From Liolophura sinensis (taxonomy: Eukaryota > Mollusca > Polyplacophora > Chitonida > Chitonidae): a stretch of DNA of 64,000 nucleotides. Below the pieces are notes generated by a model. The model made no database searches and was not told where the DNA came from. It saw nothing but the letters and a program-made list of their open reading frames with translations. A program made the position numbers and the translations under genes. Of the stretch, positions 1 through 64,000 are shown piece by piece. Within the stretch, counting starts at the first letter, position 1; every line of letters begins with the position of its first letter. Location: NCBI RefSeq assembly GCF_032854445.1, contig NC_088301.1, forward strand, positions 8,304,281-8,368,280, given 5' to 3'.

Positions 1-1368
1 AAACTAGCTGCCATTAATTTGGGGAAGACTTCAGGTAAACTGGCTGCCATTAATTTAGGTAAGACATGAGCCAAAGTTGACTGAGACCAATTTGAGACTT
101 TAAAGTGCCAGACATTAATTTGGGTAAGAAGCCAGATTAAGCTATTTGTTCATGTATTATTCAGGGCTGACATGGCTTACATTAAATTTAGGTGAGGCTC
201 CAGATTGACTTGCCCGATATTATATTTGGGGCAAACTCCAGGTTAACATGATTTGGGGTAAAATTTCAGGTTTAATTGGCTGCAATTCATTTGGGTATTA
301 AGACTTCAGGTTAAGCTGGCTGCCATTAATTTGGGAATGACTTCAGGTTAAACTGGCTGCCTTTAATTTGGGCCAAACTTCCGGTTAAACTGGCTGCCTT
401 TATTTTGGGTACCACTTCCAGTTAATCTGGCTGCCTATAATTTGGGTAACACTTCCGGTTAAACTGGCTGTCTTTAATTTGGGTAACACTTCCGGTTAAA
501 CTGGCTGTCTTTAATTTGGGTAACACTTCAGGTTAAACTGGCTGCCTTTAATTTGGGCCAAACTTCCGGTTAAACTGGCTGCCTTTATTTTGGGTCAAAC
601 TTGCGGTTAAACTGGCTGCCTTTATTTTGGGGAACACTTCCAGTTAAACTGGTTGCCTTTAATTTGGGTAACATTTCCGGTTAAACTGGCTGTCTTTAAT
701 TTGGGTAACACTTCCGGTTAAAGTGGCTGCCTTTAATTTGGGTAACACTTCCAGTTAAACTGGCTGCCTTTAATTTGGGCCAAACTTCCTGTTAAAGTGG
801 CTGCCTTTATTTTGCGTCAAACTTCCGGTTAAAGTGGCTGCCTTTATTTTTGGTAACACTTCCAGTTAAACTGGCTGCCTTTAATTTGGGTAACACTTCC
901 GGTTAAACTGGCTGTCTTTAATTTTGGTATCACTTCAGGTTAAAGTGGCTGTCTTTAATTTGGGTAACACTTTCGGTTAAACTGGCTGCCTTTAATTTGG
1001 GTAACGTTTCCGGTTAAACTGGCCGCCTTTAATTTGGGCCAAACCTCCGGTTAAACTGGCTACCTTTATTTTGGGTCAAACTTCTGGTTAAAGTGGCTGC
1101 CTTTATTTTGGGTAACACTTCCAGTTAATCTGGCTGCCTTTAATTTGGGTAACACTTCCGGTTAAAGTGGCTGTCTTTAATTTGGGTAACACTTCTGGTT
1201 AAACTGGCTGTCTTTAATTTGGGTAACACTTCCAGTTAAACTGGCTGTCTTTAATTTGGGTAACACTTCCGGTTAAACTGGCTGCCTTTAATTTGGGTGA
1301 CCCTTCCAGTTAAACTGGCTGCCTTTAATTTAGTTAACACTTCCAGTTAAACTGGCCGCCATTAATTT
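1..1368. repeat. 37-bp minisatellite array
   Basis: About 36 tandem copies of a roughly 37-bp unit. Each unit contains ggctgcctttaatttggg followed by either taacacttccggttaaact or ccaaacttccggttaaact. The first 350 bases are more degenerate and use attaatttggg. The array touches the left window edge, so its full length is unknown. One stray, diverged copy lies at about 1741-1790. It probably sits in an intron of the TRMT13-type gene, because the first exon found begins at 1988 with a phase-1 boundary and so must have upstream exons. Confidence 0.93.
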
Positions 1369-1987
1369 GTTATGCGTAATTTCTTAGATATCAGTTTTAG
1401 GGATACGTGAAATGCTTGGTTTAAATTGCTTAATACAGAATATATGATGTATTGTAATAAATAAAAGTACAACAAAGCTTCCAGCTTTGGTGATGGTGAT
1501 AGCTGTCAAAATCACGTTGCTCTGTTCACTAAACTGATCTCATAGTCCCAGTATGTTCATTGATGACGACATTTCCAAATATTAACGGAAAATACCCATA
1601 AAATAGAGGGGTAAGTAAGAAATACAAAATATACCTCAAAAATGAAAAAAATTGTTCTGAACTTTTTTGCCATATTTTGGTTCGATCATTTTCCTTAAAA
1701 CCATTCTCTTGGTTTTAAAGTATGTTTTCATGTATCGTGTAACTGGCTGGCATTAATTTGTGTAAAACGTCAGGTTTACCTGGCTGCCTGCTGTGTTCCA
1801 TGTTCCATGTGGTGAATATTTCCACCTCACATGTTTTTTACTCTTACAAAGTTTTCCAGCTTAACCCTATACCATATATAGTTTAACCTTGTGTGCAAGG
1901 TAATTAGTCAGTTTATACATGGTTTGATCAGCAATCAATGAATTTCAGCATGCCTTTACCTCCATGATTGCTTTTTATTTGTTATAG

Positions 1988-4900
1988 GAAAGGTACCATC
2001 CATTTCTGTCAGTAAGCGTCCTGTACTGGGGATGGGTAAACACCTATGTGGGGATGCTACAGGTAAGCACACTGTAAAGTGCTGGTATTTCAGACTTTAC
2101 CTATTACTTATATGTTTACTGGTTTCATCAATAGTGAGCTGGTGATATTGAGCATACATTGTACATTACACTAACAAAACATCTCACATTATTCTATGGT
2201 CAGTACAGCGAGATCCTGGCCAAATGTCCTACAGCCACATCAGCCAGATCACACGCAGACAGTCGTGTCATCATACATGCAGACCCGGATCTTAGTCCAT
2301 TCACTACTGCCATCCTAATCCTATCCTGATGCTGTACTGATGATGGAAATATAATCCCAAAATTCTCATCACATTTTACCAGGTGCCATGTTCATTACCA
2401 GGTGCCATGTTTATTACCAGCTGCCATGGTTATTATCAGCTGCCATGTTTATTACCAGCTGCCATTTTATTACCGGCTGCCATGTTCATTACCGGCTGCC
2501 ATGTTCATTACCAGCTGCCATATTCATTGCAAACTAATATACATTATGTCTTCATGAAATGGGATTCTCTTGTAGAATTCTAGTATCGGTGACGATGAAG
2601 CTGTGATGTCACCACTATGCCTAATATGCATGGAAAGAAAACCACAGCGAACCTAAGTATTGTTACAGGCTTTGTTACATTGTCACAGGCTTCCGATTAT
2701 GAGTTTGTTCCAACTAGATAGGCAGAGGTTGAATCTGGATATCTCTTTAGTGACACATTCCTTAGGACTCTTGGTTTATACTGCATCGCATTTAATTACT
2801 CTTTCCATGACAGATCCTATTTAAACCTGTCGATCCTAGCCGTGTTGAAAGACACAAGGTTTTCTGATATGAGGGCAAAGTAACATAATCCACGTTAGGG
2901 AAGAAAAATACCTTGGAAACCCAGTACAAATTTTCATAGGTCAAAGTGGAAGTGTGTCTTTATTAATATTCAAGTAACTTATACATAGATAGGTTGTCTA
3001 ATACCGAACTTCGCATTTCCAACGAAATAAAAGCTACTTCATCAGCACTGGGTGCCACCAATTTCCAAGTCAAGATATGGACCATGTGCTTTCTCCTCCA
3101 GCATCTCTCCAACGTAAGTTACAGTTTACATATGCAATGTTGCAGTGTTGAAGTGGTAAAATCACTCTGTGATTAAATTCCGATGTCAGGTAATACCACA
3201 TGATGCACTTATCCTGATCAGATTGCACTGTCATGATATTTGGAGGATCCAGCAGAATCTGACTACTGAGGCGCTCACCATTCTGCAGATTGTGCAGCCT
3301 AGGTGAGCGTAGGATAGTTGATCGGGAATGACTAGCTGTACTGTATACATCCAGTAAACCAACTTGTCAAATGATTTAATTTTATACCTACAGTCATCTT
3401 AGTAGGAAACAAGTCCACTTAAGTAGTACGAACGAACACCTTGAAATAAGGTGATGTGCATGTACATGTTATGTTTGTGTAGATGTGAAGTAATGGAATT
3501 TTATGTTTTCAGACTTGGCACTAAGGTGTCTCACCCAGACACTGACAGTAGGGCCAGCAGAACACAACAGCTGTAACAGTAGGTGAGTTTTAGCATTTGT
3601 AGGACAATCGGTATGGAATATTGAAGGTATTTGAGACCGCCCACGTCCGCACACTTTTCTCAGCTGTGGCAGTGGCTAGCAGATGACATGGTGAAAGATA
3701 AACTTGGGAAGGTATATGGCCATGAACAACAATGATTCATATACCGAGAAGTATGCCTAACAATAACTGGAAATTATAATATGTTAAGCAACAGAAGAAT
3801 CTACCAGGATGTCTGCGGTCTCAAATGGTGAAAGCCCCAAAAATATACGTACATGCTTTTTGATTTGGCGGTTGAAGGGAGATTACTGCCATAAGCTGAA
3901 GAGTTGATCTGATTTGAGGGATTGTGTGTAATGTGGATGTAAGAGTTATTCCCCTTTAACTGCTTTAGCCCCAGCTGTCTGATTTCAGAAAAGCTGTAAT
4001 TCACTGCAGACATGTGTCGGACTGTTGTGTGTAATATAACTGCTCAGGCCACCTCCAGTCAACCCTTGACTGACAAGAGTGTTTGTTTGAATCATGCTTT
4101 CTCCTGCTGTTATCACTGTGGCGTTATGGTAGATAGTTTGTAAGGGTGGTGGCATTCCTGGAGCCCTACTACTGTCCACTATCATACATATCAGCCCTCA
4201 AAAATTGGCACGAATAATCCTTCAGTTTGTGCAGGCCGTACGTGAATTCAAATATGAGTGAATGATTTCCTTCGTGCGAATGGGCATAGAAAAAATAAAA
4301 AGAAGAAAAAACAAAGGAGATTCTGCCCTTTTTCTCGGAAGGTTCTCCTGCTGGTTTGACAATGGTGTTATATGGTTTGTAAAAGAAGTAAAAAAAAATT
4401 ATCCTGTCTGCATCAACTGTGTGGGCTGATTAAATTTTATTTGGTGAGAAAAATGACTGCGAAGCAGGTGCCATAGGTTACATGTCTACCAAAACATGCC
4501 ATGCTCGGTTTCTTCCCTCCTGAAGATAAAATTGAGGAGAGCTGTTAAAAGGGAGGTAAGAAATGCAAGTCAGCCACTTCCATATGCCCCCGGCCATTAC
4601 AGTGAAGTTTATGTACATGGAGCCGCACATAAACTTCATGTTGAGGGTGCAAGGGAATGAGGTTCGCTCCTTTTCCTGTTCGGTTTCTTCAACTGTGTTC
4701 AAGGGACTTAAATACCACGTCCAACAGTGAACGTGAAAACCCTTTTGAAAGTGGTGGTCAGAAATGGCTTTTAAATCGACTTAAAAAAAAAAAGAGGGTA
4801 CATTAACTGCTTGAAATGTAATATATGTTCTAAAAATCTTGTGGAAATCAAATGAGCGACATAACAAAAGGTCTGGAAGGGAGCAGTGTTGGCTATGTTG

Positions 4901-7873
4901 ATGACACACCGACAATGCAAACGTCGAGCGGAACATAGGTCCGGCAGTCTTCACGTACTTAAATTTGAATTATTACAACATTTACCTTAGACATAAGGTA
5001 ACTTCTGTCAACCACCCAGTGGAATACGACCGGTGCTTTCTGTACTGGGAGTGTCCAGTCTAAGATAAAAATTGTCCACTAATCTAAACGTGCCTGGATT
5101 TCATAACCGATTCTTGCAAGACCCATTTGCATAACCCATGGGCTAATCAAAAATCATTTGTTTAATTGAACTAAAGGTTCTGCAAGGTAAATTTCATGTA
5201 AACTTTTTTCTGGTTAAGCAGATTTTTTGAAATTTTGAGGGCCAGATACACATAAAGTAAAATATGATTGAAGACTGTGTCAAACCTCGGTTGTATCAAA
5301 GAAATCAATTGTTGAATATACTTCTGAGCGAGACCACTGTCACAAGACACCATTCACATTAACAAGCGATTGACCAAAACCTTTATTGATGCTTGAAATG
5401 CTGGGTTTTTACTTGTGTTAAAATTGCAAAAAAGAATTCTTCATTTTTTTTTGGACATAACTTTGTTTTTTTATCCTAGAACCATAACCTTCATTTTAGT
5501 CTTTCTTTCCATGTAGGGGGGGCCTCCGTGGCTCAGTTGGTTAGCGCACTAGCGCAGCGTAATGACCCAGGAGTCTCTCACCACTGCGGTCGCTGTGAGT
5601 TCAAGTCCAGCTCCTGCTGGCTTCCTCTCTGGCCATTCGGCGAAGGTCTGACAGCAACCTGCAGATGGTCGTGGGTTTCCCCTGGGCTCTGCCTGGTTTC
5701 CACCCACTATAATGCTGGCCACCATCGTATAAGTGAAATATTCTTAAGTACGGCATAAAATACCAATCAAATAAATAAATAAATCTTTCCATGTACCAGG
5801 TACACATGTATTCTTTAATTTGTTTTTTCTTGCATCTGTTTTTCAGAGTGCCCCTGGAGGGACTAGCTATAGCTCTGTGCTGTCACCACCGTTGTTCATG
5901 GCCGAGCTACGTGGGCAAGCCGTTTATCCGTGAACAGTGTGGTATGAGTGTTGCAGAGTTCCAGCTTCTGTCCAATATGACTAGCTGGGCTACGTGTTCA
6001 TGGGAAGGCTGGAAGAAACACGGTACATTCCAACAAATGTAATGCGGGTTTTACTCTTGTCATCCCCAAAATGACCAGTGATCAGATTGACTAGTAATTA
6101 CAACACCACTTTCTTACAAAGCTAAATGTATAGGCACCATTCCCAGTGTTGAACAGAAAGAAAGGATAAAATGTGGTATAGAAATGTTTTTTTTGTGGGG
6201 GGGGGGGGGGGGAAATTCTTTTTTATTTTAAAAGACTTCTGTCTGTATAGGGTTGAACAGGCAATTTACAGATTGCCTAGGTCTCATTGTTCGTGGGACG
6301 TTTGACTATGCATGATAGATGACACCTATGGAGCCACGTACACAGTCTTACATTCGCCATTATGTTGTGCAAGTCTGTATTAAGTCACCTGTGGGAAACT
6401 TTGTCAGTAACCTGCCAAAGTTGCACGGCTTATTCCAGGTGCACTCGCTTCCATTTACCCGTAAAACTTGCCATCATCGAAAAAATGACAATCCACAAGT
6501 TCAGTCTTACAAAAAAGTGAATAAATATATAAGAAGTAGATAAATAATGCCTTAGCCTGGTTTTTTTCATCCATACATAATTAAATTGAAAAATCATGAG
6601 TTGAAAAATTCCTAACTTCAGCATTATACTATGATAAAATGAATTCTTAAATAAATTTTCACCATTTTGAAGTTATTTTTAATGCAAGTATGGTAGGTGA
6701 GGTTATATTGAATTAAAGGCATAAAAGCCTTTGTATTACCACTGCATGGTGCTGTTATGTACTGGACCCAGTTGTTCAAAGTGTATTTGCATTTAGGCCA
6801 GGTACTAACTTTAGTCTAGTTTAAAGTCTCATTATTTTTGTATTGGGCCAAAACTGGTATTAAGATTTAACCTGGATTAACTTTTGAACAGCCAGCCCCT
6901 GGTCACAGTGGTAGTGTGGGGAGTAGGGGTTGGGTAGGTATTAAGGCTACTGTTTCATTTACTATATGTGCAGATTCAAATTGGGTCAGTGTGCATATAG
7001 GTAATTTTGTCCTCAGCCTGCGCTGTAAATGTTTGATGTTTCCTCACACCAGTTCCCAGAGAATCAACCAAAGATAGCAGTAGTTCGGATGGAGTACAGG
7101 ATATGGTTTCCATAGGAGCAGGAGACCAACACGAGAACACAAACCAAACTGAACACCATCAGAGAGAATTTCAGTCATCAAATGGTTTTGAGAAGTATGT
7201 TCATACATGTATCTTAATACCAAGCATCTTGCACCAGTTTCTTTTTTAGCTTGGGTATTTGCCTGTGTATACTTAGCCTTCTTACATAGTGTCCGCTCCG
7301 AGAATGTATGTTGATGAATAATGAATTTCACTGGAGATGAGTGGATCTGCACCAGTATGGTATGCATGTTTGTGTGGAGTCTTGTGTTTCCTCCAGGCAC
7401 CCAACTTTCACCGCCCAGTAGTGAAAATACAGTGTTTAACACAGATCAAATAAAAAATTCCAAAGGATGTAATTGGATGTGATGGTTTAAACTGGAAAAT
7501 ACATGTTACATCTCAAAACATAACAGTGCCCTATACCTGTTTGAATAATTCTATTATCAATCATGAACACTTGTGTTGATACTGAAAATTAGCTTCCCTT
7601 TTGAGAGGGTCGGAGATCACCATAACCCAGTGCTTTGTTGAGAAGTACATAAATGTATACAGTGCTGTAGTTGTATTCTAATGTTGCAGACTTGACATTG
7701 GTTTGACCTTGGAGGAGAGAGAGAATCTTGGGAGGAAATGCAAACAGTTGATTGACAAAGGGCGTGTCTTGTATCTCCAAGACAACAAGATGACAGCAGT
7801 ACTCAAGGCTTACATTGACCAATCATACACACCTGAAAACATTGTACTTTTAGCCAAGCCCGTTTCAAGGTAG
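1988..7873 (+). CDS. TRMT13: TRMT13-like tRNA 2'-O-methyltransferase, 3' part of gene
   Basis: The family 2'-O-methylates position 4 of certain tRNAs, using S-adenosylmethionine. Five exons are visible: 1988-2062, 3513-3582, 5847-6022, 7053-7194 and 7690-7873 (TAG stop at 7871-7873). All introns are GT..AG and the phases agree (1, 2, 1, 2). Exon 1988 encodes GMGKHLCGDAT, continued by DLALRCL at 3513; this is the family's KHLCGxATD block. Exon 5847 encodes LAIALCCHHRCSWPSYVGK and later NMTSWATCSW, the most diagnostic TRMT13 motifs. Exon 7053 is a Ser/Gln-rich linker. The last exon encodes CKQLIDKGRVLYLQ and ENIVLLAKPVS, matching the family's C-terminal end. The N-terminal zinc-finger and SAM-binding exons lie to the left of the window or were not seen; a phase-1 exon must precede 1988. 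The assignment rests on motif recall, not on a search. Confidence 0.87.
2380..2530. repeat. 19-bp short tandem repeat
   Basis: About eight imperfect copies of a 19-bp unit built on gctgccatgttcattacca, within the TRMT13-type intron between 2062 and 3513. The open reading frame across it is a by-product of the repeat. Confidence 0.85.
5516..5783 (+). mobile_element. Full-length tRNA-derived SINE with target-site duplication
   Basis: The head reads ggcctccgtggctcagttgg and holds the pol III A box. A B-box-like gagttcaagtcc follows about 80 bp later, then a conserved body, then a tail ending in aataaataaata. It is bounded by a perfect 12-bp direct repeat, tctttccatgta, at 5504-5515 and 5784-5795. 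It lies in the last part of the intron before the TRMT13-type exon at 5847. The short reading frames across it are not genes. Confidence 0.93.
6197..6212. repeat. G16 homopolymer
   Basis: Sixteen consecutive G on the plus strand in the TRMT13-type intron, preceded by a T-rich run. It could form a G-quadruplex and is also a likely length-error site in the assembly. Confidence 0.9.
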
Positions 7874-8026
7874 CAACACTTCAAGCTTTGTATTAACAAT
7901 ATTGCTTAGTAATGATGTGTAATGATTGAATTAGGATAGAATTTGAGGAGCCCATGGCATTGTAGCCTTTCTTAATCATACGGAGGGACAGTTCGACGGA
8001 TTCTCGCAATTGTCGTGGAATACCTG

Positions 8027-8118
8027 GAAGCATACTTAGCTCTTAACTAAGTGCACTTTCTATCTCTACAACATACGTTGTCATGGTAGTTAAGGGCATA
8101 CTTAGCTAAGTATGCTTC
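8027..8118. repeat. Inverted repeat with a perfect 20-bp palindrome
   Basis: The 15-bp arm gaagcatacttagct (8027-8041) recurs in inverted form at 8104-8118. The right arm overlaps a perfect palindrome, gcatacttagctaagtatgc, at 8096-8115. It looks like a small foldback repeat. Confidence 0.8.
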
Positions 8119-8771
8119 ATGAAACCATCCCTTGATTTCTTACACTGATAAATCAAGAACAGTGGAAATATTGGCTTCTGTGAGGCTGAAACTCTTGACT
8201 TAAGGTTTCATGAGCCGAGTCCCACTGAGGCAAGTTTCTTTTTGGCTGCGTTCTATATATCAGTGTAGAAATTATCTATCCCTTGAGTTCCCAGAAAGAT
8301 AAAAATCTGCTAACCGCCCAGAATGATTTTCATGGTTTTGATAAAATAACTGTACTTTACAGTTAGGCAATTTGCAGTGACAGGTTTTGCTGATTCATCC
8401 ACAGTATAGATCCACTTAAAAATGTTCTGTGATCTTTGATTAATGTCTTATCAGAAAAAGTTAAGTGTTGGCATCAAAAGTATCATTTTATGGCCTTCAT
8501 GAACTTTTGAAAGTGCATTTTTACATAACAACTTTTGGTGAAATACAGGTATGTGTACACTTTTTCTGCAGTACAAAAAACTGTTAAGTGCAAATTGTCA
8601 CAGAAGGAATTAAAACTTCCTTTTTTATTGACCCTCAGAATTGTGCATCATCATGTGTCATTTTTAAATGTACATGTAGTACAGTTTGGAAAATGGGTAA
8701 TACAAAGTGTCAACATTTAATTACCTTCGTGTGTTTAAGTAAAATGTTACTTACATCACCTTAGTGTGCCA

Positions 8772-8990
8772 GGGAGGAGCAGTGGAGCCTCTCATCGACG
8801 CGGTCACTGTGAGTTCAAGTCCAGCTCATGCTGGCTTCCTCTCCGGTCATACTTAGGAAGGTCTGTAAACAATCTGCAGATGGTCGTGTGTTGCCCTCGG
8901 ACTCTGCCTGGTTTCATACCAACATGATGCTGGTGGTGTAAGAAAATTTTTTCTGTTGTATGCCGTAAGACACCAGTCAAAAAAATAAAT
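8772..8990 (+). mobile_element. SINE copy, 5' truncated and diverged
   Basis: Same family as the copy at 5516. It starts within the head, keeps gagttcaagtccagctcatg and the body, and ends in a diverged tail (tatgccgtaagacaccagtc then aaataaata). Confidence 0.85.
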
Positions 8991-9529
8991 ATAATAAGGT
9001 TGCAATGATGCAAAAACAAATCAGATCTTGCTTGGTGGGTGGAAATGGGACACAATTTGAATTTGAATTCATTTTATTAAATTTGGGCAGTCAGATTTAG
9101 ATCTCTAAACTTTGAAACCTTTGTCATTGTGTTCTTACATTACATGAAAAAGTCGTTGGAAGGTATTACATCTTGACAATTCATCTTTACTTCATTTTGC
9201 ACAATATTTACCTTTAAAGCAATATTTCCTCTTAGATTTTAAATGCAGGTGCCTTGAAATTCCATTCTTAAACATAGTGGTATTTATTGACCTATTGTGT
9301 TTTAACTAGTTTTGGTGATGTCATTGTTGAGGGCAAAATATTGAAAATAAATCAACAAATATCTACCAAGCAGTGATTTTTTTTTTTACATTTCAGTTAC
9401 AGGAACATTGTATGTGGGTTCAGTACAATCCTGGTACATTCACATATTCATATATCGTTGATAACGCAAACCTCTGCGTAAATACTTTTTAAAAACAGGA
9501 TGTTTCTATCCAGTTAACGGGTATTGTCC

Positions 9530-9840
9530 GGGCACCAAGTCCATAGCAACCTGGCTGCAGGTCTGTCTGAATGGTATCAAGACTGGTGTTACCTGTACCA
9601 ACGAAAATACTGGGTTTTCAATTGCTGAAACACACCAAGTGCGGGTTCAAACCCGGCCTTGAACTGGGAATTTCTGGATTCCCCGCTCTGACTGCTTGAG
9701 GGACTTTGGCAAGAAATAAGACCACTTGTCCTCCTCCAATATGGTGCACATTTAAGTGTGTGTGTAACTTTGCACAGGTTGATCTTCTACCCGGGGATTC
9801 TGTAGAATTGACCACATGTTTTAGTAAAGGAACACACAAT
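9530..9840 (+). mobile_element. Candidate second tRNA-related SINE
   Basis: A B-box-like gcgggttcaaacccggcct lies near 9640. It is followed by body sequence unlike the main SINE (ccgctctgactgcttgaggg ... gtgtgtgtaactttgcacag). No flanking duplication was located. It could instead be a chance tRNA-like motif. Confidence 0.4.
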
Positions 9841-9959
9841 GTTTCATTTTAATCCTTTAAGCCACTTGCGAAAAAAACAATGTATATACATGTAACACAT
9901 GCGAAGATAAATTTACGACGTGCTTTGTGATCTCAAGCACGTGTTGGCCTATATACTAT

Positions 9960-10200
9960 CATGTATTGGGTCGAGTACTTAGCGTGCAAGCACTGCACAA
10001 TGACCCATGGGCCTCTCACCAACGCGGTGGGTGGGAGATCATGCTGGTTTCCTCTCCGGCAGTACGTGGGAACGTCTGCCAGCAACTGCAGATAGTCGGT
10101 GGGTCGGTGAAAGGGAGGAGGGTTTCCCCGGGCTCTGCCATAATACCATAATGCTGGTCTCCGTAGTGTACATGAAATAGTCTTGACCAACAACATAAAG
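9960..10200 (+). mobile_element. SINE copy, diverged
   Basis: It keeps recognisable blocks of the main SINE (tgacccatgggcctctcacc, tttcctctccggcagtacgt, tttccccgggctctgcc), but the tail is degraded to cttgaccaacaacataaagg. Confidence 0.75.
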
Positions 10201-10375
10201 GACTACACGTAGCTTGTATGTGTATATGTGCACCGGGGCAAATGTAACCGAGATAATTTTCGGCATTTATTAATTAATTTATTTATTTGTTCATTTGGAC
10301 TATAAATCTTTCATTATCTACCCATGATCTTCCATGTATATTGGCATGTATAGTCTATACGTTATAGATGGTTGC

Positions 10376-10396
10376 GGTAATGGTTGATTTGATTGA

Positions 10397-10434
<38 letters not shown>

Positions 10435-10435
10435 G
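10376..10435. repeat. (gatt)n microsatellite
   Basis: Tetranucleotide run of gatt with a few interruptions. It directly abuts the A-rich tail of the minus-strand SINE copy that follows, and probably grew from that tail. Confidence 0.85.
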
Positions 10436-10560
10436 TTTTACGCCGTACTCAACAATATTTCAGTTATACGACGGAGGCCGTCATTATGGTGGGAGGAAAC
10501 CGGGTATAGTCCGGGTAAAACCCAAGACCATCCGTAGGTTGATGCCAGAACTTCCAGGCG
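10436..10560 (-). mobile_element. SINE 3' portion, minus strand
   Basis: Reverse complement of the SINE tail (gttttacgccgtactcaac, ttatacgacggaggccgtca) followed by body sequence with aaaccgggtatagtccgggt. The head is missing. Confidence 0.8.
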
Positions 10561-12734
10561 GTAATGAACCAAATTTTTCTGGGTAAAAGAAAGTGTACTG
10601 GTGTCGATGGTTCAAGAACCCTTAGTGTGGATACAGACACTAGTTTAGTTCCACGCAGCTCGCACATTATCGGAGGAATTGATGAATACATTATCCTGGG
10701 TTTTGTACAAACACCAGAATATAGGTTTAAACCATACACTAGTCCTCAACGATGACGGTGGAGAACTTTTGAAACATGCCATTGACAGGACTGAGAGCGA
10801 ATCGAGATTCACGGTAAACCATGGAGATCAACATTTATTTAATTATACACCCATGGCAGAACAAATCTGTCTGTTTTGCCCTGTGGGCAAAACTCGCTTT
10901 CTTTCAGCGAGTTTCCCATATTCAAAGCCAGATACTCGGAGCCAAAATTGCCTTTAGTTAGTGACACGTAACAACACAAGTTCTACAAAATGATACAAAC
11001 TTTTTTCTATTTCTATTTGAGTTTCGACAAGAACTAATTGCGTCGGGTGACGTCATAATTATTCAAAAGCAAGTTGCATGCTGGATAATGGGGGTCGATG
11101 GTATTTTGTTTTACAACGGCTGCACCAACAAGCGGTTAGAAGAAACCCCACGCAGTAACATAGCCTATACTAATGTCTCTGTAAATAGCCTACATTGCTT
11201 AAATTCTCTGAAGTCCATCTCTAAATCTATATTGCCGCGAGATCATATGCTACAAGAGATAAAATAAAATTCATTTATTAGTGTTACATTATTCTAAAAC
11301 GTGTGAACAATACCAAATATGACAGTGTAAGTAACAGGGTTTACAGTTAAGTCGATAGTAGTTCAGGGAACTGGTGTCACCCTCCGTCAAAACATGTTGA
11401 ACTCCGCCGAATATCCAGCATGCCACTGATTTTTTAAATAATTCTGACGTCACTCGAGACACTGGGTTCTTGCCGTCGAGACCAGGCTTATGAACTTCAA
11501 CACTGTGAATTAGAAAATGTGTTATAACTTTATTTTTCTTGCAAGAATATGGACTTCCAACATGTCTACATATAGAACTTGTGTTGCTACGTGTCACTGA
11601 CTAAAGGCAGTTTTTGTAGTGAGTATGACTGGTTTTACAGAGAGCTGAAAATAGGCGTCTCGCTAAAAGAAATAGCCTATAAACACATTGTTTTATATGT
11701 AGGCTATATATAAGGGATACTGTTAATGAATTCTGATGTTTGTTTCAGTTGTTTCTAGATCCTTGTGCGTACACCTGATTAAGACGACCAACCTTAAATC
11801 AGTTTTAATACAAGCGATGAATTAAAATTCCATATAGGGTTCTGCGCAAAGGTACAGTGGCTGAATCAAGCCAAAGGACTTGCTGAACCCAATTGGAGCT
11901 TGGTTTAAATTAAGGTGTACCTATTAAACGTGAAATTTTACTGGAAAATGTCGGCGGGTCTGGTGTCACGCCATGTCTGGTGTCTTTGGTTAGGCTGACA
12001 TTCCGGTTGGCACTGGAGCGTGATGTGGCCATTGGTTCCTGGTCTGCACTAGGAAATTCAGTCGCCCTTCATTTTAGGCCATGTATACAAAGTTTTATCG
12101 AATCGTCAGTGGTGCATATAACAAACAATCAAAGGGAGTTCCACAACGGCAAAGTCGATGCCCACGTGGACCTGTCCAGTTAAAACGTTACCAGCATGCA
12201 AATATATGCTTTTGTTTATATAGTGTTGTCATTCTCTATCGCCAAAGTTGAGACTATTATTATAATTAGCAAACGTGTACGTATATATGAGATTCCTGTC
12301 ATGCTGAGTCTCGCGCGGTCCACGTCACTGCATGATTGCACCCGCAAAGGGTTGTGAAGGTGAAATATATTATCAACCATTGCATGTGAGAAGTGTTTAC
12401 CCATTCAAAACTGGTCATAAAACCGTGCTTCGTAGGCTTCACACCCTGCCTACACAAACATAAGAACAGCGAAAAGCCTGAATCGTAGTGATGCGTCAGA
12501 GAGTGGGTTAAATTAACCCGTGCAGTCGACCTACATACGCACTGGGGGCTGCCCGGAATAGCATCCCCCACATGATATGTTACAAGTCAAAGCCATACGT
12601 CCTCTACGACCGCTAGCGAACGTCTGAACGACTACTACACAGGGTTCGATATAGTTATCCGTGCTGCTTGCAAACCATTGTATCGACATTTTTTTGACGC
12701 TGTAGCTTGAGTCCGACAAAAGCATACAGGCAAC

Positions 12735-15700
12735 ATGGCGCTGAATGTTCAGATCAGCTTTAACCTTAAAATGGTGGTGGCTATCATGTTAGGGGAGCTG
12801 ATCAGCGGCCTGTGGTACTCCGGCTTCCAGCACTGGGGTCGGGACCTGGGAGATCGCTACCTCATCACCGCCATCGTCTGTGACGTCGGCCTGGTTATCG
12901 TCCTGCAGAACCTCCGGGGGTAAGTGTCAATGAGCAGTCGGTCATAGACACCTATGTAAGTGGGACTGCTTAAGTCTGTATATTTACCCCTGTTTATTGG
13001 AAAAGCCTCAAAGATAACAATATATTTATTGTGAAAAAGGCCTATCGACAAAGAATACACTCTCGTAAAGCCTATATATAGCGCAAACTGCGCATGTAGA
13101 TATCCCAAACATAGGCCCAAATCGGTCTTATGCTATGTAGGACACCCATGTTAGTCGTATACAACGTACTCAAAAATTAATCTGTTAATTATAACAGAAA
13201 TTCTGTTTTTTGAGTTATGCTAAAATGTATTCTGCTACTGAAACAGATTATTTTGTTAAATATAGCACACATATTCTATTAATTCGACATAAAGATTCCA
13301 TTAGGCTAACATGATATTATGTTGAATTTGACAGAGTATTATGTTATACAAGAATACATTCTAGCATCACTCAGACAACCGACTCTCTGTTAAAATGAAC
13401 AGATTAGTTTTTGGAGCATACAACTTTGCTTTTATTTGGAGATGTAACTAGCACTGCAGTTTCGCACACCCATAATTTAATACCGACCACCGTCAAGAAA
13501 AATCCTTAGGCACAGTAGTGTCAGGTAGGATGTATAAATTAGTACAGTGTTTTGGATGTTGACAAGCGACCAATATCCCTGTTTATACAGTCCCGAAAAA
13601 ATCTACCACCAAAAATGTTGCCCTTATTGTGACCTTACGTGTCAATAAGACCATCTCAAATATCTTCTGAAACCGACACTGCTCCAGATACCCGTTGTTT
13701 TGATCCTATGTATGTATTTATGCGGTTATGTGACACCCCTCATGCGTGAAAGTATCTTAGGCTTAATCTGTGCGATTTTGTTAACAGGGCCCCCTCACTG
13801 ACATTTTAGGTTAGCTTAGATTTAACTTGTTATAATGTAACACTGAGATGTAGTGTCGTTCTTATGTATTATCGTTTACGCGCATGCCCCAGTTTCACAA
13901 GCCTTGTACTCGTGTTACATTTTTTTCGCGCGGAAACTTTCATAAATCATATCCTTGTATGTGATACTTTAACCTTGGAAATGTCATTGCTGAATGCAGT
14001 TTAGCAAGAAAACTGATTTACGAAGAATCGTGACAGTTCGTACATGGACCCTGGGTATCTTTATCATCTTTTAATCTATCTAAGCTATTTTCAGCCATGG
14101 ATGATGTCAACATTTATTCGACTAGTTCTTGTGGAAGCCATGGATGGTGTCAACATTTATTCGACTAGTTCTTGTGGAAGCCATAGTTATCTGATTGATT
14201 CTTACAGAAGCCATGGAGTGAATCAGCATCAAGCCAACTAGTTCTTATGGAATCTATGGATGATCATAGTGCCAACAATTACGCGACTAGTTCTTGTGGA
14301 AGCCGTAAACGGAGTCTTCCATGTTGAAACCTGTTACCCGATAATGATGGTTCAAGATCAGTTAAAGATAAAACCCTGATTTAACACGCTATGTCCTTGA
14401 TTATGCCAACTATTCGTAGATATGCGTATACTACTCGTGTATTTAGTCTGGCGAAGTGTGTTGTGTATATGCATTGCGCTGCTAAGCTATATGTCAACCG
14501 CTATGCTTACAGCAGAGTTACGCGTGTCAGATGTTTGCGTGGGAGGGACGCGTGACCATCTTAATACAAGGCCAGATATACTTGGGTACAGTGGTTTATA
14601 TACATATATACCGGTAACGTACCTTGGACCAAGCTGAGAGTTGCTATGTCACACACAAATAGAGAATCCCTGGAAACTAATCATTACCAAATCTAGTGCG
14701 TCGTGCCCTTATCTAGGAACCAGGCGTTTAACTCATCAAATACTATAGTAAATAGCGAAAGAGTATAGAATTCACAACTAAGTACACGACCAGTGCGAGT
14801 GTTCACTATACCTGTTCTAGCAGGCATGGGTGATTTGATTTATTTGATTGGTGTTTTACGCCGTACTCAAGAATATTTCACTTATACGACGGTGGCCAGC
14901 ATTATGGTGGGTGGAGACCGGGCACAGCCCGGGGGAAACCCACGACCATCCGCAGGTTGCTGGCAGACCTTCCCACGTACGGCCGGAGAGGAAGCTAGCA
15001 TGAGCTGGTCTTGAACTCACAGCGACCGCATTGGTGAGAGGCTTCTGGGTCACTACGCTGTGCTAGCGCGCTAACCAACATGGGTGATAGAAGACTTTTC
15101 AATCTTTCTTGTTTCTGTCATCATGGTATTGTAAAGGATGATTGATTTTGGTTTGCTCCGTGCACGTGCGAGTGGTATTTAATATCAAACATTTAACCGG
15201 TAGACTTCAAGAGCATAAATGTTTTTTCTGAAGAGTTTTTAATCTATAATCATTCATTCATGAACATAGCAGATAATACAAGACAGCAAAGGGAGATAAC
15301 CGGGAAGCACCTATTACTAAGCACATGGGAAATACTAAAACAATGTAGGTCATGTCTAAACATACCATGTCGTCTTGTCATGAGCTCCACCCTAAATCAA
15401 AGACATATGTTTGACAGAGCAGTATGGTTGATGTTTAGTGTTCATGATACGGGAATTTTTTCGTGTTGGCCATGACTTGCATATTAACATTCAGTATTGA
15501 AATCATTCAGTAATGAAATACTGACAGAGGCTGATATACTTAGCTTCTTCCCAGTGTACGACAGACAACGTTATAAAACTTCTGGATGGAGTTCTGAGAT
15601 AGTTCCGGTTGATGCAGGGCAGTTTGGGAGTGTATCCATGCAGAAGAGCATAAATGCTTCCCTGAAAGTTTGGCGTTGGACATTTGCTTGAAAAGATGTT

Positions 15701-16496
15701 TGCTTTAATACTGGGTATATATTGTTACTTCCTGCAGGCATTCTTGGCCAGGAACTATACCCTGATCAATTTTAGCAATTGATCAGGGTTTGGTGCGGCT
15801 GTATGTGTGGTGTCTTAGTGCTGGTATTTCACTGAGGCAGCACTGTAAATATACAGGCATAATGGCAATGGAACCTGGCTATTACAACAACACGATGTCG
15901 AAATATTATTTATTATTTATTTGATTTATGGTTTACGCTGTACTCAAGAATTTATTTATTTATTAGATTGATGTTTTACGTCGTGCTCATTGCATACGAT
16001 ACAATAGTGGCAAGCAATACGGAAAGAGGAAACCGGGCAGATCCCATGGGGAAACCCACGGCCTTTCGCAAGTTGCTGAGACTTTCGCACGTACGATCGT
16101 AGAGGGATGTCGAAGTAATGAGTGTAAACTACACACAAATGCATGTGTTTAAAACAGGAAAGTGCTATTTACTTCTTACCTGTACCTTTAACACACACTA
16201 CAATAGTGATATTCATGCATCTATAGATCTGATTTCTTCACACGTTAAATTACTGTCTGTAGATATCATTTTACCGGTTTATCCCCTGGCTTTTCTTTTA
16301 CAGCCGGTTCATCTCGGTTAACCGTTGGGAGGAGGCGGTCCGCTTCAGCGTGTGGATGGCTCTGGCTGTGGCCGCCTTGGAAGGACCCCACGTTGTCTAC
16401 GGCATTAGTACCTTCAGCTACTTTATCCTTCACGTACTACACAAATTTACGATGGTTTGCGTCATGTTACTCGTTATGATTTACTTCAAGTACTGA
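12735..16496 (+). CDS. Four-helix small membrane protein, DUF1761-like
   Basis: Two coding exons, 12735-12919 and 16304-16496 (TGA at 16494-16496), encode 125 residues. The donor is ggggtaagtg and the acceptor is ttttcttttacag; the phase-2 junction restores Gly62. The start ATG follows a good Kozak context (gcaacatggc). Four hydrophobic segments are visible: roughly residues 12-30 (with GLWYSGFQHWG at its end), 42-59, 74-90 and 103-123. The early GxLWYS motif and overall size resemble DUF1761, known mainly from bacteria and fungi; its function is unknown. It is compact, with no signal peptide beyond the first helix. The 3.4-kb intron holds a MITE, SINEs and a short minisatellite. The exon structure is firm; the family assignment is by recall and moderate. 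Confidence 0.72.
13168..13416. mobile_element. MITE copy 1, family with actcaaaaa termini
   Basis: A 249-bp element beginning actcaaaaattaatctgtta and ending in the approximate inverse aacagattagtttttggagc. It aligns along its length with the element at 49883-50123, sharing attctagcatcactcag and acaaagattcta-like blocks. It lies inside the intron of the DUF1761-like gene. Confidence 0.8.
14094..14305. repeat. About 52-bp imperfect tandem repeat, four copies
   Basis: Repeating block of cgactagttcttgtggaagcc plus atggatgatgtcaacattta. The first two copies are nearly identical and the last two diverged. Intronic. Confidence 0.8.
14835..15078 (-). mobile_element. SINE copy, near full length, with 10-bp target duplication
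   Basis: Reverse complement of the main SINE, from tail (ttatttgattggtgttttac) to head (gctagcgcgctaaccaa). The outermost head bases are missing. Direct repeats catgggtgat flank it at 14825-14834 and 15079-15088. Confidence 0.9.
15759..15789. other. Perfect hairpin, 13-bp arms
   Basis: accctgatcaatt and its exact inverse are separated by 5 nt (ttagc). It is in the intron of the DUF1761-like gene. No role can be assigned. Confidence 0.85.
15920..16110 (-). mobile_element. SINE copy, degraded
   Basis: It keeps gtttacgctgtactcaagaa, then a second tail-like block (gatgttttacgtcgtgctca) and aaaccgggcagatcccatgg. This looks like two partly overlapping, diverged tails, or one inserted into another. 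Confidence 0.65.
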
Positions 16497-19400
16497 GGAC
16501 AGTTCAGCGATCGAAATTATGATAAGAGGGACAACTAGACATAACAGTACAAGGAGGAGTACCCAAAACTGAATCAACAACAAAAAATGAATTTACGACT
16601 TTTACGTGATAATTACAGCAGCAAGAGCCATTAAGATGCACGATGTTCCTTATTGTAACAGAAAAAAATTATCGACCGCACGAGATTAACGGAATAGATG
16701 GTAACAATCCAGCGTTACGATACATGAGAGAAAAATGGAGCGAAGATGGAGCCTTCTTATACCCGTTCGATGTATATGTTCCAAAAAAGAGGGAATTTTC
16801 GACCGAAGAAATCACTTTTAAGGGAATTTATCGATACCCTAGATGGAATTTATGTCATGTGGTTGCTGGAAGTTTTCAGTTGTCGTGCAATAATGCTTCG
16901 TTCGAGAATGAAACCTGTCATCATTTGGAACGATAAATAACGTCCTTTGTGCAGATATGCAAAGTGCGATCATGTGAACATTCAACGTTATATAGCCACA
17001 GATCTCTTTGATGGAAGGAATCGTCTGTAGCTCACAAATTATTGTAGTTGTCTGAATGTAACCATTCGTCCCCATTTCCATTTATTAGGGCTACCAACTT
17101 TTTTTAAGGTGCATGCATGAAGCCATCTCGCGAGAGGCACCCAAATTAAGGCATTATGTGGCTATGAGAGTTATACGCGACCCTAAAGTTAACACGGCTT
17201 CGTGCAAAACGATGCCTTATCTTTACTTCACTATTCATTTCCCTCCGTCCATCAGAAGGTTTACACATATGTTCTGTCGTTTAAACCTACATCTATAGTA
17301 CGTAGATTATAAAGATCGAATTTGACATCTGTTTCAGAACTGTTTCCTAAGGCTGTGTAATTATTTCTACATCTTTTACGAATAAATATAGCCCTATGTA
17401 GTGCTAAGGGAAAGAGGAGAATGATCAGAGTGTAACTCTTATTTAGAACAAGACTAGTAATGGTTGCCTGCACGATGAATTGATACCAAACATTCAAATC
17501 TATCTCATTTCACACTTTATGTGTATATCAAAGGTTTGGCATCGAACTGATTACGCAAACGTCTGGACCTGTCGTGTCGGGTTTCTGCTGCAAGTGCTAT
17601 AAATGACCAAGGGAGGCTACTCCACCTTAAACTCCAGAGGCCAATGTTATAAAAGTTGTGTTCCATTAATCTCATTTTCTGTTAATTTCATTTTTCATGA
17701 TTTGAGATGTTTTAGTTTTTAAAGTTTATGTCTATCCAACGCCTACAGTTTTGCCTTTTTATTGCACCATATTTTCTATGTCACCTTTGAAGTCAGATCA
17801 ATGTGTCTATATACAACTCATACAACGCACGTACTTGCATAATTTATTCTTCAGATCCTTCGCATTTAAATCATTGTTGCATGTTATACATATCGCATTT
17901 AATTTGTACATGAATTGTTTATGAAGTTTAAGTTGTCTTTACGTTTATCTAGTGGCCACGTGCACCTCTGGAAGTTGTGCTGATAATTATACTCTGTGGC
18001 ATAATTTATTCTTTTTTATGATAATACTCTTATAATGTCATCCACTTTAGCTTACGATGCTATTAAAGTGTTTACTCATTGTTCCGATCACTCTCTGGCT
18101 TACTCTTCTCTTGATGACGTGGTGTACTTTAAATGAAAAAGACCTCTAAAAATCGAAGTAGGCATCACTAAATAGACCACTTAAAACTATGCATAAATAT
18201 TGTTTCATTTTTTTTTTTAGATTTTTGTGAAAGGAGTTAAAAACGTTCAAACATTTAATTTCTAAGGTGGGCTTTATCAACCATTCTATTAGAGTTCAGG
18301 AACTCTAACGTCACAGGAAGTTTTTCCAACTGTAATCAGAACACTGGGTGTTGTAATAACTCTTTTTACCCATGAGTAAACGATTACTGAAATAATGTTC
18401 CCCAAAAATTCCTTGCCTCTGCTGAACATCAGGAAAAAAAAGGTGATGTGACGTCGACCTGAGAGTTCCTAGATACCGTCAGTATGGCTCATAAAGCTCA
18501 ACATAGTATTCAAATATTTGAATGCCTTTAAATACTCTTAAAAATCTCGAAAAACAAATGAAAGTATTTTTACTGTCTGTATGATGAACCTTATTTCCTA
18601 TTTTAGCTTTCTTTGACTTAAATCTTAGTAATGATTACGTCATGTCAAATTGCATGCGCTGTTGATAAAGATTACTCTCAGTAACATCCTGTAAGGATTA
18701 CAGATATTGTATTCTTTACAATGATTACTCTTTATAATGTATTATTCCCTTTATAAATGATATTTCTTTAAAAATATTACTCTCTAGTATATTGGACTCT
18801 TTGTAAGGATCACTGTGTTGATTACACTACTAGTACACTACCAGCACACTAATGGTCACTGTTACTATATTTTTGGTATATGTACTACTTCTAAACGGAA
18901 AGAAACAATCATTTGCTGTACATAACACAGGGCTTTCTTCACATTTTAAAACCCAGCCCTAGCTTGTAATTTTGTATATTTAAGTCATTGTGATTCCGTT
19001 TCCAACATGATTCACACAAACTATACCTCTGATATGCAACGTTAAATATAACTTGCATGAAACTATGATGGGCATTATGATGTTTAATTTCAAAGCTCTG
19101 TAAGCCGCTAAAATATAGTTTTCTTTTTTAAAGTATATGTCCTTTTTGCTTAATTTTACAGCCACTTTTGTTACAGGGTTTCGATGGCAACATAGCGGCA
19201 GATTTCCTCCTGAAGTTACTTTTCAGAAAGCTAATTTAAAAGTTCCGCGGTGTTGCATTATGTTCATTCCTTTGAGGATTGCTTTGATAACCTAGAAGAT
19301 AACACCGCTCATCAACATGAAGTCCCTGAAAATTAAATGATCCTGACGAAAAGCTTCAGCTGAACGACCGGGAGCTGGAATCGAACCCGTTATTTCGCTG

Positions 19401-21606
19401 GTCACGAGCAGGTCAAAAGCTACATGAGACGACATTAGGCGGTGTGTTGAATAATTCGGGAATTTCTGTGTTTTAACAGATATTGATTGAGATATTGGTT
19501 AAAGCTTGGCTAATCTATTCTGTCACTGTATGGTTGGGGTGACTGGAGTGGATATAATGCCCCATTCTGCTCGAATCATGGGACCGCTTTATAACATGTA
19601 GACATGCTTGGTATTTTTGTGTTAGTCATAAAAAAATAACATTGAGAGCAACGTTCCGACAACCGTTCCTCAAATTTGAAACTCCACCCATACATCCTTT
19701 ATATTTAAAAAAAGAAGCATTGCTAAACCTTTTTTAAGAATTTATGTATTATTTGTGCAATGCAAACAATACATTTTATTTATAATATTAAACTCATGCA
19801 AGTAATTATGAAATATGTCGTAACAGTGGTGTGCCCATTGCTATACATGGTCTGATACTCTGTTTTCGAGAACCCTTGCGTTGCAAACTACAGATCTGAA
19901 GGAGCGACGTGTCATTCTATGCTCTATATCTGACCAGTAGGCCTACATAATTTTTTCTTTCCGTCCAATGACACCTAACATAGGCCTATTCTAATTATTT
20001 ATTTCAAATTTAAGTGTACGAGTGGTATTTTCAGCTTGACTATAGTACTTGTAAAAACGTTCAGGTGACCTACTGCGAGGTTTTCCTGTTATCACAGGTT
20101 TCTCTTCTCATGTGCACAGCTTTTCCAAACTTATGCCAGACTCGTTGTTATAGTAATATACCATTCCTGGCGTAGAGTCTATCGCGACACACTGATTAGA
20201 AGAGATCAGCCTACGTCACCATGATGAAACTATTTAAATGTAGCGACTGCTTTGTAAGGCTGTCGGGGGTCGAACAAGAAATAAAAGCCTAACAAATAAA
20301 TATCATTACCGCTCTTCTGCAGTGGTTTATTTTCAGATGGACATTTTCGTATTTTTTCTTGCCTAAAATCACCGAATAAAAATTTACCCCATATTCGTAT
20401 ATCCATATAATTGGCTGAATATTTATGGTGTACCGGTATTTTGTGTTGACATTAAATTTGCGAGTTATCCGCAAGCCGCCAAGAAACAAACGGAAGTACT
20501 AGTGTCTGTCTTCAGTGATAGAAATACATTCTGTCTGAATATTGATGACACTTTTCACCATTACTGCTGGCTCAATACAAAAACAATTACTTACAAAAGA
20601 CAATTACTTAGAAATGATAATAATGATAAGCCCATAACATAATAATGCTATTTTGTCATAGTAAAATCTGTATATATACTAAATATGTATAGGCCTACAT
20701 GATCATAGCACAGACCTATACAATTACCGAGATTCTGAATTTGTGAGACATATGCATGATAACAGAAAATGTTATTGTGGACGTGATCAAGGAATATCAA
20801 GGTCATTACCTTATTCTAGCACTTCAGTCCCTTTCACCAGATGGCATATCTGTGCTACACGCACTTTCATATATATGGTGACTATCCACAGGGTGTACCA
20901 TATGTATATAGTGATACATCGACAAACTGTATCTTTAAAAATAATATATACGTAGAAATAAAGTTAACATAAAAAGGGCCATCAAAACCTGCCGAAAAGA
21001 ATGCATTTTTTAAAATTTTTTATAAACGAGTTATGATCTAAAGGATATTAGATTCTACGGTGACCTGTTGCGAGCAAAAACTTCGTGTAAGTCCAAGTGA
21101 CGTCATATATGGCATATCGTTTCTTGCTATACAATCTCGAAATGCCCGACTTCTTCATTTCAAGTATGTATATTTATTTATGTTTTAGGCAATAAACTCG
21201 TCTGACGTCACTTGGGCCTACGTGAGAAATTATGGTCGTAACAGGCAGCCATAGAATCCAACATTTTATATGTTTATAAAACACTATGGACATGAAAAAT
21301 TCTTAAGAAAATGAAACAGATTATTTTCACAGGTAATTTTTGAGAACCTTTCTTTTATGCAAACTTCCTTTTTACGTATACTGTTCCACAGCTGTATATC
21401 GCGTGTATATATTATAACAATTTGCACGATTTATCTCTGCCATTACAAGGTGTATTTTAACAACAAATATAGTATACATACACATGAACGTATATCATGA
21501 TAATCCACATGCGTGCATCGCTCGTAATAATACACAAACAGCTGATCTTAATAATCCACACACTGCATCTATATCATAATCCATGTGCACACAGTATCGA
21601 TCGGGA

Positions 21607-22235
21607 TGATAGGCCCCTATACAAATGGTATATTGATAATAGGCATACACAAATGCTATATTGATAATAGGCCTATACAAATGGTATATTGATAATAGGC
21701 CTACGCAAATGCTATATTGATAATAGGCCTAGACAAATGGTATACTGATAATAGGCCTACACAAATTGTATATTGATAATAGGCCTACACAAATGGTATA
21801 CTGATACTAGGCCTACACAAATTGTACATTGATAATAGACCTACACAAATGGTATATTGATAATAGACCTACATAAATGGTATATTGATAATAGGCCTGC
21901 ACATATTGTATATTGATAATAGGGCTGCACATATTGTATATTGATAATAGACCTACACAAATGGTATATTGATAATAGGCCTGCATATATTGTATATTGA
22001 TAATAGACCTACACAAATGGTATATTGATAATAGGCCTGCATATATTGTATATTGATAATAGACCTACACAAATGGTATATTGATAATAGGCCTGCACAT
22101 ATTGTATATTGATAATAGGCCTACACAAATGGTATATTGATAATAGGCCTGCACATATTGTATATTGATAATAGGCCTACACAAATGGTATATTGATAAT
22201 AGGGCTGAACATATTGTATATTGACATAACAGGCC
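21607..22235. repeat. 28-bp minisatellite with 56-bp higher-order unit
   Basis: About 22 copies of a 28-bp unit ending in gtatattgat. In the right two thirds, two variants alternate: cctacacaaatgg and cctgcacatattg (also cctgcatatattg). This gives a 56-bp dimer repeat. Reading frames across it are repeat artefacts. Confidence 0.93.
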
Positions 22236-22334
22236 TGTTCATGATGTGAAGCAATATTCATACACGTGTATGCATGTATGCTGTCAGTGATGTGTACACC
22301 ATGAAACCTGAGCAGAAAAATCGCCTGGTCTACT

Positions 22335-22340
22335 TTTATT
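22335..22340 (-). promoter_or_regulatory. Candidate poly(A) signal for SLC1 gene A
   Basis: AATAAA on the minus strand, about 265 nt after the stop codon of gene A. Position and motif only. Confidence 0.35.
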
Positions 22341-23938
22341 TAAAAATATGGTTGACAGATAAGGAGTATAACAAGGTATGCTATTCGAGGCTCATGCATG
22401 TGTATGATAACACACAATGGTAGACACGCTTTGCGTATGCAGCTATCTCAAATCCCACGTATACTTGTGGTAGCCTGCCACAACAAATGAACCGTTCAAT
22501 AAACTTCACAAAACCTAATCCATCTTGAAAATATATGAATTCAAACATCTGTTACCCGTGCTGCAGTGAGTCGCCGAATCTCTGCCGGAGGTGCATGTAT
22601 AATACTACGGAAGCTCGTAATAGTCATCTTTGAGATTCAGTGCAGTCTCTCTCTGTCCGCCGAACCGGCTGTGTTCCACGATGACGCGTTCCTTGTGTAA
22701 CCCGTCCCTTGCCAACGTTCCAACCACACCAGCGGCGAAGGCGTCACCTTCCACATTAACAACCGCCCGGAAACGATCTCTGTTCATAACGAATAAACAC
22801 TGATTTTAACTTTTCTGTTTCAGGATTATTCAGGAGGGGCATATCTGATTTACAACTGATTTTAACATATGTATAACAGTCAAAGACACATGGTTGTAGC
22901 AAAAGTTCCCTTTAAAGAGTTAGCTCTACTCCCTTACAGACAGAACTAGACTGACTTAAAGAAAAAGCCTGCCAAAAAGATAGGAGCTGACACCTGAGAT
23001 CAAAATGATTTACACTTTTTAACACTATTTAGACCGAATGGTAGATAACTGAGGTGACTTGAGCAATTCAAATCTTTACTAAAGTGAAAAATATCAACAA
23101 CAACATCTTAGGTTTCTACTTACAGAAACCAATCGATGGCGGCGATGAGTGTAATGTCAGTGGGAATGCCCACTGACGTCAGTACCATCACCATGACGAT
23201 GAGAGAGCCGCTCGGCACAGCTGCAGCGCCTACCGAAGCCGCTACAGACGTTATTCTGCCAAAAAAGAAAGAAACTTTAGCAGTTTTGCTAGAAATTACA
23301 TTTGACATTCAGCTCGGTCATTAGTTACTGCTGGGAGATTTGAAGCCTTCGTGGTCCAGTTGTTCAATAGTGTATTAAACTTTAGTCAGCCATTTCCTGG
23401 TATTTATGTTTAAAATCTACATTTACGAATTTTTGTTGGTATAAATGATGCACATATTTATATAGGCGTATGATTATATATGTTTATCTGTCAATCTAAA
23501 AGTAAAGATAAAATTTATTTACAGGAAATTTTACGTATGCATAGTTAATAGCAGAAAAAGAATGTGTTATAGCCGAATATAATTTCATATACTGTTTTGA
23601 ATGATTTACTGCCCTTAATCCTCTGGATATAATCATACGGTACAAGTACTAAATAATGTGGCCTATTCACTGATTCTTTTAGTTCATTGACATTCACGCT
23701 GTATGTGTGGGTTTATGGTAGGGTGGTGAAAATTAACCACAGCTAGATAAGGACATGATAAGGTATATGATTACTCACCCGACTGTGACCACCTGGCCCG
23801 CGTTCAGCGTCATTCCGTTATACTGTGCCAGGAAAATGGCGGCTATCGCCTGATAGATCGCTGAGCCGTCCATGTTAATCGTCGTCCCTACTGGGGTGAC
23901 GAAATGGACAACCCTGTTGTCAACATTGTTATTTTCAT

Positions 23939-23941
23939 CAG
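23939..23941 (-). other. 1-bp deletion in exon 6 of SLC1 gene A
   Basis: On the minus strand the conserved frame reads ...VTMRCL (cgctgcctg) and then shifts. The downstream [10 protein letters not shown] frame follows only if one base is added. Genes B and C have the extra base at this point. Confidence 0.85.
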
Positions 23942-25054
23942 GCAGCGCATGGTTACCGGCAGAGTGGCGGCGCTGGAACGGAAAAAGAGTTAACCATGTG
24001 TTTACTCTAAGTGGGTATGCTTGGTTTGGTATTGAAGGCACACTGAACAGTGCAGGCTTAACATCAACAATGCCAACGAGGCTGACAGTCGAATCACATC
24101 CCGCAAACACAGGCAACTGGTGCATTAGTCACCATTAGGAGACCACATGGCGAGTTTTGGGACGTAACTACGTAAGAATATTAAAATACGTTACAACAAT
24201 ATACTCGATTGTCTAGAAAAGTCCAAATATTTCCCAAAACTAATATCAACAAATAAACTCATTTATTTCGGTTTAAGCCACAAATATTTCCACTCTTACT
24301 TGCTTTGATGACACAATGCCGAGTTGTACTGGTTACATGTTCCTAAATTACATGTGCATTGAGATGATGGATTCAAGCATGTCACGTGTATACGCAAATA
24401 CGAGAATCGATTTCTTCATATAGCTAATGGCGAAAATGGAATAAGTTTGTTTATACAATAGATTTTATCGCTTACCTAGAAGCCGTCGAAAAGGCTGTGA
24501 TGATCGCTTCCAGCATGTTACAAAGATAAGAAAACGGGTTTCTCCTGGCGAAGAGCCCGAAGACGAGGGGTAAAACGAGGATCCCGTGGATGGCGAATCC
24601 CAGCATGACGGTTAAAACGAACCAGCTGAGCTGATGAAGTACCAACAGTGGATCGTCGATTTCGACGATTTTCGAGGCGATGAGAAAGACAATGCCTATC
24701 GGAGCGTACCTGTGAAACGTATGAGCGTAATGTATTGTTTGTGCGATCACAAACTTTTCTCTGGGTATTTGAGAAGAGGATGATGTTGTGAATCACATTA
24801 AATTCATCTGGGTATCTGAGGATGTGAGTGGTTGTAAGTGAAAAATCCAAGACACGGGTGCGCCTAGTATAAAAACCGTTTTTTTTTTTAGAAACAACGG
24901 CAAAGTTCTGTGTTACAACCCGTAAGATTCATGCAAAAGAATTCCAGTTAACCTAGCACTCGCTACATGCCGTGAATACGAAAAGACAACATAAGCAGAA
25001 ACATTTCAGCGTCATAAAAATTGATCTATAGCTGTATTAGAATTTTATAATTTA

Positions 25055-25215
25055 TTTATTTAGTTGATTGGTGTTTTACGCCGTACTCAAGAATATTTCA
25101 CTTATACGAGGGCGGCCAGCATTATGGTGGGGGGTGAGGGGGAACCTACGACCATCCGCAGGCTGCTGAAAGACCTTCCCACGGCCGGAGAGGAAGCCAG
25201 CATATGCTGAACTCG
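25055..25215 (-). mobile_element. SINE copy, truncated, in gene A intron 4
   Basis: Tail ttgattggtgttttacgccg and body down to gagaggaagccagcatatgc. The head is absent. It ends about 40 bp from the exon 4 donor of gene A. Confidence 0.85.
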
Positions 25216-25742
25216 ACAGAATATTACTAAGTATAAAAACAAAATATCACCCACCAGATGACAAGTGTTATCAACTTCATAACCGCCATATTCAAGGCTT
25301 CGAAAAACGCCGCCAGAGGTCTCCCTTCATCACCAAGCTTAGCGATGACAATTCCCAGAGCGAGGCTGAATGTGATAATTCCCAGCACATTGGTGCCTTC
25401 CGCCTTCACCACGATAGGTTCATAGACAGTCACTGTCTCTGAAAGGAGATCTGAACTAAATAAGACTGTTCATTATTTTTGTAACAAATGTACGTGTGCG
25501 AAATTTCAACAAGCAAACAAATAACTGATTGTTTATTTGTTTTGTTGGTTGCTCCTGGTTTCCGATATATACACAGCCTTTTAGAGCGGTGTCACGCTGG
25601 AACACCTTGCCGAGGGTATACTTAAACATATTAGACAGGATGTTCCTCCCAGCTGGTCACTTATCATACACGTGTGATACGTGTGAAAAACAAAACAAAA
25701 CAAAAACATCAGTTTAATTTCTACATTCATTTCTAACATGTT

Positions 25743-25882
25743 TACCCCGTTTACACAGCCAAAATTTAAAACGGATCAAATCTGAACTGGCTTAAATCGA
25801 AGCCAGTTGTAAAACTGTGTCGTCACACGTCGACGTCAAACTGACTCAGTCCATTCTTAATTTTGCCCTTGTGAACGGGGTA
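25743..25882. mobile_element. 140-bp MITE with taccccgtt termini
   Basis: It starts taccccgtttacacagcc and ends in the near-inverse cttgtgaacggggta. The internal block actggcttaaatcgaagcca is shared with the related element at 52222-52562. Inside intron 3 of gene A. Confidence 0.8.
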
Positions 25883-26457
25883 GTCGTCGATGGTCTAGAT
25901 ATACACGAGTCAGAAAATATTCAAGCAAGACATGGTGTTGCTAACACGTGTTCCTGGTGAATCAAACGTGGTCATGTATTATATATAGCAGGGAGGATTT
26001 ACATGACTGGATGATGCTAATAATACATGTGTAAGAGGTGATACCTACCCTGTGTCGTATTACTGATTTGAACCCTCCGTGACACTTCCTTTGTGGTTAG
26101 CTGAAGATTGTAAAGTATGCATTTTTGAAACAGTACTGTACGTACCCACAACCAAGAAGTAGGCCTATACACCATTCTTACCCATAACAACAACAAAGCT
26201 GTCCTCCCATGTAAAGTTGTTCACCGCATCTACCCATCTACGTAGAAAGTTATACGATACAGTGCTTGGCTCCTGTTTAGCATTCTGTTAGTTATAGCAA
26301 GTTGTGTGACTTACAAACTAAAACATCCAGCATATGCAATTTTTATCTTAAAGGAATAGACTGTTCAAAATTGATGCCAGCATCGCTAAATAGACAGCTG
26401 AAAACTATTTCTAAGAGTGATTTTATTTATATTATCAGACCTTATGCATTCAAATAA

Positions 26458-27203
26458 ACAGTGCATCAATAGTTCCCTCCAAAACAATGTTTGACATTTA
26501 CCAAAATATTCAAAATATGCAATCGTTGTGAAATTTTACACACAGTATTTCACCAATCCAGTCAACACACTGTAGCAAGGATTACCCTGTAGATACAGAT
26601 GTACTCCAATGAGCATGCTCAAACGCATTATCGGCCATATTTTAAAAATTTCACAAACAGATTGAAGATAAGTTTGACTACCTGTACCACCAGATAATGT
26701 TAAAATCTAGCAGAACCATCACGTTCGCATCGTGGGAATGAGGCCTGTGATCCGATTTTGAGGGATGACTAACCACTCCTCCTGAAGCTGCTGTCTAACG
26801 TCATCAAGATAGAACACCATCGTGACACGGCGATACACTGCTTGTTTCAAATGGTCCCACAACTGTTCAGTGGGATTTATTTCCGGGAATTGGCGGGCCA
26901 TTGCATGCGCTCAACACTTTTGTGTTCAAAGAGGACATTTATCACTCTGCCACGATGTGGACGAACACTGTCATCCATAAAGAGAAATTCATTGCCATCT
27001 TGAATCTGTTTGTAAGATTTTCAAAATCCGACTGATAATGCATTTACGCATACTCATTGGGGCAATCTGTATCTACAGGGTATTCCTTGCTACAATGTGT
27101 TATTTGATTACTGAAATACTGTATGCATTTCACAACGACTGGGCAAATATTTTGGTAAATGTCAAACACAGTTTTGGCGGGAACTTACTTTTCATGCTCT
27201 GTT
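26458..27203 (-). mobile_element. Degraded Tc1/mariner-type transposon with long inverted repeats
   Basis: Arms of about 170-190 bp at 26458-26640 and 27025-27203 are inverted copies of each other (shared ttgacatttaccaaaatatt and taccctgtagatacagat). Between them, on the minus strand, is the transposase C-terminal part. A catalytic-domain block DDSVRPHRGRV is followed, after a frameshift near the WPA motif, by FPEINPTEQLWDHLKQAV and VRQQLQEEWLVIPQNRI. This matches the Tc1 pattern (PDLNPIENLW ... EEWxxIP). The N-terminal half is missing, so the copy cannot be autonomous. In intron 2 of gene A. Confidence 0.85.
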
Positions 27204-28411
27204 CAATTGATTTCTAAGGTGAGTTGTATGGATTGTTCTGCCATGAGGTCGCGTATATTGGCCAATAGGTGAAAATTTTGTGAAAATTCTTTTATTTCAT
27301 TATTTATTTTTAACTAAGGTTGCGCAAGCGATTAACATTTTCAACGATCAAATTATTTTTGACCTTTTAGGCAATCCGTTACATCTTAGTACATATACTC
27401 ACTGTATCGTAAACGTGCATGAAATAACACAGATGTATGGTTGTGATAGCTAGCTCCAGACAAAACAGCTTGCTTAAGCTGACCAAATTGTAAAGTATAT
27501 ATTAAGTAATATATTTAGGACCACGTTTTTGTTCAAGTCTATACATACCCTTCGAAAAGATGCTTCGATAATATTGTTTGGAAACAGATTTCTGGAAATA
27601 TAAAAATTTATCAACGTAACTTTTCGTGAGGTTTGCGTACAATAAAATCACATATGAATACCTGCATTTTCCTTTCAATCTGCTTGAAATAATTGCCTTG
27701 AAAGTTGAAAAAAAAATGCCAATGAATTTGTCGGTTAATATATTAATATAATGCGGATTTCTAATTTGTCAGTTTACTTTTAATCACCTTCTGTATAAAA
27801 AGCTATTTTGCACCAGGCAAATATATCCACATAGTATAAATAAGTAATTTTTAAAAGACTTACCGAACTAAATCCAAAAGAGTGTCGATGGTTTTCGTCT
27901 CGGAACCAGACGAGTGGTTACTGGTTGTGACGTCAATACCTACGTCACCACCGTCATCATATTGCGTAGCTCCTGGTTGTATACTGAGAGCCAGAATAAT
28001 TCCACTAATTACCGCCAGGGTGGTGGTAGAGAGGTAATAAACAAGGGAGACAACTCCCATCTTACAGGAGGAGCTGGGATTAAGGGATGTAGTGGCGGTA
28101 ATCAAACTGGAGACGATTAGAGGTATCAGTAGCATCTCCAACATCTGCAGGAACAAATCTCCAGGAAACCGCAAGTACGAGATTTGACGAGAAGTGAACG
28201 GTGGCTCCACGTGGCGGAGACCTGTTCCGAGACCAATGCCGACAGCCATAGCCGTAAAGATTAGGATCAGAAAAATATGTCTCCTTATGGCCTGTTTGCA
28301 TCTCACACAACACTTCTTGGCCATGTCATCGGAATATCTTCTTGGAAACAATGCCACCTTCTCAGAAGGTTCACCGGAGCCTCGATTTCTCTTCAGATGT
28401 TTTCCCGCCAT

Positions 28412-30825
28412 GTTTGTGCGTGCTAATGATGTGAAGGGCGTCTAATTCACCAAAGGGAAAGCCGATATAGAGATCTATACACTGGTTTTACATATTAAAC
28501 AAATGTTTGATGAATTTATTCATTACCTGCTTCACTCCAAAGAAGATGTTAGCATGCATAACCCACTACCAACTCCTGAGACTCTGAACCAATCCATGTA
28601 AGGATACAACACGAGACTGGCTGTTCAAGTCTGAAAGAATATCACCGCATCCTTGCTGTCGTTCACGTATGTATGGAGATCCGATATGGTAAAAACTCGC
28701 ATCTCAATATGGCAGCTCTGCTCTTAAATTTCGTATTGCCTTGGAAAATTCTGCCACTTCCAGAAAGTAGGTCGTGCACGACTTTTCTAAATCTTTTCAG
28801 AGACTGATAAAATTAACTGCTAAACCATATTGGCTCCTTTGTCTCAGTCCGCGATAAAATTCTCAATCAGATAAAGTTCACTGTGAATCGTTCTGTTATA
28901 TTGTCGGTAGTACGCTAGCACACAGCTATATAACTATATAAAGCTGTGTTAGGTACCTGGACTAAGTAGGCCAACCCACGGTGCACCATAGTCCATTGTG
29001 TTCAACCAACAGCTGTCACCAGCTGATGTTGTTGTTACGGGGTTATTCATTCACGACCGAGAGCGCATGTTCAACAGCATGTGACATTAACCCTGCCCAG
29101 TGCGTACTTGTATAATATTCTACCCACAAAACAGCATAAATAAAGCATGAATAAACAAATATGTATATGAAAGCCGTGTGAGGGACTGCTTTGACGTTTA
29201 GGCCGACATGTATTCTTGAATGAAATAACCAAATTTATAGAATGACGCATTTACTCATTGGAATGTACATAGGCCTATAGACCTGGAGCTATTTGCCAAA
29301 TTGTGAATAAGTAACTGTCGTATAAGTGAAATATTTTTGAGTACGGCGTAAAACACCAATCATATAAATAAATAAATATAACTGACACCCGGCCAACCTG
29401 TATTTCGCCTGTAACGGTAATGGATGTGGGTCTGCTGGATTTAGTGATCAAAATCTTCGACAAATGTATACAGAGTGCGTCTGTGATACAAGTAGTTTAA
29501 CCATATAAATTCAACTGACGTATACAACTAATCAGATTCTGCTTTTTGATAAGATCACGTGGAGGTACTTACAATATAGGCCAGGCATTTAGTTAATTAA
29601 AGGAGGAATAACGACACTGGTTTGATTCCACAATCTCGTTATAAACAGAATCGGTACAACTTTTCAAACATGCACCTGTTACATCAGGAATTACTATACA
29701 TCTGAGCCGGCAATTGTCGCCTCACACCTCGGAAAACAGTGGACTAAACCGAACTGTTCAAAGTTAGGACACCAAAACTCGCGGATCAGAAAAAGGCCTC
29801 CCTAAAGGAGCAGGCTTAGTTTAGGCCACAGTTTCCGCTAGTGTAAACGTCGGAGCCGGGCCTTCCGTTCCTCTTTTCAAGGGAGAAGGAAATGCGTTCT
29901 GCCTGGGAAGTTTGCGGCTCATATGTTAGTACTTGTATTTACAGGCCAAGACAGCACATCTTATTCTCTGCGTGCCTATTTTTATTACACTACATAAAAA
30001 TCAAGCAAACGCACGGTTTCTGTAAAAATTTGTTTCGCCTTTGTGAAAGATTGCAGGAAATGATAATCGATCTTATTGTATTTTACAACCTCTTGTTACT
30101 GATAATGGTTTTATTTTCACCACAACAGACGCATTAGAATGAAAAGCAGCAACAGAAAACAGGTGTGAAGACTATATCTGATAAAAGTAACTTTATGCAA
30201 CAGTTTTATAAATTACATTCGAAAATAATTTATAATGAGATCACATTATGTGTGCATAATCGGTAAACGGTTGAAAACAACAGGAAAAGAATAGTCATGC
30301 AAAAAAAAAAAAACAGAATTAAGCTACTTGTCATGATTATCATTATCATGAAACAACAAATAAAACAGTAAGTTGTCACAGCAAGTACAGTATCCACGGC
30401 GAAATATTTAATCTAGAGCGAAAATTTTGCCATCACAAACTTTGTAATATGTCTTTGCCTTACAATGTGATTGGAGGTTTGTCACGTGGGCGGTGGTTTA
30501 ATACGGGCACTTCGTTTCCCTGCACCTATAGTCCTGACAGTCGTCATACAAGTAAAATCCATGAGCGCGACATTATACACCAATGATATAAATAAATAAA
30601 TACAATGTGATAATACATCTTTCCTAAAACATTGTAAACGAAAGGATCTCACCCCCCCCCCCCCAACCTCCCACCCCCAACAACCCATCTCGACAAACAC
30701 CAACCAACCCCGTCCTCCCATCATTACTTCTCCCTGTCACCGTCTGTTGGCAAACCACGGTACGTAAAGAAATTATTTAAATGATGTCATCAACCGTTGT
30801 CCATCATGAAATGACAAACGTGGTG
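28412..30825. other. Intergenic region between SLC1 genes A and B
   Basis: It holds the presumed promoter and 5' UTR of gene A and the 3' UTR of gene B. No other supported gene. It contains a SINE tail fragment (29315-29380), a weaker one (30520-30602) and a C-rich run (about 30650-30664). Confidence 0.65.
29315..29380 (+). mobile_element. SINE tail fragment
   Basis: gtcgtataagtgaaatattt then gagtacggcgtaaaacacca and an (aaat)n end. Only the last 65 bp of the element. Confidence 0.85.
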
Positions 30826-33800
30826 CTAAACCGTTTCACTTCCATGTTTTTGAACTTGTTTACTGCTCTGTCCATTGGCCTGTTCATTTACTGTAGAGAC
30901 TGTAGTGTGACAATGTTTCATTGAGACATCGGGCTCGACCGATTCTAACAAGGACTCGTCGTCCTCGGATTGGGCGAGCTCTTTCTGAGACAGGTGATCA
31001 ACGATGGCCGCGCCGATAGAATCTCCGAGTATATTTACAATACCACGACCTCTGTCTCTGAAAACAAAATAAAAAAGTATATGGATAGTGCAAAATTTTG
31101 ACTATTTTAGTCAAAAAGGAAGAAAAATGTCAGATCATCCACTGGAACATGTAATTGTAACTGTTCCTGGCGTAAAACCTATTTCAGTTATACACTGTAT
31201 GGTGTCTGTGCGTCTGTGTGTCGGTCGATAGGTCAAATTGTTTCTCTAACAGGGGGGGGGGGGGGGGGTCTTAAATACTCTTGTAGCATAACTGGAATTC
31301 ACTATGTAACAACTGCAAGACACCAATGTCTTAAAAGCACTGGGAGCAAACGATCAATTCCCTCAACATTCATGAATACATGCAGCATATGATATTTCCA
31401 ACGGGTTGTGAAAATAGAGATCTCTTTGAAAAAAAACATTACTCAGCTTAACTCAACTATACATGCAGAGAAGCTTGATCACGTGTAGATACCCAGAACG
31501 CTTCAATGTGTATCTTGACCTTACAACAATATCATACATAGATGTGGAGAATGATACTCACAGTAGCCAGTCCACGGTAGCGATGAGGGTGATGTCAGTA
31601 GGCAGGCCTACAGACGTCAGAACCATGGTGATGACGACCAGAGAACCACTAGGCACGGCGGCCGCCCCGATAGACGACGCCACTGACGTTATTCTGCAGT
31701 GAAGGGGACATAGAAAAAGCAATACCTTAGCAAATATTTATGAAAACTGTTTTCAGCTGGGAAGGAGTATGTCATATCATATGCATAGTGGACTGTTAAA
31801 TTTAGATTCACGCTAAGTGGTATTAAGTCAAATGCAACAAAAACACAACCAGTGTGAGCCTGAATTAAAACCAACGCCAATCTTGTTTCGTCTGTAGTTT
31901 GGAATAGCTCAGGATGCTCAGATGTTGCAATCGCATCAGCAAATTAAACAATATATTTGAATTCTGTTGATAACGATTTATCGTCCATGACGGAATAGCG
32001 GATATATTTAGCTATAAAAAGCTATATCAACGTTTCAGGCTACAGGTTGATCGTTCCATCAAATGTAATTTCTGGTGTATGGAAAGTGAAGTGTACTTGG
32101 GCAACTCAGAAAAGGGAAAAGTAGGAAGGCTGCAATTTACGCATGCTTTGTTTTTTTACGCCGTGTTTAACAATTCTTCAATCATATGACAACGACGGGT
32201 CATTAGGTGTGTGTGTATATACATACAGTGTGTCTTCTTGTGGCAGCTAGACTCCATACCACCAAAGTGCAGCTGCAACTGGAAAACCATGCCGAAGACA
32301 CCAGACATTACATCTCACCCAGTCACATTACACTAATACTGGGCCAACCAGTCCTGTTTCCTTGTTCTAGGCTCGCAATGCTGAGCGCCAAGGGAGGCAA
32401 CAACAAGTACCATTTTTAAACTCTTTGACATGATCCGACCCAGGTAAGAAAGTTGTGAATAAAATCAAAACTTACTGAGATGCATTTTTGTTTTCTATTT
32501 TCACAAGTGAACTAAAGCCAAACTGTGCTATATACTGTGGCCTATACTTTCGGATTTTTTTCTACCGGCTTCTAAAGAGAAAGAATATTAGGAGAATTGG
32601 TTTTTCCTAATTAACTGCAATTGAAAAGTTCATTTGTCTTTCTGATGGTTAACACTCTAATTGGCACATAATGCGAGGTTGCATTATATGGAATACAAGC
32701 GACGGACCATCGACAACACAGATGCGTTATTTCTTCGAAATTTCCGATCCATTAGCATTTTTTTTGTTTTTACCGAAATGAACAGCAAAAACAAGTTTCG
32801 CTGAAGTGCGTTTACTGTAACCGTATCTGCGTATTCAAACTACAGTCTGGTATATATACAGTTTGTTTCGCTGTTGTTTGGCTATGTGCACTGTCATATT
32901 CAACACACTGAAAGAACGTTGTTAAAATATATAGTAAAGCTAAATTTAGTGCATAAATGTTTCAGCCTCGTTGAAAAGATCTAGATCATGCCTAACTAAG
33001 TGAATTACTTGTTCACTGAGGAGCCTGTTCGTTTTTCACTAACGCGTACCACGCTAACTATCCTCAGACTGTGTTAGCAGAAAAGCAGCAGGAACGAATA
33101 AATTCGTTGTAATTTGGATCTGTATAATTTAAAGAATCCGTTGTTGTAAAATCAAAGTTTTAAACCGCAAAGTGTTTTCATTTGTTTAACGTATGGTATG
33201 TTCAGTATTGTCTCTATACCATCCGTGATTCTCGATTGCCATTGGTTGATCAAGCGGGTTAAAATGTTGACATAAACTTCTCAGAGCTGCAGCCCTTGCT
33301 CATGCACAAGGGATATATGAAATTTAAACCCTGTGTAGCTGAATTACGGCACAGACTGACGTCATTTTTCTCTGAGACGCTAAATTTATATCCTGTGCAG
33401 CTAAATTAAAAAGGTGACGTCATTTTTCTTTGCGGCCGCATTCCATGGCGTTTCATTGTGACGTCACGCCACAACGACCGCTGTCTTCAGTTGACATAGC
33501 TAGCATGATTTTTCTTAGCTCAGCGGAACTGGCTTTCTATTTGACAAATATTGTAGGGCCAGGATCGTTATCTCCGTGTTGAGAAGGGTATATGGAGATT
33601 TAAAAAAAACGGGTATTTACAAAACATTATTCCCGTTCCAAAGGTGAGTGGTTTACCCGACACTCCCATTCCACAATTTGTTGGATCCACTGAATAGTTT
33701 CAGGTAAGAGATAATAGAAGTAACTATAAGAAAGTCAAGGCTTTCGTTGTGGTAGACCTATATTTCGACATACGTTTACGCCATCGTCAGGAAATACACG

Positions 33801-36800
33801 GCACAAATTGTACAAAAATAAATTTATAAATCAGTCTGAATTACGAAACAAAATCAAGAAAGGAACTGGCTTTGTTTTAGGTACACCTCGCCCTCCTTTT
33901 CACCTTTCTGTTTACTTGGATTTCTTTTCTTTTCATTGCTTCACTGATGGTTTAGCTGCCGTGAACTCCGTTCAACTGTTGTTGTTAATCTATATACATC
34001 GATTTTTGTCCGATTGGTCCTCCTGACGATGGCATAAACGTATGTTGAAATGTAGACCTACCACAATGAAAACACTGACCTTTTTCAAAGTTACCCCTAT
34101 TCTCTAATCCTATGTTTCCATCCCTGGGGCCTCCGTGGTTCAGTCGGTTAGCGCGCTAGCGCAGCGTAATGACCCAGGAGCCGCTCACCAATGCGGTTGC
34201 TGTGAGTTCAAGTCCAGCTCATGTTGGCTTCCTCTCCGGCTGTAAGTGGAAAGGTCTGCAAGCAAACTGCGGAAAATCGTGGATTTCTCCCGGGCTTTGC
34301 CCGGTTTCCTCCCACCATAATGCTGGCCGCCGTCGCATAAGTAAAATATTCTTGAGTACGGCGTAAAACACCAATCAAATAAATAAATAAATATTCCTCC
34401 ATCCATTAAACTGAACGCCATCGTATAAGTAAATAGTAAAATAGCTAAAATAAATCGTAGTGGTGTTCCTGACGGGTTATCAATAACTTACATAGCCTAT
34501 ACACTAATATACTTACGCAATGGTCATAATCTGTCCAACGTTAAGCGGTATATTGTTAATCTGAGCTATGAACAGTGCGGCTATGGCCTGGTAGAGTGCA
34601 GAGCCGTCCATGTTGATGGTTGCCCCTACCGGAGCGATGAACATGACCACGCGGGGATCCACGCCGTTATTCTCAACCAGACAACGCATTGTCACAGGCA
34701 AAGTGGCCGCACTGTAGGGCAAAATACAACATCGTAGTAGCGAGGAAAATGCATTGGTAATCAGGGACCAGTCCCAATGAATTTCCTACAATTATTTTGC
34801 TATTCAAATAACATCACTTCAAACATCGTAAATAACTTTATTCGAAACTTTTCTCATCAATCTCTTTAAAGAGTTCCGACTGAGAAAAGGACTTATGATG
34901 TCTTGTGAAAGTGGCCACAGATATTGTATACTTGCGAAGAGAAATCTTTGCAAGTATTCGTGAAACTTTCTAATTTGACAAAGAGGCCCAAATCAGACGT
35001 TAGTAGGTTGGCGTAAAGACATTCTAAAACCAAAATTAGTCAGCTGTTTTGATTTTCTCGGTCAGCTTAGATATAAAGATTTAGAAAGGAGACAATAGTA
35101 TTGGAATACAAGTCATTTACCTTGAAGCCACGGCCAGCATCGTGACAAAGGCCTCTACCATTCCGTATATAAATCTCAGAGGGTTTTTCTTGACAAAGAG
35201 TAGGTAGATGATAGGGACGATGACAAAGCCGTGTAAAATGAAACCCACTAGGACGGTGACGGCGAACATAGCCAGCTGTGTAAGGACACGCTCCGCGTCC
35301 TCCATCTCCACGATCTTCGCAGCGATGAGGAAGAGGATCCCGACAGGAGCATACCTGTGGAGGGAGTGGCAGTCAGTATTATACCTCAAGAATATTCATT
35401 TGGGCGTGTTGATATTTCTTTGGTCAATCTGAATTCTGTGATTGTCAATATTTTTTACAAAGTGATCTGCCCTTTTTATGCGATGTATTGTCCATGAGGT
35501 CAGTATTTTTATCTGACATCAACACCATGCTAAGTCTGAAGTAAATACTACTTCACTAAAAAGATACGGCCACGGTGTTAATTTCATTATCGTGTGGACA
35601 ACACATATCCACAAATATTTTCACTGATTTCTTTCGCTTGCCTTGCCTGCATCTTTGAGAATGTGGAAGAACTAGCTTATCTTAGACCAGATGACGTGTA
35701 ACGTGTTACCAGCAATGCGACTGTAGCCCTTAACGAAGGAGGTCGCAAATTCGAACCAAGATTCCGTTCGCTTTCAGTTGTTTGTCATGAGGTATTTGGA
35801 GTACCTTGCTAAGGAACGGTTTCTTTCACCACCCACCTCATATGTAACAAATACTCGAATTTAAGTGAAACTGTCTTGAGCATGCATGCACGGCGTAAAA
35901 CCCAAATAAGACCAATGTCCAAGCCGTCCATTTTTTGATTATTTACCAGATTGCTAATGCGATCATCTTCATCGTGGCTTTGTTGAGGGCCACAAAGAAC
36001 TGGTGTAAGGCTTGTCCGTCCTCTCCCAGGGATGAGATTATGACCCCCAGGACGACCGCGAAGAGAATTAGCCCCAGAACATTCATTCCCGGGGCAGTTC
36101 CTACCTCAGGCTCATACACTGTAACACATGGACATGCAAGGTCAGCACAACTGTATAACCTAACACCGCATGGGATTTGTAGTCAGGATTTATCTCGTAA
36201 CATTGTGTGGTATTCCAACCTTATTACGATTTAATACATTTCTGTTCATATTTCAGAGAACCGGGTAGGACTTTGGACAAACCACCGTCCTGTCCATGCA
36301 CGTTTGGAAATTCTTCGTACTTGCGAAGGTCTGGCATCAACTTGCGAATGTTCGTGGGTTTCCCCTGGGCTCTGCCTGGTTTTCTCCCTCCATAATGCTT
36401 GCCACCGTCGCATAAGTGAAACATTCTTGAGTACGGCATAAATCACCAATCAAATAAATAAATCTAAAGTTATGCCGAAACAGTGAGACCCTGATTGGGA
36501 CAGAGCTAAGGAAATGACCTCGGACAAAATCCGTTAGTCCAGGTCAGCAAGGACCACGTGTCTATGAAAAGACGAGTAAATACCGATGGCACCTTTATGA
36601 TCCTACAAAAAATGTAAATATCTTGGGCTATAGCCACCTGTAGGCATATTGAATGCAATTAGACTTGGTCCGATGCCAAACAGAAACAGGCTTATACAGT
36701 GTGATATGCACCCTTTTATGTGCATTTAGCGCGAATTATCAACACTTTCAAACGGCATATAGGACAGCTCAACACCTATAGGAATTTAAAACAGACTTAC

Positions 36801-39234
36801 CTGTGGTATTTGTATCATTGTTGTAATTCGGAACTTGCTCTGTATCAATCTGAAATGAATGAAGGACAAATTAATTTTATTTATGCCCCTATCTATTTAC
36901 TGATTAGTCAGCTAAACATGTAGCTTAGAGTACTGCACTTTTATCTGTCGTCTATATGTCAAAATAAAGTTTTCCGGAATGCTTTCATAACGGTTCATCA
37001 GACTGAATTGAGACTTGATGCATGCACGGCTTTAGCGTGGCCAGTTACGTCATCTTCGAGATCCGAGTGCCATTTTATACATTTACAACAAAATTATGGG
37101 CGTTTTGATCTTGTTTTGAACACTGACAATTTCCCGTACTTTTCGTTTCATTGTTTATTAAATGTGACGACAACACCTACAGCAGCTGAAGCATTGTAGA
37201 TAAGTGACGTCTAATAAATTGCATTTAACATCAAGTTTGCATATTTTTTTACCTACTTCTGCATGCCTAAGCCATGATGTTATGCACTATCTAAATATTT
37301 GCACACAAGTAAATTGACACGAGACTGAGTTTCAAAGATTGAGTGCCACTATTTGCCAAATTTCACACTGTCTTCGCTACTCTGCTTTTACTCTCCATGT
37401 TGTGTTCCTTTTTTGTCCATTTTTTTAGCCAAATGAACGACCACTTTGACCTGGATTATACGACATTTTTGAAAACTTGATATTTTGAAGTGAAATTTGA
37501 TACATGGCTTCACCAAGACAATTTTGACGTCAAGTTTGACTTTTTGGGTCCTTTTATGACAAAGGTATGGCAACATTTGTTCCGGAATGCAGTTTGAGAT
37601 CGTTATTATGTTGACTTCAAAGACAAGTTTCGCACACAGGTATGCAGAGTAAACGAACGATAGACAAAATCTGTTCATTCTGCAATAGGATCATTTCCAC
37701 CATCGTAGCCATTTACAAACATATCATAAAATGAAAGAACGCGTGTTCCTAGTTAATACGATAGTGAAAAATGTTTTACAATGTGATACAATTCATTCTA
37801 TTTTGTGCAACAAGTGTCAAGATCTGAGAAACGTATTTGTTAAAATGTTGCAGTATATGAGAGATCGTATGCAATGTATAGCTTTAAAGCGACTTACTTT
37901 GTGTGTAGCCCTGGAATACGAGAAACTACAAGTACGATCAGTTTTTTGGTATATTTCTGATCAAATTAAACATAGAAAACCTAACTCAACTTTAACTCAC
38001 CTTCATAAAACACGCTTCAACCAAATTGTCTGGAAAAAGGTTTCTGAAATATATAGAGAAAACAGCTCTATTTGAATGTAAACAAAACTATAACCACGTA
38101 GTCTTTATAACTAAAAACTGTAACTACAATAGCGTTTATAACTAAATTAAGCTAGCATTTAAAAAAATATTAAAAAATTATAAAAAGAATTCAAAACGAA
38201 TATAAAATTAAGGTTTCTGAAACATATAATATGGAAATTGTTTGCGCATCCGAATCAATGATTTGTTTACAAATATCAGGGGCCGCAACTCTCACTACAA
38301 TTTACAATCCGAAAAGTAAAGTCTAGACCCTCTTATTCGAAGCCCACTTAACGTTACGAGGGCGTGGTGGCTATGGTGACGTAATGCCTATATTATTGGT
38401 TGCCATGGTAGTTACGTGCTCAAAGCGATATGGAGGCTTCGTACAAGTGGGCCCCGGTCTTTTAATCGCACAGACTGTGTAATGACATTTGACATGTCAA
38501 ATGTTATTCGAGTTATTTAATTTGTCCTTTTATAAGGAATAGCTTGGTTCCTGTATATTTCAGAACTCAGGAGAAAAACGGCGGTCATACATGACTCAAA
38601 TAATATAACGGACAACTGGTGCGATGTAGTGTAATCATTTTTGTAATATATGCAACAGTTATGGTACAAATGTTGAAAACTATGTACACAGAACATTAAT
38701 GTACTCGGTGTACATGCAAATATTTTACCGGAACGTGTGTTATTATTAGGAATCCTACCTGACCAGATCCAGAAGGGTATCGGCCGTGTTTGACGGGACA
38801 GACTCGGTCTGGAAGGACGGGGTGAAATTCCCCAGGTCCCCAGGTCGTATGACAACCGCCAAGCCCACCCCGATGACAGCAGCGATCACGGTCGTAGTCA
38901 TGTAGTACACGATGGCCCGCATCCCCATTTTACCCGAGGAGCGCGTATCCAACGACGACGTGCCGCATATTAAACTGGAGAAAATCAAGGGCAACAACAA
39001 CATCCGGAGCATTTGGAGGAATAAATCGCCGGGGAACCGGAGATATAAGATGTCTCTTTTGCTGAACTTGTGACTCACGTGACGTAGTCCGATCCCCAGG
39101 CTGATGCCCATCAACATAGCCAGCACAATTATAACAAGGAAAACATTTTTTTTCATCACCTCTCCGCAGCTAGCCAGGCACCGCTTCTTTGGCTTTGTTT
39201 CCTCCTTCCCCATGGGTGAAACTTTTGCGGACAT
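30826..39234 (-). CDS. SLC1 family transporter gene B, intact, with Gln in TM7
   Basis: Eight coding exons: 38759-39234, 38001-38043, 36801-36849, 35947-36118, 35121-35354, 34517-34711, 31562-31693 and 30826-31057. They sum to 1533 nt (510 residues plus TAG) without any break. The start is ATG 39234; the N-terminus is basic ([16 protein letters not shown]), then TM1. Exon 1 has [20 protein letters not shown]; exon 2 [14 protein letters not shown]; exon 3 is a short loop (16 residues) with two sequons (NDT, NTT); exon 4 has [10 protein letters not shown]; exon 6 ASSAATLP and [10 protein letters not shown] (Gln366); exon 7 AAVPSGSL and GLPTDITLI; exon 8 [12 protein letters not shown] (Asp435, Arg438, Gly439, Asn442). 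Plasma-membrane Na+-coupled amino acid carriage is the family role. The arginine that binds an acidic side chain is kept, but the K+-coupling glutamate is Gln, as in neutral amino acid exchangers (ASCT). The tail is long, acidic then Ser/Gln-rich, and ends SETV. Confidence 0.9.
31252..31268. repeat. G17 homopolymer in gene B intron 7
   Basis: Seventeen consecutive G on the plus strand, so C-rich on the transcribed sense. It lies about 200 bp downstream of exon 8's acceptor side in plus coordinates. Confidence 0.9.
33355..33470. promoter_or_regulatory. Three TGACGTCA sites in gene B intron 6
   Basis: Full CRE octamers occur in ctgacgtcattttt, gtgacgtcattttt and gtgacgtcacgc. The first two lie within a two-copy imperfect repeat (aaatttaaaccctgtgtagct / aaatttatatcctgtgcagct). 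Possible intronic enhancer, or just a repeat that happens to carry the site. Confidence 0.4.
34125..34393 (+). mobile_element. Full-length SINE in gene B intron 6
   Basis: Head ggggcctccgtggttcagtc, B-box gagttcaagtcc, body, and tail gagtacggcgtaaaacacca with aaataaataaata. ccatcc-type flanks suggest a short target duplication. It ends about 120 bp before exon 6 of gene B. Confidence 0.92.
36250..36465 (+). mobile_element. SINE copy, 5' diverged, in gene B intron 3
   Basis: The tail and body are clear (tttcccctgggctctgcctg, gagtacggcataaatcacca). The head is not recognisable. Confidence 0.8.
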
Positions 39235-40526
39235 TCAAAATAAAATATTAATAAAAAGCCCTCTATCGCATTCCACAGAATGCAGGTTGGGCTAGTCCGG
39301 TGACAGTTACTTGAGTATTTTGACAACAGTTTTCTCCTTTCCTGGAATTCTGGAACAATCCATGAAAATGACCTACGAGTAAAGAAATTAAACACTGTGA
39401 AAAGTGCATTACACGTACCTATTACTAGATGCAGCTCGGTACGTCCCATTAAACTACCTGAGATTTATTAATACTGAATCAAGTTTGCCTGTGTCGGCGA
39501 CGCGTGATCAGGGAAGATATATTTGATTGCTTGTTTGACAAATTGTTGTTTCACCCCATGCTTCAGAATGTTTCAGTAAGACGATGATGGCCAATTATAT
39601 GGGCTAAAGATAAAGGGGTCCATAAGGTAAATCACCGACCTTTGATAAATTACTGATGAACGGTTAGGACGTGTGATGTACAGACTTGTTGGAAGACAAG
39701 TGATGTTTAATGGACGTATAAAACTGAGCAAACACTTCCATGAGTGTCGTCGACCGATTATTGTCAGCAACACTTAAAAGGCCATACGAACAGAAAAAGC
39801 AGGGATGTCTAGGCAAATCTGGTTGTTGGGGAGTTGGACACTTTACTCACTGACGTAGAGTTCTAATACATAGCACGCCTTTTGTGTCCGATTTAATTCA
39901 AGCTTATTTAAAATTCAAAGCGAACCGATTGACAAACATCTCCGTAAGACACTGATTTTGTTTCTGTATATACACATTTACATTTACATATTTTAATTGC
40001 ATTACATACCACAAAAACCTCAGTTGAACTTATCATCGTTTGAATTAAACTTGACATGTTACAACAACAACGCAACGCAAGTGTGCCTATAGCTTGCACA
40101 TACTGTGCTAAGGACTATTTATGTAATAATCAACATATGTGTTTTGGTGCGAAACTATTTAAATTCCTGCTTTGTATGGGTAATTTTTAACATGTATTAC
40201 AATAAAAACTCACCAATTGTCTGTTATGAGAGAACATTATCCTCAAGAAATGGACGTTACATCATGAAAACCTCAAGAAAACTCCCTCGACGGTTTGTTC
40301 TTTGTATAAAATGGTATAATTCTTTGCATATGACGACAGATTGTGTTGTCATCTACGAGAAACGTAGAGCAATTTCTGCTGTCGGTACACACAGAGGCAA
40401 AGAATCCGGGATGTTACACGGCGTCTATGTGGAATGTGTATACTCAACGCGATTACAATCAGAGCAAGGACGACGTTGAGCGAGGAAACATCATCGACGC
40501 TCATTACCCTTCACAAAGAATTTTAG

Positions 40527-40714
40527 CGACGTCATAATAGTAAAGAAATGGTTGTGACGTCATGTGACGTCATGTGACGTTCAATAAAAGGAATGCCTTT
40601 ATTCATGACGCCTGTCGCCAAGATCTCTCTCTCTCTTTAGAGGCCCGAACTGAGACATATAACGTCAATTTTGTGACTCGGAACGTTCTATATAGCGTCA
40701 ACAGCATGACGTCA
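40527..40714. promoter_or_regulatory. CRE (TGACGTCA) cluster upstream of SLC1 gene B
   Basis: Perfect palindromic TGACGTCA at 40555-40562, 40565-40572 and 40707-40714, with partial sites gacgtca near 40529 and tgacgttc at 40575. The first two are 10 bp apart, one helical turn. They lie 1.3-1.5 kb upstream of the gene B start codon. The octamer is the CREB/ATF binding site; use by gene B is inferred from position only. Confidence 0.5.
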
Positions 40715-41405
40715 TATAGATAAACCGCATTACGAATTATGATGGGTTCCCTCCTCTTGAGGTCAGGTGACGCTTATACCCAGCCGTTCTGGGTAACTTT
40801 CAAGCCACGCAGAATCCGCCAGGGTTACCAGAATAACTACACCCGAAATTAAACACGCAAGAGGCATTCACAAAACGTTACCCTACACTTGTGCGGAGTC
40901 ACGTGACCACAATTTCATGTGTCTGAACACCAGCCATACCCACCCTGCGAAATCAAAAAGTAACCTCATCATGTTACTGGTGACTGTTTAGGGTGCATCA
41001 AGCTCACCTTAATGTCAAATGTGGTAGTGCATTTGTCCACAAGCAACATGCTGTGTTCTGTGTGGGTATGTTTGGAACATAAAGTAACTCATGTGGAGGT
41101 TTGTTTTTTTTGTTCAGTATAGATGTGCGAGATAAATCATACCAGGTTTATGCTCGACTGGTCGTCTAACCTACTTTTGCCGTACTTAAGAAGTAAGGGG
41201 TTTCAAAATCATCGAGCGAACAGCACGCTTGGAAAATACAAGACCTTTAACGATATAAACCCAGGCACCCGCACCAACTCATGTAGACTACAAACTCATG
41301 CACAAATCCGAGCTCACACTCATACTCAAGCTTGTGCACATATGCCCATCCGATGCACAAACTGTTGCTCAATTCATGTACAAACACGTCACAAAATCAT
41401 GCACA

Positions 41406-41960
41406 AGTTAAGAGACAGCTATACATAAATTCACGTAGCCTACAAGCTTACATGTATACCAGAACTCTTGCACAAGTTAAGAGACAGCTATACATAAATT
41501 CACGTAGCCTACAAGCTTACATGTATACCAGAACTCTTGCACACGTTAAGAGACAGCTATACATAAATTCACGTAGCCTACAAGCTTGCATGTATACCAG
41601 AACTCTTGCACAAGTTAAGAGACAGCTATACATAAATTCACGTAGCCTACAAGCTTACATGTATACCAGAACTCTTGCACAAGTTAAGAGACAGCTATAC
41701 ATAAATTCATGTAGCCTACAAGCTTACATGTATACCAGAACTCTTGCACAAGTTAAGAGACAGCTATACATAAATTCACGTAGCCTACAAGCTTACATGT
41801 ATACCAGAACTCTTGCACAAGTTAAGAGACAGCTATACATAAATTCATGTAGCCTACAAGCTTACATGTATACCAGAACTCTTGCACAAGTTAAGAGACA
41901 GCTATACATAAATTCATGTAGCCTACAAGCTTACATGTATACCAGAACTCTTGCACAAGT
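41406..41960 (+). repeat. 69-bp minisatellite, eight copies, open in one frame
   Basis: Eight nearly identical 69-bp units beginning cacaagttaagagacagcta. As 69 is 23 codons, one plus-strand frame stays open across all copies and into both flanks (41332-42054), giving a 23-residue repeat that starts QVKRQLYINS. The flanks read as degenerate catgcacaaa repeats rather than protein. No domain is recognised and no start context stands out, so it is listed as a repeat and not a gene. Confidence 0.9.
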
Positions 41961-43587
41961 TCATGCACAAACCATAGCAAAAACACAAGAAAAATCTAGC
42001 CGTGAAAACAGACATTCGCATATAAAAGAGAAAGTATATAAAGTACGAAATTAAGACCGATTCATGCGAAGAGAAGCAGTTAACTGTTTTCAGTGATGTA
42101 AAAAAGGCACAAAGAATGTTCTACGCGAATGACTGGAATCAGTATCCAAATCGTGTACCATAAAATTTATAAGATAATCAAAAGATGCATATATCTCAGG
42201 TGAGCTTTAAGAGTCACTCAGGAGCGTAGGGGGCAATTGAAAAATGGAGAGAGGGGCACTATTCCAACCAATGAGGCGAAGGTCTAGGGGCCCAATCTTT
42301 TGAAAGTACTGGACACCATCCCCCATGCACGGCTTATATACTGATGTCTTTTTTGATGTCTATAGATTCCCCGAACATTGTGACATTCATGTTGTTTGTG
42401 ACACAGGTGATGAATGATGAATGATGTTGTGTTACTAGGACTTGTAACTGCCTGGGTTGGAATACAATAGGTAGAATTCTACCTTCTCTCAAAGATGTCA
42501 AAATAATGCGACCAAGCAACATGACAAATTTATACATTTACATTTGGCATGGTGTCAACACTCGTTCTGGGACTACTTTGAACTCTCAGACCTTGTTTGC
42601 GCCCTCTACTGGGGAAATCCCTTAACTATATTTGGGATGTGCAACGTTAACAAACGTACGAGCAATAAAATGTCACCGTCGATCCAGCAAATTCTTTCAA
42701 GATGAAATTTCACCCTTGTTGAGAGCTGCAGTAATCGTATTTTTTATTCATGGTAATTCTGTCATGTTCCAGTTTGACATTTGATTTGTTTGTGTTTTCG
42801 ATGTGAATCATACATTTAGTGACATTTCGACGTAACTTCCACGGTGACGTGAGCACTGTTTCTGGAGGTACAGTTTGGCGTAGTGATACCGAACTAAAAC
42901 GTGGTGATATTGTTGAAGACTATCGCTATTCGTTAGGCGTCATCGAGTAGAAAATTTGGGAATTATTTACGAATTAATTTCGATCAGTTTTGATATTTGC
43001 ATTCACTTTCTGTTGAGTAGTTTAATATTTATTACAAACTCTTTTTGTTTGCAGGTTTACGAGTTACGTGATCAGGCACTTCGACGCCATAGTTGAACTT
43101 GTAAGTTTGTCATTTTGTCATTTGTTTGAAATGAGCGCAGGGGTTAAACGGAAAGCAGCCGCACCAGACATCACCAACCTCAGGGAACAGCAGACACCTG
43201 GACCTCTTTCTACACCTTCCGAGATTCTGCCATGTAATGGCGGTGATGTATTGGATAAGCCGTGTTTTGTTGGTATGTCCACAAGTGATATTACACACTT
43301 GGCTTCCTCCCAGTCTCCCTTGGTGTTGTTAAATAGTATGATAAATACAGCGCCCTAAGATACATGTATACCTAACCTGCTAAATACTGGTTCAGATGGC
43401 TGGCCACTTTATGATCATGGCTAACCTGCTAAATACTGCTAAACACGAGATTGGTCTATGCCAATGCTCTCTCCTCGCTTAAAGAATTCAGAATAAAATT
43501 CAGTTCAGGTAGTGATTGGCCGGTTTCTGTGATTGGCCGGTTTCTGTTGAGTACTGAGTAACGCATGTAAGTGAACAGGAAGGACTG

Positions 43588-43788
43588 GGTAAAGCCGCAT
43601 CAACTGTTGCATCATACTTATCAGGTATTGGTTACCAACACAAGATGTTAGGGGTGGCCGATACTACTCAGACATTTGTACTGCGCACAATGTTAGAGGC
43701 TCAGGTTGATAACAGAGAACTGATACCACCCGGTATACTCATAAGGTTAACTCATGCTTTGGATAAGTCTGCTCCTATGTATTGTTAA
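43588..43788 (+). pseudogene. Tyrosine recombinase core-binding domain remnant
   Basis: One open frame reads GKAASTVASYLSGIGYQHKM, then LGVADTTQTFVLRTMLEA and LIPPGILIRLTHALD, ending at TAA. The pattern (ASYLSxIxYxHKLxGxxDxTxxFxVxxxLxG, then a P-led helix) is that of the core-binding domain of phage-integrase-like recombinases in DIRS, Ngaro or Crypton elements. The catalytic R..HxxR..Y part is not seen downstream. The upstream frame 43110-43358 (MSAGVKRKAAAPDI...) may be the same element's N-terminus. No terminal repeats were located. Confidence 0.5.
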
Positions 43789-45221
43789 TGTAAGATTAAT
43801 GAAATGCTCAGAAATGATACAGTAATTTAAGCAATATGACATTTAAAATCACTAGATAATAAGGCTGGTTTTGTACATATTTTCCTCCAACACTCCGTAG
43901 TCTCTGTCGAATTACGTCATACAAGACTAACCTTTACGAGCTGTCAGAGCTTTGCCGTTTAGCTCAGCGTTAAAAAGCTTCAAGAGTAACAACAAGCATA
44001 CTGGATTTCTCCACGTAATTGTTTGCTGTCTGCATACGGTTGTAGAAGTACCCCAAGATAACACTAATAAAGGCGTAGATTTAGATTTGATTCTTCTTCA
44101 TCTCCTCTCAACCTCGCTGACTTCAACACAACCCAGACTTTCGTTGTCTCTTAGGGCATACAACGCTTATAAAATACCTGAATTGAAAACTGGATCACCT
44201 ACAAGATCTGTACATTGACTCAGGTTATTCGGAATACCAACAATTATAGTTGTCATCCCATAGTAGGTATAAATTAATAAAGTTATAATAACCCCTCAGG
44301 GAAATTAATGATATTTACCTGTGATGCTTCCAGATTTAAGTCAAAATTAAAAATCACTTTAAAATTGTTATTTCTTACATAACAAGGTCAAAATAAGTAA
44401 CAACCAAACAATTTTCAGGTAAAATAATGGAAAGGATTATGTCAAGTTTATTGATCGAGATTTTGACTTAAGTCTAAGATCGCTTCGTGATCCGAGGACC
44501 AGAAACCGTACCGGTCATACTGTTTCAACGGGTTACTATTAAATCTCTGTAACTACGATCAGTAGTTAAATCGGGACACATTTCCTTTAAACTTGTCATT
44601 CTCAACACTTTCGTTGGATAAATTATTAATTGATCAGTGGTTTGATCAGAGGTTTTGTACAGTTTATTTCCACATAATGGTATACGACTTTCCAGGTTCG
44701 AAATGGTGAATGAAAAAAGTGAATTCAAAATATTCTTCATGGAAAATAATGCTCGGTATATTTAGTAACACTGGCTTCAGCCTCAATACTACAGCTGTCA
44801 TTTGGAAAATACATGTAAAAAATCGAAAAAATATTTGCAAACTGTATTAAATTTGTGTTAATTGTCCTCCCTGGTGGGCTATTTATTCATGTAGAGGAAA
44901 TATGTTTAATATTAAAATGAATTTCCGGTGGTTTGAATACTGACAATGTAGTTTTCAGGTCCTCCGGCTTTCATCAGTTCAGTCGTGAAATGCGATAGGA
45001 AGCTACATGTTCATTATGTGTATTATATATCAACATTATCTCGGTCATTTTCAGACCATGTTTCGTTATGGCGGTACCAGTAGCGACACATATCCAGGGT
45101 CCTGGGTTAAGTAACAATATCATGCCTATCGAAGACATCAGGCGTGACAACTCTCAGTAGGGCTCCTTAAGCTTCGGTGATGAGTCTTGACTCAAAAACG
45201 CTTGCACTATTATAAAAGACA

Positions 45222-45495
45222 AGGCCTCCGTGGCCTGGTCGTTAAAGTGTGGGCGCAACACAATTATTGTGGAACTCTCACAGATGCGTTCGCTGTGAGT
45301 TTAAGTCCACCTCATGCTGGCTTCTTTTCATACGTGAGAATGTCTGCAGTAACCTGTGCATGATCATGGTTTCCCCCTGAGATCTGACCGGTTTTCCACC
45401 AGAAGACTGCTCGCCTTCTTATAAGTGAAAATATGCTCGCCTTCTAATAAGTGAAATATTCTTAGGTATGGCGAAAACCTCAAATCAGGTGAATC
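45222..45495 (+). mobile_element. SINE copy, diverged head and duplicated tail block
   Basis: Head aaggcctccgtggcctggtc, B-box-like gagtttaagtcc, and a tail in which cgccttcttataagtgaaat occurs twice in slightly different form. Confidence 0.8.
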
Positions 45496-45545
45496 AAGTA
45501 TTCTAATGTATAGGAATGTAGATTTTCAGACATTCAGGTTAGTAT

Positions 45546-47323
45546 ACTATAAAAGATAACACCATAAAACTGTTCTGCTGGACAATGTATATTATTTACT
45601 GACGTTACTGACCTATCGCCTTAAGCAGAGTAAGGTGTTAAACAAAAAGAATTCCTGTTTATACAAAAAAAGGTGAACAAACCAGTATGTACATGTTTCG
45701 TGGTGAAAACAGTTCGCGTTCACGGTTGAAGTATACAATGGTCTATACAAATTTTTGAAAAATGAGACAACTGGACCTGGTATATAGTGACAGAATTTGA
45801 ATATAATACAGTTTTACACGAGTGAACAAATTTTACCATGTTGAGGTACATTTACACGAGCTAATTAACATTTTTTCAATACTGTGTCCCAGGTGTGTGA
45901 TAAGTTAAACCTGAGCCCTCCTTTGCGGTTGAGAGTGGGATTTTTAACCTTTACGAAAATGACTTCCTTAACCCCTCTTTCAAACCAATGGGGCTCCACA
46001 GATAAAATATTTGTTATCCCCATTAAAACTGTGACCTGATAACGTAAATATATCATATTCAAATTTTGTCACTATATACTGTTACGATATTGAAAACAGC
46101 AACAGAAAACAGACTCAGTGACTCAATATTACAATGTAAACAATGCTTTATATATAAAATGAGACGTACAGTTTTACAGACAGTTCAACAACAACAACAA
46201 CATACACATCAGTATTACCGGCCTTTACAAGTTTCCAGTTCACCTTTGCATCCCAAGGAATGTATTCCAGGAAATCCAACGTAAAGACCATGGGATAAAC
46301 ACACAATTCACAAATTGTCCTAGACAGGTACTTCGCCAGGTTAGCGAACACGAACACAGTACACAGGTTACACAGAACTGGAACAGTCAAGCCTTTGAAT
46401 GACGTCACACCCGCAGAGCACAACACAGGGTAAATACAGGCATGGAGGTATAATCCACTTTAGAACAGTTTCCCGCAGAAACTCACAAACGAGCCGTTCA
46501 GAGACGTGGAGTAATGTCACCTTGTGGCAGAACGAACGTCCTTTACAAAACTGAAAACTTCAGTTTAGATTCCTTGACGACCTTGTCGGTCAGGTGAGGT
46601 CAGCGTGTTAAACAAATTACACAGTCAACACTGTATAATCATAATAAAGATCCGAACACCAATAAACGTGACTTCCGCAGAAATTCACATAAACCAGACA
46701 TCAGTACTACTGTGGTACACAAACGGTGCCGGCATAAAAATCTGTCCTCCCAAATGAAACTGGCATCACCAGCTCATATAAATATAATGGACTCGATACG
46801 AGAGCGTCGCACACTCTCCTGGCTCCCAGTGGATGCAGCAAAATACCTCCCCTCTGCACAGAAAACACGGCTTATATACGCTCCAGGTGGATTCAACTAT
46901 TTTTAGACACAGAATTAACAGCCAATGTACAGCCAGTTAAATAAACAGAGCCTTGAACAAGGTGCTTTCGGCCAGGTCCGCGCTGTACATATATAACAGG
47001 GCCTGTCATGCTTATAACATATAACACAAAGGTCCACAGACTAACAGTACATGAAGACGTTAAATAGTCATACATAACAATACCAGGTCCAGTTGTCTCA
47101 TTATTTTAAATTTGTATAGACCCATTGTATACTTCAACCGTGAACGTGAACTGTGTTCACCACGAAACTTGTACATTCTGGTTTGTTCGCCTTGTTTTTG
47201 TATAAACAGGAATTCATTTTGTTTAACACCTTACTCTGTTGAAGGCGATAGGTTGTCGCCGCAACGTCAGTAAATAATATACATTGTCCAGAAGAACAGT
47301 TTTATAATGTTATCTTTTATAGT
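45546..47323. mobile_element. 1.8-kb element with about 240-bp terminal inverted repeats
   Basis: The left arm 45546-45783 (starting actataaaagataacaccat) is inverted at 47081-47323, ending tgttatcttttatagt. The arms share long blocks: gacaatgtatattatttact, gaagtatacaatggtctata, gagacaactggacctggtat. The 1.3-kb interior has no reading frame with recognisable transposase features. It is most likely a non-autonomous foldback-type DNA transposon. No target duplication could be fixed. Confidence 0.82.
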
Positions 47324-49182
47324 CTAATGTATACCATAATACGACGGTGAACTTGTTATACGGAATTTGAACCACATTCTGTATTTTGATTGGATATATC
47401 CCGACGCAGGGATCATCCAATGAAACTAACGCTTTATTATAATTTTTATATTTTTATTTTCTTAGATTTCTCTCTTTAACCAGCATATTGACTTTTTAAA
47501 ATTAATCTGTGGCCTACAAACCAAAATACCTGTATATTGTTGGCTTAATACATTCTCACACCAATAACGTGTTGGAAACAACAATCAACACAACACCTTA
47601 AGCGATACCTCTATGTGACTCGCTCATCGCCAGGGTAACCAATGAAACAACGGTCTTACAAAGCCCCTGCCAAAATAACAAAGGGATTGAGCCTGCGACC
47701 TCATTGGCCCGGAGCCGTATTTAAACTAGTTTCATGAACAAAAATTGTTTAATTGAAACTGAAGTATGGAATCATGTATTGCCTTGCTTGTTAAAATCCT
47801 AGGCTGCCGATCATCCCAAAGGTAAATAGCCATCCATATTTATTAAAGTCCCCCTCTCCGTCGACTTTTCATTTACGATATGGCGACCACCTACACGTCG
47901 GGCATGGGCAGCAAGGATGAATGAAGAATGAAAGATGAATACATATGCATGTACAATTTAACAGTTCATGGCTAATTACACGAAATTAGTTATTTTAATT
48001 AGTTATTAGTGTTGGTTAATGCAGGAAACCAACAACGTGAGGTAGACACGAAAGTACATGTATGTGTAATATGTCAGAAAATTATTGTAATTCTTGGAAT
48101 TTCATTTTGTCAGAACGCAACTCAGTTCTCCTCAAGTATTCACATATGAATTGTCATCATGTGTGAACTCACATGCATCAGAGACTGTGCGGTACATTAA
48201 ATTGTGTTACTGGAAAATCAGTGTGGGCGTGAGTCAGTTAAGTCTTCTCCCATTTCTAACACAGTACTTTGTTTGTGAAGCTTATCTCTGGAATTGGAAC
48301 CATTAGGAGCACGCAATACTAATAACTGACATATATTTATATATTTTTATTACTCAATAGAAAAAATCATTCTGCATATTTATATCAAAAATAGATATTT
48401 TAATGAGAAAGACAAAAATGTATACAGCATATGCATATCTAATCTATAAAACCCGCCCGCCCCCTTTCCCACCAAAACATAAACAAAAACTACCGCGAAT
48501 TAACTCTGGAGCTGTTAAAGAGACGTTTTTGGGTATGGTTACAATATTTTTTGTATGTTCCTTTTACGCTACACATTAAACCGATACGTCGTGGACGTAT
48601 CGGTTTATAATACCTTATTATTATAATTGTCGTAGTATATCACTTGCTTTTTATACATTCGTGCATTTATTCCATTGAAACAATATTGGCCCTGTTAGAA
48701 GGTTGATGTGAAAATAAACGTTAGAAAATTGTCATATATTTCTTTAAAGTATAATGCAGGGAATAAGCACCATTTATTGCCAAATTGAAGACATATGTTT
48801 TTCATTTTTCACCACACTTACTAAGTAAAATAGCAAAACTCTTTATGATATTCTTAATTTCTACATTAGCTCTTCATGTACATGTCGGATATTATCCCCT
48901 TAGTGACATTCCTGTGCTACTTTGCCATAGTGGATCATATCTGAAGATTAATCTGTTAAATTCAACAGAATATTATGCTTTCTAGTGAAATAGATTCTAG
49001 AACAAATTTGTGCTATGGTACTGCTTTGAATTACTTTTTTGAATAACACAATTAACCATTACAAAAAATACATTTGTTTGAATAACAGACGAAGTTGCTC
49101 ACATAAAACAAAATGGTCTGCAGCACTTACATGGCCTGTTATGCCAGAAAACATAATATTCTGCCAGAGTTTAACCAGTAAC
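47324..49182. other. Intergenic region 3' of SLC1 gene C
   Basis: AT-rich, with no supported gene. It includes a 14-bp-arm hairpin (48577-48607) and, at 48773-48778, a minus-strand AATAAA about 405 nt past the gene C stop, a candidate poly(A) signal. Confidence 0.6.
48577..48607. other. Perfect hairpin, 14-bp arms and 3-nt loop
   Basis: taaaccgatacgtc, loop gtg, then the exact inverse gacgtatcggttta. It is 576 bp beyond the stop of gene C on its downstream side. It is GC-richer than its surroundings. Role unknown. Confidence 0.88.
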
Positions 49183-52100
49183 TCAAAGATTTGTGCTTTC
49201 GTCTCCAAGGTATGAGGCATTATGTATTCCATTCACGGTGACGTCACCGTTTGCGATGTTTACACTTGTAATAGCATGTTTCTTCTCTGTGTGACCGTTT
49301 TCTTTGGTTTTATTTGCATCCATCTTGGCAAGTTCCTTCCTGGATAGCCCGTAGACAATCCCCGCCCCAAGGGCGTCTCCAAGAACGTTAACGCTGGTAC
49401 GGCACCGATCCCTGAAAATAATGTGTTCCCACTGGATATTAATCGCACGTAATGTAGGGTTAATACATTGATTTTATTATTTTTGAGCGATACACCTTAG
49501 AACTGTTCAAGAGGAGATGTTTTAGGAATAAAGTGATTTACTCCGATTTTCCACAGGAGTGGATGTAGGGCACACCTAAGTATTTTTGATAACTGTTACT
49601 TCGCTTTGTTTTTGGGCCTTACGCCTCAGCGTGTATATCACTGCAGCTCACTGTCATGTAATTTTAAAAATTTAGCAGTTTTTAGGCAATTTGTGTACAA
49701 GGAATGCCGTTTATACCATTACAGCATTGTGCTTATTATACGGTAAAATGACTCTAAAATAAATCCGAAATTCAGGCTGGTGTCATTCCACACTAAAACA
49801 ATTCTGATGTTAAATCCTAAATAAAGGATACATCTAGCGCAATAAATTCATTCCTGACAACAGATTAATTCGTTATAACCAACACTCAAAAAAATTAATC
49901 TGTTAATTTTAACATAAAGTTTGTTGTCTGAATGAAGCTGGAATGTATTCTGTTATTGCAGCAGTTTGTTATGTTAACGCTCATATTTTATTAATTTCAC
50001 ACAAAGATTCTATTAGACTAATGGGATATTGTGTTGAATGTGATGTTATAATAACAGAATACATTCTAGCATCACTGAGTTAACCGAATATCGGTTAAAC
50101 TTAACAGATTAATTTTTTGAGTGAATGGATTAATTCGTTACGAGTAGCGGATATGACGGATCGACATGCGATCAGGGGAATTCGGAACAAATTTTTAAAT
50201 GCATAGATCCAATAGTTAGTTCAAAATTTCGGGCGAAACCGCCTTCAGGCGAAAAATGGCCCGAATTAATACACTTACAAGAACCAATCAACTGCCAGAA
50301 TAACTGTCACGTCTTCCGTTGGCAGGCCAACTGCTGTTAAAACGATCACCATGGTAACAAGGCCGGCCTGAGGTACACCGGCGGCTCCAATGGCTGCGGC
50401 TGTAGCAGTTACACTGTCCGGATAAAAAGAAAAAAGTTAGTGCAAGCTATTCCACCAATAATCGGTGGATCTCCGTATACCGGAGCAACCCACTCAACGT
50501 AGGGGCAGCCAGAGGGCATGGAGCTAGTTTATGTCGTAGTTCAGTCATTTTTATTTGCACTGGTAACACTGCATGGATGTAGGCGTTTTACGACGGCAAA
50601 GAGGTTGGGAATTGGATTGAGAATGTGATTTATTTGTTTATTTGATTTGTGTTTTACGCCGAACTCAAGAATATTTCACTTATACGACGGCGGCCAGCAT
50701 TATAGTGTGAGAAAAGGGTATTTAATGTCGTACCTATATAGGTGTGTATATCTACTTGCTTAGTTAATCGTTGGCTTACGCTGCCCATTTCACTTTTCAT
50801 GATAGCGGCTGTGCATGTAGGAGTATAAGAAGTCGGCCCAACGTGAAGAAAACAACCGCCCTTCGCTAAAAGTACATGACAAACCATCTGATTTAAAGCC
50901 TCATCAGAACGAGAGAAGAAGCATGTGAGTAGCGTTGTCAGTTCTGAATAACGAAATATTTCCCGCTTCCCGTAAATAAACAGGAACGTGCATTTCATAG
51001 GTGCTTAAAGTCGCATGACCCTTATTTCCGATTTGTTGAACATCTCCGGGGAAACTGCAAGAAAATTACATTATGTAAAATGCATGCAGGCCCCTATGTC
51101 ATGCTCAAGGCATAAAGCTAAGTTTTTTTCCATATAAATGTTTTGGTATGAGATTTTTTTTGGTATGAAAGTGGTGGTTGAGAAATGTACGGTATGAAAA
51201 CAAAAGCCTGAAATTAAGTTTTTGTCCTAAGACTTAAGTGCCATTTGCCGTGAATCACGGCGCTCAGCGATATCAATGTACACTAATATAGTAGGCACCA
51301 GTACACCTCAGTGAATATCTTATGGCTATATCTATTTATTTATATGATTGGTGTTTTACGCCGTACTCAAGAGCCCGGGGGCCAATAGAAATAAACCAGA
51401 GATATTCCTATTTAATATCTTTAAGAACATCATCAGTGGAGTTTGTCATCATCGGGTGAGGGAAACGGTATACCTATGAATTTTAGTTCTGAATTATTCA
51501 TTCAAATGTCGGACAAGGTTGAATGCAAATTTCGGGATGACCTCAACAAGATTCAAGTGCTAGGAATATAAAACACCTGGACGATATTGGTGTGTCTCGC
51601 TGGTTATCATGACAACATCGTAAACAGCCTGTAAACGCTTGTAAAATCGTATTTCGAGAAGCATCAACGGGAACTGGAATACCTTCTACTTTTTCAAATA
51701 GTATGTACATTTTATTCTGCTCTTAAGAAATAAGAGTAGCGTTTCGGTCCACTGACATTCGCTTTAGTGTCAGTATCGATGGCAAACCAGGTCAGACGGT
51801 GTCAGGATGACGGCGTTACTGGACCACAGCCTCATTTGACACATGAAACACGTATTCTTTGTCAGAGGGTATGAGCTCAGGTCTCGTGAAACTGTACACC
51901 AGGAGCATTTGAAGATGTCACCCGTGATGGTCAAGGTCATTACTTCTTTAGTGTGGAAACTACTGCGGTCACGGTGATGAGGTAGGCAATGGAGTCAAAA
52001 ACACAAACAATCTGTCTCAATCTTTGTTTCTAATAACACTTCATGCACAAACATTCTCTTTATCTAGAGTATGTACAACAAGATTCTAACCAAAACCAAA

Positions 52101-55100
52101 AATAAGTTTACTGATGAATGCTGATTAAATACTTCTGTGCGACGGCACAAGTGGTGAGGATAAGCCAAAACAAGATTATATGTATGAGCATCTAACCGAT
52201 TCCGAAGGTCAAGTTTGTCTAGCCCGTTCACACGAGCAAAGTTAAACTGGTTTAACTTACGAAAGTGTATTTGAACCAGTTTGACGTCGCGCGTGTGAAA
52301 GCAAAGTGGGGTCATTTAATCCGGTTTATTTGCCCTAGCTAGCGACGTGGCTTTAAGTCAGTTTCAGGTCTTGAGCCGGTTTATCTGTGAACGGTACCTG
52401 GATTAAGTGCTCCTGGTACGTGGAAGTCAGAGTGACGTCGTAATTACCAAACGTGTGAACGGGCAAATCCCTGAACGGTCAAAACCAGCTTGCCCATATG
52501 GTCGTGTGAACACACGCATTTTTACAACTGGCTTCGATTTAAACCGTGTGAACGGGGTATATTGACACCAGTGATGTAAAGCAAGCATAGAGAGTGGCAC
52601 ATGCACTGTAAGGAGTAAGAAAAGCGCCCGGGAATCTGAGCTTTCTTGCCCTGGCCCGAATACAAATTTTTTCACATGACATAATCAGAAAAATGGTTGT
52701 TTGTGACACCTGAGTTGACTCTAGGGGCCATGAGCCGATACTAACCTGACAGTAATGACTTGTCCAATAGACAACGCAATACCGTTAATCTGGGCGATGA
52801 AGATAGAAGCGACAGCCTCGTACAGAGCCGTGCCGTCCATGTTTATGGTGGCTCCGATGGGTGCGATGAACTTGGCCACTCGAAGGTCGACGTTGTTGTT
52901 GTGTTCCAAACAATTCATGGTGACGGGCAGAGTCGCCGAACTGCAAACAAATGCGGGAAATAAGATTTTATATCTCCACACTGGCAAGCTCTAGGTTTAT
53001 ATCTGGCCCCAGCCAGGTGTAAATAAACGCACTGTATTTAAAGATACTTATACAGCGCTTAAGTGAGTCAAGATAGAGAGCCAACAAATCTTTCTTTTCT
53101 TTTAGCAGTAGGCGAAAAAAAAAACCGTGTATATGTTTGTGATGATCTAAAAGTCTATATAGCTTGATTTTCTTAACAATTTATATCACCGGAAATTTAT
53201 TAGATTGGTTTTTACCCGGTGGGTTTACGCTGGAATATAAGCCCAGAGGGACCGCATTATTGGCGCTAATTCAAATTAGATGAATACAGAATATGGTTTT
53301 TCTTTGGTAAATTCCAAGACATAAACCATTCCATGCCAAGTAGTGTCCCACGAGAACAATATTGGTGGTATTCAAACTTCGATGTGTTTAACTCGCCACG
53401 ACATGGCTAAAATATTGCGAATTTGGCGTTAAGTCACAATCATTCATTCAATGTGTATAGCATCCTCTAATTGCTAAGAGCATAAAATTGCTTGTTTAGT
53501 TTACCTGGAAGCTGTAGCGAGTGCTGTGACGATCGCCTGCACCATGCCGTATATAAACCGGTAAGGGTTCTTCCTTGTGGCGATGAAGTAAATAATTGGA
53601 AGAACGATGTATCCATGGATTATCAAACCCACGATTACGGTCACGCAGTACAAGCCAAGCTGCGTGAAAACCACTTCCGGGTCATCCATCTCCACCATCT
53701 TGGCTGCTATCAGAAACAGAACTCCTATCGGAGAATACCTGAGAAGAATAAATGAGAAACAATTAAAAGACAACGCTAGAACGCACACGGTTATGATTGG
53801 AGGAAAGCAGTGCTACATGGAGAGACCTGATGGACATGTTTATCTAAATTCATATTCGATTCAGCCAGAGGTGGAATAGGCTGTGTGGAGTACAACTCTT
53901 AAGCTGATGAAGCCATTTACCCTCCCGTCATTCCTTACCCAAAGATTTACTGAGGGGAAACAGCGGCTATGTCTTTAACTTTAGGCAAATTTATCTGCGT
54001 GTGTATATCATCTAATACATAAGGATTTATTTAAACATTTCAACATAGATACCATACATATGAGATATGAAGGTTTCAAAGATAGTGTAAATGCTTACCC
54101 CTAGGGGGTAACGTTGCTTCTAAAAGAAGTAAACTAACAATCTGTTCACATCGCTGTCTCCACACCGTTTTTTTACTGCATTTTTAAACTTGTTATACAG
54201 CGGTATCTGAGGCAAACACGTACCAGATGACAAGGGTGATAAGTTGCATTGTGGCGTCATTCAGGGCTTCGAAGAACTCAGCAAGAATTCGGCCTTTCTC
54301 CTTCATACGTGAAATGATACAGCCAAAAAATAAGGAGAAGACAACCAAACCCAAGACGTTCATTCCAGGTTTCGTGACAACTTTTGGTTCATATTGTTGT
54401 GGCTCCTCTGAAACTGAGATGACATTTAGGTGCATCGTCATGAATAGTTTTCTTAATGCAGATGCTAAGGTGATATTGCATCAAAATTTTTATAGGCCCA
54501 CATGCCGAGTGAATTGCATTTTCCACAAAGCGCAGGGTATGGAACAGCTTGGTACACAGGTTTCTGTTTTCTTCCGGAATGGACAAGGTATTTGTATTCC
54601 CCCGTTATTTTTTATGTTCGTGGGGACTGGCATGAAGACAAGAAAGTAACTGTGACAGCTTCGTGGCCGTTTGCCCATGCTGAAGTGCCTTTCATCAAAG
54701 GCGTATATATATGTGCGTGACACGCGCGAAAGTTCGTCAGTTACATGCCATAAAACGGTGGTTTACCACGTCCACTCATAAAGCTGACCGACAGCGTACC
54801 GATGTGGTTAATAGAAAAAGATGCCTGTTTTTTAATCACTAAGAGACACGAGGTGTTGGTTCAAATCCAGCTCCAGACATGGAATCCTCGAGATCTCCCC
54901 ACCTCCATAGTTTTAGTGGCCTTAGTGCCAATGCTGCGTTTACTTGGTCTTACATGCAGTTCGCTGATAATCATCAACATAACCTGGGCCCATCTGCACA
55001 TCACATACAGATAAAGTTCGTCAGTAACTTGCCGTTATGCACTCCATGCGCAGCGGTTTCCTCCAACATGTTTATTTCTTTCTTTATTTATTTGATTGCT

Positions 55101-55455
55101 GTTTAGTGCTGTACTCAAGGGTATTCACTTATTCCACAACAGCCAGCATTACGGTGGAAGAAAAACGGGAAAAGATCGCGAGAAACCCAAGCTCGACCGG
55201 GGAGAACTTGACTTGAACTCACAGATCGCATTGGTGAGAGAACCCTAGGAAATTGTGCTGTGCGACCACGCCTCATAATAGTAAACGCCTTTTAATAAGT
55301 GAAATATCCTGATGAAAAATAAAAATAACCTATGGTCCATTTTATTGATTCTGGCGTACGATATACTACATTTGTTGACTGTATCCAGTCTGTTACAATA
55401 ACCATCAATATAGTCGATAGACATATATACACATATATATATATATATAATGTGT

Positions 55456-55521
<66 letters not shown>

Positions 55522-58500
55522 CCTCTGGCTGTACAGTTTGACGGCGATGTGGAAACTTTCCTTACTATTCATCCAAAAGCCTGTCCGGGGTAACTATCAA
55601 AATAGAAGGCAACTGAATAAAATATAAAGGCTAACCTTCTTCTGTCTCATTCGTAATATTGTAAGTGTACATGGTGATGGCTGTGAGGTTTTCGGGGTCC
55701 ATAGTCGTCGGCTCTGGCTTCTCTATCGGAATTTGATCCGTGATTTTCTAAAATGGAATAAACATCAAAATTGTTAGCAGAAATTCTAACATTTCTTTTA
55801 GCATAGAAAACTAAAAAATGTGAATATGAATTTGGAGGGAAGTTGGGCGGGGGGGGTGGGGGGGTGCATATGTGGGGGGTGGCGAGGAAGTGGTGGTGGC
55901 TTGCAGTGGACCCTGTTTTTGTTGTGTGCAGTGTTATATTTATACAACAGGATTTCCTGAGGGTCTCATTTAGTGTTTCTTGTACCATTTGGAAGTATCC
56001 ATATCAATCATCTGAATCTGTACTGGAAAGCAAAAGCAATTTCTTTGAATTATGAAAATGCTCCGATCTGCGTTCAGCAAGTTATTAAGAAGTTGTACCT
56101 ATTGTTTTGGCCATAAAGAACACTTCCAATAAAAGATGCCACTCACCTTTTGGAAACATGCTTCGATTAAGTTGTCTGGAAAACTAACTCTGTAAAGAAA
56201 AAGAAAAGGAGCCATTTTGTTTATTTAACTAAAAGAAAGTGCTCCTCTTGTTCAAAAGGCTTTGCTGTAGTGAAAACAATCCAGGTAAAAATAATGTCTA
56301 AGATCACTCAGCAGGTAAGGAAAATTACATATACAAACACACCCAATGTGTTAATCCATTAGGCTGACAGCTCAGTGAGGAAAATTAGAGGCCTGAAACT
56401 TCTGGAACAAGAAAAAATAGCCGATGTACGGTCACACACTGGGACACATGCGCATTCAAAAACTGCAGGCCTTAATCTCGGACAAGATGAGCATCATCAG
56501 GATTAACATGAACAAAATGACAACATCCTCAACACTGTCATTGGGTAGAGTTTCTCTTCCAAAAAGACAGACAACTCCAAAAGAAATCCCTGACCCAGGA
56601 CTGGAAATTGAGAGCGGTCTAACAAGCATAAGTTTTTCTTTCTCAGACTCGGCATTATCGTGTGGTGCATCATGTGATCAATACTGATGGACGATTTTGG
56701 CTTTCTCTGCATTCTGGCTTGATGCGATTTCTTTACGCCACTTTAAAGCTTATCACACGTGGAGACAACAACGTGAACAACAAGAAACGCTGCATATATT
56801 GTTTTATAGACTATACCTTTGTTATTTGGGCATTTCAGAATTTGTACATTTTGTGATATGAGGCCTCCATTTGAAAGTCCTGAAAATTGATACCTAATCG
56901 TGTAACACGATTGTTTAAGATACAGATCAAGTACTGATCTACTGGTGTCGGTAAGAACAGAAAAACTTCAATGTTTTTGCATTTTTAATATGAGTCCGGT
57001 TGCCTTTTAATCGGCCGACCATACATGGAGACGTCAACGTAATATGTCCAAAAATTAAGGATGAAAGCTATCTCTCAAAACAAAAAGTTAACTGGAAATT
57101 GGCATGGATATACGCAAGCAACGTTTAATGTACATTGTATTTTGGTGTGACGGTGCACAGTTTTAAATGATGAGATCAAAACTTGACTGTAAATAGCTCT
57201 CCTCCATTCTGTAGACTGGCTTTTTAAATATCCGTATCCTGAATAGAAACCGGAAATAAACATGTAAGTGGTACGTATATAGGGTGTTTAAATTATCTCC
57301 CTTTTCACGCCAGTCTGTGGTGAAAAACAAGTTATACATGTACCACCACTCAATGAAAAAATATTAAGATTTGTCGCCCCCTTATTCGGAGCATGTTTTT
57401 CTGTTGGTGGACTATGTATGGGTCTGCAGCCTTGAGAAGCACATTTTACGGTTTACCTGAACTATACTTATAGTTCGTATAGTACGTATTAAATAACAAA
57501 AATATGCATATTTGTATTACACTGAATCGCCCCTTATTCACGTTCTATGAAAGTTACATTAAATGTAAAACGACGCCAAATCCTTCAGCGGAGCTAAATA
57601 AAGCCTGGTGAATATATTATACATAATATGTAGGATTTTGATTTCATTTTGACAGACAGTAAATGGCTCAATGCCACCTCTCACTGTAAGTCTTTTTCTT
57701 CATACCATAGCCCCCTTACGGATAGGGATCGTGAGTTTGAATACAGGTTCTGCTGGGTCAGTTTTGTCTCACGAAAGACATTGAGTGCGGGTTTCAGTGA
57801 GGAGCGTTGTACGTGTAGTTTCATTCATTTGATTGTTGAGTAAAGGAATACTATGGAAGCCGGTTAAGGCCATCATATTTGTCATCGCACTATCATCGCC
57901 CGACGATAGAACGAAGTCATTTCACGATAGCGTGAAGCCATAGAACGTGGAAACGAAGCGGAGACAACATAATGCGAGTATCGTGGCATGGCCTCGTTCC
58001 ATCGTTTTATAATTTCATGGTATTGCTCCTTCGCTTCGTACACCCTTCTCCTGCGACAGGTGGTGTTTCTGGTGCATAATGCTTTTCTGTTAGATACATG
58101 ACTCAATTGCTGTTAGCGCTACAGATCACAAAGTGTGTCACACTGGTCAAGTTTAACTGTAAGAGAGGAAGTAACCTTGGACGATTTGTAATTATGATGT
58201 GTGACAAAACATCAAAAATGGGCCTCAAATTTATATTTTCAATGACTGCAGCACATCACCTAAAATTAGAGACCGCGGACAACCAGACATTTGAAGTTTA
58301 ATTTGTAGCTACAGACACTTCTTGCGCTTCATGGAGGTGAAAACAGTTCATACAAGGTAATGTTTCAAGGTGACAGAGATCTGGTCAGCAGGTACTTCCC
58401 ACAGATCTGCTAACAGTGTTAATACATACTGCATTTGTGCCTTCATATAAGATTTTGAAAGATACTCTTCAGGTAGGGCTGAGTACATGTATCTTACATC

Positions 58501-61500
58501 TTACACTCAGTACAACCCCCTGACATTCAGGAACCCTAGGAGTACATGTATCTTACATCTTACACTCAGTACAACCCCCTGACATTCAGGAACCCTAGGA
58601 GTACATGTATCTTACATCTTACACTCAGTACAACCCCCTGACATTCAGGAACCCTAGGAGTACATGTATCTTACATCTTACACTCAGTACAACCTCCTGA
58701 CATTCACGAACATGTATCTTACATCTTACACTCAGTACAACCCCCTGGCATTCAGGAACCCTAGGAGTACATGTATCTTACATCTTACACTCAGTACAAC
58801 CCCCTGACATTCAGGAACCCTAGGAGTACATGTATCTTACATCTTACACTCAGTACAACCCCCTGACATTCAGGAACCCTAGGAGTACATGTATCTTACA
58901 TCTTACACTCAGTACAACCCCCTGACATTCAGGAACCCTAGGAGTACATGTATCTTACATCTTACACTCAGTACAACCTCCTGACATTCACGAACATGTA
59001 TCTTACATCTTACACTCAGTACAACCCGCTGGCATTCAGGAACCCTAGGAGTACATGTATCTTACATCTTACACTCAGTACAACCCCCTGACATTCAGGA
59101 ACCCTAGGAGTACATGTATCTTACATCTTACACTCAGTACAACCCCCTGACATTCAGGAACCCTAGGAGTACATGTATCTTACATCTTACACTCAGTACA
59201 ACCCCCTGACATTCAGGAACCCTAGGAGTACATGTATCTTACATCTTACACTCAGTACAACCTCCTGACATTCACGAACATGTATCTTACATCTTACACT
59301 CAGTACAACCTCCTGACATTCACGAACATGTATCTTACATCTTACACTCAGTACAACCCGCTGGCATTCAGGAACCCTAGGAGTACATGTATCTTACATC
59401 TTACACTCAGTACAACCCCCTGGCATTCAGGAACCCTAGGAGTACATGTATCTTACATCTTACACTCAGTACAACCCCCTGACATTCAGGAACCCTAGGA
59501 GTACATGTATCTTACATCTTACACTCAGTACAACCCCCTGACATTCACGAACATGTATCTTACATCTTACACTCAGTACAACCCCCTGACATTCAGGAAC
59601 CCTAGGAGTACATGTATCTTACATCTTACACTCAGTACAACCCCCTGACATTCAGGAACCCTAGGAGTACATGTATCTTACATCTTACACTCAGTACAAC
59701 CCCCTGACATTCACGAACATGTATCTTACATCTTACACTCAGTACAACCCCCTGACATTCAGGAACCCTAGGAGTACATGTATCTTACATCTTACACTCA
59801 GTACAACCCCCTGACATTCAGGAACCCTAGGAGTACATGTATCTCACATGTTACACTCGGTACAATCCTCTGACATTCAGGAGCCCTTGGAACCATAGTT
59901 TGGTCTGATCCTAACAAGCCTGAGATATATCTTCTTTTTGTGTTTGACGTGCATGTTAATTACTTTTCTTCGCAAAATGATGAATTATTATGGATGAAAG
60001 ACATGTTTGCAATATACACCTCTACAAATGCACAGCTTTTTGATATTGTAACAATAAAAATTCACTATTGCTGATTTGTTTATCTTTTGTTTAAATATTT
60101 ATAATTTTCTTTTAATCAGTTATTTTGCAAATTTTTATATATTTTTTTTGTAACCAAGACGGTCGACAGATTGATATAAATTTGTCTACGTCATTCGGCA
60201 ATATTTGCACTGTTAAAAATCAACTTTTTATTTACACGCTCAAATAGAGAGCGATAGGACAGCATGGCGTTAAGATTTATAGATTGGGCTGCAGAAAAAC
60301 TCACATCGAAGTTTTTTCCTTTTCTCATGCGTGACAAAAGAAAGTGCATTGCCTGTTAGGTGTCTGCTTTGTGCCAGCCGGTGAGTGGTGCACACTGTAT
60401 GACATGAATCATGCTCCATATCATCCTGCATAACAACTGCGTATAGTTACGTCAGCTTCTGGATCCGGCTGTAGATATCTTAGCTGTCCAGCATCCACGG
60501 CGATTATGCCACGGCAATGTTTGCACGTGAATACTCAACACACAACTCTTTAGCTTACCGCCAACCTCTTGATATATCCAAAGTCTAAACAGGTCAATTT
60601 TACCTTGAACATCTAACCTACCTGCGATCACTGAAACGGCCGTGGAACAATACATGGCCTAGTATGTCTAATGTACCGTCAGAAGTATACCACGTGGGGA
60701 CATTATTTACGTGTAGAACCCATCCGTTATGGTATTATTTTTAGTTGTCAGTATCTTATGTGGGATACAAAGTTTCCGTTATTACAGTATTCTTCACATG
60801 TGGGTTTACAGTGCTTATTCCTGTCTTTATTATATATTTATTCGTTTTTATGTTTTACGCTTGAAGTCACTGAAGAATTACTTTGTTGGTTTTAGTCCCA
60901 AGGTTACACATTCTCACACACTTGAAAAACATTAGTGTCGTAGAGCCGGGCTTAATTGTTTAGATCCGATCGGTTACTCAACTAGTCAAGTGCCTAGTGA
61001 TTTGCTAGAACAAAATTATCCTTTTTTCATTTAGCCGTTCGATCCTGTAGACATGCCACAACGAATTAGGTCTTAAATTTCCACCATTCAAAAAACCACC
61101 ACAATTCGATGCTGAATCTAAGTGAAATTTTCCTGAACGAAAGAACTCCAACAATCAGTTTGCTGGTTTCTCTGCATGGGTTTTTTTTGTCGCTTTTATA
61201 AATGATAATTTCGGCCAAGCGATTCTATTTTAAATATGGCAGCCACAAAGCTGCTCAAGGACATATAATTGCTGCTTATATATACTGATATAAGTATATG
61301 ATGATGCCTAACTGGAACACCATAACCAAGACACCATTCATGAACCCGTTTTTTCAAATACTAATACTAATAGCAGCTCTGCAATGTTATCCTCGAAATT
61401 TCCCAGTGAAAGACCACCCGAAATAAGTTAGATTCAGTGGAAATAATATTGGAAGTTATATCCAAAATTAACACTATTGTGTTTTTGAATAAAATTCTAT

Positions 61501-62261
61501 TAAGCCTGTGAATTGTGTCATGGGCTTTGTGAAACATATTGATAATGTTGGATGTCAGAGGTTGCGAAACTGTTCTTGTGCTTTTACATGCTACTTCTGA
61601 GGAATCAAGTAGGATATTTAAGAAAAAAAAAGAGTTACGTTATTGACATCTAACTCTGCCCAAAAGCCTGCCTTAGAATTAAACTTTAAATAATCTACAC
61701 ATGAACAAAAGTAGTTTTGGATATACTTTTCAGTGGTATTTTCACGGACGCTCTGTTAATTTGGAGGCAGCCTTTTATCTTAAAAATCTTATATACATGA
61801 CCTTGACGCAAAAGTCAAACTGACCTGATCAAGTCGAGTAAAGCGTCGGCCGTGTTGACAACCTTGGATTTGCCACTTCGTGTGATACTGTCTTTGTCTC
61901 CATGGTCACCAGGCTTTATGGAAAGGACCAGAATAATACCCATAATGACTGCGAACAGCGTAGTGGTGATGTAGTAAACGATAGCTCTTAGCCCGATCCT
62001 TCCAGATTCCTGAAGGTCCAGCGAAGCCATGGCTGACACTAAACTGGACACGATCAAGGGTAAGATCAGCATCTTTAACATCTGCAGCAAAATATCACCT
62101 GGAAAGCGCAAGTAGAATATGTCCCGCTTGGTCAGTTTTGGCTCGACGAATCGCAGTCCCCAGCCCATGCCGATTCCGACGGCCATAGCGATGATCATAA
62201 GGATTAGCAACAGATTGCTCTTCACACCTTTGGCAACCGCACGTTTGCTACAACCTCCCAT
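49183..62261 (-). CDS. Excitatory amino acid transporter (EAAT-type SLC1) gene C
   Basis: Eight coding exons: 61825-62261, 56147-56189, 55636-55747, 54224-54407, 53505-53738, 52746-52940, 50279-50413 and 49183-49411. They sum to 1569 nt (522 residues plus TGA). Predicted role: Na+-coupled uptake of glutamate or aspartate at the plasma membrane. Exon 1 holds TM1-3 ([15 protein letters not shown]); exon 2 [14 protein letters not shown]; exon 3 a glycosylated loop with sequons NLT, NIT and NET; exon 4 [15 protein letters not shown]; exon 5 [19 protein letters not shown]; exon 6 ASSSATLP and [10 protein letters not shown] (Glu378); exon 7 [13 protein letters not shown] and GLPTEDVTV; exon 8 [12 protein letters not shown] with Asp448, Arg451, Thr452, Asn455 and Asp459. 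All are canonical EAAT residues. The tail ends STNL, a class I PDZ ligand pattern. The ATG at 62261 is preferred. The frame stays open upstream to an acceptor at 62316 (ttcttcag), so an extra 5' exon with an earlier start is possible. Confidence 0.92.
49883..50123. mobile_element. MITE copy 2, 241 bp, in gene C intron 7
   Basis: Terminal inverted repeats of about 23 bp (cactcaaaaaaattaatctg ... cagattaattttttgagtg), differing by one A. It is the same family as 13168-13416. A 13-bp sequence, gattaattcgtta, occurs just outside both ends and may mark an earlier insertion or duplication. Confidence 0.88.
50628..50706 (-). mobile_element. SINE tail fragment in gene C intron 6
   Basis: tttatttgatttgtgtttta, then cgccgaactcaagaatattt and ttatacgacggcggccagca. 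The body is cut off after cattatagtg. Confidence 0.85.
51328..51372 (-). mobile_element. SINE tail fragment, 45 bp
   Basis: atttatttatatgattggtg and ttttacgccgtactcaagag only. In gene C intron 6. Confidence 0.75.
52222..52562. mobile_element. Composite MITE of the taccccgttcacac family
   Basis: It begins gcccgttcacacgagcaaag and ends ccgtgtgaacggggtat. It carries further internal copies of the terminal motif (tgtgaacggtacc, cgtgtgaacgggcaaa), as if two or three elements were nested or joined. It shares acaactggcttcgatttaaa with the element at 25743-25882. In gene C intron 6, between exons 6 and 7. Confidence 0.7.
55062..55275 (-). mobile_element. SINE copy, diverged, in gene C intron 3
   Basis: Tail tttatttgattgctgtttag, then ctgtactcaagggtattcac, body, and gaactcacagatcgcattgg near the head. 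Confidence 0.75.
55425..55520. repeat. (TA)n microsatellite
   Basis: Long alternating TA with a short TG-rich interruption (gtgttgtgtgtgta), in gene C intron 3. Confidence 0.92.
58481..59890. repeat. 59-bp minisatellite with interspersed 48-bp short units
   Basis: About 25 units, in gene C intron 1. The long form is 59 bp (gagtacatgtatcttacatc ... ttcaggaaccctag). The short form, about 48 bp, lacks ccctaggagt at the junction and reads ttcacgaacatgtatc. Short units recur after runs of long units, so blocks appear to have been copied together. The final unit is degenerate. Confidence 0.94.
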
Positions 62262-64000
62262 CTTGGCGGTGACCTGATCTCCACAGTGGCTGAAGAAAGA
62301 CTGAATTTGCGGGAACCTGAAGAAAAAACAGTTAAAGTTGCTCAATCTGACAGACAGGAACTATGATATTATCTTTACGTGTGTGTCTGTCTTCTTTTGA
62401 CAATATAGAAGTCTCGGCTAACGCACGCCTGCAAGACAAGATCATCTGTTCTAGGAGAGTAGTAACTACGATGAAACCCAATAACTGCCGGTAGGAACCC
62501 TCATGGTTAAGCATAATTTCCTGTACTGTCTAGAGCTATACTCGTTTTACACTGAACTTAAAAGTTTTCATAACAAAACATTATTTCCTTGTTTAAGCTA
62601 CACGCGTCAGTATTTCAGACAGGGAAATGATTAGGTTCAATCAAAAACACAGCTTGTCAAGTTTGACTGAAATAGTTATTCATTAGAATAACATTTTATT
62701 TGAAATAGCAATGGTGCTTGAAATGAAAGTAGATCTTGAGTTGGACCGTGATAATATAAATATAAGGTGAGAGGCAAACAAACCTCCAGGAGGTTATGTT
62801 TAGAAAAAATTGACCGTTAGAGACACCTCAGTAAAGCAGTGGCACGCAAGGGGCGGAGGTGGAAATTCACAACGTCAAAGATGCTGAATGACGTCCCAGG
62901 CCCATTAACACTGTGGTTTCCAAGAAAGCATCAATGGAAAATAGCAGCTTTCTGACTAATCAAAATGGCAGTGATCTACTTAACATTCATCCCATGCCAC
63001 CAGCGCAGCCTAACCGTTCGCTGACCCCGTGCTATGCCAGCGCAGACCAGGGCGAAGTGTACAGTCTACAGAACATTAATTGCATCTTATTTAGCTACTG
63101 CACATTTCATTACAATACTTATAATTTGTGATGAACACAACACCATATAAGATAAGAAATTAGGACAGAATCATTTGAAGAAAAGTAGTTAACAGTTCAC
63201 CGTGATGACGGAAATATGCACAAAATCTTTTACAGCCAGGTAAATCAGGAACACATAAAACTTCAGAAAAGCGAAATGAATTCGATACTCTCCAATGTTA
63301 ATGAAAAGAATAGAACAGTAAAGAGAAAAGCAACAAACCTGAGACGATTGTGCGTCACTGTTATTCAGCTGTTTGTCTCCCGATGTCTTCAAACTATTAT
63401 AAATTTAGACTTTGGGTTATACCACTGAGCATTTCTAAAAAAGGGAGGCTACAGTTGAAATTAAATCACCTTTTTTAAAATTATTTTCTTAAAGTTCATT
63501 GGTTTTGATCTGTAAAAGTATGCAAGAAAAGGTGTTTTTGTGGCAAATTGGAAATACCAAACACTATATTGGGGATCTCATCATCAATCTAGGACGCGTT
63601 GTCTCTTCTCACCCCCAACCCCCTGGTCGCAGTACAGTGGACCTGGCTGTTTGTATTGGGGGTTATTGTGCTGCGAAGCGTGTCCATCATGTACAAATCT
63701 TGATATACAAATAAAAGCTTAACGTTTCAGCCTTAAACGCTGTCTAACAGCCCCAGTCGTTACACCAAGAAAGTTATGTTTAGCTTTACACATCATGGGA
63801 CACAGCGTAAATATAAAGCATGTCACGGTCTACATTACGAGCTACCAGCATGACACGGTCTACATTACGAACTACCAGCATGACACGGTCTACATTACGA
63901 ACTACCAGCATGACACGGTCTACATTACGAACTAATGTAGCCTCAATATCTTTCTTTCATATAAAAATTCAATTTCCTTTTCACCGATAAAGTCGAGAGC
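62262..64000. other. Region upstream of SLC1 gene C
   Basis: Presumed 5' UTR and promoter of gene C. No supported coding exon beyond the possible open extension to 62316. It ends near a 30-bp minisatellite at 63819-63934. Confidence 0.55.
63819..63934. repeat. 30-bp tandem repeat, four copies
   Basis: Unit catgacacggtctacattac plus gaactaccag, nearly perfect in copies 2-4. Confidence 0.92.

Follow-up and report, generated by a model that had tools for sequence, protein, structure and literature searches.

Two genes in the 64-kb window (the whole stretch of DNA that was analyzed) encode glutamate transporter-like proteins in which the glutamate of TM7 is replaced by glutamine, and the arginine of TM8 is retained. 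This combination raises the question of what drives such carriers and which substrates they transport. The preliminary description proposed that both may be exchangers that still prefer acidic substrates. The TM7, TM8, and hairpin 2 (HP2) motifs it quoted are all present in the sequence, on the minus strand. Its span, 30826-39234, contains one of the genes, gene B, and the other, gene A, lies outside it at 22605-28411.

Gene B (39234-30826, minus strand) was modelled with seven exons, all of which are open. Exon 1 (38759..39234) contains the start codon and N-terminal membrane helices, and is followed by exon 2 (38001..38043), exon 3 (35947..36118), and exon 4 (35121..35354), the last of which encodes the TM4-to-HP1 stretch. 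Exon 5 (34517..34711) encodes HP1 and TM7, including the Gln codon at the E374 site (34588-34590; EAAT3 numbering is used throughout). Exon 6 (31562..31693) encodes hairpin 2 and has one codon fewer than its counterpart in gene C. Exon 7 (30826..31057) encodes TM8 and the C-terminal tail, in which D444 and R447 are kept and T448 is replaced by Gly (codon 31042-31044). An alternative candidate for exon 2 at 37550-37591 was rejected because it has no fitting acceptor; the acceptor at 38043 fits. The spliced product scored 356 bits against the PF00375 profile (cut-off, 27.9) and covered profile positions 3-386 of 387. Gene B is a member of the SLC1 (PF00375) family.

Gene A (28411-22605, minus strand) was also modelled with seven exons (27864..28411, 27549..27591, 25255..25438, 24476..24709, 23779..23972, 23124..23255, and 22605..22779). 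The fifth encodes HP1 and TM7 with the Gln codon at 23850-23852, the sixth encodes hairpin 2 with the same one-codon deletion as gene B, and the seventh encodes TM8, with T448 replaced by Ala (22764-22766), and the tail. The fifth exon is 194 nt, versus 195 nt in genes B and C, and the reading frame is therefore broken there as assembled. Gene A is either a pseudogene or affected by an assembly error at this exon; the rest of its seven modelled exons have no further stop or frame break. Gene B is the copy fit for testing the roles of the lost coupling parts in a natural protein. Gene C (49183..62261, minus strand) is an EAAT-like paralogue that has E374, PQAG, and DRCRT, as is usual (exons 62261-61825, 56189-56147, 54407-54224, 53738-53505, 52940-52746, 50413-50279, and 49411-49183). 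AG and GT flank the inner exon borders in all three models. A small extra exon between exons 2 and 3, which is required by the exon phases, was not found in A, B, or C.

The replacements in genes A and B affect sites of known function. The TM7 motif NMDGS lies at 23862-23876 in gene A, and the corresponding sites are at 34600-34614 in gene B and 52829-52843 in gene C. At the E374 site, A and B both have Gln instead of the Glu of EAATs. The TM8 motif reads DRFRA in gene A (22764-22778), DRGRG in gene B (31042-31056), and DRCRT in gene C (49396-49410), such that A and B both lack the Thr448 of EAATs. HP2 reads VPSGS in A (23204-23218) and B (31642-31656) and VPQAG in C (50362-50376). In the alignment, D444, R447, N451, D455, the NMD motif, the TM3 YY..TT residues, and the Na+-site motifs are retained in A and B, as are L416 (the Leu after the HP2 tip) and the double alanine AA408-409. 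The two genes share Q374, S370, A410, S413, G414, S415, and an Ala at HP1 position 334, the last of which is also found in EAAT2. They also share the one-codon deletion after HP2 (an exon of 132 nt versus 135 nt in C). These common states and the common deletion indicate that the likeness of A and B is not a chance match. In 16 E-type rows, 57 columns do not vary; gene B differs at 11 of these, and T370S, E374Q, A414G, G415S, and T448G are among the differences. Genes A and B are 53.5% identical over 467 codons, with a dN of 0.40 and a saturated dS of approximately 3.6. Since dN is well below dS, the two genes have been under long purifying selection.

In the current model of K+ coupling, E374 is the proton carrier and is needed for K+ coupling, and the K+ site comprises D444, T448, and HP2/HP1 carbonyls; AA408-409 has been linked to K+ binding (PMC10160106). 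In the same source, neither K+ coupling nor concentrative uptake survives the E374Q mutation. Other reports on this residue differ. The text of PMC3958442 describes EAAT3 E374Q as locked in exchange, which conflicts with its own table, where net transport and K+ interaction are both given as 'Yes'. Work cited in PMC6769379 found that mutating this Glu removed H+ rather than K+ coupling. The replacement of the coupling Glu, as the preliminary description stated, is confirmed in A and B. The loss of K+ coupling that it proposed becomes more likely still through the loss of T448, a K+ ligand that it did not use.

We consider gene B to encode a Na+-dependent acidic amino acid carrier that would prefer aspartate over glutamate and operate without H+ co-transport or K+ counter-transport; based on the sequence, we assign this reading a probability of approximately 0.6. 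Genes A and B are most likely an SLC1 pair descended from an EAAT-like ancestor. With no carboxylate at 374, the proton carrier would be missing, and the empty transporter could not form the E374-R447 pair. Gln374 may hydrogen-bond the HP2 backbone so that, as in the archaeal homologues, HP2 can close with no need for K+, and the K+ site would be incomplete without T448. Since D444 (for the amino group), R447 (for the side-chain carboxylate), and N451 (for the main-chain carboxylate) are all kept, acidic amino acids stay the expected substrates of A and B, as was previously proposed. The Ser at T370 should weaken the binding of glutamate, but not that of aspartate. Among single mutants, T370S has a glutamate affinity coded '2Red' in Table 1 of PMC3958442, a code whose definition is outside the portion of the source available to us, and wild-type affinity for aspartate. 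In EAAT3, T448A alone leaves approximately 20% of glutamate transport with unchanged selectivity (PMC3737229). The empty carrier may then either return, giving GltPh-like net Na+-aspartate symport, or not return, giving obligate exchange as in ASCT2 and the EAAT2 E404 mutant.

Several observations weigh against this K+-uncoupled carrier. L416 is kept in A and B, and changes in its counterparts (EAAT1 L448 and EAAT2 L447) yielded transport able to run without K+ (PMC6769379). AA408-409 is also kept, EAAT3 T448A alone retains K+-induced outward currents (PMC3737229), and the reports on E374Q conflict. Moreover, support for A and B with their candidate sister group varies between trees, as described below.

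The first form of the preferred reading, which is that of the preliminary description, is an obligate Na+-dependent acidic amino acid exchanger, in which the loaded carrier crosses and the empty one stays (ASCT-like kinetics with EAAT-like substrates). EAAT2 E404D and Y403F are locked in exchange together with EAAT3 E374Q according to the text of PMC3958442, and concentrative transport is lost in Y373 mutants as well as in E374Q (PMC10160106). ASCT2-C467R, which combines Gln and Arg, carries aspartate in counterflow and no longer carries glutamine (PMC6668440). The retained EAAT-type Leu416 also fits this form. However, GltPh has the same Gln and Arg and is a net Na+-aspartate symporter (PMC6769379); Gln alone is consequently no proof of an exchanger. 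Furthermore, the A410, G414, and S415 changes in HP2 of a natural gene may restore the return of the empty carrier. Judged from the residues at these sites, we only tentatively suggest exchange.

The second form is an archaeal-type net Na+-aspartate symporter, in which the empty carrier would return without K+ because Gln holds HP2 closed. Archaeal proteins have Gln at 374, which is reported to support a zipped HP2 through a bond to the G415 carbonyl (PMC10160106), the Na+-site motifs are kept, and T448 would be dispensable if no K+ is bound. However, the single Glu-to-Gln change in EAATs gave no K+-independent net transport in the reports consulted (PMC10160106, PMC3958442), position 415 is Ser in A and B, and Leu416 is unchanged. 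We suggest this form with slightly less confidence than exchange.

It is improbable that what remains of the site, D444 and the HP2 carbonyls, still couples A and B to K+ and that they function as EAATs with an altered pH dependence. The retention of D444, AA408-409, and L416, the K+ response of EAAT3 T448A (PMC3737229), and the assignment of the Glu to H+ instead of K+ (PMC6769379) are consistent with such a carrier. However, Glu and T448 are missing together, with further changes at the HP2 tip. That both genes are degenerating copies without a transport function is suggested by the one-base break in gene A, but is very improbable given the open exons of gene B, the otherwise intact frame of gene A, the low dN, and the presence of gate and pocket residues among the changes common to both.

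The genome contains 17 SLC1 genes that we found, only four of which keep Glu at 374. Six of them form a group with Phe or Leu at 374, no D444, and a retained T448; the loss of D444 is tied to dicarboxylate transport in a mosquito SLC1 protein (PMC3737229). Support for A+B ranged between 81/80 and 98/91 across trees. The grouping of A+B with the six-gene group lacked resolution in two trees and was supported at 80/75, 91/94, and 95/92 in others. The last of these values, and 98/91 for A+B, came from a tree with 13 of 80 bacterial rows, from which the trait columns were removed and in which three of the six members were used. This tree, which was without the archaeal row, separated the animal rows, including A and B, from the bacterial rows (three of Gln type) at 100/100; in this tree, A and B do not share descent with the bacterial Gln-type rows. 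A group of A, B, C, C14, and the Phe group was supported at 98/96 and 100/99 in two trees and at 72/96 in the tree with bacterial rows. A topology in which the E-type animal rows together form a clade, with A/B and the Phe group outside it, was not rejected (p-AU 0.43 with the bacterial outgroup and 0.19 in another tree), and E-type rows formed one side of a branch in two trees (43/91 and 91/94). Pairing A/B with C and C14 alone gave a lower likelihood (p-AU 0.19, 0.095, and 0.065 in three trees, none below 0.05). The ASCT2 row, which is partial and long, had no resolved place in the single tree containing it, and later trees were without it. GltPh was placed in one tree only, and its position there is unsure.

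The bacterial sample consists of the best 80 of at least 583 confirmed relatives and is biased because it was selected by likeness to EAAT-like rows. Residue 374 is Glu in 73 of these best 80, and the other seven combine Gln374 with Arg. In the same 80, the TM8 motif was read directly in 73 (72 D/R/T and one D/R/S), was one step out of register in five (D-M-x-R-T), and was unreadable in two (L088 and L132). Since Glu prevails in the nearest bacterial relatives, the Gln of A and B is probably derived. A hold-over of Gln374 from before the EAATs is not favoured for the same reason, with the bias of the sample. A single loss of the coupling Glu probably preceded the split between A/B and their sister six-gene group. 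A scan of viral contigs with the gene B core gave 17 pattern matches, none of which was a relative by tblastn.

It is possible, at somewhat less than even odds, that one animal lineage dropped the EAAT proton/K+ coupling once, after which A/B became Na+-driven aspartate carriers and the six-gene set became SLC1 dicarboxylate carriers. The sequences from this genome suggest that the latter may represent a second origin of such carriers in animals. If so, the order of changes differs from that proposed for the mosquito dicarboxylate transporter, and these genes form a natural series for separating ion coupling from substrate choice in SLC1. According to a statement from 2013, all eukaryotic SLC1 proteins other than two from mosquitoes have the conserved D444 and T448 (PMC3737229); the present genome does not fit this rule. 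Glu374 and Thr448 belong to the current K+-coupling model of brain glutamate transporters (PMC10160106), and the tests cited in the literature consulted rely on mutated mammalian proteins (PMC10160106, PMC3958442). Genes of the A/B type would offer a natural background for the question of exchange versus symport, with both sites lost, the acidic pocket kept, and long purifying selection. The wider interest hinges on the same genes occurring in relatives.

In titles, abstract openings, and passages of the papers covered, which included few subscription papers and comprised, besides those cited above, PMC12668577, PMC2873418, PMC12036983, and PMC11545548, no animal SLC1 protein with Gln374 and Arg447, or with T448A/G and D444, was described. 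Among known systems, EAAT1-3 (SLC1A3, SLC1A2, and SLC1A1) share with A and B the family, D444, R447, N451, D455, NMD, the Na+-site motifs, and L416, with 51-61% identity across the compared core. They differ in E374 (Gln in A/B), T448 (Ala/Gly), T370 (Ser), the HP2 tip (AAVPSGS), and the one-codon deletion after HP2. The HP2 site is altered, as the preliminary description noted; however, EAAT2 and the C1 gene of this genome have PSAG with the same Pro-Ser, and the notion of a wholly foreign PSGS was rejected in part, the tip being unusual only as AAVPSGS. ASCT2 (SLC1A5) resembles A and B in having Gln at position 374 (PDB row NMDGAALFQC), whereas it has Cys447, Ala370, and Thr448 where A and B have Arg, Ser, and Ala/Gly. 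Its engineered variant C467R (PDB 6rvx/6rvy) has Gln and Arg (row DRSRT), but keeps T448 and GIPAGG; A and B are natural and come from an EAAT-like ancestor. The archaeal GltPh has Gln, Arg, and Asp (PDB row), the site of archaeal and bacterial Na+-aspartate symporters, but keeps T398 and an HP2 of GVPGAG, whereas A and B cluster with animal EAATs. The mosquito CuqDCT and bacterial DctA have also lost T448 (Ala in both); residue 444 is Asn in CuqDCT and Ser in DctA. In contrast, A and B keep Asp444, and amino acid substrates are therefore expected. The claim that A and B are unlike either EAATs or ASCTs needs to be narrowed because GltPh, seven of the best 80 of at least 583 bacterial relatives, and ASCT2-C467R all combine Gln with Arg. 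What looks new is the occurrence of Gln374 and Arg447 together with T448A/G and the HP2 tip AAVPSGS.

The minus strand of the window carries three SLC1 genes in head-to-tail arrangement, A (28411-22605), B (39234-30826), and C (62261-49183); C is an EAAT-like paralogue with the usual Glu at position 374 (EAAT3 numbering throughout). Exon modelling gave seven exons in each, with AG/GT at the inner borders; a small extra exon between exons 2 and 3, demanded by the phases, was not found in A, B, or C. Spliced B matched PF00375 at 356 bits, covering the profile nearly end to end. The TM7, HP2, and TM8 motifs quoted in the preliminary description were all present in a six-frame search of the window, and its observation holds. 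The interval it assigned to A and B contains B; A lies outside.

In the assembly, the reading frame of gene A is interrupted: the HP1/TM7 exon (exon 5, 23779-23972) has 194 nt versus 195 in B and C, and its two halves lie in different frames, whereas the other six modelled exons are open. Across 467 aligned codons, A and B share 53.5% identity; dN is 0.40 and dS about 3.6, which is saturated. Since dN is low against a saturated dS, purifying selection has long acted on both genes, and the break is therefore either recent, making A a recent pseudogene, or an assembly error. Firm statements in what follows are limited to B.

Tandem arrays occupy positions 251-1369 (37-base unit, about 30 copies), 21616-22224 (28 bases, about 22 copies), 41400-41961 (69 bases, about 8 copies, inside a plus-strand open frame of 255 codons), and 58481-59891 (59 bases, about 25 copies). 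An interspersed repeat with a similar peptide recurs in several places on both strands, including 25064-25326, 34160-34405, and 36201-36449, and looks like a SINE.

The numbering of A and B was anchored on E374, after which K269, D444, and T448 fell into place. Both genes have S370, Q374, A410, S413, G414, S415, and A334, with Ala (A) or Gly (B) at 448, and both keep Y373, A408-A409, L416, D444, R447, N451, D455, and the TM3 YY..TT motif. In both, a shared deletion of one codon follows HP2 (132 versus 135 nt). Among 57 columns invariant across 16 rows with Glu at 374 (6 animal and 10 bacterial), 11 are altered in B, five of them being T370S, E374Q, A414G, G415S, and T448G, and 14 in A; the same count gave 12 to 17 for members of the Phe group, the six paralogues with Phe or Leu at 374, and 9 to 14 for Gln-type bacteria. 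According to PMC10160106, E374 is the proton carrier, and the K+ site is formed by D444, T448, and HP2/HP1 carbonyls; the E374Q mutation removes both K+ coupling and concentrative uptake, and T448A lowers uptake by 80%. Judged by these residues, A and B have thus lost two separate parts of the coupling apparatus, one of which the preliminary description did not use. D444, which sets amino acid over dicarboxylate, and R447, which sets acidic over neutral substrates (PMC12668577), are both kept. The table of PMC3958442 lists T370S as '2Red' for glutamate affinity and wild type for aspartate, which predicts aspartate preference.

We consider that B is probably (about 0.6) a Na+-dependent carrier of acidic amino acids that favours aspartate over glutamate and is coupled to neither H+ nor K+. 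Several points stand against an uncoupled B: it retains AA408-409 and L416, at the counterpart of which EAAT1 L448A/T and EAAT2 L447A gave transport capable of K+ independence (PMC6769379); the K+ response of EAAT3 survives T448A alone (PMC3737229); and reports conflict on whether E374Q stops net transport (PMC6769379, PMC10160106, PMC3958442). An uncoupled B might work by exchange, a tentative reading, since Gln alone is not proof of it: GltPh carries Gln, yet is a net Na+-aspartate symporter (PMC6769379). The preliminary description had proposed that A and B may be exchangers. Net symport of this archaeal type, in which Gln lets HP2 close without K+ (PMC10160106), is likewise tentative for B; we regard the two modes as about equal.

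A PF00375 search of the same assembly, 609 Mb in 632 contigs, yielded 78 exon matches, including 17 TM7 exons, which indicates at least 17 SLC1 genes. The TM7 exon was read in all 17 and TM8 in 16 (the exception being C3:12.63). Position 374 is Glu in four genes (C, C1:31.18, C11:26.69, and C14:1.26), Gln in A and B, Phe (5) or Leu (1) in C7:9.089, 9.105, 9.122, and 9.140, C4:18.47, and C11:28.81, and Ile in five (three on C6, two on C3). With the B core as a query of the genome, no further A/B-type gene was found (29 matches from 40 candidates). The Ile genes (C6:34.366-34.400 Mb and C3:12.632-12.685 Mb; among L019-L028, L038, and L064-L076) are very divergent and SLC1-like, with NADGSALYIT or SANGSALFIT in TM7, IPSVPSSS/LPAIPSSS or near variants in HP2, and His for D455 in four of five, those with TM8 read. 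The gene at C1:31.177-31.186 Mb (L001, L002, L029, and L039-L042) grouped with human EAAT2, a partial row (98/98, 98/96, 99/96, and 99/96 in trees 1-4), and has the same HP2 tip, AASIPSAG, an indication that the EAAT2 type arose before this animal and vertebrates diverged.

Paralogue rows for the trees were joined from exons by eye, with the variable loop absent and the exon 5/6 border Ser set by analogy; ten trait columns were kept in tree 1 and removed in trees 2-5. Tree 5 (395 columns, 11 animal rows, and as outgroup 13 of the best 80 of at least 583 bacterial loci) separated animals from bacteria at 100/100 and supported A+B (98/91) and A+B with the Phe group (95/92; three of its six genes used). 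In tree 4 (15 rows, no outgroup), support was 100/99 for C14:1.26, C, A, B, and the Phe group, 91/94 for A+B with the Phe group, and 81/80 for A+B. Tree 2 was weaker (84/81 for A+B; 80/75 with the Phe group). Trees 3, which included the N-terminal part and the very long Ile group, and 1 recovered A+B (89/86 and 83/80), the rest being unresolved; two of five Ile genes entered trees 1-3 and none trees 4 and 5. A single clade of all Glu-type animal rows was not rejected (p-AU 0.19 in tree 2, 0.43 in tree 5). Among the 80 nearest bacterial relatives (L079-L158, the best 80 of at least 583, a sample biased towards EAAT-like sequences), 73 have Glu at position 374, and D444, R447, and T448 are present in 71 of these 73, those with readable TM8. 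Glu is therefore likely ancestral and lost in A/B; a single loss before A/B and the Phe group separated is the most parsimonious explanation, although not proven. This bacterial count, biased as it is, fits poorly with the description in PMC10160106 of the change from Gln to Glu as the eukaryotic innovation.

The Phe group (four genes at C7:9.085-9.147 Mb, with C4:18.458-18.469 Mb and C11:28.801-28.811 Mb; among L007-L018, L032-L037, L049-L063, and L077) has Ala (5) or Thr (1) for D444 and, in the TM3 motif, Leu/Phe instead of the second Thr, but keeps Arg447 and Thr448. Its residue at 416 is Val, as in ASCT2, whereas GltPh has Ala. In a mosquito, an SLC1 protein bearing D444N and T448A transports dicarboxylates without an EAAT-like K+ response, and PMC3737229 describes D444 and T448 as conserved in every eukaryotic SLC1 beyond that protein and its Aedes orthologue; however, six genes of this genome lack D444, and two more lack T448 with D444 kept. 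We infer K+-independent dicarboxylate carriage for the Phe group, whose members may represent SLC1 dicarboxylate carriers convergent with the mosquito DCT and bacterial DctA. Dicarboxylate transport by EAAT3 required both changes (PMC3737229), which counts against this simple reading.

The surrounding family is more interesting than the finding itself, the interpretation of which holds in part. The HP2 tip had been called altered; its Pro-Ser pair is not foreign because EAAT2 reads AASIPSAG, while the AAVPSGS form was absent from the 15 other SLC1 genes of this genome and from the HP2 strings of the best 80 of at least 583 bacterial loci (two of these strings look misread). Gln at position 374 is also found in an EAAT1 construct in the PDB (7awq, printed row). 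The combination of Gln with Arg, previously considered unlike either EAAT or ASCT, already exists in GltPh, in seven of those 80 bacterial relatives (TM8 reading D..R in all seven), and in ASCT2-C467R, which lost glutamine transport and gained aspartate counterflow (PMC6668440).
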